From: Asterias amurensis | Taxonomy: Eukaryota; Echinodermata; Asteroidea; Forcipulatida; Asteriidae | Assembly: GCF_032118995.1 (NCBI RefSeq) | Contig: NC_092661.1 | Coordinates: 64,501 to 128,500, forward strand | Direction of reading: 5' to 3' | DNA: 64,000 nucleotides | Part shown: one piece after another, positions 1 through 64,000 of the stretch | How positions within the stretch are numbered: the first letter of the stretch is position 1 | Layout: the number at the start of each line of letters is the position of its first letter | Translations under genes and position numbers: made by a program | The notes under the pieces: model-generated | The model's database searches: none | What the model saw: the letters and a program-made list of their open reading frames with translations, nothing else | What the model was told of the DNA's origin: nothing

Positions 1-222
1 AGGCGCACATATTTTTCTTTTAATTATTTTCTTATGTGTTGGAAATTAGGTTTGACGACATGAAGTACTGTACATGTCATGTATATAAGGAGACAATTTA
101 AAGACCCCTGAACATGCTGTTCTGAAATAGTTTTCCCAATTCCTTATACTTTCCATATCCCCTCATTTGTATGAACACTAATTTACATCCATAACTCTAA
201 ATATAATTTTGTTCTTTTTCAG

Positions 223-316
223 GGTTCGTGGAATCTGATGTTTCCCTTTCATCAAGTGTATGCCGCCTCTCCCTGCATCTTAGCAGTCTTTCCAGCCACA
301 ACAGCAGTCACTGAGG
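223..316 (+). CDS. Possible isolated exon, unassigned
   Basis: A pyrimidine-rich acceptor ending in TTTTTCAG lies just before position 223, and a GAG|GTACAA donor-like site follows position 316, giving a 94-bp exon-sized segment richer in G+C than its surroundings. One frame is serine-rich and ends in a stop at the 3' edge; another stays open across the donor. I recognise no family and no partner exon nearby. It could equally be a chance splice-like pair; confidence is low. Confidence 0.18.
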
Positions 317-2085
317 TACAAATCCTCAACCATTCTGTAAGGCAACCAAAAACTAGCTGTATGGCCAGATTAATTTATACCAACACATTTACCCAATTAA
401 TTTCTCTCATTCCTTTTTTTCTCCTAAGACCCACATTATTTATGACTGTTTCTGTTTTTGTGGGGCCTCCGAAGTATCAGTTAAATTTCTATTAAAAACT
501 TTCATTAAGGTCAGCCCCCAAGGATTTTGAAAAAAAATAGCTTTATAATAATGCATCCTATTAAATAGCAGTACAGTTTATCTGATACTTGGTAGTTACT
601 CCAAAAGAAATAATTACCATGAAAACGTTAGAGCACTGGTCATGTTGATGTTACAAAAATATTGTTTGAAAACACCCTTTAAAGTAGTTTTAGGGAAAGC
701 GGTATTTTTTTTCACCCTCAAAATCTGAATCTCATGCATCTGAAAGCTCACAATTTCATGCATAGAATGTGAGGTTTTCTTTGATAATTTGTTTTCAATT
801 TTGATGACCATTTGAGGCAAAACTTCCATTGGTTTGTTAGTTATATGCATTTAAACACCCAGCAGGGTGGATACGTGCGCATTACAAAGTCTTATTATAA
901 TTATTATTGTTATTAATTGAGGCACACCAAGTGATGAGACTGTTGTTTGAAAATTACCAAAAGTATTCCCATTCATAATTAGTTTCTAAAAGTTATTTTT
1001 CATTAGTTCATCAACACCAAGAAAAGTCAACATATTAGGATTCATCAGAAAATAACAAGCAAACCAGACTAGATTGTTTATTTGAATTTTCAAGACTTTA
1101 TTTGAACAAACTTTAAATGTCTTCCAAAGAAAGAAAACAATATTACTCACTTAGTGCATCCACACTGTTAGACATTACCCCCACCCACCCCAACCTCAAG
1201 AACTTGATTATGACTATACTGTATGTTATGTTTCCTTAATGTTTTAATTAAAACAAATTTTGTTTTTGTGGGTGCTTTGGCACTCCTATTGCTTCCTTAC
1301 TATTCCTTTTGATAGTTGCTTAAATTGATGGTTGGAAATATGCCAGTTGATGTATTATTACTGTTTGAAAACCTCATTGAAATTATTATTTTTTTTTTTT
1401 TGTAATGCACTTGTCAAGTGCCACAATTCAAAAATTGTATTTGTAAAATCAAATACAGCTATCAATTCTTCATTTTTTTATTGAAATTATTGAAAATGTG
1501 TAGTTTCAAAACCCAACTTGAACCCCCAAAATATCCGAGAAGAAATATCAGCTGGCAAATGACAACCATAGCTAAGAAATATAAATGATCAACCAAGGAA
1601 GAAATGTAACCTGTTTTATCCAAAAGGAGTCCACATGGCTAACAAAAAAAATAGTCTCATGAAATAACTATTTGGTTTCTGCAAACTTGCAAAAAAAAAT
1701 TTTGGTGCTTTTTCTTCATCTTACAAGAACTCAAAATATTTACAGAATCAAAGCATTTTTTGTTTCTTCAAATCTAATTAAATTTGACTCCTTTATGGTT
1801 TACAGGTTGCATTTCTTACTTATAAAGAAGGTACAACATTGGTATTCATATACTGCATAAAGAGTGCACAAATTTTGACACAACAAACTTTATCTCAAAC
1901 TTGCAGCGTTTTCAAAACAAAATACTTTATTTATTGTTTAACTCCATACAGTTTTTACATCAAGTGGACATTTAGATGAATGTTTACTTTCATGCTTACC
2001 AAAATTAAAGGTAATGCATGTTCACTAAATTCCCGCATTAAACTTATAAGTTCAATTCAATAGCGCAACTACCAATGTTGTATCT
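317..2085. other. AT-rich stretch, no gene seen
   Basis: Only short open frames without family resemblance are present. There are homopolymer T and A runs (for example near 1390) and a C-rich patch near 1180. I see no supported gene here. Confidence 0.5.
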
Positions 2086-2094
2086 TCTGAAAAG

Positions 2095-2645
2095 GCCGCA
2101 TCTTATAGCTTGTCCTGTGACTTTATAATCTCAATCTTGGAAAGTTCTTGAAGTCCGCAAAGGGACACGCGAGTCAAAAATTACTAAGTGTTTTTGTCAA
2201 AAAATGACTAAGTCCAAACATCGACTATGAGTTCAGCTCAAAAAAATTACTAAGTACAAACAATGGCTAGTTTTTTGGTCGAAAAAAATGACTAAGTCCA
2301 CAATAGAACACCGAAAGTCAATAATTACCAAGTGTTTTTGTCAAAAAAATGACAAAGTCCAAAAAAGACTAAGTACAAACATTGACTATGAGTTTCTGTT
2401 CAAAAAATGGCTAGTTTTTTGGTCGAAAAAATGACTAAGTCCACAATAGAACACCAAAAGTCAATAATTGCCAAGTGTTTTTGTCAAAAAAAGGACTAAG
2501 TACAAACATTGACTATGAGTTTCTGTTCAAAAAATGACTAAGTACAAACAATGGCTAGTTTTTTGGTCAAAAAATGACTAAGTCCACAATGGGACTCCAT
2601 TTTATTGTTATATAAAGTCACAACAAGCTATAAGACGATACCTTT
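2095..2645. mobile_element. MITE-like element with internal minisatellite
   Basis: Matching inverted ends (core CTTATAGCTTG plus GTGACTTTATA) lie at about 2098-2128 and 2608-2636. Between them is a degenerate tandem array built on short AAATGACTAAGTCC-type units with a longer period near 140 bp (for example GACTATGAGTTTCTGTTC recurs). The inverted ends suggest a small non-autonomous DNA transposon whose interior expanded. The 310 bp that follow, up to 2958, hold no gene. Confidence 0.55.
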
Positions 2646-2958
2646 AATAAGGGGCTGTATTCCATTTTGATGTACCTAGCTATATAATCTAATGGTAATT
2701 TGAATTTGACGCCTTGTATAAGAGTCATGTGCAAATTTCTAGTTGATTATATTGTTGGTGTACATTGCTTTGGGATACAGTCTCTTCTGCACCCCTATAG
2801 GGGGTGCACTTGGTTGATCAATATTTTAATAATAGGGGGGGTAGGGCCAAACTTTTTACGGAGTTAATTTCGAACCGTACAACGGCACGAGAAATTTTTT
2901 TGGCTGACTTAGTCTATATAAAAAAGGCGTTTTTTTAGGGATTTTTTTGATTTTTTTT

Positions 2959-5900
2959 AAGCACCACTGAACTGTAGAAGCAGCAGAGTTGTGCAAACGT
3001 GTGTGCCGATCGGTGTGGCCAACTACTATCGAGAAAGTGAAGCGACTAAATGATCTAAGTATTAATGGAAGGAAAGCATTTTATTAAGTTAAATCAAGTT
3101 AATGTTTCATTGATAGTCTGTTTTACCAATGTCCTGCCTTACATGATTGACAAACTAAAAACATTGTTTTTTAAAAGTCTGAAGCCAAAAACAAACTTAA
3201 GATTTTTTTTTTCAAAGTCCAAAACAAAAGTCGGAAAGGATTCTGTTGCCCGTTAAATTGTTTGATGAATCTGTATCAAGTGTACCATCGGACGTCTCCC
3301 CCTGTTCGGGCAAACACGTCGCTAAGTTCTTGGAGTAAAGTTTCAAGTTTGAATTTTGGTTGAAGTGTAAAAGGACCCTTCCACTCCGTCACCGATTGAG
3401 TCCTGTACCATCAGAATAACGAAGACTTCAACCCAGATGATGATGCGCTGATCAGAGAAACAAGATTCCAACATGGCGGCTGAACTTGAAAAATTTTGTG
3501 AATTTTTGTGACAAGCACAAAAAACAGAACAGCATACTCAGGAATGTATTGGTTTCACTTGCATTAGACTACTAAAATTTGTTTTGGATTTGTTAAAACA
3601 TCGCAACATTTTAACAGTGTGTGTGATTACACGTTCAAATGAAGTCAAATTTCAGTCAAAAATTATATAGGTTATACACAAACATCAGATTTGCATCTTC
3701 ATTGCATTGAGTATCATTACAGGAGATATTGTAGATGATATTGGGTTTATGGAGGATAACTAGACTGAGAAAAAAAAAACTCTTAAAAAAAACTAACCTA
3801 TCTCTAAACAAATTCTTAACTCCTAAGTACAACAAAGTTTCAAATCCTACGGAACTACAAATTGCTAATGATGTCCCAATAAAGTATTGAACATCTAGGA
3901 TCAACAACTACTCCTACTGATTAACTTCATGTAAGCCTGCAAACCAACAACTCCATGCTAGTGATTTTTGCACCAATTTTAAATTACAATGTTTTGGCGT
4001 AAAAATGAGTCCGACGTCGATGTTGGAAAATTAAGGTTTTATCAGTGACGATAAGATCCTAAGTACAACAAAGTTTCAAATCCTACGGAACTACAAATTG
4101 CTAATGATGTCCCAATAAAGTATTGAACATCTAGGATCAACAACTACTCCTACTGATTAACTTCATGTAAATCTGCAAACCAACCACTGCATACTAATGA
4201 TTTCGTACCAATCATAAACTACAATGTTTTTGCATAAAAATTAGTCTGACGTCGATGTCGGAAAATTAAGGTTTTATCAGTGACGATAAGATCGCTGATA
4301 ACTTGGTGTATTTTCCATCTAGAAAGACACCTGTAATTCTGCAAACAGTGCATGACTAAAGTAACAAAGTGAAGTCTTATTTAGATTACCTATTCCTGCT
4401 GTGTCTTTTTGGCATAATATTCATAACAAAATCAATCTAACAAGCAAATTGAGGAATAACTAATTTAGTTATTTGTTTAATAATTCTACACTAATACTAG
4501 ACTAGTGTTTATGCTTCCTATAACTACCTAGCCATGTGACAAATTACTATGTTTGTTCCGAGGTTTAACTGAATAAGTCTACACTAATACTGCTAATACG
4601 CTAATAAACACCTAGTTTGATCCATTGTACACTTCGCTGTTGTACATGTTGAGACGTTCTCATGTTAACCATAAAAGAATTAAAATTTCTGATGGACATA
4701 GCACAAACTTTGTCTCGTCTCAAAGAGATCTTGAAAATAAAATCAAATACAATTGTTGTACTGACAAAAAACTAGTAGGTTGCATTTGTTCCCAACAGTT
4801 CTACGGGTTACATATCTTAAACTTGCCAACTCTTTTTAGAACCTGTCAAAATATTAATGACCAAGTGTCTTTGTTACTTTAACAGCCTAAATAACTAGAG
4901 AAACAAGATTCAAACATTGTGGCTGAACAAATTTTGTGAGTGTTTGTAAACCGCCTGAGTGTCGTCACCATGTTCAGCTGGAAAAGGGTTGACCAGTTGT
5001 AAAAACTGCTCACAATTATCAATAATTAATACCCTGAAGGATTTAAAACACCTACTGCAGCTAAATTACTATGTTTATGAAAAATGTATACAAATCATGC
5101 ACACCACAGTGGCAGTATTTGTTAAAAAAGCAATGTCTATTGGTCAACATCATTTGTAAATCATTTCTTCAACTGATTGTCGTTAACATATCTACTGTAG
5201 AATCTGTCATAAAGCTGACCACTCAAAACCTACAATTTTAACTAAATCTAAAATCTAAACACTTTTCTAACTAACGAAGGAGTGTACATACAACCTACTG
5301 TGGCTGAGAATTTAACCGGTCACAATTACCTAATGCACAACGGCATCTATCTAATCGACGATGTTTCTTCTACAAAGGACCCTGTTAACTTCCTACACAA
5401 TCCCAATGTCATCTTTGATATCTCCTTTTGATACAGTCAAAACTTCTTAACACAAGTGAAACCAATGTAAAAGCCTGAGTACCTGATTGAAATGTGAATA
5501 GCCATGTTCAGAATCTCGTTTCTCCGACCCTCGCACCAACATCTGGGTAGAAGTCTCCGTCATCCGTCAAGTTCAGAGGCTCCCTCAGATCAGAAGAGGA
5601 TGTCCAGTGTAGAGAAGTTGCTCAAAAAGTAGACCCGTTTACACAGGAACAGTATAGAGAGACGGGTACCAACTTAGGATAACAAAATGATCAGGTAAAA
5701 AATGTGCAAAAAAGTGCAATGGTCCTCAGTCCTTGACACTTTTGATACAGGCCCCCAAAGACTTCAACAGGCAACCAAATCCTTTCTTTCTTAGGTTTCG
5801 TTTTTTTGTCGGAGATCGAGAAAGTTGAAATAGTTTGTCAATCATGTAAGATAGGACACAGGTAAGACAGACTACCAGCGCCACATTAACAAGATTTCAC

Positions 5901-6035
5901 TTAATAAAATGCTTACCCAACCATTAACTCTTGGATCATTAGGTCGTCACACTTTCCAGATAGTAGTTAGCCACACCGACCGGCACACACGTTTGCACAA
6001 CTCTGCTGCTTCTACAGTTCAGTGGTGCTTTCTAC
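2959..6035. mobile_element. 3.1 kb element with ~540-bp inverted repeats
   Basis: The ends at 2959-3500 and 5500-6035 are inverted copies of each other. The outer 70 bp are nearly identical (AAGCACCACTGAACTGTAG outward), and similarity continues in patches for about 540 bp, including GCATTTTATTAAGT and CTTACATGATTGACAAACTA. The layout resembles foldback or long-TIR DNA transposons. The middle (3500-5500) has no recognisable transposase; short open frames at 3065-3256 and in the mirrored arm both begin MIDKL and are lysine-rich. Target-site duplications were not clear. The family is unassigned. Confidence 0.65.
3823..4292 (+). repeat. ~230-bp tandem duplication
   Basis: Two direct copies (about 3823-4051 and 4052-4292) lie inside the long-TIR element. 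The first ~110 bp of each copy are identical and the remainder carries scattered substitutions. This indicates a fairly recent duplication, or partial conversion, inside the element's middle. Confidence 0.8.
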
Positions 6036-6302
6036 AGCATTTAATCAATGGTAACCAATTAATTTACAACATAATTTTTCAAATTATAAAAACAGCCAAG
6101 TACAACATTTACAATCCTTGAGATGAAATAAAGTTATCTCTGAAATTAGATTTTTATTTGTATCAGCTGATGCAAAAAAAAATCAATAAAATTTAGAACC
6201 GTTTATTATTACTGTTGCAGCAATGCAAAGAAGAAAAAAACAACGTTTTCAAATGAAGTTTGTGACTGTTTCGTAAAAAATATTGTACTTTTTAATCAAT
6301 TT

Positions 6303-6500
6303 TATTTTGAGTTTGGACAGGTGTGCATCACACTCATCCAAACATGTCATGCCTAAAATGAATAAATTTGGTTAAATTGATGACGTACTCGTATTTCATT
6401 TTGAGTTTGGACAGGTGTGCATCACACTTATCCAAACATGACGTGCCAAAAAGGAATAAATTTAGTTAAAATGATGGCGTACTTGTATGTCATGAAGATG
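6303..6500 (+). repeat. Two ~99-bp direct repeats with internal palindrome
   Basis: The segment starting TTTTGAGTTTGGACAGG occurs twice in tandem. Each copy contains a short inverted repeat, GTTTGGA with TCCAAAC, around a CATCACACT loop. I see no gene function. Confidence 0.7.
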
Positions 6501-6629
6501 GGTCCCAAGAATACAACTTTAGGATGTATTCCTCTTGCATTAATTGTGTTGAGTGCAAGTTGTACTTGGCTTCACAATCATCAAAATATCAATATAGAAC
6601 CAGAGACACTCCCACAATTTGAGTCACAA

Positions 6630-6691
6630 GCAAATTTTACAGAAAGTTTTGTTTTCCTAAACAGGAAAACGAACATTTCTGTAAAATTTGC
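6630..6691. repeat. Near-perfect 29-bp-arm hairpin
   Basis: The arms GCAAATTTTACAGAAA... and its inverse pair over 29 bp with about three mismatches and a 4-nt loop. It may be the core of a small palindromic MITE; a small-RNA precursor is possible but unsupported. The DNA from 6700 to 7198 holds no gene. Confidence 0.7.
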
Positions 6692-7198
6692 TAAGATATT
6701 CCAACTCTGGGGAAAATCTGGAAAAGAAAAGTTTTTAAAGTGAGCAAAGTTTTGAAAGTAGTAGGGGAAAAAAAAATTGGCAGGAGAGTAAAAAAAAAAA
6801 TAAGAATTTAAAATTCTGTATTTTGGGAAGTACAAAGTCGAACGTTCTATATGAACGTTCTATATGAAAAATGTACATATTTTGTACATAAAGTAATGTG
6901 AACTCATTTCGTGGGAATGTCTCGATAAAGTGTTAAGATAATTTATGTAAAATACACAAATATTTTGCAGTTGTGACCCAAATTACCAAAAAGGACAAAT
7001 CTTTTCGCATTGTCGTATTTCCTGTCCCAAAATTAAGTTTTAAGCCAAAATTAAAAATAGCTTCGATCGACAACAATTTATTTTGCGCGTGTGGCCAACA
7101 CAAAGAATGATAAGCGAAATGTTTCACGTAATGATTTGTCTTCTTCTTTTTGTGAAGTTGGATCACAGATGCAGTCAAATGCACAATCATGAATAAAT

Positions 7199-8472
7199 CC
7201 AGGCCTGATACTTCACGGAGGCAACGAAGGCGATAGCCTCGATGCCCCTGGTGCCCTTGAAATGATCCAGTACGGATTTACAATTTCCTCATAGGGTGCG
7301 TTTAACCAAGGAGAAAATGCTCTGGTGCCCTTGCCTTTTCAAAAAAGAAGCATACAGGCCTGTTAGTCTATAGAAACAATTCACAACACATGATTCAAGA
7401 TTTATCATTGTGTTATTGCAACCAATACCCAAGGTGGAAAGGGGGGGCAGAGGTAAAATGGCAAGTGGCCATTTCTGACATACAGCCGCAAAGGTTTACA
7501 GTAACCTTACCCCACAGAGGAAGGGTCAGAGGTCACACGGCAGGTGGATTAATAGAAAGTACCAGTCATTTCCCCCAGGTAGGAAGGGGAAAAGGTCATG
7601 TATGTACATATGAACCTCAACACTTAGTTTGCTGCGACACAATCCCTAGCAGAAAGGGATGAAAGTCATGTGTGATGGAAGTGGTACAACAGTAAGCCAC
7701 TAATGTAAAACGTTACTAAGTTTGCTGTGACCCAATCCCTAGCAGAAAGGGATGAAAGTCACGTGTGATGGTAGTGGTACAACAGTAATCCACTAAACTA
7801 AAAGTTTACTAAGTTTGCTGTGACCCAATCCCTAGCAGAAAGGGATGAAAGTCATGTGTGATGGTAGTGGTACAACAGTAAGCCACTAATGTAAAACGTT
7901 ACTAAGTTTGCTGTGACCCAATCCCTAGCAGAAAGGGATGAAAGTCACGTGTGATGGTAGTGGTACAACAGTAATCCACTAATGTAAAACGTTACTAAGT
8001 TTGCTGTGACCCAATCCCTAGCAGAAAGGGATGAAAGTCATGTGTGATGGTAGTAGTACAACAGTAATCCACTAATGTAAAACGTTACTAAGTTTGCTGT
8101 GACCCAATCCCTAGCAGAAAGGGAAGAAAGTCACGTGTGATGGTAGTGGTACAACAGTAAGCCACTAATGTAAAACGTTACTAAGTTTGCTGTGACCCAA
8201 TCCCTAGCAGAAAGGGATGAAAGTCATGCACCATGGAAGCGGTACAACAGTAAGCCACTGCTAGAGAACACATTGATAGGTTCCTAGTTTGCTATGACAC
8301 AAACCCCTAGCAGAAAAGGACAGCTCAGTCATTTAAACAGGGCAAGTGCACCAAGGTGGTTTTTCTTGGTAAAGGGCACCTCTATGGAATAATTGCAAGA
8401 ACATTTCAAGGGGCATCCAGGCTATGACCAGTGGCAACGTTGCCTCCGTAATGCATCAGGAGTTTCGTAGTA
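7199..8472. mobile_element. MITE with internal 93-bp minisatellite
   Basis: The inverted ends share ACGGAGGCAACG, ATAGCCT, ATGCCCCTGG-like and GGTGCCCTT blocks (7205-7345 against 8335-8465). The interior, about 7420-8300, is a tandem array with a regular 93-bp period: ACTAAGTTTGCTGTGACCC at about 7715, 7808, 7901 and 7994, and onward. Central units are nearly identical and the edge units diverged. A 90-aa open frame at 7390-7662 is a by-product of the array. Confidence 0.7.
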
Positions 8473-8961
8473 ACAGTATCGAGGATGACATTTGTGCAAT
8501 GACCAACTCTCAGGAAAAAGGGAGTTTTAGTCTTGTCATGACCCATAAGTTACAAAGTATGCCATGATCCTAACCAGAGCTAGAAGGCTTTTATCATAAA
8601 AGATGTGCACTCAAGTTTCTTGTTCGTTCTTTCAATCGATCAACCCACCCCAGGGGTTAGGGGAGGATCGATCAATAACAACAATTGATGAGGGTAAACA
8701 GTTCAATTTCAGATACTAATTTTTCGAAACAAGCTATAAAGCATGAGTTATCGCAAATTAATGTAAGCAACACTGACAGTTTAAAAATACCTTTACCACA
8801 GTTCGGCCATTTTGTCTGGTTCCCGTGTACTGATCAAAACCCGCTAGAAACGCTCAAAGTTTAACAAAAAGGAACCAGACTTAATTTCATTGTCAAGCCT
8901 CATTTTGTTTCTTGAGACAATCCTGATGGCACTGTCAGTGATAAAGGATCCTTATCTTATT
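8473..8961. other. Spacer, no gene seen
   Basis: Unique-looking DNA with one palindromic patch at about 8633-8684 (CGATCAACC... with ...GGATCGATC). I see no coding or splice evidence. Confidence 0.45.
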
Positions 8962-11900
8962 TAAGTACCCATACTGGGATGGATGCTCGGCCTCCTCATC
9001 AGTAACACATCTCTCTGGCATGAGGTGGTGGTCGTCGTCGTCGGTGGTGATTTCATCTCCTTATTCCAGTGAGCTCTTGCCTCGAGTTCCTCTCAGTGTA
9101 GACCAATCTGAAGATGTTGATTCTCTTCAGGAGTATTCAATGTCTTGATGTCTGTAAATAAAAAAATAAATAAATAAAAAATTACTCTTACATAAAAAAT
9201 GAACCTTTGACCCTAACCATCTTGGGGTCGATTTCACAAATGGTTAGAAAGATGAAATAAAACGGTGAAAGTTTCAGCGAAATAGGTTAATTGGTTCTAC
9301 TTGCTGAGAAAACAGAAAAAGCAAACCCTTTCACAGAAGCCGAGGTAAAGGATTCGATACATCAACAAATTATGTTTGCTTTTTCCCCAAACATTATAAA
9401 AAACATTGGCCAAGGGTTTCCATACGGACATATTGCTCCTCTGTTTTCACAGGTAAAATATAAAACCTCTGACATAAAAGGAACCTATTTGAATATAAAA
9501 AATATTTGGAGGGGTTTACGTTATTTTTCAAAACTTAAATGTCAACTTTCAATTTGAAGTGGTGCAATTTTCAATCAAACACAGTTAAAAAATTGGCCAG
9601 GGGTTTCCTTACGGGTGGCGAACTCTTTGTCACTGAAATTTTGCCCTTCAGTTTTCAGAGTTAAAAATTAAAAACCAAAAAGTGTGGAGTTTGTTTTTCA
9701 AAACTTATAAATCACCTTATATGAAGTGGCGCATTTTTCAATGAATAAACACAGTCAAAAAATCGGCCTCCTCATCAGTAAGACATCTCTGTGGCATCAG
9801 GTCGTCATCGTTGTCGTCGCCGCCGGTGGTGATTTCATCTCCTTGTTCCAGTGAGCTCTTGTCTTGAGCCTTCTAAGTGTAGACCGATCCGAAGATGTCG
9901 ATTCTCTTCAGGAGTATTCAATCTCTTGATGTCTGTAAATAAAAAAATAAATAAATAAAAAATTACTCTTACATAAAAAATGAACCTTTGACCCTAACCA
10001 TCTTGGGGTCGATTTCACAAATGGTTAGAAAGATGAAATAAAACGGTGAAAGTTTCAGCGAAATAGGTTAATTGGTTCTACTTGCTGAGAAAACAGAAAA
10101 AGCAAACCCTTTCACAGAAGCCGAGGTAAAGGATTCGATACATCAACAAATTATGTTTGCTTTTTCCCCAAACATTATAAAAAACATTGGCCAAGGGTTT
10201 CCATACGGACATGAACCCTTTGTCACTGATTTTTGCTCCTCTGTTTTCACAGGTAAAATATAAAACCTCTGACATAAAAGGAACCTATTTGAATATAAAA
10301 AATATTTGGAGGGGTTTACGTTATTTTTCAAAACTTAAATGTCAACTTTCAATTTGAAGTGGTGCAATTTTCAATCAAACACAGTTAAAAAATTGGCCAG
10401 GGGTTTCCTTACGGGTGGCGAACTCTTTGTCACTGAAATTTTGCCCTTCAGTTTTCAGAGTTAAAAATTAAAAACCAAAAAGTGTGGAGTTTGTTTTTCA
10501 AAACTTATAAATCACCTTATATGAAGTGGCGCATTTTTCAATGAATAAACACAGTCAAAAAATCGGCCTCCTCATCAGTAAGACATCTCTGTGGCATCAG
10601 GTCGTCATCGTTGTCGTCGCCGCCGGTGGTGATTTCATCTCCTTGTTCCAGTGAGCTCTTGTCTTGAGCCTTCTAAGTGTAGACCGATCCGAAGATGTCG
10701 ATTCTCTTCAGGAGTACTCAATCTCTTGATGCCTGTAAATATAAAAAATAGATAAAAAAATTACTTTTACATAAAAAATGAACCCACGACCCTCACCATC
10801 CCGGGGTCGATTTCACAAATGGTTAGAAAGATGAAATAAAACAGTGAAAGTTTCGGCAAAATAGATAATGGGTTCTATTTGCTTAGAAAACAGAAAGAAG
10901 CAAACCCTGTCGCAGTAGCCGAGGTATAGAATTCGATACATCAACAAATTATGTTTGCTTTTTCCCCAAACGTTTAAAAAAACATTGGCCAAGGGTTTCC
11001 ATACGGACACGAACCCTTTTTCACTGATTTTTGCTCCTCTGTTTTCACAGGTAAAATATAAAACCTCTGAAATAAAAGGAACCTATTTGTATATCAAAAT
11101 ATTTGGAAGGGTTTACGTTATTTTTCAAAACTTAAATGTCAACTTTCAATTTGAAGTGGCACAATTTTCAATCAAACACAAGTAAAAAATCGGCCAGGGG
11201 TTTCCTTACGGGTGGCGAACCCTTTGTCACTGAATTTTTGCTCTTCTGTTTTTAGAGTTAAAAATATAAAACCAAATAGTTGGGGGGCCGGTTTTCAAAA
11301 CTTATAAATCACCTTATATGAAGTGGCGCATTTTTCAATGAATAAACACAGACAAAAAATCGGCCTCCTCATCAGTAAGACATCTCTGTGGCATCAGGTC
11401 GTCATCGTTGTCATCGTCGCCGATGGTGATTTCATCTCCTTGTTCCAGTGAGCTCTTGTCTTGAGACTTCTAAGTATAGACCGATCCGAAGATGTCGATT
11501 CTCTTCAACAGTATTCAATCTCTTGATGTCTGTAAATAAAAAAATAAATAAATAAAAAATTACTCTTACATAAAAAATGAACCTTTGACCCTAACCATCT
11601 TGGGGTCGATTTCACAAATGGTTAGAAAAATGAAATAAAACAGTGAAAGTTTCAGCAAAATAGGTTAATTGGTTCTACTTGCTGAGAAAACAGAAAGAAG
11701 CAAAACCCTGTCGCAGTAGCGATGAATCCATCCGAGGTACATCAACAAACTATGTATGCTTTTTTCCCCAAACATGTAAAAATAATTGGCCAGGGATTTC
11801 CTTACAGACTGTCACTAATATTTTCTCTCTGTTTTCACGGGTAAAATATAAAACCTCTGAAATCAAAGAAACCAATTTGTATATCAAAATATTTGGAGGG

Positions 11901-14900
11901 GTTTACGTTATTTTTCAAAACTTAAATGTCAACTTTCAACTTGAAGTGGTCCAATTTTCAATCAAACACAGTTAAAAAATCGGCCAGGGGTTTCCTTACG
12001 GGTGGCGAACCCTTTGTTACTGAATTTTTGCTCCTCTGTTTTTATAGTTAAAAATATAAAAACAAATAGTTGGGGGGCTTGTTTTTCAAAACTTATAAAT
12101 CACCTTATATGAAGTGGCGCATTTTTCAATGAATAAACATAGTCAAAAAATCGGCCTCCTCATCAGTAAGACATCTCTGTGGTATCAGGTCGTCATCGAT
12201 GTCGCCGCTGCCGGTGGTGATTTCATCTCCTTGTTCCAGTGGGATCTTGTCTTAAGACTTCTAAGTGTAGACCGATCCGAAGATGTCGATTCTCTTCAGG
12301 AGTACTCAATCTCTTGATGCCTGTAAATATAAAAAATAGATAAAAAAATTATTTTTACATAAAAAATTAACCTTTGACCCTAACCATCCTGGGGTCGATT
12401 TCACACATGGTTAGAAAGATGAAATAAAACAGTGAAAGTTTCAGCAAAATAGGTTAATTGGTTCTACTTGCTGAGAAAACAGAAAGAAACAAACCCTGTC
12501 GCAGTTGTGGAGGTATAGAATTCAATACATCAACAAATTTTGTTTGCTTTTTCCCCAAACGTTTAAAAAAAACATTGGCCAAGGGTTTCCATACGGACAC
12601 AAACCCTTTGTCACTGATTTTTGCTCCTGTTTTCACAAGTAAAATATAAAACCTCTGAAATAAAAGGAACTTATTTGTATATCAAAATATTTGGAAGGGT
12701 TTACGTTATTTTTCAAAACTTAAATGTCAACTTTTAATTTGAAGTTTTGCAATTTTCAATCAAACACATTTAAAAAAATCGGCCAGGGGTTTCCTTACGG
12801 GTGGCGAACCCTTTGTCACTGAATTTTTGCTCTTCTGTTTTTAGAGTTAAAAATATAAAACCAAATAGTTGGGGGGCTTGTTTTTCAAAACTTATAAATC
12901 ACCTTATATGAAGTGGCGCATTTTTCAATGAATAAACATAGTCAAAAAATCGGCCTCCTCATCAGTAAGACATCTCTGTGGTATCAGGTCGTCATCGATG
13001 TCGCCGCTGCCGGTGGTGATTTCATCTCCTTGTTCCAGTGGGCTCTTGTCTTAAGACTTCTAAGTGTAGACCGATCCGAAGATGTCGATTCTCTTCAGGA
13101 GTATTCAATCTCTTGATGCCTGTAAACATAAAAAATAGATAAAAAAATAACTTTTACTTAAAATATGAACCTTTGACCCTAACCATCCTGGGGTCGATTT
13201 CACACATGGTTAGAAAAATGAAATAAAACAATGAAAGTTTCAGCAAAATAGGTTAATTGGTTCTACTTGCTGAGAAAACAGAAAGAAGCAAAACCCTGTC
13301 ACAGTAGCGATGAATCCATCCGAGGTACATCAACAAACTATGTATGCTTTTTTCCCCAAACATGTAAAAATAATTGGCCAGGGATTTCCTTACAGACTGT
13401 CACTAATATTTTCTCTCTGTTTTCACGGGTAAAATATAAAACCTCTGAAATCAAAGAAACCAATTTGTATATCAAAATATTTGGAGGGGTTTACGTTATT
13501 TTTCAAAACTTAAATGTCAACTTTCAACTTGAAGTGGTCCAATTTTCAATCAAACACAGTTAAAAAATCGGCCAGGGGTTTCCTTACGGGTGGCGAACCC
13601 TTTGTTACTGTATTTTTGCTCCTCTGTTTTTATAGTTAAAAATATAAAAACAAATAGTTGGGGGGCTTGTTTTTCAAAACTTATAAATCACCTTATATGA
13701 AGTGGCGCATTTTCTAATGAATAAACATAGTCAAAAAATCGGCCTCCTCATCAGTAAGACATCTCTGTGGTATCAGGTCGTCATCGATGTCGCCGCTGCC
13801 GGTGGTGATTTCATCTCCTTGTTCCAGTGGGATCTTGTCTTAAGACTTCTAAGTGTAGACCGATCCGAAGATGTCGATTCTCTTCAGGAGTACTCAATCT
13901 CTTGATGCCTGTAAATATAAAAAATAGATAAAAAAATTACTTTTACATACAAAATTAACCTTTGACCCTAACCATCCTGGGGTCGATTTCACACATGGTT
14001 AGAAAGATGAAATAAAACAGTGAAAGTTTCAGCAAAATAGGTTAATTGGTTCTACTTGCTGAGAAAACAGAAAGAAGCAAACCCTGTCGCAGTTGTGGAG
14101 GTATAGAATTCGATACATCAACAAATTTTGTTTGCTTTTTCCCCAAACGTTTAAAAAAAACATTGGCCAAGGGTTTCCATACGGACACAAACCCTTTGTC
14201 ACTGATTTTTGCTCCTCTGTTTTCACAAGTAAAATATAAAACCTCTGAAATAAAAGGAACTTATTTGTATATCAAAATATTTGGAAGGGTTTACGTTATT
14301 TTTCAAAACTTAAATGTCAACTTTTAATTTGAAGTTTTGCAATTTTCAATCAAACACATTTAAAAAAATCGGCCAGGGGTTTCCTTACGGGTGGCGAACC
14401 CTTTGTCACTGAATTTTTGCTCTTCTGTTTTTAGAGTTAAAAATATAAAACCAAATAGTTGGGGGGCTTGTTTTTCAAAACTTATAAATCACCTTATATG
14501 AAGTGGCGCATTTTTCAATGAATAAACATAGTCAAAAAATCGGCCTCCTCATCAGTAAGACATCTCTGTGGTATCAGGTCGTCATCGATGTCGCCGCTGC
14601 CGGTGGTGATTTCATCTCCTTGTTCCAGTGGGCTCTTGTCTTAAGACTTCTAAGTGTAGACCGATCCGAAGATGTCGATTCTCTTCAGGAGTATTCAATC
14701 TCTTGATGCCTGTAAACATAAAAAATAGATAAAAAAATAACTTTTACTTAAAATATGAACCTTTGACCCTAACCATCCTGGGGTCGATTTCACACATGGT
14801 TAGAAAAATGAAATAAAACAATGAAAGTTTCAGCAAAATAGGTTAATTGGTTCTACTTGCTGAGAAAACAGAAAGAAGCAAAACCCTGTCACAGTAGCGA

Positions 14901-17700
14901 TGAATCCATCCGAGGTACATCAACAAACTATGTATGCTTTTTTCCCCAAACATGTAAAAATAATTGGCCAGGGATTTCCTTACAGACTGTCACTAATATT
15001 TTCTCTCTGTTTTCACGGGTAAAATATAAAACCTCTGAAATCAAAGAAACCAATTTGTATATCAAAATATTTGGAGGGGTTTACGTTATTTTTCAAAACT
15101 TAAATGTCAACTTTCAACTTGAAGTGGTCCAATTTTCAATAAAACACAGTTAAAAAATCGGCCAGGGGTTTCCTTACGGGTGGCGAACCCTTTGTTACTG
15201 AATTTTTGCTCCTCTGTTTTTATAGTTAAAAATATAAAAACAAATAGTTGGGGGGCTTGTTTATCAAAACTTATAAATCACCTTATATGAAGTGGCGCAT
15301 TTTCTAATGAATAAACATAGTCAAAAAATCGGCCTCCTCATCAGTAAGACATCTCTGTGGTATCAGGTCGTCATCGATGTCGCCGCTGCCGGTGGTGATT
15401 TCATCTCCTTGTTCCAGTGGGATCTTGTCTTAAGACTTCTAAGTGTAGACCGATCCGAAGATGTCGATTCTTTTCAGGAGTGCTCAATCTCTTGATGCCT
15501 GTAAATATAAAAAATAGATAAAAAAATTACTTTTACATAAAAAATTAACCTTTGACCCTAACCATCCTGGGGTCGATTTCACACATGGTTAGAAAGATGA
15601 AATAAAACAGTGAAAGTTTCAGCAAAATAGGTTAATTGGTTCTACTTGCTGAGAAAACAGAAAGAAGCAAACCCTGTCGCAGTTGTGGAGGTATAGAATT
15701 CGATACATCAACAAATTTTGTTTGCTTTTTCCCAAAACGTTTAAAAAAAACATTGGCCAAGGGTTTCCATACGGACACAAACCCTTTGTCACTGATTTTT
15801 GCTCCTCTGTTTTCACAAGTAAAATATAAAACCTCTGAAATAAAAGGAACTTATTTGTATATCAAAATATTTGGAAGGGTTTACGTTATTTTTCAAAACT
15901 TAAATGTCAACTTTTAATTTGAAGTTTTGCAATTTTCAATCAAACACATTTAAAAAAATCGGCCAGGGGTTTCCTTACGGGTGGCGAACCCTTTGTCACT
16001 GAATTTTTGCTCTTCTGTTTTTAGAGTTAAAAATATAAAACCAAATAGTTGGGGGGCTTGTTTTTCAAAACTTATAAATCACCTTATATGAAGTGGTGCA
16101 TTTTTCAATGAATAAACATAGTCAAAAAATCGGCCTCCTCATCAGTAAGACATCTCTGTGGTATCAGGTCGTCATCGATGTCGCCGCTGCCGGTGGTGAT
16201 TTCATCTCCTTGTTCCAGTGGGCTCTTGTCTTAAGACTTCTAAGTGTAGACCGATCCGAAGATGTCGATTCTCTTCAGGAGTACTCAATCTCTTGATGCC
16301 TGTAAATATAAAAAATAGATAAAAAAATAACTTTTACTTAAAAAATGAACCTTTGACCCTAACCATCCTGGGGTCGATTTCACACATGGTTAGACAAATG
16401 AAATAAAACAGTGAAAGTTTCAGCAAAATAGGTTAATTGGTTCTACTTGCTGAGAAAACAGAAAGAAGCAAAACCCTGTCACAGTAGCGATGAATCCATC
16501 CGAGGTACATCAACAAACTATGTATGCTTTTTTCCCCAAACATGTAAAAATAATTGGCCAGGGATTTCCTTACAGACTGTCACTAATATTTTCTCTCTGT
16601 TTTCACGGGTAAAATATAAAACCTCTGAAATCAAAGAAACCAATTTGTATATCAAAATATTTGGAGGGGTTTACGTTATTTTTCAAAACTTAAATGTCAA
16701 CTTTCAACTTGAAGTGGTCCAATTTTCAATCAAACACAGTTAAAAAATCGGCCAGGGGTTTCCTTACGGGTGGCGAACCCTTTGTTACTGAATTTTTGCT
16801 CCTCTGTTTTTAGAGTTAAAAATATAAAAACAAATAGTTGGGGGGCTTGTTTTTCAAAACTTACAAATCACCTTATATGAAGTGGCGCATTTTTCAATGA
16901 ATAAACATAGTCAAAAAATCGGCCTCCTCATCAGTAAGACATCTCTGTGGTATCAGGTCGTCATCGATGTCGCCGCTGCCGGTGGTGATTTCATCTCCTT
17001 GTTCCAGTGGGATCTTGTCTTAAGACTTCTAAGTGTAGACCGATCCGAAGATGTCGATTCTCTTCAGGAGTACTCAATCTCTTGATGCCTGTAAATATAA
17101 AAAATAGATAAAAAAATTATTTTTACATAAAAAATTAACCTTTGACCCTAACCATCCTGGGGTCGATTTCACACATGGTTAGAAAGATGAAATAAAACAG
17201 TGAAAGTTTCAGCAAAATAGGTTAATTGGTTCTACTTGCTGAGAAAACAGAAAGAAGCAAACCCTGTCGCAGTTGTGGAGGTACAGAATTCGATACATCA
17301 ACAAATTTTGTTTGCTTTTTCCCAAAACGTTTAAAAAAAACATTGGCCAAGGGTTTCCATACGGACACAAACCCTTTGTTACTGAATTTTTGCTCCTCTG
17401 TTTTTAGAGTTAAAAATATAAGACCAAATATTTTGGGGCTTGTTTTCAAAACTTTTAAATCACCTTATATAAAGTGGTGCATTTTTCAATGAATAAACAC
17501 AGCCAAAAAATTTGCCTCCTCATCAGTAAGACATCTCTCTGGCATCGGGTCGTCGTCGTCGACAGTGGTAATTTCATCTCCTTGTTCCAGTGACCTCTTG
17601 CCTTGAGTTCCTCTCAGTGTAGACTGATCTGAAGATATTGATTCTCTTCAGGAGTACTCAAACTTACTGATGCCTGTAAATAAATCAAAATTACTTTTAC
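8962..17700 (-). repeat. 790-800 bp tandem array, 12 units
   Basis: A long direct array whose units each contain a GC-richer segment (GGCCTCCTCATCAGTAA...), a splice-acceptor-like site, and two or more older ~180-bp sub-repeats marked by GGCCAGGGGTTTCC. Using the acceptor as a landmark, copies lie at 9151, 9932, 10732, 11529, 12320, 13119, 13908, 14709, 15498, 16299, 17088 and 17673. Spacings are 781, 800, 797, 791, 799, 789, 801, 789, 801, 789 and 585. The 789/801 alternation shows a higher-order dimer near 1590 bp in the centre, and edge copies are more diverged, as expected from unequal crossing-over. Plus-strand open frames of 67, 93 and 98 aa repeat with the array and are antisense by-products. 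Confidence 0.9.
9127..17088 (-). pseudogene. POLR1H: Eleven extra copies of the POLR1H terminal exon
   Basis: On the minus strand each array unit has a TTTACAG acceptor followed by a 25-nt coding stub. Joined to the CK-ending zinc-ribbon exon at 18797, the stub would read CKHQEIEYS and stop, close to the C-terminus I recall for human RPA12 (CKFQEKEDS). Ten of the eleven copies carry HQEIEYS or a one-residue variant (D for E at 9151, C for S at 11529, H for Y at 15498), and one more variant lies outside them in the proximal copy at 17673. The copies therefore look like duplicated 3'-terminal exons with intron and 3' UTR. Whether any is spliced is unknown. Confidence 0.6.
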
Positions 17701-17741
17701 ATTAAAAATGGACCTTTAAACCTAACCATCCTGGAGTCGAT

Positions 17742-17845
17742 TTCACAAAGAGTTAGGACTGGTCCTAACTTAGGGCTAGTCCTAAGTTTGACGAGTAACT
17801 TGTCCTAACAACATAAGACCAGTCTTAACTCTTTGTAAAGTTCAC
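17742..17845. mobile_element. Short palindromic MITE
   Basis: The ends CACAAAGAGTTAGGACTGGTC and its inverse (GACCAGTCTTAACTCTTTGT) enclose about 100 bp with internal CCTAAC/CTTAGG repeats. The flanking GTCGATTTCACAAA is also present in each unit of the adjacent array, so the insertion lies in array-related DNA. Confidence 0.6.
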
Positions 17846-17924
17846 CGCAGATCCTTCGCAAGATCCAATTGCATGTTTTGTTGGTTTCTGTTTTGCTGAT
17901 GGATGCACTTGTAACCATATTGGG

Positions 17925-18310
17925 TTTTAATAATAACAATAATAAAAATTATAATAATAAACGTATTTATAACGCGCCTTTTCCAAAAGATACAAAGCGC
18001 CAAATATTTGTACTGCAAGGTGAGTGGGACGAAGATTTTGTAGTTATGAGACCTAATCCTTAGCACACCATGCAGCCAAAGCCAGGAACACCGGGGTGAA
18101 CCCCTTCTCTTTTCCGATAAGTGCATGCACTGCGGTCTTTTACATGAGTTCTTCTACATGGGACCAACGGCTTCTTGTACAATCCGAAGGGCGAAGCAAT
18201 GGTTAAGTGTCTTGCTTAAGAACATAAGTGTCATGGCTGGGGGTTCAAACCCACACTCTGCTGATCAGAAACACCAGAGTTTGAAATTGATGCTCTTTCA
18301 AAAAGTGCTC
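17925..18310 (-). mobile_element. SINE-like element with ATT-rich tail
   Basis: Read on the minus strand it starts near 18310, has an RNA polymerase III B-box-like GGGTTTGAACCC, a block ending CCGTTGGTCCC, and finishes with GGCGCGTTATAAATACG plus an ATT-repeat tail. The same head block is present in plus orientation near 48530. The tail style matches SINEs mobilised by CR1/L2-type LINEs. Short open frames over it are incidental. DNA from 18311 to 18796 shows no gene. Confidence 0.6.
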
Positions 18311-19029
18311 GGCCATGACACTTCTGACATTGATTTACACACATGTCATGTAACGGCGAAGTTCTGCTTTTACCAATCCGCATGTAGCACTGAAATCCTT
18401 CATTCAGTATTGAAATCCGTCATTCAGTGACGCTCGTGGCTCGTCAACAATGTTACCCCTGATCACTGGACCATATATTTCATTCATCAAACCAACACAG
18501 AAACTGCCTGTGCAGCCAAATATGTAGTGATAAATAAATCACAAGACTCATCTCTGCCCTCACAGGTACCTACTAACCCCTGCACAATCTATGAAAACAG
18601 TATGATAAACCTAAAAGGGTCTACAAGCCTAAAGCCCGGTTCATACTTTCTGCGAATGCGAAGCAAATTTTGTTGTAACGAACTCACAATGAATCACTCG
18701 CAACAATTCACAAAGAAAACAGGGCTGTGTCGCCAAAATTCATTTTGCATTTGCAGGAAGTATGAACCAGGCTTAATTAAGTAGTGATTAACTTACTTGC
18801 ATGATGGGCAGAAACAGAAGACGGTTTGTCCTTCATCAGCTGTTTGCCTGGTGTGGAAATGAAGTCCATCATGACCAGTGCTGATCGTGACGGCACTTAG
18901 CACATGGCCTGTCAATCTGAAACCAGACCAGATAGAAAAATTAAGTTAAGAAGTGATGAAAAATAACCCAACATTGACAAAACAAATTTGTGATATAACA
19001 ACCTAAAAGGTAGAGCCATAAGTTTTTTT

Positions 19030-20440
19030 TTTCAATGATTAATGAACAAAATATAGAAAGATGAAATAAAACTGTGAAAGTTTAGCAAAATAGGTCTACT
19101 GGTTCTACTTGCTGAGAAAACAGAGAGCAAAACCCTGTCATAGTAGCGATGAATCCATCCGAAGTAAAGATCTCGATACATCAACAAATTATATTTGCTT
19201 TTTCCCAACATTGAAAAAAAATTGGCCAGGGGTTTCCCTACGGGTGGCAAACCCTTTGTCACTGTTTTTTGCTCCTGTTTTCACAGGTAAAATACAAAAC
19301 CTCTGAAATAAAACGAACCTATACGTACATCAAAATACTTGTGGAGTTGACGTTATTTTTCAAATTAGTTTGAAGTGGCGCAATTTTTAATCAAACACTG
19401 TTAAAAAATTGGCCAGGGGTTTCCTTACGGGTGGCGACCCCTTTGTTCTTCCATTTTCAGAATTAAAAATATAAAACCAAGTATTTTGGGGCACGTTTTC
19501 CAAAGCTTACTAAATGATAAATCACCTAATATGAATGGCCAATTTTCAACTAATAAACACAGTTAAAAAATTGGCCAGGGGTTTCCCTACAGGTGGCAAA
19601 CCCATATCAGTGAATTTTGCTGACATGTCTTAAGAGTTAAATATCAAACCTCTGAAATAAAACAAATTTTTTTCTAACCAAATATTTGGGGGAGGGTAAT
19701 TTTCAAAAAATTACAAAAAAATCGCCTTTTATAATGATTGGCCAGGGGTTTCCCTACGGGTGGCAAACCCATATCACTGAATTTTGCTTACATGTCTTAA
19801 CAGTTAAATATAAAGCCTCTGAAATAAATCTAAACTATTTCTAACCAAATATTTGGGGAGGGTAATTTTCAAAATAACTACAAAAAAATCACCTTTTATA
19901 ATGAAGTGGTACATTTTTCGATTCAACACAGTTAGAAAATTGGTCAGAGGTTTCCCTTTGGGTGGCGAACCCATTGTCACTCAATTTTGCTGTTTTCAGA
20001 GGGATAAAACCCCTGCAACTATGAGGGTTGGTATTTTTCAAAGTTTACCAAATGATAAACTACCTTTTGTGCAAAACAAAGTTTTGCATTTTACTTTCAA
20101 ACAATTTCATAATTGACCAGAGGTTCCCCTACATGTGGCAAACCCTTTAACATGATTTGTTTTTGTTTCTTTCCTGAAATAAAATAAAAAATTTTGGAGG
20201 CAATATTCTTAAAAAGAAACCACATGAAATAAATCACCTAATAAATTTCATCTTTTGTGCATCTTTTTTGTCATAAACCGATTTCAAAAATGGCTTGTGG
20301 GTGGTGAACCCTTTTCACAGATTTTTAACGGTACATCTGTTTTTATTCATTCAGAGTTATATATAAATGATGAAACCTCTAAAAGAAAAAAAGAAAAACA
20401 AAATGTTTTGGAGGTTAGGCCGAGTAAAAAAAAGAAACTT
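19030..20440. repeat. Old diverged ~180-bp repeats in the POLR1H intron
   Basis: Blocks resembling TTGGCCAGGGGTTTCC...GGTGGC...AACCC recur at about 19225, 19415, 19575, 19740, 19945, 20120 and 20290, followed by AAATATAAA-CC-CTGAAATAAA. They are older relatives of the sub-repeats inside the 790-bp array, so the amplified array grew from pre-existing intronic repeats. No gene is seen here apart from the flanking pseudogene exons. Confidence 0.7.
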
Positions 20441-20944
20441 GTTTAGGTCCGGTTTCTCAAAAAAAGGAAGGAGGAGGGGCTTTTTATTTTTTTAATTTTT
20501 TTCAAGATGGCTGCCAAACTTTTTAAAATGTCAAATATCCATTGTTTTTCTACTGTTGAAACACACAAAAATGAAACATTTTGGTCAAGACATTCAGACA
20601 TTAATAATAATAATAAAAATAAAAATGTGCCGAAAAAATTTAAATAAAAAATAAAATAAAAAAGGAGGTGGCCTGTTAAAAGGAAGCGGGCGAAGATGCT
20701 AAACATGTTTCTTTTTTTACTTGGCTTGAACAGCAAGATATAAACCTAAACAATTTGGATATTTCCTAAGATAAAACTCCAGTGTTTCACTCACCAGTGA
20801 TCCTAGGTGTTTCTGGCTGACGAACTCGTGGCTGCTTGTGACGACTTCCAACAGTCTTGCCAGAGTTGAGACGCAGGTATGAATGATAGACCACACCATG
20901 TAATGCAGCTGTAATGAGAAGGAAGGCAATAAGTGACTTTTCAT

Positions 20945-22110
20945 TCATTCAAAAATATGCTGTCTGTGCTAATGATACTTGTTTTCTTTACAAAAAGGCT
21001 AGTTTTAATTAATTTACCTTTATAGCTAGATCTAAGCCTAGTTTTCATTGTTTTGCACCTCAAAATGTTAGAATATTGATAACATTTCCTTTGATAGGGT
21101 AAAACAAATAGTTTTATTGTGTTCTTTGATTAGTTTGTTTTGATTTGATTAAAAACCTAGCTTGCAGGAAAGGAAACATAAATTAATATAAATAAATAAT
21201 ACATAATAAAAAATTTAAAAATATTCGGTCACCACTGATACAAAGAATAAATTCACTGATAATATTAATAAACACAACTTTACACAAGTGTTACATTTTG
21301 TTGAAAATCTGTGCAAGGAATTTAATTTTAACTTTAAAAAAAAAATGTGTTGGTGATCAATTTGTAATCATGAGTGCCCGGCAACAGCGCAGCAGGTTGC
21401 AAAGCACAAACCATGCCTCATCAAGATTTGAAAATCTGTAACAATCATTTCCAAAAAAGACAAGTCAGACAGTCAATGGGGATAACTTTCTGTATGGTGC
21501 CATCACTTTTTTACTCATTTTTACAAATAGGGATATCTCATTGAGGTAAATTACACGAATCAGGTTTTTTTACCACAACTAAAAAAGATTTTGAATTTAT
21601 TTATAAATAATTTTGTTATATAAATTATAATCACATGACCAAACAACGGCGGATGATCCACTAGGATGCACCAGGATGGAATCATTACAAAGGATGATAT
21701 AAAAGGCAATCATTAATCCTACAGACAGGCCTAGTAGAAGTAGGACGATATAAAATGTAAATTACAAAATTAATATTGAAAACTTAGCTTACGGAAAAAT
21801 ACTTTTTTTTAATATTAAAAAAAAAATCATTTTTGTTTTGTTTTAAAACTGTAAAATTATTAGTGACAGGTCATTTACATCATCAGACTAAAAGTATTTC
21901 AGCTGAATTTGCATTAATGTATTTAATGTATTTAAACTTTAAAGTCTGAGTGTTGTTGCGATCATGCATCAGCCTCCTCCCCCACCGCCTCCTTGGCCAC
22001 GTCCCGACCCCGCCTACCCCGTTTATAAATAACGCACAAGTCAAGGGGGCTATCACACACAAATTTACAAGCTCCGGTTTCCACAATAAATATATATATT
22101 CCAAACTTAC
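20945..22110 (-). other. POLR1H-like intron 1 with MITE remnant
   Basis: AT-rich DNA between the first two pseudogene exons. At about 21482-21550 a half copy of the palindromic element seen whole at 35262-35397 is recognisable (GATAACTTTCTGTATGGTGCC...). Open frames at 21883-22153 show no family features apart from overlap with pseudogene exon 1. Confidence 0.45.
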
Positions 22111-22944
22111 TTTTTGCGTCTACTTTGTGAGGCAACTGAGGCAACTCTTGCATTTCTTAACTACCGTTCCTTCTTCAGGAACGGTAAAATGGAGCCAAAT
22201 TGCGGGCAAAATTCTCTCGAAGAGGCAAATGACTCCTCTCCGCCCATGTGTTTGAGAAATTCTGATCCAGCATGCGTTTTTGAATGGGACTTATCAAGTC
22301 TGACTTCACCTATACATTCAGCAGTGAATTTGGTTTAGGGTATCTGACTAGGTACTAAAATATGAATCGCGCCCTCTGTTGTTGGCAGATTGTAGAGTCT
22401 CCCGCGCAAAGTTAATTGAGTTGGAAAATAATAGATCCACCTGCTGGGTGATTTTGATTAATTCTGGTTAAAGATACAAATCGCAACAGAATAAATAGTG
22501 AAATTAAGCAAACATTATCCACAATACGAACCACACCACGTCACTATCTAAGAGAGAAGTCCCTTCCAACTATTAAATAAAAATCGCTTTAAATTTTGTT
22601 TTAAATAATCCCTCGAACATTACACAAGTTTTCACTCACAAAGATGCCAAAAACAAAGAATAATGTTTTAATATGATCTTGTTTAACCAAGATCATGCTT
22701 GAAAAATAGTTTCAGCCCCCTGCTTTTTTTTAATGTTTAAATTGCCTTTTCAAATGCATTTTGTTATTTTTTAACCACAGGGCAATTAAGTTTTAAAACA
22801 AAAACAGGAGGGGCATAAAAAGTTATTTTAGTTAGTTGCTGCTGGGGGATTAGCGAATTGTTTTTGGTTTGAAGTTTCTAATTCTAGATTCACTTGCAGT
22901 TCTTGGATATTTTAACTGGCGTTTGGCGAGAGCAGACAAGTGAA

Positions 22945-23236
22945 GGAGACCGTTGCAAATACGCCTAAAATCAAGCAAAACGAATTTTATTTCGAGACCT
23001 CAAGTTAAGAATTTGAGGTCTTTAAATCAAGCATCTCAAAGCACACAACTATATGTGTTAAGGGTGTTTTTTTTCTTTCAACGACCAATTGAGCTCAAAT
23101 TTTCACAGGTCTGTTATTTTATGCATTTAAAAATTATGTTGAGATACACCATGGAGCAATAAACTCCATGGATACACCAAGTAAGAAAACTAGTCTTTGA
23201 CAATTATTACCTTTCATAGTGTCCAGTGTCTTTTAC
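22945..23236. mobile_element. Half copy of a CAGTGGACAC-family MITE
   Basis: Contains TTCGAGACCTCAAG...TTGAGGTCT, AATTGAGCTCAAATTTTCACAGG and an end in AGTGTCCAGTGTCTTTTA, matching the right half of the complete copy at 28503-28889. A small ATGGAGCAATAAACTCCAT palindrome is embedded near 23150. Confidence 0.65.
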
Positions 23237-23502
23237 AGCTTTATACAAACTATTTCAAGTCACTAAACCCAAAATCAACAAACGTATTAACTTTCTCCAG
23301 ACATAAAAACTTTCGAGAAAAATCCACACTTACCATGTGTTTTTTGCAGTTTAATTGTGACCTCCATCTGAAGACACTGGACGAGCAGACGACAGCAGGT
23401 TGTGTTTACTCCGCAGCTGAACACCGACCGCACGTGCGAAAAAAATTGGCACAGCGCCCTCAAAATGGTCAACAAAATCATAACCGATGCAGAAATCCCG
23501 AA

Positions 23503-23615
23503 TTGGTACGAAGGCAGGAAGTGTCTCGTGAGAAAGTACGAAGTGACTCGTGAGAAGGTACGAAGCGTCTTGTAAGAGGGTACGAAGTACCTCGAAAAGG
23601 TACGAAGCGTCCTGA
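23503..23615. repeat. Short ~24-bp minisatellite
   Basis: Four to five imperfect units built on GGTACGAAG(T/C)G(T/A)CTCGTGAGAA. No gene assignment; open frames of 118 and 137 aa crossing it (23197-23764) have no family resemblance. Confidence 0.6.
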
Positions 23616-23871
23616 CACCTACTTTTTCCAGTGACTGGCGGTCGACATCCCAAATTTCTATATATTTGCACTTGCAGAAATTTGGATTTTACACCTAACC
23701 AAACTTCAAAATTTCTACTAGCAGAAAATAAATTTTGGTTTGAACGTTGAATAGAACATCCCATCTTTCAACTCACGAACATTATTCGCACCGCTGCACT
23801 CATAAACATTCATTATTTGTATAATAATCCACTACAATATTGAATACAAAACTAATATCAAAAGGCGACAT

Positions 23872-24254
23872 CTTAAAGGCAGATTGGTAATTGTCAAGAC
23901 CAGTCTTCTCACTTTGTGTATCTCAACATTATAACAAACATGTGAAAATTTGAGCTCCAATTGGTCGTCGAAGTTGCGAGATAATAATGAAAGAAAACAC
24001 ACCCGTGGTCACAACACGAAGTTGTGTGCGTTTTAGATGGTTGACTTCGAGACATCCAAATTCTAAATCTGAGGTCTCGAAAACAAATTCGTGGAAGATA
24101 ACTTTTTTCTCGAAAACTATTAGTCACTTCAGAGGTTTCTCACAATGTTTCATACAATCAACCTCTCCCCATTACTCGTCACCAAGTAAGGTTTTATGCT
24201 CAGCTAATAATTATTTTGTCATGACTAATTACCAATAGTGTCCACTGTCTTTAA
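23872..24254. mobile_element. CAGTGGACAC-family palindromic MITE
   Basis: It begins CTTAAAGGCAGATTGGTAATTG and ends CAATAGTGTCCACTGTCTTTAA. Internally it has GAGCTCCAATTGGTCGTCG, the CGAGACATCC...GAGGTCTCG palindrome and the CCATTACTCGTCACCAAGTAAG block shared with copies at 26581, 26918 and 28503. The next 300 bp hold no gene. Confidence 0.75.
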
Positions 24255-24559
24255 ACACAAACTCCTCAAATTACTTGATCTCCTCAACATCTAAATCAAT
24301 CAAATAATACTTTTTAAAACACAACAAAATTATGATACTTACAGGTCGTTCTTTCGATCCTGGCCTAGAGCAGTTCGCCAATGAAACTGCTTTAAAGATC
24401 AGTTGAATAGTTCCTCCATGGTTAAGCCGTACTTGACGCTCTCGTTAATTCTACAGAATTTAATCTGGAAACTGTCAGCTTTCAATGACCGGCTCCATCA
24501 TCGAGGCTGACAAACACAACGTCAATTCCTCGGATATCTCAAGTCACAAGAACCCACTC

Positions 24560-25000
24560 AAATAATTATTTTGCTCCCAAACGAGAAAAAAAAATCAAAC
24601 CCGCGAAAAGATGTACCACGTGACTCCAATGTCTAAGGCCTCTTAATTTCTGTTCCATCTCGTCTACGTTTCGTATATGTTCTTGAGGTCCATTCCGTAA
24701 TGCAATGTGTCCATCTTTTGTCGTGGCGTCTTGCAAGGTGGCCTGCCCACCTCCATTTATCTGTTTGTATTTCCTGTATGGTGTCCCTGGCATTTTTTTT
24801 CTCGTAAGTCCTCATTTTTGACCCTGTCCTTTCTTGCAACTCCTACCATGATCATCTCCATTGCTCTTTCTGTGACTCTCAGTTTCTTTTCCAATGTCTT
24901 AGTTGTTGTCCATGTTTCTGCCCCGTAGGATAGCACGAGGATGCATTGATTGAAGATCCGACTTGTAAGTGAAAGTGGGAGAGTCTTGTCAAGGCTCTCC
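24560..25000 (-). mobile_element. LINE fragment, C-terminal reverse transcriptase
   Basis: Minus-strand frames read CILVLSYGAETWTTTKTLEK, then RAMEMIMVGVARKDR and KWRWAGHLARRHDKRWT. These are the typical thumb and tail of non-LTR endonuclease-reverse transcriptases. The 5' part with the catalytic YADD box is absent, and the pieces lie in two frames, so this is a truncated, inactive copy. Confidence 0.75.
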
Positions 25001-25009
25001 CAATGTTTT

Positions 25010-25756
25010 GTTACCGAAGGGGTGCATCATCGAAACAGAAGCACGCACTACTGGACCCATATAAATTACAGCCAATCACAGAGGATTCTATTATCTTTAG
25101 TAACTCCCATTCTTTAAAGTGAAGTCTACGAACTTTACAGGCCCGTTGGCCATAAAAACCAAAATCTTGTTACTCTTAAACGCAAACTTAACTTTGTACA
25201 ACTACGTAATTTCTCTAAATCAATTCACTCCGTGACATGTCGAGGCATTTTCAATCTTTTATTAATCATACTCAATATTCTCAAATCCAATAAAAAATGT
25301 AATTGTAAAGATAAATCTCTAAACTTTATTAAAACCCCATCAGATATTTAGATTCAACCATTAATTTTCATTCATAAATATTGGGTTTTGGTTTGGAGTA
25401 AATTGACTGCCACTGCATGCCGGCAGACGTTTTTTCAGTGCACCTTTGACGTCCCTAGTGAGGTTACCAATCGTGGCACTATTTCAATGCAGGGCCAACC
25501 GAATAACACCACGTCATAAATGCTGTGAAAAGAAGCCTCAAACTTCGAAGACAGCTCACATTTGCAGATCACAAATTTGTAACAATAACTTAGTTTAATA
25601 ATTTCTTTACCTAGTTACATGTTGTTGTGATATAATTTGTTCCCTATACTTTTTAAAGATGCTATGTCAGATTTTTGATCTAAACATTAAAAATAGATTT
25701 GTTTTGAGTGAATAGCGAAACTGTCTGAGGTATTTATGAATGCACAGTTAAAATCG
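25010..25756. other. Spacer, no gene seen
   Basis: AT-rich DNA without supported coding or splice signals. A palindromic GGAGAGTCTTG...CAAGGCTCTCC sits at its left edge (24988-25010). Confidence 0.45.
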
Positions 25757-26020
25757 GTTTCAAAGTTTGAAGCATGCAGGACTAATAATTAACTTGATAT
25801 TAATATTTTCACATAACAAATTCTGTTCCCCCATACAGCGAGCCAAACTTCTTCTGATAGCACCCTCTTTTGAAACAAACTCCTTCATTACACAGTGTGC
25901 ACACGGACAGATTTCCCAGGGACACCGGGCAATATTTGCTAGCGAAACAAATCAATTGTGTTTAAAATACTTGTGACAAGTTTAAACTTTTTCTGTAAAG
26001 ATTTGTGAGCTGAAATATCA
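25757..26020 (+). repeat. Stray copy of the TRIM upstream segment
   Basis: This segment matches 37253-37485 closely from CTAATAATTAACTTGATAT to GTAAAGATTTGTGAGCTGAAAT, including CGAGCCAAACTTCTTCTGATAG. At 37.5 kb the same DNA lies 20-250 bp before the TRIM exon; here no RING-coding exon follows. It is either a detached duplicate of intron/regulatory DNA or a shared old repeat inserted twice. Confidence 0.8.
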
Positions 26021-26580
26021 TTTAGGATATGTGTATTTTTTCCAACAATGTGTGACCCTCCGGAATGTTAAATTAATATTAAGAATATGTGTTTTCTTTT
26101 ACTTTAAAAAGAAACGGTTTCAATGTCATCCTTTTCAAGGCAACAATTATTTTAAAAAAAACTTTAAAAGTCAGGCCAATAGCAGAATTTTTATAAGTTT
26201 CAACATCATGGGCCCTATATGAGGATTATCTTTGAAAAAATTGTAACTATTTCAAATAAACTGAAGAGAAACACTTTTTTCCAAGCATTTAAAGATCACT
26301 TCTTTTATTCTTATTTATTTATTTCCATTGTCATATTTTTACAATTCACTGTTTTGTAGCAACCAATTAGAACAAGTAAAAATGTACATGGTTAGCAAAT
26401 TAGAGGTTGACCGAGATTGATAATTTAAAAACAACAGCTGATACGAAAAGCACAAGTGAAGCGCATATTAAACAAGCATTATTTCTTGCTTTTATCTGGA
26501 AAAGAAGAATTATGAAACCAATACAATACCGAAGGGACGTTATGCCTGAGAGCACCCATGTTTGTAGCTGTCCACGGAAT

Positions 26581-26922
26581 GTTAAAGACGATAATTGTCA
26601 AACACAAGTATTCTCACTTGAATTGGTGCATCTCAAATTCTTTTTACGCATAAAATAACAAACCTGTGGAAATTTAAGCTCAATTGATCGTCAAAGTTGC
26701 AAAAAATAATGGAAAAAAAACACCCTTGTGTGCATGCTTTCAGATGCTTGATTTTGAGACCTCAAATTCTAATTCTGAGGTCTCGAAACCAAATTCGTGG
26801 AAAACTACTTCTTTCTTGAAAACTACGTCACTTCAGAAGGAGCTCCCCATTACTTGTTACAAAGTAAGTTTTTATGCTAACAAATATTTTGAGTAATTAC
26901 CATTAGTGTCCATTGCCTTTAA
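26581..26922. mobile_element. CAGTGGACAC-family MITE, copy A of a pair
   Basis: It runs from GTTAAAGACGATAATTGTC to GTGTCCATTGCCTTTA with the shared GAGACCTCAAATTC...CTGAGGTCTCG core. It abuts the next copy, the two sharing a CTTTAAAG junction. Confidence 0.7.
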
Positions 26923-27295
26923 AGGCACTATACATGTTTGGTAATCGCAAAAGAACAGTGTTTTCACTTGGTGTTTCCCATCATAAGCATAAAATAACAA
27001 GCCTGTGAACATTTGGGCTCAATGCGGTCATCGAAGTTGTGAGAAAATGATAAAAGAAAAAAAACACCCTTTTTGGACGATTTAAGTGCTTTCAGATAAG
27101 ACTAAAAGTCTTCTAGCTAGAAGTCTTTTATTATTTTAGTGAGAAATTACCTCTTTCTCCAAAACTACGTTATTTCAGAGGGAGTCGTTTCCCACAATGT
27201 TTTATACTATCAACAGCTCTCCAATGCTCGTTACCAAGTCAGTTTTTAAGTTAATATTTGTTTTGAGTAATTACCAAATGTGTACCTTCCCTTTA
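26918..27295. mobile_element. Related MITE, copy B of a pair
   Basis: It runs from TTTAAAGGCACTATACATG to AATGTGTACCTTCCCTTTA. The outer design is as in copy A but the core differs (AAAAGTCTTCTAGCTAGAAGTC palindrome region). A remnant of the same subfamily lies at about 41085-41175. DNA from 27296 to 27903 has no supported gene. Confidence 0.65.
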
Positions 27296-27903
27296 TTGCT
27301 GAACTGAATAGCATTACATCTGGGTAAGCAGCAAAAAAAAGTACACAAAGGTCATTCATTTGTTTTGTCTTCCATGAACAGCTTGCAAAATGAGTAACTT
27401 TATTAAAATAGACATAACTCCTCTTTCTCAGGAATTATCAATTTCTTCTATTCTTTTTTCCCCCTTAATAAGCAAGAGAGAGTGCTTGTTCAATAAACGG
27501 TTTGATACTGAACTTTTTAGTTACATTCGAATGTTTTGAAAAATTACCAATCAACTTTTTGGCCTGTATAGTTTTAAACATATGTTTTTACAAGAACTGG
27601 TAGTCTGTTGAAAGACATTCCTTATGTCTGGTGAATATATGCGAATATTAAGTATGACTAGAATTATGTACAAGAATTAATGTCAAATTTGTTAATACAA
27701 TATTTAATTTTAAGCAGGGAAATATAATCTATTGAGGGAGCATCAGATAGTAACGATACTTCTGTAAAGACACGGGAAGGATGCTAAAAGTAAACCTCAT
27801 AACACTTAATGAACAATGGGTCCCAAGTTTAATGTTTAATCTTGAATATAGAGTATCATGCACTATGTGCAACTGCAACCATCCAACATAATATTTCTTT
27901 GTG

Positions 27904-28275
27904 TTTAAAGCCATTGGACCCTTTCGGTAAACAGTATTGTCCAAGGCCCACACTTCGTATCACAACTTCTATATCAAATAACAAACCTGTGAAAATTTGG
28001 GCTTAATCGGTCATCGGAGTCGGGAGAAAATAATGGGAAAACCCACCCTTGTATCCACGCGTTTCGCCGTGTCATGACATGTGTTTAAAATAAATCCGTA
28101 ATTCTCGTTAACGAGAATTGATATTGTTTTACTGTTTTCTCAAAAAGTAAAGCATTTCATGGAATAATATTTCAAGAGAAGTATTTCACCACTACCTTCT
28201 GTAAACCCTGTAAGTTATTTGTAAATCTGTGAACTTTTTTTTTTTTTCTGTACCGAAAGGGTCCAATGGCTTTAA
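27904..28275. mobile_element. Palindromic MITE (CCATTGGACCCTTTCGGTA ends)
   Basis: Inverted ends TTAAAGCCATTGGACCCTTT and its inverse at 28256-28275, about 372 bp in all. A second copy in the opposite orientation is at 43338-43634. No coding capacity. Confidence 0.8.
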
Positions 28276-28502
28276 TGTAGACTCACTGCTACATGTATCA
28301 AGGATTATATACTGTACACTCAGTGAAATGGTCACAACATTCAGTCCACTAATACACTGTGGTCAATCCTGAATAAAGAATATAGAGTATCAAGCACTAC
28401 CATCAACTATCTAACAATTGCTTTGATGGTATTTCTCCTATAACCATATGATATTTCTCCTATAATGATACATGTATCCAAATTTACATACTGCACATTT
28501 AT

Positions 28503-28889
28503 TTTAAAGGCAGTGGACACTATTGGTAATTACTCAAAATAATTATCATCATAAAACCTTTCTTGATAACGAGTAATGGGGAGAGGTTGATAGTATAAAG
28601 TATTGTGAGAAACAGCTCCCTCTGAAGTGACATAGTTTTCGAGAAAGAAGTAATCTTTTACGAATTTGATTTTGAGACCTCAAGTTTAGAATTTGAGGTC
28701 TCGAAATCAAGCATCAAAAAGCACACAACTTCGTGTGACAAGGGTGTTTTTCTTTCATTATCATCTCGCAAACTCGACGACCGATTGAGCTCAAATTTTG
28801 ACAGGTTTGTTATTTTATGCATATGTTGAGATACACCAAGTGAGAAGACTGGTCTTTGACAATTACCAATAGTGTCCAGTGTCTTTAAA
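28503..28889. mobile_element. CAGTGGACAC-family MITE, complete copy
   Basis: The ends TTTAAAGGCAGTGGACACTA and its inverse enclose about 387 bp with a strong central palindrome (GAGACCTCAAG...TTGAGGTCTCG). It is the best-preserved copy in the window; a 105-aa antisense frame over it is incidental. DNA from 28890 to 29480 contains the 3' flank of the TRIM gene and no separate gene. Confidence 0.8.
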
Positions 28890-29481
28890 CTGGTCATGAA
28901 ATTGCAAGTTATTAATTTTACTGATAGTATGATAATCAATCTTGAAAATAGAATGTTGCGTACCCTGAACTGCAACTGTCAAAAAAGAAGCTCTGTTGAT
29001 GTTGGTTTGTTTCCTGTACACATAATCTATTTTGGGGAATCCTTGTGTTTTGCATCTTTGTTTCCTTTATCCCTATAGTATAGTTAAGAACCTACAGGGA
29101 CATTGTACACAAATTCCTCACAGAGCACCCCAGTCTTTAAGAATTCCCCTTTGTTTTCCCCTGTTTTGTTCTCAGTCTCCATGAGGTGAATATGAAGTCA
29201 TTGCTACGTCTATCAATGTTTATATACTGAACACTTGTTGCATAATTCATTGGCTCTACAACACAATGATTTTAACACTGTCACGGCTATCTATGGATTG
29301 GACAGGTATGGTAAACAATATTGTTAAAAAAAACTGATTGAATTAAAACCACAAATACCACTTCTTATGGGGATTGAGTTAATGAGAAATGAGAAGTATT
29401 GACTATTGAACCATTGTGGTAATTTCACATCAATGTACAAGTTCTACAGGACAACACCAGTATCATAGTTATATGGCAAGG

Positions 29482-32400
29482 TTACACCTTGTTATAAATT
29501 TTTACTGATTTGAAGTCTGCCACTGCAAGTTGCTGCCCATTTGGGGTCAATGAGATTCCACCTGGGCAGTACAGACCCCGAACAATGCAGCTGAGAAATC
29601 TACCCTCAATATCATACCGGTGAATGTGACCAGTATTGTAATCCCAATTCAACACTGCAATGTAGATATATGAGCTGTCGCAACATACACCTCTGCAGTA
29701 TTTAACTGGCTGACCATTAATGGTTGGTTTGATGGTGACTAGTGTAGCACCATTGCCATCAACAATGTCCACTCGTTTGTCCCCGCCACTGACTACAACT
29801 CTATCATTGCTGTCAATGGCAATGAAGTAAGGTTCAGTCTTAACTGAAACAGTGTTTATGAGTGACCCATCACTGCAGTTGTGTTTAGTGATAACTGACC
29901 TCTTTACATCACCAACAATGAGGGCATCATTCATAACTGCTACACTGTATAGGTCTACTAATGTCTTGCCCACTTCTAGATGAGGCACTGAGTAGAAATC
30001 AAATCCCTTGGTGCCGTCTGTGTTGTACATCTTGACAGAGTTGCTGCTATCAACAACAACTAGCTGACCCTGGAATGCTGCTACAGCCTGTGGATCTGCA
30101 AAACAAAAAAATGACCAAAATGAATACTAAGTAAAAATGACCCTTCATTATGTATAAACCAGTATGGGGGGTATTCAATTAAACAAATTGTGTTTTAGTC
30201 TAAAATGGAAATTACTCTTGAATAACTGGCTTATATGCAGGCTGAATTGCTCACTTTGAAAGAGAGGCACTGACAAATAACAACCCGATAGAAGCATGCT
30301 ATAGTTTGTCAAGGCAAGGTTTATGAAATATTCAAATCAGTGTCGGGAAAAATGAAAGAGAACAACAGCATAGAATGTAGTCATCTTGTTAAACAAATGT
30401 TGATGGAGTTTTTAGGAAACAAATCCAGTAACATTATACAGAGGGTCATATCAAAATTTGGTTTGATAAAACTTCTCTGATAGCACTGGTTAGAAAGGGC
30501 AATCTCTTCTCATGGACTACACTTTGAAAGTCATCCTGTAACCAATCATGTGTTTAAAGGGACATGTTGCCTTAGTCTATGAAAAGCGTTTGAAAACTGT
30601 TTGTTATGAAATCATATCACTGGTTAGAAAGATGTTTTAGAAGTATAATATGACCATCCACACAAATAAGCTCAAAATTGCACGATTTTCTTTATTCATC
30701 ATGAAGTAACACAGTCGCCCATTTGGGTGGAAACAAATTTTTTACTCATGGCCGACCCTATTAGTTTGATATAGAAGAGTTTGCGGTAACACCATGTAAT
30801 AATCTGTAAATGAGTTGAGGTGGTTCTGAAAGAAACTGTTGGTTTAACTCGACGTTTCGATCAGTATGCTCTGATCGTCTTCTGGAGAATGCTGGACTCT
30901 GATGCTGCATGCTGCTTAAGTACTGGGCAGCGGATTAGCTTGGTGATGCACAAAGGCGGGAAGTTGAACTCGATGATGCGTGGTGAAACCTGCTGTGGAG
31001 CCTTGGGTAGTGTGTGGGGTGTGTGCTCACTGAACTGTGTCAGTAGGAACAAGCACAGGGGATAGTGAGGGTGTGGGGCCTAGGTGACTGAGGGTATAGA
31101 TGACCCAAAGCAGTCTAAAGGTTGGGGGGCCTAGGGGGTGACCGTGGATATAGAAGATCCATTGGTCGGTAGGAGGGGGAGCCAGATGTCGCTGATGTGG
31201 AAGCCGATGTCTTGGGGTACGGTGTCATGCTTGTGGATCTCGATGGCCTCTCTAATGCGTCTCGGGTGCCACGCCTGGATTGGAGCGATGATTTCTGCGG
31301 CTTCCCAGTTCACTCACTGGTCAGTGATGTGGGAATGCTTGACGATGGCGGATTTATCGAAGTCTCCCCTCCTTCCGTGTGCTCGGTGTTCCTTAAGTCT
31401 AGTGGGAAGGTTACGCCCGGTTTCCTCGACATAAACCTTACCACATGGAATGCAATAGACTCCGGCACGGGTGGAGGTGTCCTTCTTGTCCTTGTGCGAT
31501 TGGAGAGAGCCATGGAGTTTCTTCGGAGCGGAGTGATACCTTGATTCCTGCTTGCTTGAAGATGCGTTGGAGGCGATGAGAGGGGGGACCTAGGTATGGT
31601 AAACTAACTGTGGGTGTGTGTGTTTGACCTTGGGTATAGGAGACCCTTTGGTCGGGGGGGACGGGCTTCCTTGTCTTGACTTGCTTGGCGTTGTATCCAT
31701 TCCGCTGTAGAGAAGTGGTGATGCGCTGCAACTCATGCTGGAGGCTGTCCGGATCATAAAAGGTATAAGCTCGTTGAACCAGCGCACGGTTGACTGACGA
31801 CTTGACAGTTGGATGATGGAAAGACCGCTGATGTAGGTTAACGGTCGGTGTGGGTGGGCTTCCTGTAAATGCTGTGGTGGAGGGTGCCGTCTTGATTTCT
31901 TGTGATGAGAACATCCAGAAAGGGCAACTTTCCGGAATGTTCCTGCTCCATTGTGAACTTGATTCATGATTTACTTTACACATGCGTTTCCTCCAGTTGT
32001 TTTCAATTCCAGGGCAAGTACTACGAGCAGACAGCTGGGACCTCCATGGGATCCCCTATATCCCCGGTTCTAGCTGACATATTCATGGAAGAGTTCGAGT
32101 CCTCATCACTCCTCACCGCTGACCTCCGACCCAGCCTGTGGCTCCGCTACGTAGACGACACCTTTGTCGTGTGGCCCCACGGTCAGGACTCTCTCCATGA
32201 ATTTCTACAGTACCTCAACCAGCAACACTCAAGTATCAAGTTCACAATGGAGCAGGAACATTCCGGATCTTCTATATCCACGGTCTCCCCCTAGGCCCCC
32301 CCAACCTTTAGACTGCTTTGGGTCATCTATACCCTCAGTCACCTAGGCCCCACACCCTCACTATCCCCTGTGCTTGTTCCTACTGACACAGTTCAGTGAG

Positions 32401-34165
32401 CACACACCCCCACACACTACCCAAGGCTCCACAGCAGGTTTCACCACGCATCATCGAGTTCAACTTCCCGCCTTCGTACATCACCAAGCTAATCCGCCGC
32501 CCAGTACTTAAGCAACATGCAGCATCAGAGCATACTGATCGAAACGTCGAGTTAAACCAACGGTTCTTTTCAGAACCACCTCAACTCATTTAGAGATTAT
32601 TACATGGTGTTACCGCAAACGCTTCTATATCTTATCTCCACCATGCAAAGTTTCAAATCCTACATATTAGTTTGAGAAATTGAAAAGGAAAAGGAAAACC
32701 CCGCAATTTCAAGGCATATTTGTGTGGATCATTATATCCTACTTTTGAGATATCTTTCCAACCATGCATTTCATATAACAAATGGTATTCAAACACTTTT
32801 CATATACCAACTCGCCCGATCCAAGGCAACGTGTCCTTTTAATAACTCATGATTAGAACTGGCACCAAGTACGTTCTACCTTTACGTAATTTACTTTGTA
32901 AGGGACTTACTGTGTGATAATTGGATAGTTTGCCTCTGGTCTCCTTTAGTGTTGTAGATCACCACTCTTTTATTGCTGTATTCTGCCACTGCCACCTCAT
33001 CCCCAGGTAAAGAAGCATCAATATCATATGCTTGAGGGTCAAACTTCAAACAAAGCTCCCACCTTGGTTCCTTCAGATTACCCAGGGAGATGGCACATGC
33101 TCCTGGATTGAATCTCAGATGGGAAAGGGTAGAATCTATCTCTGGTGGATTTTGACCTGTAAGCAATGTCATGTCTTTACTGATTGTAGGATAGAGTGCA
33201 AGGAAGTCAGGCGCTGAAGAATTGCTGGCATCTTTGGCAACCTGCAGTAAATGCTGTATTTGCTGTATATTTGCACTCATTGTTTGGTGCTCCTCCTCCA
33301 ATTTCTTACAACGATCTATTTGGATGGCTTTTATTTCATCCATGATGCGCCTCTCTTGAGCTGCTATCTCAGCCCTGATCTTATCAGCTCTGTTCCTCAC
33401 CTCTGCCATGGTTCCATGAGCTGCATTGTCTAGGTTGTCTTTCATTGCTGAAACACTTGCTTTGGATTGGTCAAGGTTCTTCAAGATGTCTTCAAGAGGA
33501 TTAAAGAGCTTAGCCAATGATTGTTTAGATGTGGATGAAGCTTGGTTGCATTCAAGATACTCATGGTGTGGTCTAGGGTGATCTATGACTGTGCAATCTC
33601 TACAAATCATCACATCACATGTTGTGCAGTAGAACCTCATCACTTCACCTTCATGAGTTTGGCATGCTGGGTGGCTTTTTATTTGTGTCTTTTTCATTGC
33701 AATCTTCCCATCACGGATGTCTTTCAAAGTAGCTACTTTGTGACTTGATGATGCTGGAACCTTTTGGTGCATTTTGTAACAGCTTGCACAAATGAACATG
33801 GGGCAGTCAAAACAGAAATGCAATGCATCATGTTTTTCCTCGCATAAATCACAGAGTAACTTCGCATTTTGAGATAAACTGACCTGCCCCAGTTGACTTG
33901 CAAGACCGGTTAAAATAGAGTTAGTCTTGAGATCTTTAACACCCTCTTCAGGAAGTTGTGTCTCCTTTCGACAAAGAGGACAAATGAGCGTCTTGGCGTC
34001 TTCGTACTTGGAAGTGTGATAATCAAGTAAACAGTGTTTACAAAAGCTGTGAAGACAGTCTAGTACTTTGGGTTCTGTGTACTCCTCTTGACAAATACTG
34101 CACTCCAGATAATCCTGTTTGATTTTCTCTAGAGATGAAACATTGGCTGCTTCAAAAGATGCCAT
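29482..34165 (-). CDS. TRIM protein (RING, two B-boxes, coiled coil, NHL-like repeats)
   Basis: Two coding exons, 34165-32911 and 30095-29482, join in phase (donor CA|GTAAGT, acceptor TTTTGCAG) to give 622 aa. A RING C3HC4 finger spans about residues 22-65, a B-box1 about 105-142 and a B-box2 about 168-201. A charged coiled coil runs to about 320, and a C-terminal beta-propeller-like part has repeats such as [19 protein letters not shown] and [14 protein letters not shown]. TRIMs of this type are E3 ubiquitin ligases, often in innate immunity or development. A 5' UTR acceptor (TTTTAG) sits 3 nt before the ATG, with a likely noncoding exon near 35479. The intron carries a nested mobile element. 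It resembles TRIM2/3/56/71-like proteins; exact orthology is not assignable by eye. Confidence 0.88.
30553..32842. mobile_element. Palindromic MITE split by a larger insertion
   Basis: Outer arms 30553-30805 and 32592-32842 are inverted copies (AAAGGGACATGTTGCCTT against AAAAGGACACGTTGCCTT; GGTTAGAAAGAT; ATCCACACAAAT; GAAATTGC/AAATTGC). The arms lie in the TRIM intron and enclose a Penelope-like insertion. The inverted repeat continues smoothly into the inner element (GTTTGCGGTAACACCATG), so the exact junction is uncertain. Confidence 0.65.
30806..32592. mobile_element. Penelope-like retroelement, two inverted partial copies
   Basis: The right part (plus strand, about 31975-32290) encodes a reverse transcriptase core with [20 protein letters not shown] and the catalytic YVDDTFV. 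The left part (minus strand, about 31975-31130) encodes the following linker and a GIY-YIG-type endonuclease ([16 protein letters not shown]-like start with RLKEHR). Together these domains are diagnostic of Penelope-like elements. The two halves point away from each other and share 3' end sequence in inverted orientation, as often seen for this class. Each end has a CGATCAG...CTGATCG stem-loop. The element is truncated and not intact. Confidence 0.8.
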
Positions 34166-34199
34166 TTTCTAAAAGTTAGAACAAAAGTGAGAGAATTTA

Positions 34200-35261
34200 T
34201 TTTTTTAGAATAATGAGCGTGTACATGTATGCATCTGTATAATATATGGCTTGTTGGGTGAACAAAATGATTTTCTTGTTTAGGGGATCCTTTGTTCAAT
34301 TGAGTAATTACCCCACAAGGGGGCCTTGGTTTTTAAAATTACAATTTATAGTGTTAGAAAAAGAATTGTGACAATTCCATCAGTTTGAAATAAAAAGCTC
34401 CTCCTGGAACTCAGTTGTTAAAGAAAAAAATATAAAGAACAAAATATATGTTCTATATGAGGTTTTTTCCAAAGTAGAACAAAGCAATTGCTTGTAAACT
34501 TCCATGATTAAAGAAATGTTGGTTTTCCTTCCGAGTTTGATAAAAGGGATGTTATGATGACTGAGCTAAGTGATAGCCTACAATCCTACATGTATGTATG
34601 TGAAAAAAACGATAACAAAATGTTTTAAAGATATTTGCAGTGTCTTTCTAAGTACTGCAGGATAAAACAAAATCAAACCCCAATAATGAACATGCATGTT
34701 ATTCATTGACTCTCTCAATCTTTATTTTAAAATTTATATTTCAATTAGAAATGGCATTCATTATTCATAAAAAAAGTTATTGGCCATTGACCAGCTTGTG
34801 ACTGACAGACAAGACAAAAATTAAATTTCTCTCTCAGTAGTGCTTCGTGTACGGGCAGATAAGAACTCAAGCTCTGGTGTTTCTGCTCCGGATGAACAGT
34901 ACATAAAATCTTATTTACAACAAAGAAAGTTGAATATTGTTTTAAAAAAATGACCAATAAACAGGTTTTTTGTTATAGCTTTCTATAATTTTTAGTAACT
35001 ATTTGTTACATTGTCAAAACCGAGGAGGGGGTTGCAAGTTTGATAAATCCCTGCAGTCCTTCACACATATTTCATAGACTGAAGGGCCGTGGTTTAGTAG
35101 TAGGAGTTAGTAAATAGTAGTAGGAGTAGGACATAACATTAACAAACAACAAGGAAATTGGAAATCCATAAAAACCCACACAGTTTGAAGATATTTTTAG
35201 ATTAGATTAGAAAGTTTCCTTTAATTTAAATATCAGTTCAAGGGTACATCCATGACAATAT
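34200..35261. other. 5' intron of the minus TRIM gene
   Basis: Between the likely noncoding exon (ending 35479) and the coding exon (34168) lies AT-rich intron DNA with no recognisable element or gene. Confidence 0.45.
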
Positions 35262-35397
35262 TTCGGATAACTTTCCGTATGGCGCCACCACTTTTTCACT
35301 CATTTTTACAAAAAGGGATATATCAGTCAGGTAAATTAGATACTATATTATTTTATTTCGAATGAAAAAGTGGTGGCGCCATACGGAAACTTTTCCC
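35262..35397. mobile_element. Small palindromic MITE (TGGCGCCACCACTTTTTCA)
   Basis: About 26-bp inverted ends (CCGTATGGCGCCACCACTTT and its inverse) enclose about 80 bp with an ACTCATTTTTACAAA block. A degraded half copy is at 21482-21550. Confidence 0.8.
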
Positions 35398-35478
35398 AAT
35401 ATTTCTGTGAGTAGACATGGTATACCAAATACTTTAGCTCACCATTACTTGTGTGTGGGAAAATTAGATGTAACTTAC

Positions 35479-35700
35479 CAAAGATAAGTGTTCAAAAAAG
35501 CCGAAAGTCCGATGATTCTATGGGATGCTGAGCTTCAATCTATGGCACTGCACAAAACTCACTGCAATACATTTACTGTTCTGGAGTCACTCATCCAGGA
35601 ACCAAAATCCCCTTGGAATAGGACTCGAAGCAAACACAGGAACAGCTCAGTGTACAAACGCTTTTCAACGTCGTCACACCCTACCCTCTGAACCTGACCT
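35479..35700 (-). other. Likely noncoding first exon of the minus TRIM gene
   Basis: A good donor, CTTTG|GTAAGTTA on the minus strand after 35479, faces the TTTTAG acceptor at 34169, consistent with a 5' UTR exon. The upstream border of the exon (transcription start) is not visible and 35700 is only a guess. Confidence 0.4.
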
Positions 35701-35829
35701 TCCTTCGACACGAAAATGCATTCATCCTTCCTCAGCGGCAAAACAACACACTGTTTTTTACCCAGCCGACCTGACCTTTGACAACCCATGAGGTATGGCG
35801 TGCCAAATGATGCATAGTCATAATGTATG

Positions 35830-35985
35830 CCCTTTTCGAAACCACGGCTTTGGGTTTGGATTCGGCTTTAGGCTCCGTCCTGAGCACGCACGCAAAAACA
35901 CGCACTTTGTCAAAACAACCGCGGGCCAAGCTAGCCTGAGCCGATTATGGAGCAGATATAAAAGCTGTGGTTTCGAAAATGGCCT
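35830..35985. mobile_element. Small MITE with TTTTCGAAACCAC ends
   Basis: The inverted ends TTTTCGAAACCACGGCTTT and TTTTCGAAACCACAGCTTT enclose about 115 bp including GGTTTGGATTCGGCTTTAGG. It sits in the divergent TRIM promoter region. The overlapping short open frames are not genes. Confidence 0.7.
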
Positions 35986-36072
35986 ATATATAGATAATAA
36001 TAAACAATAATTGAACTTTATAATCATATTCACATAAATCAAATCAAGACGTAACGTCATAAAATATAGAAA

Positions 36073-36302
36073 GGGGAATTTCCTCTAGTGATGAGTAATG
36101 GCGTATTGTGCAATGTACGTAGTTTCATCATACGGGAAATTTATCGAAATGTAATGGCATTTATGTGAAATAATTATGTGCAATGTATTTTAACAACAGA
36201 GCTGCATCAAAAGAAAAGAAAACTAAGGGGACACAGAGCTAGCTAGTAGCATTCAGCGTTTTGTGCCAACATCAGCTAATAACAGTCATCGCAGGAATTT
36301 CC
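36073..36302. promoter_or_regulatory. Two kappaB-like motifs in the divergent TRIM promoter
   Basis: GGGGAATTTCC (36073-36083) fits the Rel/NF-kappaB consensus exactly, and GGAATTTCC (36294-36302) is a near match 220 bp away. A CRE-like GACGTAACGTCAT lies just before the first, near 36049. They lie upstream of the plus TRIM noncoding exon and between the two TRIM genes. Functional relevance is inferred, not shown. Confidence 0.4.
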
Positions 36303-36349
36303 TCTTCAAGTTCAAGATTTGACGAATACCTGACATCTACGTAACACCC
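36240..36349 (+). other. Likely noncoding first exon of the plus TRIM gene
   Basis: The donor CACCC|GTAAGTTA after 36349 pairs with the acceptor TTTTAATTCACAG at 37503, directly before the coding exon. The 5' border is not visible; 36240 is an estimate. The intron between contains the 37253-37485 segment that is duplicated at 25757. Confidence 0.4.
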
Positions 36350-37528
36350 GTAAGTTATTTTATCAGTTAAATTTGCCACAATCCTCATTAGAATGTGTTT
36401 TTATTTGATTGCATCCTAATTGATTGTTTACAATTCCAGACTTTCCCTCTTATCTTTGGTTTAGAATTGTGACCATTTGTGTTGTCATGGGGTTAGGTTA
36501 ATAAATTACGAAAACACATCCATTATTAGTGTGACACAACCAAGCAAAGCCGCTTTGTCGCGTCCTCTCGCGAACAAACGAATTTAAAGCTATGTCGAGT
36601 CGGGCTGGCTGCTGGGGAGTGATCATTTTTTTCCCAAACGACAAAACCAGAAGAATTTCATATAGCCAAACTGTTTTGTTATAATAGGCGGATTTATGTT
36701 GCCATATCAGCCCAACAAATCATGACAATGGGCTGGAATAATTAGCATGCACAACAAGTCAGATAACAGAAAGACTACATTTATGGAGTTCATTGTATCG
36801 GATTGTGTAACCTCTGATGTTTTTTAGGGAGACGCATTTCAAGGGGTAGCTTTCGTTATTTTTAAGTTTATTCAATCACTCTGACATCCTCTTTATACAA
36901 ATATTTACTTTAGTTATTATTAGAAGTTTTTTTTCTTTTCTTTTTTTCTTCAAAGAGTGAGATCGTTTTAATTTGTTTCTGTCTTTTGTATGAACGGGAG
37001 CAGTGCTGACACCCAAACATTACCAATGTTTTTGAGTGTTTACAATAATCTACCACCCTCAGAATTGACTCGTCCGGCTACGTGTTTGCAAGCAATATAC
37101 TTACTAAAGAGGGAAGCTCGTGATTGGACTCGAAATGAACAATGGATACTGTAGTCCAGCATCCCCAAACTGTAGGCACAGTGTCAACGTGTTCCCGGAC
37201 TTTCAATTGGGTTTACGGCGTCTTTTTTTAGGACCGACCGCCTAAAGCGAGGCTAATAATTAACTTGATATTTCACATAAAAAAAACATCTGTCCCCCAT
37301 CTACGGCGAGCCAAACTTCTTCTGATAGCGCCCTCTTTTGAAACAAACTCCTTCAGTACACACGGCGGACAGATTCCCTTGGGACATCGGCCGAATGTTT
37401 GTTAGCAAAACAAATCAATCGTGTTTAAAATAGCTGTGAAAAGTTTCAACTTTTTCTGTAAAGATTTGTGAGCTGAAATATCTTGTTTTCTTTTAATTCA
37501 CAGATCAGCACTTCATCAAGTAACCAGC

Positions 37529-39331
37529 ATGGCATCAAATATAACAGCTCAATCAGTGCTACAGACTAGCCTGGGTCATCTGGAATGCCCGATTTGCAAA
37601 GATCGCTTCAAGCAACCCAAACTACTGAAGTGTTGTCATTCATTTTGTCTTGAATGCCTCCATCAACTCAGACAGAATAATCCAACTACAAAACTTTCAT
37701 GTCCAGTGTGTCGACAAAACACTTTGTTAAAGGAAAATGGCATTGATGGTCTGAAAACAAACATTATAGCCTTGTCTCTGTTAGAAGATATTGAAAAACA
37801 GGAAACCCAACTAGACGAACAGAACAGAAAACAACTACCTGACAAGGAGCTTGTTTTTAAATGTAGCGAGCATACTGACAACGATCTTAACGTATACTGC
37901 AACAATTGCACGAAGTTGATATGCACAACTTGCATTGCAAGCTCTCATCACTCCCATTCCCTTGTGGAAGTTAATGCAGTTTCAGCCAAATATAAAAAGC
38001 AAGCCACAAAACGAATTGAAAAAATAGCACAAAGTATTGAAACTTTCAGCGTCGCTATTCAAGAAACAGATATCTCCAGAAAGATATTGGACTCGATGTT
38101 TGCTGCCACCAAAGAGAAAATCTCCAAGAAGGCTGACGAGGAGAAGGAGAAACTGATTCAAGAGGCAGAACAGATTTATGAAGACAGAGTCAAGACAATA
38201 GAAACTGCACGAGATACAAACAGCATGGAGATGGACAAAGCAAAACACGAGAAGGATGAAGTCATCAAGATGATGGATCAAGGGAGGTATGAGATTGTAC
38301 AACAAAAAGAAAAGCTATTCGATGACCTCAGAGAATATAAACAGGTCAAGTCAACAAAATTGCCAGTTGGGTTGACTTTTATGGACTTTAAACAGAGCAA
38401 GAAACCGATGGGGGAACTGGTGCTTAAAGAGGAACAACAATTAGAAGCAATTGCTTCAGCTTTGGCAAGAACGTTCAGTAAAATACATCAACGTGTAAAA
38501 GACATCACCAAAACTATTAAGTGGACATTGACATCAGATATGGGTGTGTACCTGAACCTGGACGAATGGTCAATGAATCTCACTCCTCGTGACGTTGCTG
38601 TATACTCCAATGGTGATATGGTCACAGTGTCAGATACAGACGGTTGCTTGGTTACAATACAATCAGCAGAGAGCAATCCTCAATCAACTGTCATCCCTCA
38701 AGAACTACAAATCCAAGGTCTAACAGAACCAAACATGGTGACTGTGAACAAGAATGATGAGCTCATTGTTCTAGATGATGACGAAACAGTCAAGATTTTC
38801 AGCAGGGATTATCTGCTACTCCGTGAGTTCACACCAGAGAGTATCCCATCACGTATTGCAGTGGATGACGACAACCTAATAGCCATGATAGCATTGGGTT
38901 ATTACCAGACGCCAGAAATCTTTCTATACAACTCAGATGGATCCCTCAAAAGAACTTTGCGGGTTGAAGGGTTAGGTGTATACTTGACTATCTTCAAAGA
39001 ACGACTTATCTACACCAACGAGAAGGACAGGAAGTTAGTATCAGTAGACTTCTATGGTAAGGTGATATTCTCAGTAGATATCAATCAGTTTGGGTTGCCT
39101 CGTAGTGTGTGTTGTGACAGGGATGGGAGCATCTATGTTGCTGTTATAAGGAACGGACTATGTTCAACATCGGGTGACATCAATCATGACATCGATCAGT
39201 ACAGTCAAGATGGAAAGTACATTGGAACCATCATCAAGGATTGCATGGATCCACACTGTATCACATTTACACCAGCTGGTGATCTGGTTGTGGCTGCAGG
39301 CACATCAGTTCAAGTATATCACCGTGAGTAA
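37529..39331 (+). CDS. TRIM protein (RING, B-box, coiled coil, NHL-like propeller)
   Basis: A 600-aa protein in one coding exon; the ATG lies 25 nt after a clean acceptor. The RING C3HC4 finger covers residues 20-61 (CPICKDRF... to CPVC). A B-box2 spans about 112-143 with C112, H115, C124, C127, C132, C135 and H140-H143. A long, charged coiled coil (about 150-310) is followed by a C-terminal beta-propeller-like region with repeats such as GDMVTVSDTDG, NDELIVLDDDETVKIF and GDLVVAAGTSVQVY. This is the TRIM2/3/56/71-like architecture, an E3 ubiquitin ligase acting in the cytoplasm. It faces away from the minus-strand TRIM, which has an extra B-box1, so the pair is related but not a recent duplicate. 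Exact paralogue class is uncertain. Confidence 0.92.
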   Translation: MASNITAQSVLQTSLGHLECPICKDRFKQPKLLKCCHSFCLECLHQLRQNNPTTKLSCPVCRQNTLLKENGIDGLKTNIIALSLLEDIEKQETQLDEQNRKQLPDKELVFKCSEHTDNDLNVYCNNCTKLICTTCIASSHHSHSLVEVNAVSAKYKKQATKRIEKIAQSIETFSVAIQETDISRKILDSMFAATKEKISKKADEEKEKLIQEAEQIYEDRVKTIETARDTNSMEMDKAKHEKDEVIKMMDQGRYEIVQQKEKLFDDLREYKQVKSTKLPVGLTFMDFKQSKKPMGELVLKEEQQLEAIASALARTFSKIHQRVKDITKTIKWTLTSDMGVYLNLDEWSMNLTPRDVAVYSNGDMVTVSDTDGCLVTIQSAESNPQSTVIPQELQIQGLTEPNMVTVNKNDELIVLDDDETVKIFSRDYLLLREFTPESIPSRIAVDDDNLIAMIALGYYQTPEIFLYNSDGSLKRTLRVEGLGVYLTIFKERLIYTNEKDRKLVSVDFYGKVIFSVDINQFGLPRSVCCDRDGSIYVAVIRNGLCSTSGDINHDIDQYSQDGKYIGTIIKDCMDPHCITFTPAGDLVVAAGTSVQVYHRE

Positions 39332-39464
39332 AGACAGATACCAACATTATCATTGGACCACAGGAATCAGAGCGAGAGATCGTTCTGAAAGTTGAAACTT
39401 CTTGAGAAGATGCTATTTAGCAAAATCTGATATTTAATAAGTGTCAAATTTGCACGGGTGATAA

Positions 39465-39845
39465 AGAATAATTAATCTTGTTCTTTTACCTATATCACCG
39501 ATGTGTGTTAGCACTGTATTCTCAGTACTCTGCCCGAGCTCTGTGGAAACAAATCACAGGCATATATACTCGGGTGTGATTCGAGCCCACGACCTTTGCA
39601 AATCTAGAGCAGGTCAACCCAACTAGACCACCGAAATTGCCTGGTAGCTAGAGGCGTTTCGAATCCTATGTTTTAGCAGCGGGTACTGCAAACAATTTAA
39701 TATAATATTAAATTTACACAGGGATATGGAATTAAAGTTTTGGTTTTTACCCATATACACCGATGCACTGTAGAGTCAGTACTTACCCGAGTTATGTGAA
39801 CAAAATCACAGGCATATTCCTTGGGTGTAATTCGCCCCCATTTTC
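39465..39845 (-). mobile_element. Two tRNA-derived SINE copies
   Basis: Read on the minus strand, the first copy has an A-box-like TGGTCTAGTTGG and B-box-like GGGCTCGAATC, with the TCTAGATTTGCAAAGG spacer. A second partial copy (about 39715-39845) repeats ATCACAGGCATAT and the ATACACCGATG end. The pair is arranged head to tail. It is not a functional tRNA gene: there is no complete cloverleaf or clean anticodon arm. Confidence 0.6.
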
Positions 39846-41269
39846 TTTAGTATCGTAATGTTTATGTAGAGAATAGTTTAATTAATTATTGTTATAATAA
39901 CATCAACCACAATTATTTGTATACGATACGCATACTGTCTCATCGTTAGTCCACCTATTATTGTGAAATGTGTAAATATAAAAGTGAGAAATAACATGGT
40001 ATGATTATAAACGAAGTTTTTCTTTAGAGGTAAACTTTTTAAAGTATTATTCTTTCCAATAATGATAAGGATGATAGCTCCAAATCACATAATATTATGA
40101 CTTTTATAAATCGTCAGAAATTATACCTACATTTTGAGTTGAACATTAGAACTCATGAGTGTTTAAATTTAATGACATGTATGGTCTGAATTTCTGAGCA
40201 AATTTACCTGCTACCATCATTATTTTCCTGTTGTCAACCCTATACAAAAGGGTTGACTTTGTATAAATAACTGTTACGTCAACCAAACGTGTTACATTTT
40301 GTGAGATTAGTTTTCGTATAAATTGAAGCAAAATGAATTGAATGAAACCACCTGAAATAATATTAACCTGTTAACATGTTGTGTATAATAGGCCTACTAC
40401 CAAATATTATTATCTTTCCAGTTGTCATTACCGAACTGGTGAGTACCAACCCCAGATCGTCATTGGCAAACTAAAGTTTGTTTGTTAATGGGTGATTCAC
40501 GAAATTATTATTATAATAATTTTATTTTTATGAAAATGATGGAGCGCCATGATGACTCTTTGAATATTTTGCCTGAAACCCAAGGTTTCTTGAGTTGTTC
40601 TTTTGTAGTCTTTTAAATATCTTCCTCCTCTGATTTTGTGGGAGGTTTTGTATCTATTTTCTGTTGTTTTTGTTTTTGTTTTTTATAAACTGCAAGTAAG
40701 TAGCCTGTATATTAAATGCTGAATGCTTAACTAAATAAAACAGTTAATAGAAAAGAAAACAAATAATAATTGAAGTTAATTATTGCATGAGACAAGGGCA
40801 TAGAAAATGAAAAAATGCCTGGAAAATGAGTTACATTCAGAACTTCTGGTGACAAAGATTTGCCGAGTGCGGACGCGTCTGTGCTTTTTTACAAGAATTT
40901 ATGAATTTGACCTGTTTTTCGACATTCAAAAACATCTTCATTTGTGTGACTGACGGCAGATGAATACACTGGCTGAAATAAAATTGATCCTCTGAAATAA
41001 ATGATTTCCCACAACAGCCAATGAAACACTCCGGAAGACGACAGAGGATTTTTTTTAAAGAATGATAATATCACCATCCTAACGGGATGGCTCTGCTCCC
41101 GTACAAATTTAGTTTTTAAAGTCAGTTTTCAAGTTGATATGAGTAACCACCCAAACGGTGTACCTTCCCTTTAAGGTAACACAAAAGGCAAATTGGTCAG
41201 TGAAAACTAATTTCTAACAAATCATCTGGCCAGACTGCAACTGGCAACGGCAAAATGGTTTTAAACTAA
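39846..41269. other. Intergenic DNA, no gene seen
   Basis: AT-rich sequence with a MITE remnant at about 41085-41175 (AACCACCCAAACGGTGTACCTTCCCTTTAA end). No supported coding region; short frames at 40146 and 40889 lack family features. Confidence 0.45.
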
Positions 41270-42616
41270 TCAAATGTCCTCGTGATGATGTTCTCCAGGC
41301 ATCGGTTGCTTTAGAAATGCTTGTAATCTCCTGTCCAGGTTTTGTTCGGATGTCGTAAGAGCGCTTTGTAGTTTCCTAGCTCCTCCTGCAGTGTGAGGTC
41401 TCATTGGTAGCATAACTAGGGATTTAATTCTCGAGTCTTGATGGTCCAGTCCATATGCCTTGGACCTTATAGAATCATTCATGAACTCTGTATGAGTCAT
41501 CGCCGATATTTTTCGTACTCTTGATGTAGGTTTTCTAGAAGTTATTGGTGAGGATGGGGTAGAGGCTGGAGATGAGTCAATTGATAATAACATTGAATTC
41601 GTGTTTGCACGGGCACGTCTTATTGGGAAGCCAGGAGTTCGGGGCAACGGCTGAATACCAAGCTTCTCAGCTCGACTTAACAGTCTCGGCTTATGATGTT
41701 GCCTAGGGGAATCTGTTCTTAAGGAATCTTGCATATCGTTAGTTTGATCAACCGATTGACTAGAATCAGTGGATAACTTGGTTTCATTTTTGTAAAAGTC
41801 CTCTTGACGGTGTTGGGGAGTACTTACGTTGCTTTGTCGAACAGTGTGAGTTGGTGTAAGCTTACCCGTATCTATGGTAACATCACACCGTTGTTTTAGT
41901 TGGCGTACTCCACGTGGTAAACGCATCTGTGGTTTGTACGTTTTAGAACCAGAAGATGAACATTGATGGTTAATAAGATCTTGGGGAGATTTTGATGCAG
42001 AAGACGTGATTTCTTCATAAGATGCCGAAATAGGAGTGACCCCGCAAGCATTTCGTCGCCACTTCAAAGGAGCTGATTTAGGTCTTGTAGATCGCAACGC
42101 TAAGTTATGGGGCAAACATATCTCACGTCCAGGCGAAGTTGGCATCGTAGTAGAGATATTTAAATTCTTAAGACACTTTACATAATCTGTATCAGCGTCT
42201 GTATCTTTGTTTTCAGATACACCATCTTCTGCAGTTGATGTGTTGTCAATCCGGTAAACACTTGTGGATTTCGACCGTAGTCTCCCTGTATCATTTTGAT
42301 GAGTTTTCTTGTCCGAGCCGTTGTCTTTTGATCGATTATTGAATGCTGAGTTTGAGGAGTACTTTTGAGTTTGTGTCATAGTTTCACGGTCTGACAAACA
42401 GCTATCTCCTTCCTGACGTTGAAGACAAGCAAGAACATCTTGGGCACTTAATCGACGTCGAAACAAACAAACCATGTTCTTATGAGCAGTTGTTTCCATT
42501 GACTCTAACTGCTTCTGAAGGCGCTGAGATTCGATTTTATTTGCCCTGTCCATAAAAAGGGACAAGTTAGTTTCAACTGACGTTTTCCGTCGTCGGGTTT
42601 TGCTTCCTGTATTCAT
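41270..42616 (-). CDS. Uncharacterised 448-aa intronless protein
   Basis: A long uninterrupted frame, far longer than chance in this AT-rich DNA, starting MNTGSKTRRRKTSVETNLSL. I do not recognise a family. The N-terminal ~70 residues are predicted helical and basic (SLFMDRANKIESQRLQKQLE), followed by a Ser/Thr-rich, mostly disordered body and a conserved-looking C-terminal block (about 330-448) with RPHTAGGARKLQSAL. Motifs RPKSAPLKWRR and RPHTAGG recall the RPxSA/RPxTA boxes common in cilium- and microtubule-associated proteins, which is only a hint. No signal peptide or membrane segment is visible. Upstream, 42617-43337 shows no other gene. It could be one exon of a larger gene, but start and stop are both present. 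Confidence 0.7.
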   Translation of the reverse strand: MNTGSKTRRRKTSVETNLSLFMDRANKIESQRLQKQLESMETTAHKNMVCLFRRRLSAQDVLACLQRQEGDSCLSDRETMTQTQKYSSNSAFNNRSKDNGSDKKTHQNDTGRLRSKSTSVYRIDNTSTAEDGVSENKDTDADTDYVKCLKNLNISTTMPTSPGREICLPHNLALRSTRPKSAPLKWRRNACGVTPISASYEEITSSASKSPQDLINHQCSSSGSKTYKPQMRLPRGVRQLKQRCDVTIDTGKLTPTHTVRQSNVSTPQHRQEDFYKNETKLSTDSSQSVDQTNDMQDSLRTDSPRQHHKPRLLSRAEKLGIQPLPRTPGFPIRRARANTNSMLLSIDSSPASTPSSPITSRKPTSRVRKISAMTHTEFMNDSIRSKAYGLDHQDSRIKSLVMLPMRPHTAGGARKLQSALTTSEQNLDRRLQAFLKQPMPGEHHHEDI

Positions 42617-43337
42617 ACTTGAAGAGTGTTTGTAATATTCACTCCAGCAGCGCCATTGTCATTATGTTTCCTTCAGTTTAAATAGAAGTTACAAACTAGA
42701 CGAATTAGACGTTCTCTAACAGTTCTGGGCAGTGCTGGAAATCGACATTTCGTCAACGGACTTCTATAATCACGCGGGTCTTTAGACTTAATTACTCGTC
42801 TGGAAAAATGACAAACTTAACTGTTGATTGCACAAATCAATTTACAACTATATTTCACATGAGGCGAATAATAATAATGGTGATACCCACTACCATGAGT
42901 AATTCAACGTCAATAGACCAGATGACCCAGCAAGACTGACGATCCTATGTATGGATGACTCTTATTTGTATAATGTGGTATCATAGCTACGATGTATTGT
43001 TGTGGATAGGCATTTTGATATGAAGTGCTTAATAAACTATGAATGCTTGGATTCTAAGTAAAAACTAGGGTTTCAAGTACCAATGACCTACATCAAACGA
43101 TGACCTAAAAGTATGAATAAAGCTACTACGAGTAAAGTCAAAGCAATGTCGTGACCATTGAGTCTTCACAATATTGATCCTGTTGTAGGGTCTACTCGTA
43201 CTGCACGGATAGCAAAAACACACAAATCAAACGAACAAGCATCGGATCCAAAGCAGGATTTCCTGGTATTTATTGTTCAGTGTGTGAATTAACATAAAAT
43301 ACTGGCACCAAAAATATAGGCTTTTATGTATTTTTTG

Positions 43338-43634
43338 TTTAAAGCCATTATACACTTTCGGTACAGAAAAGAAATTAAAAGTTCACAAATTTACAAAAAA
43401 CTTAGAGGGTTTACAGAAGGTAATGGTGAAAGACTTCTGTTGAAATATTATTCCATGAAATGCTTTACTTTATGAGAAAACATTAAAACATTATCAAAGA
43501 GTGGGTTTTCCTGTTATTTTCTCCCGACTCCGATGACCGATTGAGCCTAAACTTTCACAGGTTTGTTATTTTTTATATAAGTTGTAGTACACGTAGTGTG
43601 GGCCTTGGACAACACTGTTTACCGATGGATTTAA
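43338..43634. mobile_element. Palindromic MITE, second copy of the 27904 family
   Basis: Inverted ends TTAAAGCCATTATACACTTTC and GATGGATTTAA with the shared CTGTAAACCC-like and CCGATGACCGATTGAGCC blocks, in the opposite orientation to the first copy. Beyond it, 43635-44205 holds a tRNA-like patch near 43790 (GGATTTGAACCCTC) and no gene. Confidence 0.7.
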
Positions 43635-44205
43635 CCTATGGTGCACCGATTGTAGCGGTGGCGATACAAACACATGAGTTCTTTTTATGCATTTTAAATA
43701 CACCTCTGAGAACTTAAAAAGTGTATAAGATTTGGTGCAATTTAATTAAATTGTGGTTAAGCAAAGACTAACTCAGGATTTGAACCCTCTTGATTAACGT
43801 GATGGCGCTATAGCAGCTGATCCATCTATAATAGCCCTTATGTTGGCGGTCGCCCTATTTTGTTGAGTCACCAAGTCACTTTTCCTAGTGTAATAACTTG
43901 ATATCTGAAACCAAGAGTTACATTTCTCAGGTATTTTGTTGCCCCCCTAGTTGAAGAGATAGGTGCAAGTGCTACATTCTGTACAGTTCCTGGTTATATA
44001 TCGTATGATGGAAAGTTGGTTAAGCGTAGCCTGGTCAAGATATTTTTGCAGTCGCTGCTGACGAGACGAAACCATTCTGTGTAATTTTGATTTGATTAGA
44101 ACTTAGCTCAATTGAAAGGAAGGTGGGGCTCAATTGTGTTTATTACTAAGGGCAGGGACCAGGGATAGTAAATTAATATTCATCGTTTCCTCTATAATGC
44201 CAATT

Positions 44206-49174
<4,969 letters not shown>

Positions 49175-49196
49175 AGTCAGATAGATGTGCTCTCTC

Positions 49197-49376
49197 CTAT
49201 GAAAATCAGGTTAATTTAATTAATATACTATCTAACAATACGAAAGCAAGCCATCAAAACGCATCTTAAATATTAACGATTCAATTACAAAAGCCTGTTG
49301 GTATAAGCCTACCTTGTTTTAAGTGATGACCATCAGCCTTCTGTGTCCAATGTTAGAGTGGTACCGGGTATATATA
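49197..49376 (-). promoter_or_regulatory. Sulfotransferase promoter and noncoding first exon
   Basis: On the minus strand a TATATATA box lies at 49369-49376. A donor CAAG|GTAGGC follows 49313, and an acceptor TTTTCATAG lies at about 49197, 23 nt before the ATG at 49174. This predicts transcription start near 49340, a short noncoding exon, and a 5' UTR intron of about 115 bp. Confidence 0.5.
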
Positions 49377-51160
49377 ACGATTGCAGAGAGTGAAGTTACT
49401 CAACTATTCTAAATGATTCAGCTATTTCCACTTCAGCATGGACTTTGTGTTTACCTGGCTGGGATAAGCAGTATCGTAAACATTGAGGCTAGCATGAGCC
49501 GCTAACGTTATGTATACACAATGTGGACATACCGAGCCAACTTTGTAAAAAAGTAAACAACACGATGAACAGGCCTTACCGCCCGGAATATTATCTTGCA
49601 AAACATTTCGAGAGTGTTAAGTCGATAGATGTCTTTTAATTATACGAGACAATAATGTTAAAATATTGACTTGAAAAGTTATAACATTAACTTTCAAAAA
49701 ACACTTTTCCAATATATATTTTTGTATCATGAAAACGCCCACCGTAGAAATCAGACGTCCAAGATTGCGACCCCACCCCCCGCCCATCTGAAAAACTTTG
49801 AATCCACCCATGCCTAAATCCAAGGAGGCTGTCGTAAAGTGTGACTACTGAGACGTAGTAAATACAACAGCATGAGACTAACTACGCATTATGTTATCCA
49901 CTAGTTCATGTAGTTTATTACTGGTGGATCGGTGGGGGGGGGGGGGCATCGGACCCCACCCCGTAAAGGTTTCAAGGCCAATAACACATAACTTTTTAGT
50001 ATTTCGAGTAACAAAGCACTATAACCTTTAATGCAAATTAAAATATTGCCCAAGTCTAAAAAGCTCAAACTGGTGCACGTTTTATAGAGCGCTGGGGTGG
50101 TGGACTATGTAAAAGGGAAAAATAAATAGAGAGACCAACAAGGAACTAGTCTGATGGTGAGGCACTTAAAGGAGTTTGAATTGGTTGACTGTTGGAGCTT
50201 CTGCGGTAGTTTCTGGCAGGACATTCCATTGACTGGCGGTACGGGAGGCGGGGGGGGGGGCATCTTATGCTGTTCCTTGGTGCAGGTTGGAACGTTGTGT
50301 ACATGGGACTTTTGTATAAGAGAAGATTTGGCCAAGGGTACGAATTGCCTTGTTGTAGCCCAAGGATTGGGCAGACATGTCAATCGACATAACTGACAAA
50401 GTTATTTGGCATGTTCTAGTTATATTATAAAACAACAAATTACAATTAAACGAAACGTCCAGGAAACATGGGGAAAGAGACTGCCGCCCACCAAACAACG
50501 ATTCTTATGCACCTAGCTAACGAAGTGTGTTCATAGAGGGACAAAGAGGATGCAAACAGATATTTTACTATCACTCACAAATGGGAACTGCCTTTTTAGC
50601 CATTGAGGTCCATACTTATCACTTTATTTTATTGAAAAAAGAAAACACTGATATACATATATAAATATATTGTTCTAATTCAACCATACATTATTTTATA
50701 CAAATGATCATGTAAAGATATTACATGAATTAAGTATTTGATTTACTGCGTACATGAAAGCACCGTGTTCATTATGAATCCATCATTACCTAGGTACCTG
50801 TAAACAAACCTGTGAAATAGACCCACACTACACAGATTTAACATTTAAAGTTTTAAAAACTACCTTAAAAAATACAAATGTATGTTATCATCACATACAT
50901 GTTCATATATTCATATTTCATTGCAGTACTACTGTACAGTGATCAATATAATAATGTTCACTAGCTATTAACATAATACCTTTTGTGCTGGATAAATGAT
51001 ATAAAAATTGTAGCAAAACCTTTTTAGAACTATATTGTCTCTTATCCCCATGTAAAACAGCCCTAGAGAAGAAAGGGAGTTTTTCTTACCCTATGAATAC
51101 CCCCCAGCGCCAGTCAAACTCTCCCTGCCTAGGTCCCTAATCCATGGAGTTCTGGTGGCA
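49377..51160. other. Intergenic DNA with poly-G tracts, no gene seen
   Basis: Poly-G runs lie at about 49932-49945 and 50251-50260. Open frames of 68-92 aa around 49617 and 50105-50498 depend on these low-complexity runs and lack family features. The rest is AT-rich. Confidence 0.45.
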
Positions 51161-51165
51161 CATTT

Positions 51166-52106
51166 GGCGAATAACCCAGGGTTTTACCACTTACCCCTAC
51201 TCCAGAGGGAGGCTATTCACCAGGGTATGCCCATACCCCGGGGTAGATCAGGTGTAAAGTGATCCAAGTGTGAATGGGTCAACTGAATAACCCAGGGTTT
51301 TACCACTTACCCCCCTACTCCAGAGGGAGGCTATTCACCAGGGTATGCCCATACCCCGGGGTAGATCAGGTGTAAAGTGATCCAAGTGTGAATGGGTCAA
51401 CTGAATAACCCAGGGTTTTACCACTTACCCCCCTACTCCAGAGGGAGGCTATTCACCAGGGTATGCCCATACCCCGGGGTAGATCAGGTGTAAAGTGATC
51501 CAAGTGTGAATGGGTCAACTGAATAACCCAGGGTTTTACCACTTACCCCCCTACTCCAGAGGGAGGCTATTCACCAGGGTATGCCCATACCCCGGGGTAG
51601 ATCAGGTGTAAAGTGATCCAAGTGTGAATGGGTCAACTGAATAACCCAGGGTTTTACCACTTACCCCTACTCCAGAGGGAGGCTATTCACCAGGGTATGC
51701 CCATTCCCCGGGGTAGATCAGGGGTAAAGTGATCCAAGTGTGAATGGGTCAACTGAATAACCCAGGGTTTTACCACTTACCCCTACTCCAGAGGGAGGCT
51801 ATTCACCAGGGTATGCCCATACCCCGGGGTAGATCAGGGGTAAAGTGATCCAAGTGTGAATGGGTCAACTGAATAACCCAGGGTTTTACCACTTACCCCT
51901 ACTCCAGAGGGAGGCTATTCACCAGGGTATGCCCATACCCCGGGGTAGATCAGGGGTAAAGTGATCCAAGTGTGAATGGGTCAACTGAATAACCCAGGGT
52001 TTTACCACTTACCCCCCTACTCCAGAGGGAGGCTATTCACCAGGGTATGCCCATACCCCGGGGTAGATCAGGGGTAAAGTGATCCAAGTGTGAATGGGTC
52101 AACTGA
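51166..52106. repeat. ~119-bp tandem array, eight units
   Basis: Units beginning GAATAACCCAGGGTTTTACC repeat with a 117-120 bp period and are almost identical. Length changes come from one or two extra C in the CCCC(CC)TACTCC run. Each unit contains the self-complementary GGTATGCCCATACCCCGGGG region. No coding function. Confidence 0.9.
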
Positions 52107-52724
52107 TTTCCCCTGGTGTTGACCCTTGGTATTAGAGTAGCAAGATAAGGGCCATTGTTCTCTTACAAGTCAACCATACCAAATACATGTATAAAGATTT
52201 GTTGTCTACATGGATCAAAAATAAACAAATTTGAAGGTACATTCAATACTACCATCCATTGAATTTATGTACACTCCAGGCTAGCAATTGGGTACATGGG
52301 TTTCTTCTGATAGTATACAACTGGCATTCATTGGAAACTGTTGGGCTTAAGTACGTTAGACTCCTGTTGAAGTGTGAGCTACACACCAGTTGTTCATGTT
52401 ATGCATAGTAGAACATTCAACACACTCAACAGCTAACAATTGATCACTTAAAATAGCTTTAAGTAAAGTAATTTGATTTTATCAACAACTTAAAAAACCT
52501 ATGGCTGACTTCAGCAACATCACATAGATGCAAAAAGGAACTTACCAGAATAAATCAGGTAAACTTAGTGCATCATACAAAACAGTCAAGAACACACTGT
52601 AGTCCAACATATATAAAACAAAAAGACACAGTCATAGCATGGCGGAAGGAATAGATAATAATAACAGCATTTAGATCAATATCATGTTCACATGTCTGTG
52701 CCTGTATAATGCACATAATAATAT
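52107..52724. other. Intergenic DNA, no gene seen
   Basis: AT-rich unique sequence between the 119-bp array and the LINE fragments. Confidence 0.4.
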
Positions 52725-52932
52725 TACAAAGCATTTATATAGCGCCCTACGGAGAACAGAGTGCTTTACATGAGACTATGACAATGGAAAAACAAACAAA
52801 ATAGGATGGGTGGGGAAACAGAAATGTCTTGAGGAGGCTTTTGAACACAGGCAACGAGATCGCCTCTCGCAGACCCGCGGGGAGCTCGTTCCATAGGTCA
52901 CAACGTTCTGCAGTCACAACGTCGGATATCAC
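52725..52932 (-). mobile_element. CR1/L2-type LINE 3' fragment
   Basis: The minus-strand frame CDLWNELPAGLREAISLPVF is the usual C-terminal end of CR1/L2-clade reverse transcriptases, followed by a GCGCTATATAAATGC-type 3' end. Only the last ~60 codons remain. Confidence 0.7.
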
Positions 52933-53900
52933 ATGTACGCTGATGACATCCAGCTTTATGTCTCCTTCAAACCATCAGATACACAACTGGTCAACACCAT
53001 CAAGCATCTAGAAGAGTGTATCTCTGATATTCAACAATGGATGGCCCAAAAACAACCTGAAATTCAATGAGCTAAAAACAGAGTTCATGCTCATAGGCTC
53101 CAAGGGGAAGTTGAGCAAGATCTCCAAACATCCTATCAAAATTGGATCCCCACAAATATACCCGTCTGAAAAATGTTGCAACCTCGGTGTTGTCATAGAA
53201 TCCAACATGACCCTAAACCATCAGATATCCAGCATTTCAAAGACTGTCAGGTACCAGCTTAGAAATCTGTCTCATATCCGTAAGTTTCTGACCTTAGAGG
53301 CAACCGAGGTGATGGTCCACTCATTAATCTCCTCACGGCTCGATTTCTGCAATGCCATTTTGATCAACCTTCCCGAGTTTCAGATAAATCGACCACAACG
53401 CCTCCAGAACTCAGCTGCTAGACTTATCACTTGTGTCAAACGCTCATCTCATATCACCCCGACCCTACAAGCATTACACTGGCTTCCTGTTCGGGACCGC
53501 ATCATCTGTAAGGTTCTCCTTATGATCTTCCACTCACTGGATGGCACGTCACCTGACTACATCAATGACTTAATCCATGTGTACAAACCTCCAAGACAGC
53601 TCCGCTCCTCAAACAACCTGCTCCTGAACGTTCCACGTTGCCTGCACTCCTGGGGTGATCGCTGTTTTTCACATGCCGGGCCATCTCTTTGGAATAGTGT
53701 CCCACTTCAACTCAGAAAAGCAGATACTTGTTCCAAATTCAAAACTCACCTCAAAACATATCTATTTCGGCAACAATAGCCTTCAAACTTTTAGTTGTCT
53801 TGTGTCAGTGTGTATTAGCAGAGTTCTTGTTTTTTGCGCCAGGAGTGTCATCATTGACAGACATGGCGCACTAGAAATGTTCATTATTATTATTATTATT
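52933..53900 (+). mobile_element. CR1/L2-type LINE, 5'-truncated reverse transcriptase
   Basis: It starts inside the RT palm with the catalytic MYADDIQLYVSF (about 52935), then a 230-aa frame at 53087-53779 with LGVVIESNMTLNHQI, SRLDFCNAILINLP, RLQNSAARLI, ALHWLPVRDRI and a SLWNSVPLQLR tail, all standard for the clade. It ends with an (ATT)n tail at about 53882. The 5' piece and the 230-aa frame are not continuous, so it is an inactive, moderately old copy. It meets the inverted fragment at 52932. Confidence 0.88.
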
Positions 53901-54075
53901 AACATGGAACCTTACAGGTTATTGCTGAGTACAAACTTAAAGATGTGTAAGGTGTGAAGTGTGTAGCTTAAAGGTACAACCATCAAGTAAGAATTCTTGG
54001 AGTAGAAGTGTTGATTCTAAGAAGTACAGTCCCAATGTTTCACTGCAAGTTATTGTCAACAGATGAGCAACATCT

Positions 54076-57000
54076 TTAAGCAGCAAACACATGTATCATC
54101 TCATCTGTGTAGCCGTATGCTTTGGACAACCTTGAAAAGAAGAACAAAGGAAAATGTACATTAACCAAAGCACTGTTTACTTCAATTAGTTAATTATTAA
54201 TGACACATTCGTCAGTTTAAAGACAATAAACACATGCAACTTCCTACTTACTTGAAAGCAAGTTGAGTAAACTGTGTTGGTCCACAGATACACATCAAGA
54301 ATCTTTGTTGAGGTTGATCTGGACATGGAAAATACTCCTCTACAATCTCTTTCCTAATGCGTCCCTTAGGCCCACTCCATCTCTCATCAGGTTCAGATAA
54401 AATGTTGATGATCTCAAAGCTCTTTGGTTGAGTCTTAAGTAATTCGCTCAAATCTTCTCTCCAAGGAATATCTCTTTCTGTCTTATTAAAGAATATCAGC
54501 TTGATATGCCTGCAGTTTATTAAAAAAAAGGAATGAGAGACCAATTAATAATACACTCAATACAAAACCAATCAGCTTGATGTATCAGCAAAATCATTAT
54601 AACAGAACTTATACATTCAGTACAAAACCAATCATCTTGATTGGCAATTTCATCAATTGGGCTTTTAAACTCAGTACACTGAACAATACGTATCAGAATG
54701 AACAATTGGCAATAATCATTATAATCAATATAGAACTTATACACTCAGTACAAAACCGATAATAATAATGAAGACTTATAAAGCGCACAAATTCATCAAA
54801 ATGCTGATGGCACTAAATACAAACAATAACATACACATGTTCAATAACAAAATTGATCATAAGCCCAAGCTTAGAAGGAATCCAGAACATGTGGTAGAGA
54901 AATACAATAAAAATGCAACATCAGTTTGATATATCAGCAATATAATCAATACTGAACTTATTATAAACTCAGCACAAAACCAATCAGATTGATAAAATTT
55001 GCAAAATAATCAATACAAAAACCAAGTAACTTAATGAATCAGCAATATATTCAATATAGAACAATTAAAGATAGTATAGTAGATAGAGGTTATCAATAGT
55101 TTGCCAACTACTCAGCATCTCTCCAGTAAGTTTCATGGTCATTTACCAAATGTTCACACTGCCTTTAAGTGATTCTGAATTGACAGATTTGGGGGAAGAC
55201 CACATGCAAGCACATTGTACTTCAGCCATGTGCACCATGCATCAATTAGAAGGGTAAATAAATATAACCAATGGACCGAAAAGCAACATTCCCCATTCAC
55301 ACAATAAGAATCCACATGATTATTTGGATAATGTTTTTGAATCTCCTGAAATACTTACTTAGTTTGTTGTTTGTTGTGTATCCTATTCCACTGTAGAAGT
55401 TTAACCATTGGTGTAAAGCCAGTACCAGCAGCAACTAAGACAAGAGTATCAGCTTGATCAAGACGAGATTCTACAAAGCTTCCTTCATAATCACTAACAT
55501 CAATCATATCTCCTTCTTTATATCCAGCTAACTGTTGAGTAAGATGTCCATTTGGATACATCTTGATCATCAGATAAATAATCCGTCCACATATTTCTTT
55601 AGCTTTGTAATCTTGTGGTAGAAGCGTTGAAGAGACGACAGTGTAGGGTCTGCTTAATTCTTCACCTTTGAAGAACAATCATTATGAAAATTAGATTTTA
55701 ACAGTTTCACAATTCAAAAGGTTTATTTGGCTATTCTGAAACTTGTCAATACAATGAAATGAATTGATGCAAACACAATTAGTTAATGGCCTTAAATTTA
55801 AACCTTTGCAGAGTCTTTCTCAAAAGGTAGAGTGACAACACAACAAACACATAAAAGTATACTGGTGTAACAGAAGTAGTCAAATGGGCAGAAGTGAAAA
55901 CAGAGAGAGGCAGAATGCAGTTAGAATAGGCAAGAAAAAGAAGGGAGAATGAAAGGGCCAGTATTTACTTAAATGAGGAAAATCTGTGAAAAAGACTTGT
56001 AGTGACTGCTCCTTTTTAACCAATCAACACAGACCAGAGAAAAGTGACTGGTACCCTGCAAGCTACAGGGAGTGTATATAGTTTTTCGCTGGTTTGTAAA
56101 CATGTATGTTATGACATGCAGTTTTACATGTCAAAAAAACAAACCAAAAGTTAAGCTTCATCGTTGCGTTTTACTAGCAGTTATCTTCAACAGTTACAAG
56201 TTCATAATTTCGTCGTTAATTGTCATCATAACGTCAAGTCAGTGTACGTCTGTTTTGTTTGTCTGAACACACAGAGAAACCGAAACTTTCCCGAATTATA
56301 AATGTGCTTCAGTTCTGTTCCAGCGCCGAGGGGAAAAGTCCGTTCATCAAGATTTAAGCTTATTTCTGGTATGTTAGCAAGATGGCTAGAGGAACTAGGC
56401 CAGTATGACATGGTAATTCTTCACCGAAAAGGGGTCAAACACATTAACGCCGACTCACTTTCATGTATCCCAAGCACTGATCACGTCTGCGACTGTTATT
56501 ATGCGAGGTGTAACGTAGACAGCATCCCATGTGGGGGTTGTCAATACTGTACGCGTGTCCATAAGCAGCGGAACCGTTGCGAAGATGACATCGATGACGT
56601 AATTCCCCTTGCAGTGTGAGAAATCTCTAATATCCATAATGTCAATGCTAATATAACTATAACTAGCCCCGAAAGACCGACCGACTAGGTCACTAACGCT
56701 GCCACTGAAAATACATGTGAGAATGAGGAGACTGACTCGGACCGATGTCTATTTGTTGACGACGACGTCTCCTTGTTTACCAAATATTCAACACAGCAAA
56801 TAAGTGATATACAGCGTAGGGATCATGACATAGGGAAACTACTCAAATGGAAGGAAAATTCAATCTGTCCACAACAAAATGAACTCCAAAGTTGCTCACC
56901 AAGCGTAAAGCATTTTTGGTCAAATGCCTCACTTCTGTGTGTCAAAGACGGTGTTCTTTTTTACAAATGGGACGAGGGACACTCTGTCAAACTGCTGTTC

Positions 57001-60000
57001 CTGACCCCCCACACTCTGACACGTGAAATTCTAAATTTGTACCATGACTGTAAAATGGCTGGGCACCCAGGCATAACAAGAACCCTCCAAAAGGTGAGGC
57101 AGACATGTTTTTGGTATAACATGAAAGAAGATGTTTGTCTGTATGTAAAAGCCTGCCAAGAATGCAACACGAACAAAAAACCATCACGCAAACGAAGGGC
57201 ACCTTTGACCAATTTCCATGCTGGGGCACCAGTTGAACGTTTACACCTAGATATACTAGGCCCCTTTACCCCATCTAGGTCTGGGAACAAATACATACTT
57301 ATGTTAATATGTCAATTTACTAAGTGGATTGAAGCCTATCCCTTGGCCGACCAGACTGCGGAACGCGTTGCAAGGGCGACAATAGATAATTTCATATCGA
57401 GGTTCGGATGCCCCTTACAAATCCATACTGACCAGGGCACCAATTTCACAAGCTCATTGTTTACAGCAGTTTGTGAATTATTGAAGATCGTTAAAATCGC
57501 CCTAAACAACCCTAAATCGCCCCTGCTCTAATGGTCAAGTGGAGAGATACAATAGGACGCTTTTACAACTAATAAGATATCATCTAAAGGGGAAAGTAAC
57601 CCAACGGGATGAGAATTCTCACAGGGGCTATTTGTTCTCTTCCAAACCGTAGTACTGGGCTTATCCCTAATCTAATGATGCTAGGCAGGGAAGTTCGGCA
57701 ACCCATGGATCTAGTGTTTGATTTCAAGGGAAACGATGGCCCTAACGAGCAGCCACACCAATATGTCAGAAATCTTAAAGATAACATGGTGCAAGTTCAC
57801 ACAATAGCACATGACAATATCGGGTCAGCACAACACCAGCAAAAGAAGTATTATGACTATCGAGAAAACAAAACATCATTTGATGAGGGGGACATCATTT
57901 ACAAACTAAATAAAGCCCCGATAGCTGGCCTTTCAAAAAAACTACAGGCAGTTTGGAAGGGGCCCTTGCTAGTCACACAAGTATTGTCTCCTATCTTGTG
58001 TAAAGTACAGGATAGAAGGGCTAAGACACAAGTAGTTCATCATGACCTAATTAAAAAGTGTGAGACCAATGTCATCCCGTTGTGGTTGCGAAAAGCTCGC
58101 AATAGACTACTTGGCCACCATGGTGTGGAAGAGGTGGAAACGAGTACAAACACAAGCGAAAAAACAAGTTCACAACATGACGCCACAACCTTGGTCTCCG
58201 AGGACGTGGCCAAACAAGCCACAACAATAACAAAGAGTGGGAGAGTAGTAAAACGGCCGAGTCGTTTTACAGATAAATTCATTTATGGGTAATGATCAAA
58301 TGCGCCCAACTCACTCTACATAGGAATAGCGCGAGTGTTAGACCTGTTTTACTATGGGTCTAACTAAAGAAACGATGATAACTCACTTATAAGTTATGCA
58401 TTCAAGAAGAGGGGTTCGAACATAAATAATATTGTCCGAATAGAAATTAAGTTTGAATGGCATAAATAACAAAGTATTGTTCTAACAAGATGGGTTTAAG
58501 TGTAAATATTGACGGATGGCGTTTATAGACTAAACCCATTTTACAGATGGGTTTAGGTGTAAATATTATGACGTCACGTCGACCGCCTTATCCACAGTTC
58601 TCTCTACTCGGGAGAATAGTCTCAATGCCTTCTCAAACCATATCATAAATACATGAAATAGCGTGATCGATAGGTATCTGCCAGACGAATGCAGCTTTTG
58701 GGTGTTGACTGTGGATCTTAGGTCAGAGGAAGTCTCTTGAGTTATGTTCTTGAGCATTTCTGTGACTGAGAAGCACATGGTTAAGAATCAGTTTCTTTAC
58801 TTTCTTACCATTATGATTGACTCTGAGATGCACATGGTTAAGAATCAGTTTCTTTACTTTCTTACCATTATGATTGACTCTGAGATGCACATGGTTAAGA
58901 ATCAGTTTCTTTACTTTCTTACCATTATGATTGACTCTGAGATGCACATGGTTAAGAATCAGTTTCTTTACTTTCTTACCATTATGATTGACTCTGAGAT
59001 ACACATGGTATCCAATAGGAATGATCATGTGACTTCCTTGTGGTAACTGAAGAGCTAACAATTTGATGTCGTGCGTTAATGGTTGACAAGACAACACCTC
59101 ACATGACCGAAATACTGGATCTATACAAAACAGAAATAAAAATATCAATAATAAATCATTCAAAAACTTTAGTATTAATTTATTATTTATTCGGCATTCA
59201 CACAATACAATAATCAAAATGACACAGGAACATACAATAAAGCCAGCAACACCCATAGGAAATAAAAAAGTTAACCTTATAACTGTGGCCTCGGAGCCTT
59301 TGTTTCATATGCTACTGCCTTATAAAAACATAGGGAGAGGTTGAAAGTATACTAGTTTATCTACAGCAGAAAATTGGAATAACTATTATTATAAACATTG
59401 CACAAGGAAACATTGATCAGAACATAAGCACTCGGTTGGGACCTACATGTACTGCAGTAAGGACAACAAACAATGGCAAAGTGTAGGCCTAAACAATACA
59501 AAAGAAAAGACATGAGAAGTGGCTAAATACATGGAGGGACTGGGACACCCAAAAATGCATTAAATGAACAGGGAGAGAAGTTGCAAATATGTCATTAGAT
59601 AAACAACAGAAAAAGGGGATTGATTTACTTTGTTTTTTACATTTTGTTTGAAGGTTTTTTTTTTTTAATCAAGTCAATGAGCATCAGAGATAGAAGACAA
59701 TCAATGTGAATGATACAAACTAATGTTATTAGTTCATGGTGAAACCTATAAGAAATCTTACCTCTATCTGTTTTGTGTACCACTGTGTTATTCCCTTCAA
59801 GAGGTGAACCAAACGTTACCCATTTCAAGTCAACATCCTTCTTATTCAGAATAAAGATGACTCGATGTACTGGGCCATTAAGCACCCTGATACCTACAAC
59901 AACAAATAGTTAATATTGGACTCAAAGATTAACTCAAAATCAATAACAGTATAGTCTAGGATGATGGATTTTAGAACTTTATGCTATTATTTAATTATAA

Positions 60001-63000
60001 CAAATACTTGATAATACAATGCTAAAAATTTGCCTCAAAGATACTGAAGGCGCTTTACTAAGTTTTGATAATTGATGCCTACATTTCGGCAAAAAATTAA
60101 AAGTATACAATAATATAACACACTTACTACAAGCATAGACTAAGATTGGACTATGGGTTTTCCAAGCTACAACAACTAATACACTCTATTATATAACACC
60201 CAAGCAGATCCTTGCCATTTGATTGGAGGATTTTCCCGTCACGTGTAAGTAAATAAAAGTACTATTGCACGCTACGTCACTCACCATGCATTTTTCATTC
60301 CATTCACCGTGCATTTTTCATTCCATTCACCGGGCATTTCGTTCCATCCAATTAGTACTGTTTCAAGGTGCGAAAAACATCACTGTGTGCGCTTGTCTTT
60401 GGTAATTCAGTAGTACAGTTACTGCAAGGCACATACTACATTACAGCGCCCGCGTGTTCAAAAATAGCACTACAGAACGCACATAGCCACTGTTGAATCC
60501 AACAGGCAGAATCAAAAGAAACAGGTGTAATGTCACAATCAGAAATTGTAGGCAAGATTTGTTTACTTTGAAAGTTTTATCCTCCAATCAAAACTTGGAT
60601 GTTATATTAAACAAACAAATAATCTGTTTTGTCATCTGGCAATGAAGCGACTATTTTCATTCATTGAAAGATGGAATAATCCATTCAACGAGGTGGAACA
60701 TTCCATCTTTCAACTCATGAAAATATTTGCACTAATGCTCTCATAAACATTCATTATTACTCCATTCTACTATTGTTGGTAACATTGGGGTTCCTACATA
60801 AAAATTGCTATAACATGTAAAGGAAAACAATTAATGCCCTTTATTACAGAACCAAATATTTAAACATTATGAGATATCTTCAGTCTATTTATAGTTGTTC
60901 ATCTTGTGCAGGTGTTTTGATCAGTTACTAGATAAGTGCACACCATTGGTGTTCACATTATTATTATCAGCAGTAGAAGCAGTCGTAGTATAAACGCACA
61001 TATTTATACAGACATAGCTAGATCTTGCTGCACTTCACGAATGAGTTGAAGTGCCATACGACAGAGTCAAGCCCACTTTGTGTATGAAGGTACACACAAG
61101 TGAAGCTTGGGTATGAAAAGCAGCATATAGTGTAACCACATACTTTATATCAGGAGGGGGGGGGGGGCAATCAGGCGCAAAGGCTGAATAGGAGGGGGGG
61201 GTAGTTAAGTATGAAACCATTCATTTAAGCATTTTTAAAACCTCACTTGGCAAGGAGGGTAAAGGTGGGCAACAGGGCAGTAGGTTCTCAACAGTGAGGC
61301 ACCCCCCCCCCCCATCCCTATTCTGAGGTTATACCCCTGTACAGGAGTGAAGGTTATAGATTTCAAAATGAACACTCACCATTGTAGGTATCTGTGATAT
61401 CAGCAAACAAACCTGTAGGAAAATCACATATTATTTGAAAACTCAATAGATTTGGTAAACTACAACTGTTGAGATTGAAGGTAACATGATTGACTGCCAG
61501 TATCTATCAGTCACTTAACCCATGGAGCAATAAACTAGGTTATTGCTCCATGCTTAAAATGCCAAGACAAGACCAGAAAAACAGATTACAACTTCATGTT
61601 TACAACCAACACTGAAATAAGCACAGGGCTGTTGAAGTTTGAACTCATCAAGAATAGGCAAATCAAGAAATTCACAAGAGGTATAAAATAACAAGTGTTG
61701 TCTTTGCAAGAAAACAAAAGTCTCATTTTCCTCATTTCCCTTTCAACTACAACCAGGCTGGAGGATCAGAATGAACCTTAGTTGAGTACAATTCTTAAGG
61801 AACCTAAGGAAACAGTGCACATTTGTTTTATTCTTAGTGGCAAACCAGTACTCTCACTTAGATAGATAAATAAACAAGTGGTTTATTGAACAACTGTTAG
61901 CAGCAGAGGCCAAATTACAACAAATTTACATATAGACCGCGTTTACACTAGATCCAGAAAGGTGGATTGACATTCTGCATTTTTTTACGACCGCAGATCA
62001 CGATCCATTGTCGCGTTTACACCAGTGCTAAATCCGGCTCCGATCACACTTTTAAACAGGATGTTTATTGGCAGTGACGTCACCGCTCCTCGGAAAGAGC
62101 TCAAGGGTCACGATTTTAGCGCGCCATATTTTCTTCAAGGTACATGTACATCAACAAAGATAAATGACGGAGCGATCTGTAATTATTGGCAAAAACGAAA
62201 AGTATTATGTGAAGATTCTTGTACTCGGCCGGAGCGTCGAGTAAATCAGTCTGGCACCAATTCAGTTGTAGCAATTGATCAGAAATGGTATAATGTCGTT
62301 CAGGGAACCAGACAAAACCTAGTTTTCGTACCCAAACATTTGTACATGTGCTCGATCTCGTTATAAGGTAACGTTGCAAATCATTTGTTCGAACGCAATT
62401 ATGAGAACGTGTGTACAACTTCTCAAACGAGATTATTGGGATATTTAGAAAAGTTCACTCTTGAAAATCATTTGATTTACTTCTAAAACGTGTAAATATT
62501 TCAGACAATGACAATGGAGGTAGAATAAATAGCAACTTGAACCAAATACAGCAACAAAGCAAGCTCCGAAGGTAGCAATGTATGTATTTAGGGACGCTGA
62601 AAACAACAAAACGTTTCACACACGCACACTCCATGTGCACTGTGCATGCCATCCATCACAACAACGAAGACGCTCACAAATAATATTCGGCAAAGAGAAA
62701 AGCGCGCCACTCCTAACGAAACCGGAAATGGCCACCTCGAATTGCCGTGTCTAATCCACCTTTGCGTTTACACTTGTATTTGAATCCACATTGCCGGACC
62801 TTAGACCACCAATTGCCGGATTCAACCCTCCTCGCAAGGTGGATTGAAATTGCTGGATACGGACTCAGGTCTGGCCCGGCATTTTTGCGTTTACACTGGC
62901 CGTTAATCCACCTTGCCGGATTCGATCCGGGTCTGATCCGGCTTTCGGGATCTAGTGTAAACGGGGTCTTAGAGAGCAGTGATGTTATGCTGCCTAAACA

Positions 63001-63199
63001 AATTAATGCAAAGACAAATTTGTTAAAACCACAAGTCCTGACTACTTTGCTTCATTGAACACACCCCTTATCTATATTAAAGTTGAGTCAAGATATTAAA
63101 CTTACCAACATGCAGAGTGTACACATATTCATCAATGTTTAAAGTCACTTGAAGTTCACGTTGTTTCTTGTCAATCACTAAATGGTCTGCTTTCACAAA
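54076..63199 (-). CDS. CYB5R4: Cytochrome b5 reductase 4 (NCB5OR), 3' seven exons
   Basis: CYB5R4 is a soluble flavohaemoprotein with cyt b5, CS and FAD/NAD(P)H reductase domains. The exons 63199-63106, 61412-61380 (33-bp microexon), 59893-59762, 59120-58980, 55665-55359, 54509-54252 and 54130-54076 join in phase to 1020 nt, giving the last 339 aa. The first three encode the CS domain (KKQRELQVTLNIDEYVYTLH, VDLKWVTFGSPL). The fourth and fifth encode the FAD-binding barrel (IPIGYHVYLRV, SRPYTVVSS). The fifth to seventh encode the nucleotide-binding part (AAGTGFTPMVKLLQ, LIFFNKTERDIPW, CICGPTQFTQ) and the end HVFAA. The haem-binding N-terminus (about 180 aa) must lie beyond 64000. Orthology rests on the CS-reductase fusion. 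Confidence 0.92.
54753..54850 (-). mobile_element. LINE/SINE 3'-tail fragment
   Basis: AATAATAATGAAGACTTATAAAGCGCACAAATTC matches, in short pieces, the ATT-repeat plus TTATAA-GCGC tail seen at 17925 and 52725. It lies in a CYB5R4 intron (54510-55358), which otherwise has imperfect repeats of CAATCAGCTTGATG-like sequence and no gene. Confidence 0.4.
56290..58710 (+). mobile_element. Ty3/gypsy LTR-retrotransposon fossil
   Basis: A 5'-truncated element in the intron between the 58980 and 55665 exons of CYB5R4, antisense to that gene. Recognisable parts in order are the end of RNase H (56302-56619), the integrase zinc-binding HHCC region and catalytic core (56773-57531), and the integrase C-terminal region (57609-58292). 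Gag, protease and reverse transcriptase are missing. The 3' flank to about 58710 may include LTR remains, but no matching 5' LTR was found. The element is broken, with about two or three breaks besides the truncation, and looks moderately recent because the domains are still easily read. Confidence 0.85.
58774..59006 (-). repeat. 57-bp in-frame repeat duplicating a CYB5R4 splice donor
   Basis: Four direct copies of a 57-bp unit, nearly identical, each carrying the end of the CYB5R4 exon and the donor AATG|GTAAGAAAG. Donors follow 58980, 58923, 58866 and 58809. The unit is 19 codons (HVHLRVNHNGKKVKKLILN) with no stop, so all four donors are in the same phase. The first donor used by the gene (58980) gives the normal protein length. 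Confidence 0.9.
59121..59761 (-). other. CYB5R4 intron DNA
   Basis: AT-rich intron without a recognisable element or gene. Confidence 0.4.
60190..60617. mobile_element. MITE with TATAACACCCAAG ends
   Basis: The left TATAACACCCAAG...TTTGATTGGAGGAT pairs with the right ATCCTCCAATCAAAACTTGG followed by TGTTATA. About 428 bp, including a short TTTTTCATTCCATTCACCG tandem repeat, with no coding. It lies in a CYB5R4 intron. Confidence 0.65.
60640..60765. repeat. Repeat shared with 23740-23820
   Basis: The sequence AACATTCCATCTTTCAACTCATGAA...GCTCTCATAAACATTCATTATT recurs at 23754-23818 as CATCCCATCTTTCAACTCACGAA...CACTCATAAACATTCATTATT. Family unknown; probably a MITE end. DNA from 60766 to 61379 shows G/C homopolymer runs (61147, 61190, 61303) and no gene. 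Confidence 0.6.
61937..62971. mobile_element. ~1.03 kb DNA transposon with GCGTTTACAC subterminal motifs
   Basis: The inverted ends CCGCGTTTACACTAGATCC (61938) and CCCGTTTACACTAGATCCC (62949 inverted) define the element. GCGTTTACAC recurs at about 62012, 62764 and 62887, near both ends, usually followed by AATCC(G/A)-CCGG blocks, as for transposase-binding subterminal repeats. Two overlapping opposite-strand frames (62025-62366 plus, 113 aa; 62116-62418 minus, 100 aa) show no transposase motif. It is non-autonomous and unassigned to a superfamily. Confidence 0.7.
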
Positions 63200-63469
63200 C
63201 TACAACAGTAAAAAGAATTTGTTTTTACTAATGGATGACAAACCATACATGTAGTTAGCAATAATATTAAGTTCTCTGTTGATAACAAGTGGCAGGAACA
63301 TGTGGTTCTTAAGTAAGTCTTAACAACTAACTCAATAAAAAAGTCACAGATTGTAAACACATAGTAAATATAAAGAGCTAGATGAAGTACTGAAAGTACA
63401 AAAAAGCACCAGACTAGTTCTCCTTCCAGCCTCGGTATGGTTACTTTCATTTGAATGAGAGACATCAAG

Positions 63470-64000
63470 ATGGCCACACCATGAAAAGGTGTATTGAGTG
63501 ACTTGGTTAAGAATAAGAGACAATCAAGATGGCCACACCATGATAAGGTGTATTGAGTGACTTGGTTATAAATGAGAGACTATCAAGATGGCCACACCAT
63601 GATAAGGTGTATTGTGTGACTTGGTTATGAATGAGAGACAATCAAGATGGCACCACCATGATAAGGTGTATTGAGTGACTTGGTTATAAATGAGAGACAA
63701 TCAAGATGGCCACACCATGATAAGGTGTAGTGAGCGACTTGGTTATGAATGAGAGACAATCAAGATGGCCACACCATGATAAGGTGTATTGTGTGACTTG
63801 GTTATGAATGAGAGACAATCAAGATGGCCACACCATGATAAGGTGTATTGAGCGACTTGGTTATGAATGAGAGACAATCAAGATGGCCACACCATGATAA
63901 GGTGTATTGAGTGACTTGGTTATGAATGAGAGACAATCAAGATGGCCACACCATGATAAGGTGTATTGAGTGACTTGGTTATGAATGAGAGACAATCAAG
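63470..64000. repeat. 59-bp tandem array running off the window
   Basis: Units of about 59 bp (GAGAGACAATCAAGATGGCC...) repeat about nine times with few substitutions and continue past the right edge. The array lies upstream of the 63199 exon, so within a CYB5R4 intron. Confidence 0.9.

Follow-up and report, generated by a model that had tools for sequence, protein, structure and literature searches.

POLR1H (also RPA12 or ZNRD1) is an RNA polymerase I subunit with a TFIIS-like C-terminal zinc ribbon. Duplicated (non-processed) pseudogenes can form families that are spread by segmental duplication. The DNA analysed here, a 64,000-nt stretch of the Asterias amurensis genome (the window, C14:64501-128500 in its own assembly), carries a POLR1H locus on the minus strand at 9127-22247. 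Exon 3-4 peptides of intact relatives of this locus align with RPA12 and the POLR1H genes on contig C15 carry four exons; in the window copy, by contrast, exons 1-3 are all broken and the last exon is present 12 times. Like segmental-duplication pseudogenes, the family of the window copy keeps its introns, one close pair of copies shares flanking sequence and the loci are clustered. Unlike them, 26 of 52 POLR1H loci have matches at both unit ends (among the matches listed) and at least 21 have a gene-derived tandem array. One example of transposon-derived satellite DNA is the TIR-220 arrays of the Tetris foldback element (PMC4079207). In both cases longer arrays grew out of tandem repeats inside a dispersed unit; the POLR1H family differs in that its array derives from host exon 4 and introns, and no foldback ends were found at the two loci compared.

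It is highly probable that the window locus is a decayed, intron-bearing POLR1H copy with a gene-derived, satellite-like array, and one of about 50 dispersed duplicates. If this is right, the family records how the end of a gene becomes a satellite, from the intact gene through duplication, exon loss, growth and homogenisation to dispersal. It also calls for caution in annotation, as false POLR1H models may result when gene callers meet some 50 copies with a multitude of last exons. A literature search found no paper on POLR1H in echinoderms, and the papers listed for ZNRD1 pseudogenes or duplications have titles on other subjects. Among the papers listed on gene-derived satellites, foldback elements, macrosatellites, starfish duplications and star genomes, none was seen to describe the family.

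The POLR1H copy in the window

The upstream exons of the window copy are as follows.

22111-22247, minus strand: exon 1 of the decayed POLR1H (ATG at 22247; end taken from alignment)
20795-20908, minus strand: exon 2, 114 nt against 104 nt in the intact genes (10-nt insertion, frame-shift)
18797-18916, minus strand: exon 3, the C-terminal zinc ribbon (16-nt insertion and 6-nt deletion, frame-shifted)

An earlier note on this DNA had described a decayed POLR1H gene, and indeed exons 1, 2 and 3 are all present and all broken. Exon 1 has a Cys to Phe change at a zinc ligand, a 1-nt deletion, 8 inserted nucleotides and an early stop. The splice donor of exon 3 (GTAAGT) is unbroken. When the exon-3 frame was read past the insertion and joined to the last exon, the peptide matched the Pfam TFIIS zinc ribbon with 28.4 bits (cut-off 21). 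An intact family exon 3 joined to exon 4 was used as the query against protein chains. It matched human RPA12 (7ob9_I) at 3.3e-16, covering residues 83-124, and RPA12 chains in general at 3.3e-16 to 4.5e-10; the other chains were 1qyp (labelled RNA polymerase II, 1.8e-7), RPC10 (5.5e-5), RPB9 (2.6e-4) and TFIIS (1.4e-3). The ribbon is thus of the RPA12 type. The note had staked its reading on a match between the zinc-ribbon exon and RPA12, and through the intact relatives this match exists.

The window copy lacks an intact ORF with both zinc ribbons, which both C15 genes (C15a and C15b) possess. It has kept its introns, its coding is disabled and an intact parent is found elsewhere, as in a duplicated (non-processed) pseudogene. 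It was concluded that the window copy is a dead POLR1H that cannot make RPA12. The Cys to Phe change in exon 1 is common to the six other exon-1 copies seen on C1, C7, C14 and C21 (6/6); therefore much of the family derives from a copy that was already damaged. The change is absent from C13, C19 and C15, and a search for exon 1 at C14_4805k did not find it.

Twelve last exons and the array unit

Twelve minus-strand acceptors of the type ...TTTACAG precede the terminal exons listed below, the higher coordinate on each line being the first exon base.

17649-17673, minus strand: terminal exon copy 1, nearest to the gene; CKHQ followed by a premature stop
17064-17088, minus strand: copy 2, acceptor and frame
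16275-16299, minus strand: copy 3, acceptor and frame
15474-15498, minus strand: copy 4, CKHQEIEHS
14685-14709, minus strand: copy 5, acceptor and frame
13884-13908, minus strand: copy 6, acceptor and frame
13095-13119, minus strand: copy 7, acceptor and frame
12296-12320, minus strand: copy 8, acceptor and frame
11505-11529, minus strand: copy 9, CKHQEIEYC
10708-10732, minus strand: copy 10, acceptor and frame
9908-9932, minus strand: copy 11, acceptor and frame
9127-9151, minus strand: copy 12, CKHQDIEYS; its unit continues into native 3'UTR without the duplication joint
8990-17673, minus strand: the whole array, chimeric units of about 0.8 kb in tandem (exon 4 and 3'UTR, intron-2 piece, intron-3 tail)
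19054-19576, minus strand: intron-2 source of the unit middles (one two-unit stretch mapped)

The first two acceptors are 585 bp apart and the following ones 781-801 bp, with a two-unit periodicity of 1590 bp. Joined to the exon-3 end (...TGC AA), the short last exons (stubs) read CKHQEIEYS in 8/12, a one-residue variant in 3/12 and CKHQ plus stop in 1/12, so that 11 of the 12 frames complete an RPA12-type C-terminus. These counts bear out the claim that the last exon was amplified to 12 copies, with acceptors from 17673 to 9151, and that the copy closest to the gene is the broken one.

The repeated block is not the simple intron-plus-terminal-exon unit that had been proposed; it is a chimera which includes a piece of intron 2 and lacks exon 3. 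Unit positions 1-170 are exon 4 and 3'UTR (about 160 nt of the latter), positions 165-710 correspond to a 545-bp intron-2 piece (window 19576-19054) and positions 708-801 to the intron-3 tail (window 17756-17677), after which the next exon 4 begins. Exon 3 is missing from the whole repeat block in the window. When two units were used as the query, identity was 98-99% in the remaining central stretches of the array and 89-91% in the outer ones, and a chance origin of the array is therefore excluded. Comparison of the sequences places the joint between 3'UTR and intron 2 at a GGCC(G/A)A stretch that is present on both sides. Joints of the type GAGGAGGC(C/A)GATTTTTTG were found in non-last units at loci on C1, C7, C13, C14, C19 and C21. 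The last unit instead continues as GAGGAGGCCGAGCAT..., like C15b, at 7 of 10 family loci (the window, C13, C14_380k, C14_1658k, C14_2227k, C7 and C1); the GAGGAGGCCGAGCAT pattern did not find this run-on at C14_4805k, C21 and C19. Among the window units, native 3'UTR continues past the joint position in the last one alone. With units arranged head to tail and homogenised within the locus, the array is satellite-like.

Intact POLR1H genes on C15

The earlier note had proposed a search for an intact POLR1H elsewhere in the genome, and two were found, both on C15 and each with four exons.

C15:859927-863150: intact POLR1H gene
C15, near 1.592 Mb: the other intact gene, in inverted orientation

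The two genes lie about 0.73 Mb apart. Each encodes 122 aa and has a single last exon ending in CKHQEIEYS. The stubs of the window match these genes of the same genome, and neither of the outcomes named in the note as refuting its reading came about. C15a and C15b differ by 2 aa (seven synonymous and two nonsynonymous codons; dN 0.014, dS 0.091). In the two longest blocks of their alignment, which include introns, they differ by 13.5% and 16%, and for this reason it is unlikely that they represent two haplotypes of a single gene. These two single-last-exon copies are taken to be the working genes. Among the own-genome matches listed, no POLR1H was seen outside the C15 genes and the family of the window copy.

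The dispersed family

The genome searched comprises 491.5 Mb on 23 contigs, a number in keeping with the 22 chromosomes of two published star genomes, and gave at least 60 Zn_ribbon_TFIIS matches. The 60 listed do not include exon 3 of the window copy. Two matches on C17 and one on C20, which we take to be POLR3K and TFIIS, were set aside. The remaining 57, two of which are the C15 genes, were taken as POLR1H-type, part of them having been read as sequence. These ribbon matches, together with one entry for each array or unit-end stretch, were merged at 22 kb into at least 52 loci on 11 contigs, the two C15 genes counted in; secondary pieces were left out, as were matches on C2, C6 and C9 that cover only another repeat. 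The 0.8-kb array is shown by at least 21 family loci. The family exons that were actually read are mostly broken. Outside the window, loci are 81-93% identical to the array query.

The family units span about 14-25 kb, and one of them fills the first part of the window.

1-23479, minus strand: part of the family unit inside the window, from similarity to relatives

The similarity continues 860 bp past window base 1, to C14:63640. Window position 23479 was rejected as a general 5' end, since C15a and C14_1658k match for about 33 bp further. The window copy and C14_380k share flanking sequence beyond the unit, to window 25393. The loci are strongly clustered among the matches listed, with 14 loci within 4.7 of 20.3 Mb on C14 (P 6.5e-8) and 15 within 12.6 of 38 Mb on C1 (P 2e-6); these P values assume independent loci, which local duplication violates.

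Many matches to C15a stop near one place, while the 5' ends vary among loci (C15a positions 3723, 3888 and 4486 among others). At the 3' side, 12 of 12 fetched ends, drawn from 37 3'-end entries in the locus list, pass into a minisatellite in which the palindrome TTCACAAGGCTATAGCCTTGTGAA is abundant; the window and the C15 stretches, which served as a 94-kb control, gave no match to it. The minisatellite stands on both sides of the C13 and C14_2227k loci and, by position, also at the 5' side of three C1 loci. With up to 3 mismatches allowed, the genome contains 942 occurrences of a 43-base form of it, some of them far from the family. The orientation of the flanking blocks (forward/reverse) is 11/1 and 15/0 at the two ends of C14_2227k and 0/6 and 3/11 at those of C13. 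The blocks are thus mainly in the same orientation at both ends of these two loci, and foldback ends were rejected as a candidate. A sharp 3' end at query base 861 was likewise rejected as a transposon end: other copies run on past it, and the sharp stop arises because the window copy adjoins another repeat there, one that is also present on C2, C6 and C9.

We read the 14-25 kb units as having probably spread by recombination or segmental duplication, although the presence of both unit ends at 26/52 loci is more regular than random segmental duplication would suggest. The main rival is transposition: the unit would be a mobile, non-autonomous element into which POLR1H was captured, introns and all. 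The presence of about 50 copies on 10 contigs other than C15, half of the 52 loci having both ends, the common stopping place of many C15a matches and the minisatellite reached by every fetched 3' end (and by the 5' ends noted above) would all fit a mobile element. However, no transposase or other protein domain scored above cut-off in six frames of window 1-8700, the non-POLR1H half of the unit, where the sole weak match was Phage_endo_I (13.5 bits against a cut-off of 29.1). The differing 5' ends, the strong clustering and the repeat-caused stop at query 861 also speak against an element, as do the same-orientation minisatellite blocks and the two ends of the window copy, which on visual inspection bear no resemblance to an inverted pair. 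We regard a mobile element as unlikely. RNA genes and tRNAs are absent from the window part of the unit, the single Rfam match lying outside it. A further idea is that part of a host polymerase gene has turned into a self-spreading composite repeat, whose units, with POLR1H and its internal satellite, would move between minisatellite arrays on different chromosomes, for instance by recombination or extrachromosomal circles, and whose transcripts or small RNAs could act on the C15 genes; family exon 3 matches the intact genes at about 95%. This idea is speculative and we consider it improbable.

Origin of the array

A 14-nt deletion at the stop codon is present in 65/65 family last exons and absent from both C15 genes (67 of 68 matches passed the length filter of this alignment, two of them being the C15 genes). 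It is through this loss that the stubs gain their TGA (or TAA) stop. In a tree of array units, drawn with no support values, the first units of six loci group together and so do the last units of six loci; at C7 and C14_4805k the first units fall into a group of their own. Inner units mostly group by locus or between near loci (the window and C14_380k). Because the joint and the 14-nt deletion are shared and the units group in this way, a single origin of the array before the loci dispersed is most likely, followed by satellite-like homogenisation inside each locus. The amplification described in the earlier note is not local: arrays with this joint and this deletion recur on several chromosomes, and the array is very likely older than the window copy.

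On C1, C13 and C19, ribbons recur at intervals of 1.2-2.2 kb, which indicates repeats that have kept exon 3. At C1_12823k two ribbons are separated by 1473 bp, with the same joint between them. The joint and these repeats suggest the order in which exons 3 and 4 were duplicated, exon 3 was lost and the array grew. The ancestor copy would have undergone one tandem duplication at the short GGCC(G/A)A match; exon 3 would then have been lost from the repeated part before the array grew, and the finished array would have been dispersed to other loci and homogenised within each. Copying may have proceeded by segmental duplication and recombination, with the palindromic minisatellites perhaps helping as joining points, and unequal crossing-over might have changed the number of exon copies. 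Probably none of this was selected for the protein.

Selection on the stubs and on exon 3

The coding part of the stubs (22 nt) shows 1.48 steps per site, a value that 60 of 173 overlapping flank windows of equal length do not exceed. The data give no support for purifying selection on the stubs, as their coding is no better conserved than the adjoining sequence. The acceptor CAG shows 0.67 steps per site, less than its neighbours, over three sites only.

Exon 3 was compared in 26 rows (24 family copies and the two genes), of which 10 come from loci picked by protein-profile match, a choice that favours intact exons and bears on both sides of the argument. There were 52 nonsynonymous, 28 synonymous and 5 stop changes. 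The silent share is 33% where the neutral expectation is 24.5% (70% nonsynonymous, 5% stop), a slight excess (p 0.05). Such counts do not support strong selection on exon 3, and its drift is near-neutral. Among family copies (12 rows), divergence is 0.064 in exon 3 (0.066 at third positions) and 0.098 in the adjoining intron 3, with exon 3 the less diverged in 50 of 64 pairs. A larger contrast (0.060 and 0.161) was discarded, being inflated by two C19 rows with non-homologous flanks. Divergence of the upstream introns from C15a was unusable since C15a differs there. The low exon-3 divergence has base composition or conversion from the C15 genes as candidate causes, and weak past or partial constraint may also have contributed. 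Between C14_4805k and C15a, exon 3 (L029:6238-6347 in the former) has 1 difference in 110 sites and intron 3 has 32 in 186, and the two share the exon-3 donor GTAAGTCAAT; gene conversion is a possible explanation.

These results bear on whether the array works as a string of alternative last exons, exon 3 being spliced to any of the 12 acceptors to give alternative 3' ends. The intact GTAAGT donor, the AG at the end of all 12 acceptors, the 11 complete frames and the acceptor CAG that changes less than its neighbours speak for such use, and the 11 good stubs, an exon 3 less diverged than intron 3 and the slight silent excess are points against a pure relic. However, the upstream exons 1-3 are frame-shifted with one zinc ligand lost, the stub coding evolves like its surroundings and the native 3'UTR follows only the last unit. 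AATAAA or ATTAAA is found in only 3/12 units, a weak point because the C15 genes also show none in about 1.5 kb. We therefore hold functional alternative last exons to be very improbable. From its sequence, we read the array as a relic and not as a working string of alternative 3' ends. The earlier note had offered both possibilities: the unconserved stub coding, the near-neutral exon 3 and the broken upstream gene favour its relic option, and the DNA lends no support to its suggestion that the array drives alternative polyadenylation. Its remark that distant copies keep their coding is correct for 11/12 frames, but this is better explained by youth and homogenisation than by use. An assembly artefact is a barely credible source of the array or of the duplicated loci, for although the central units are 98-99% identical and assemblers can err in copy number, the other loci are 81-93% identical to the query, vary in unit number and small indels, and have first-unit and last-unit relationships in common.

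Other features of the window and genome

Beyond the family unit, a histone 3' UTR stem-loop is found at window 32557-32602 on the plus strand (Rfam RF00032, 34.5 bits, cut-off 34). Beside it lie a reverse-transcriptase fragment (31896-32294) and an inverted repeat (30572-31160 / 32810-32265). TRIM-type RING/B-box and NHL proteins are encoded at 32891-34168 (minus strand), 37472-39331 (plus strand) and 29482-30126 (minus strand), and retroelement integrase pieces (H2C2, rve, p58 C-terminal domain) at 56689-58292 (plus strand). Tandem repeats occupy 45417-47730 (15 bp), 51169-52106 (118 bp), 7622-8259 (93 bp) and 63452-64000 (59 bp).

Elsewhere in the genome, the search with the C21 flank was dominated by a short repeat. 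A repeat of about 300 bp at L041:1259-1557, with copies 97-99% identical on many contigs, is possibly a young SINE. The two ribbons on C17, presumably POLR3K from their FYKCC..CGHRWRD end, are inverted relative to each other (C17:9699526, minus strand, and C17:10306786, plus strand) and about 0.6 Mb apart. Each has an RPB9-type ribbon 4-8 kb away, a layout like that of the POLR1H pair on C15.
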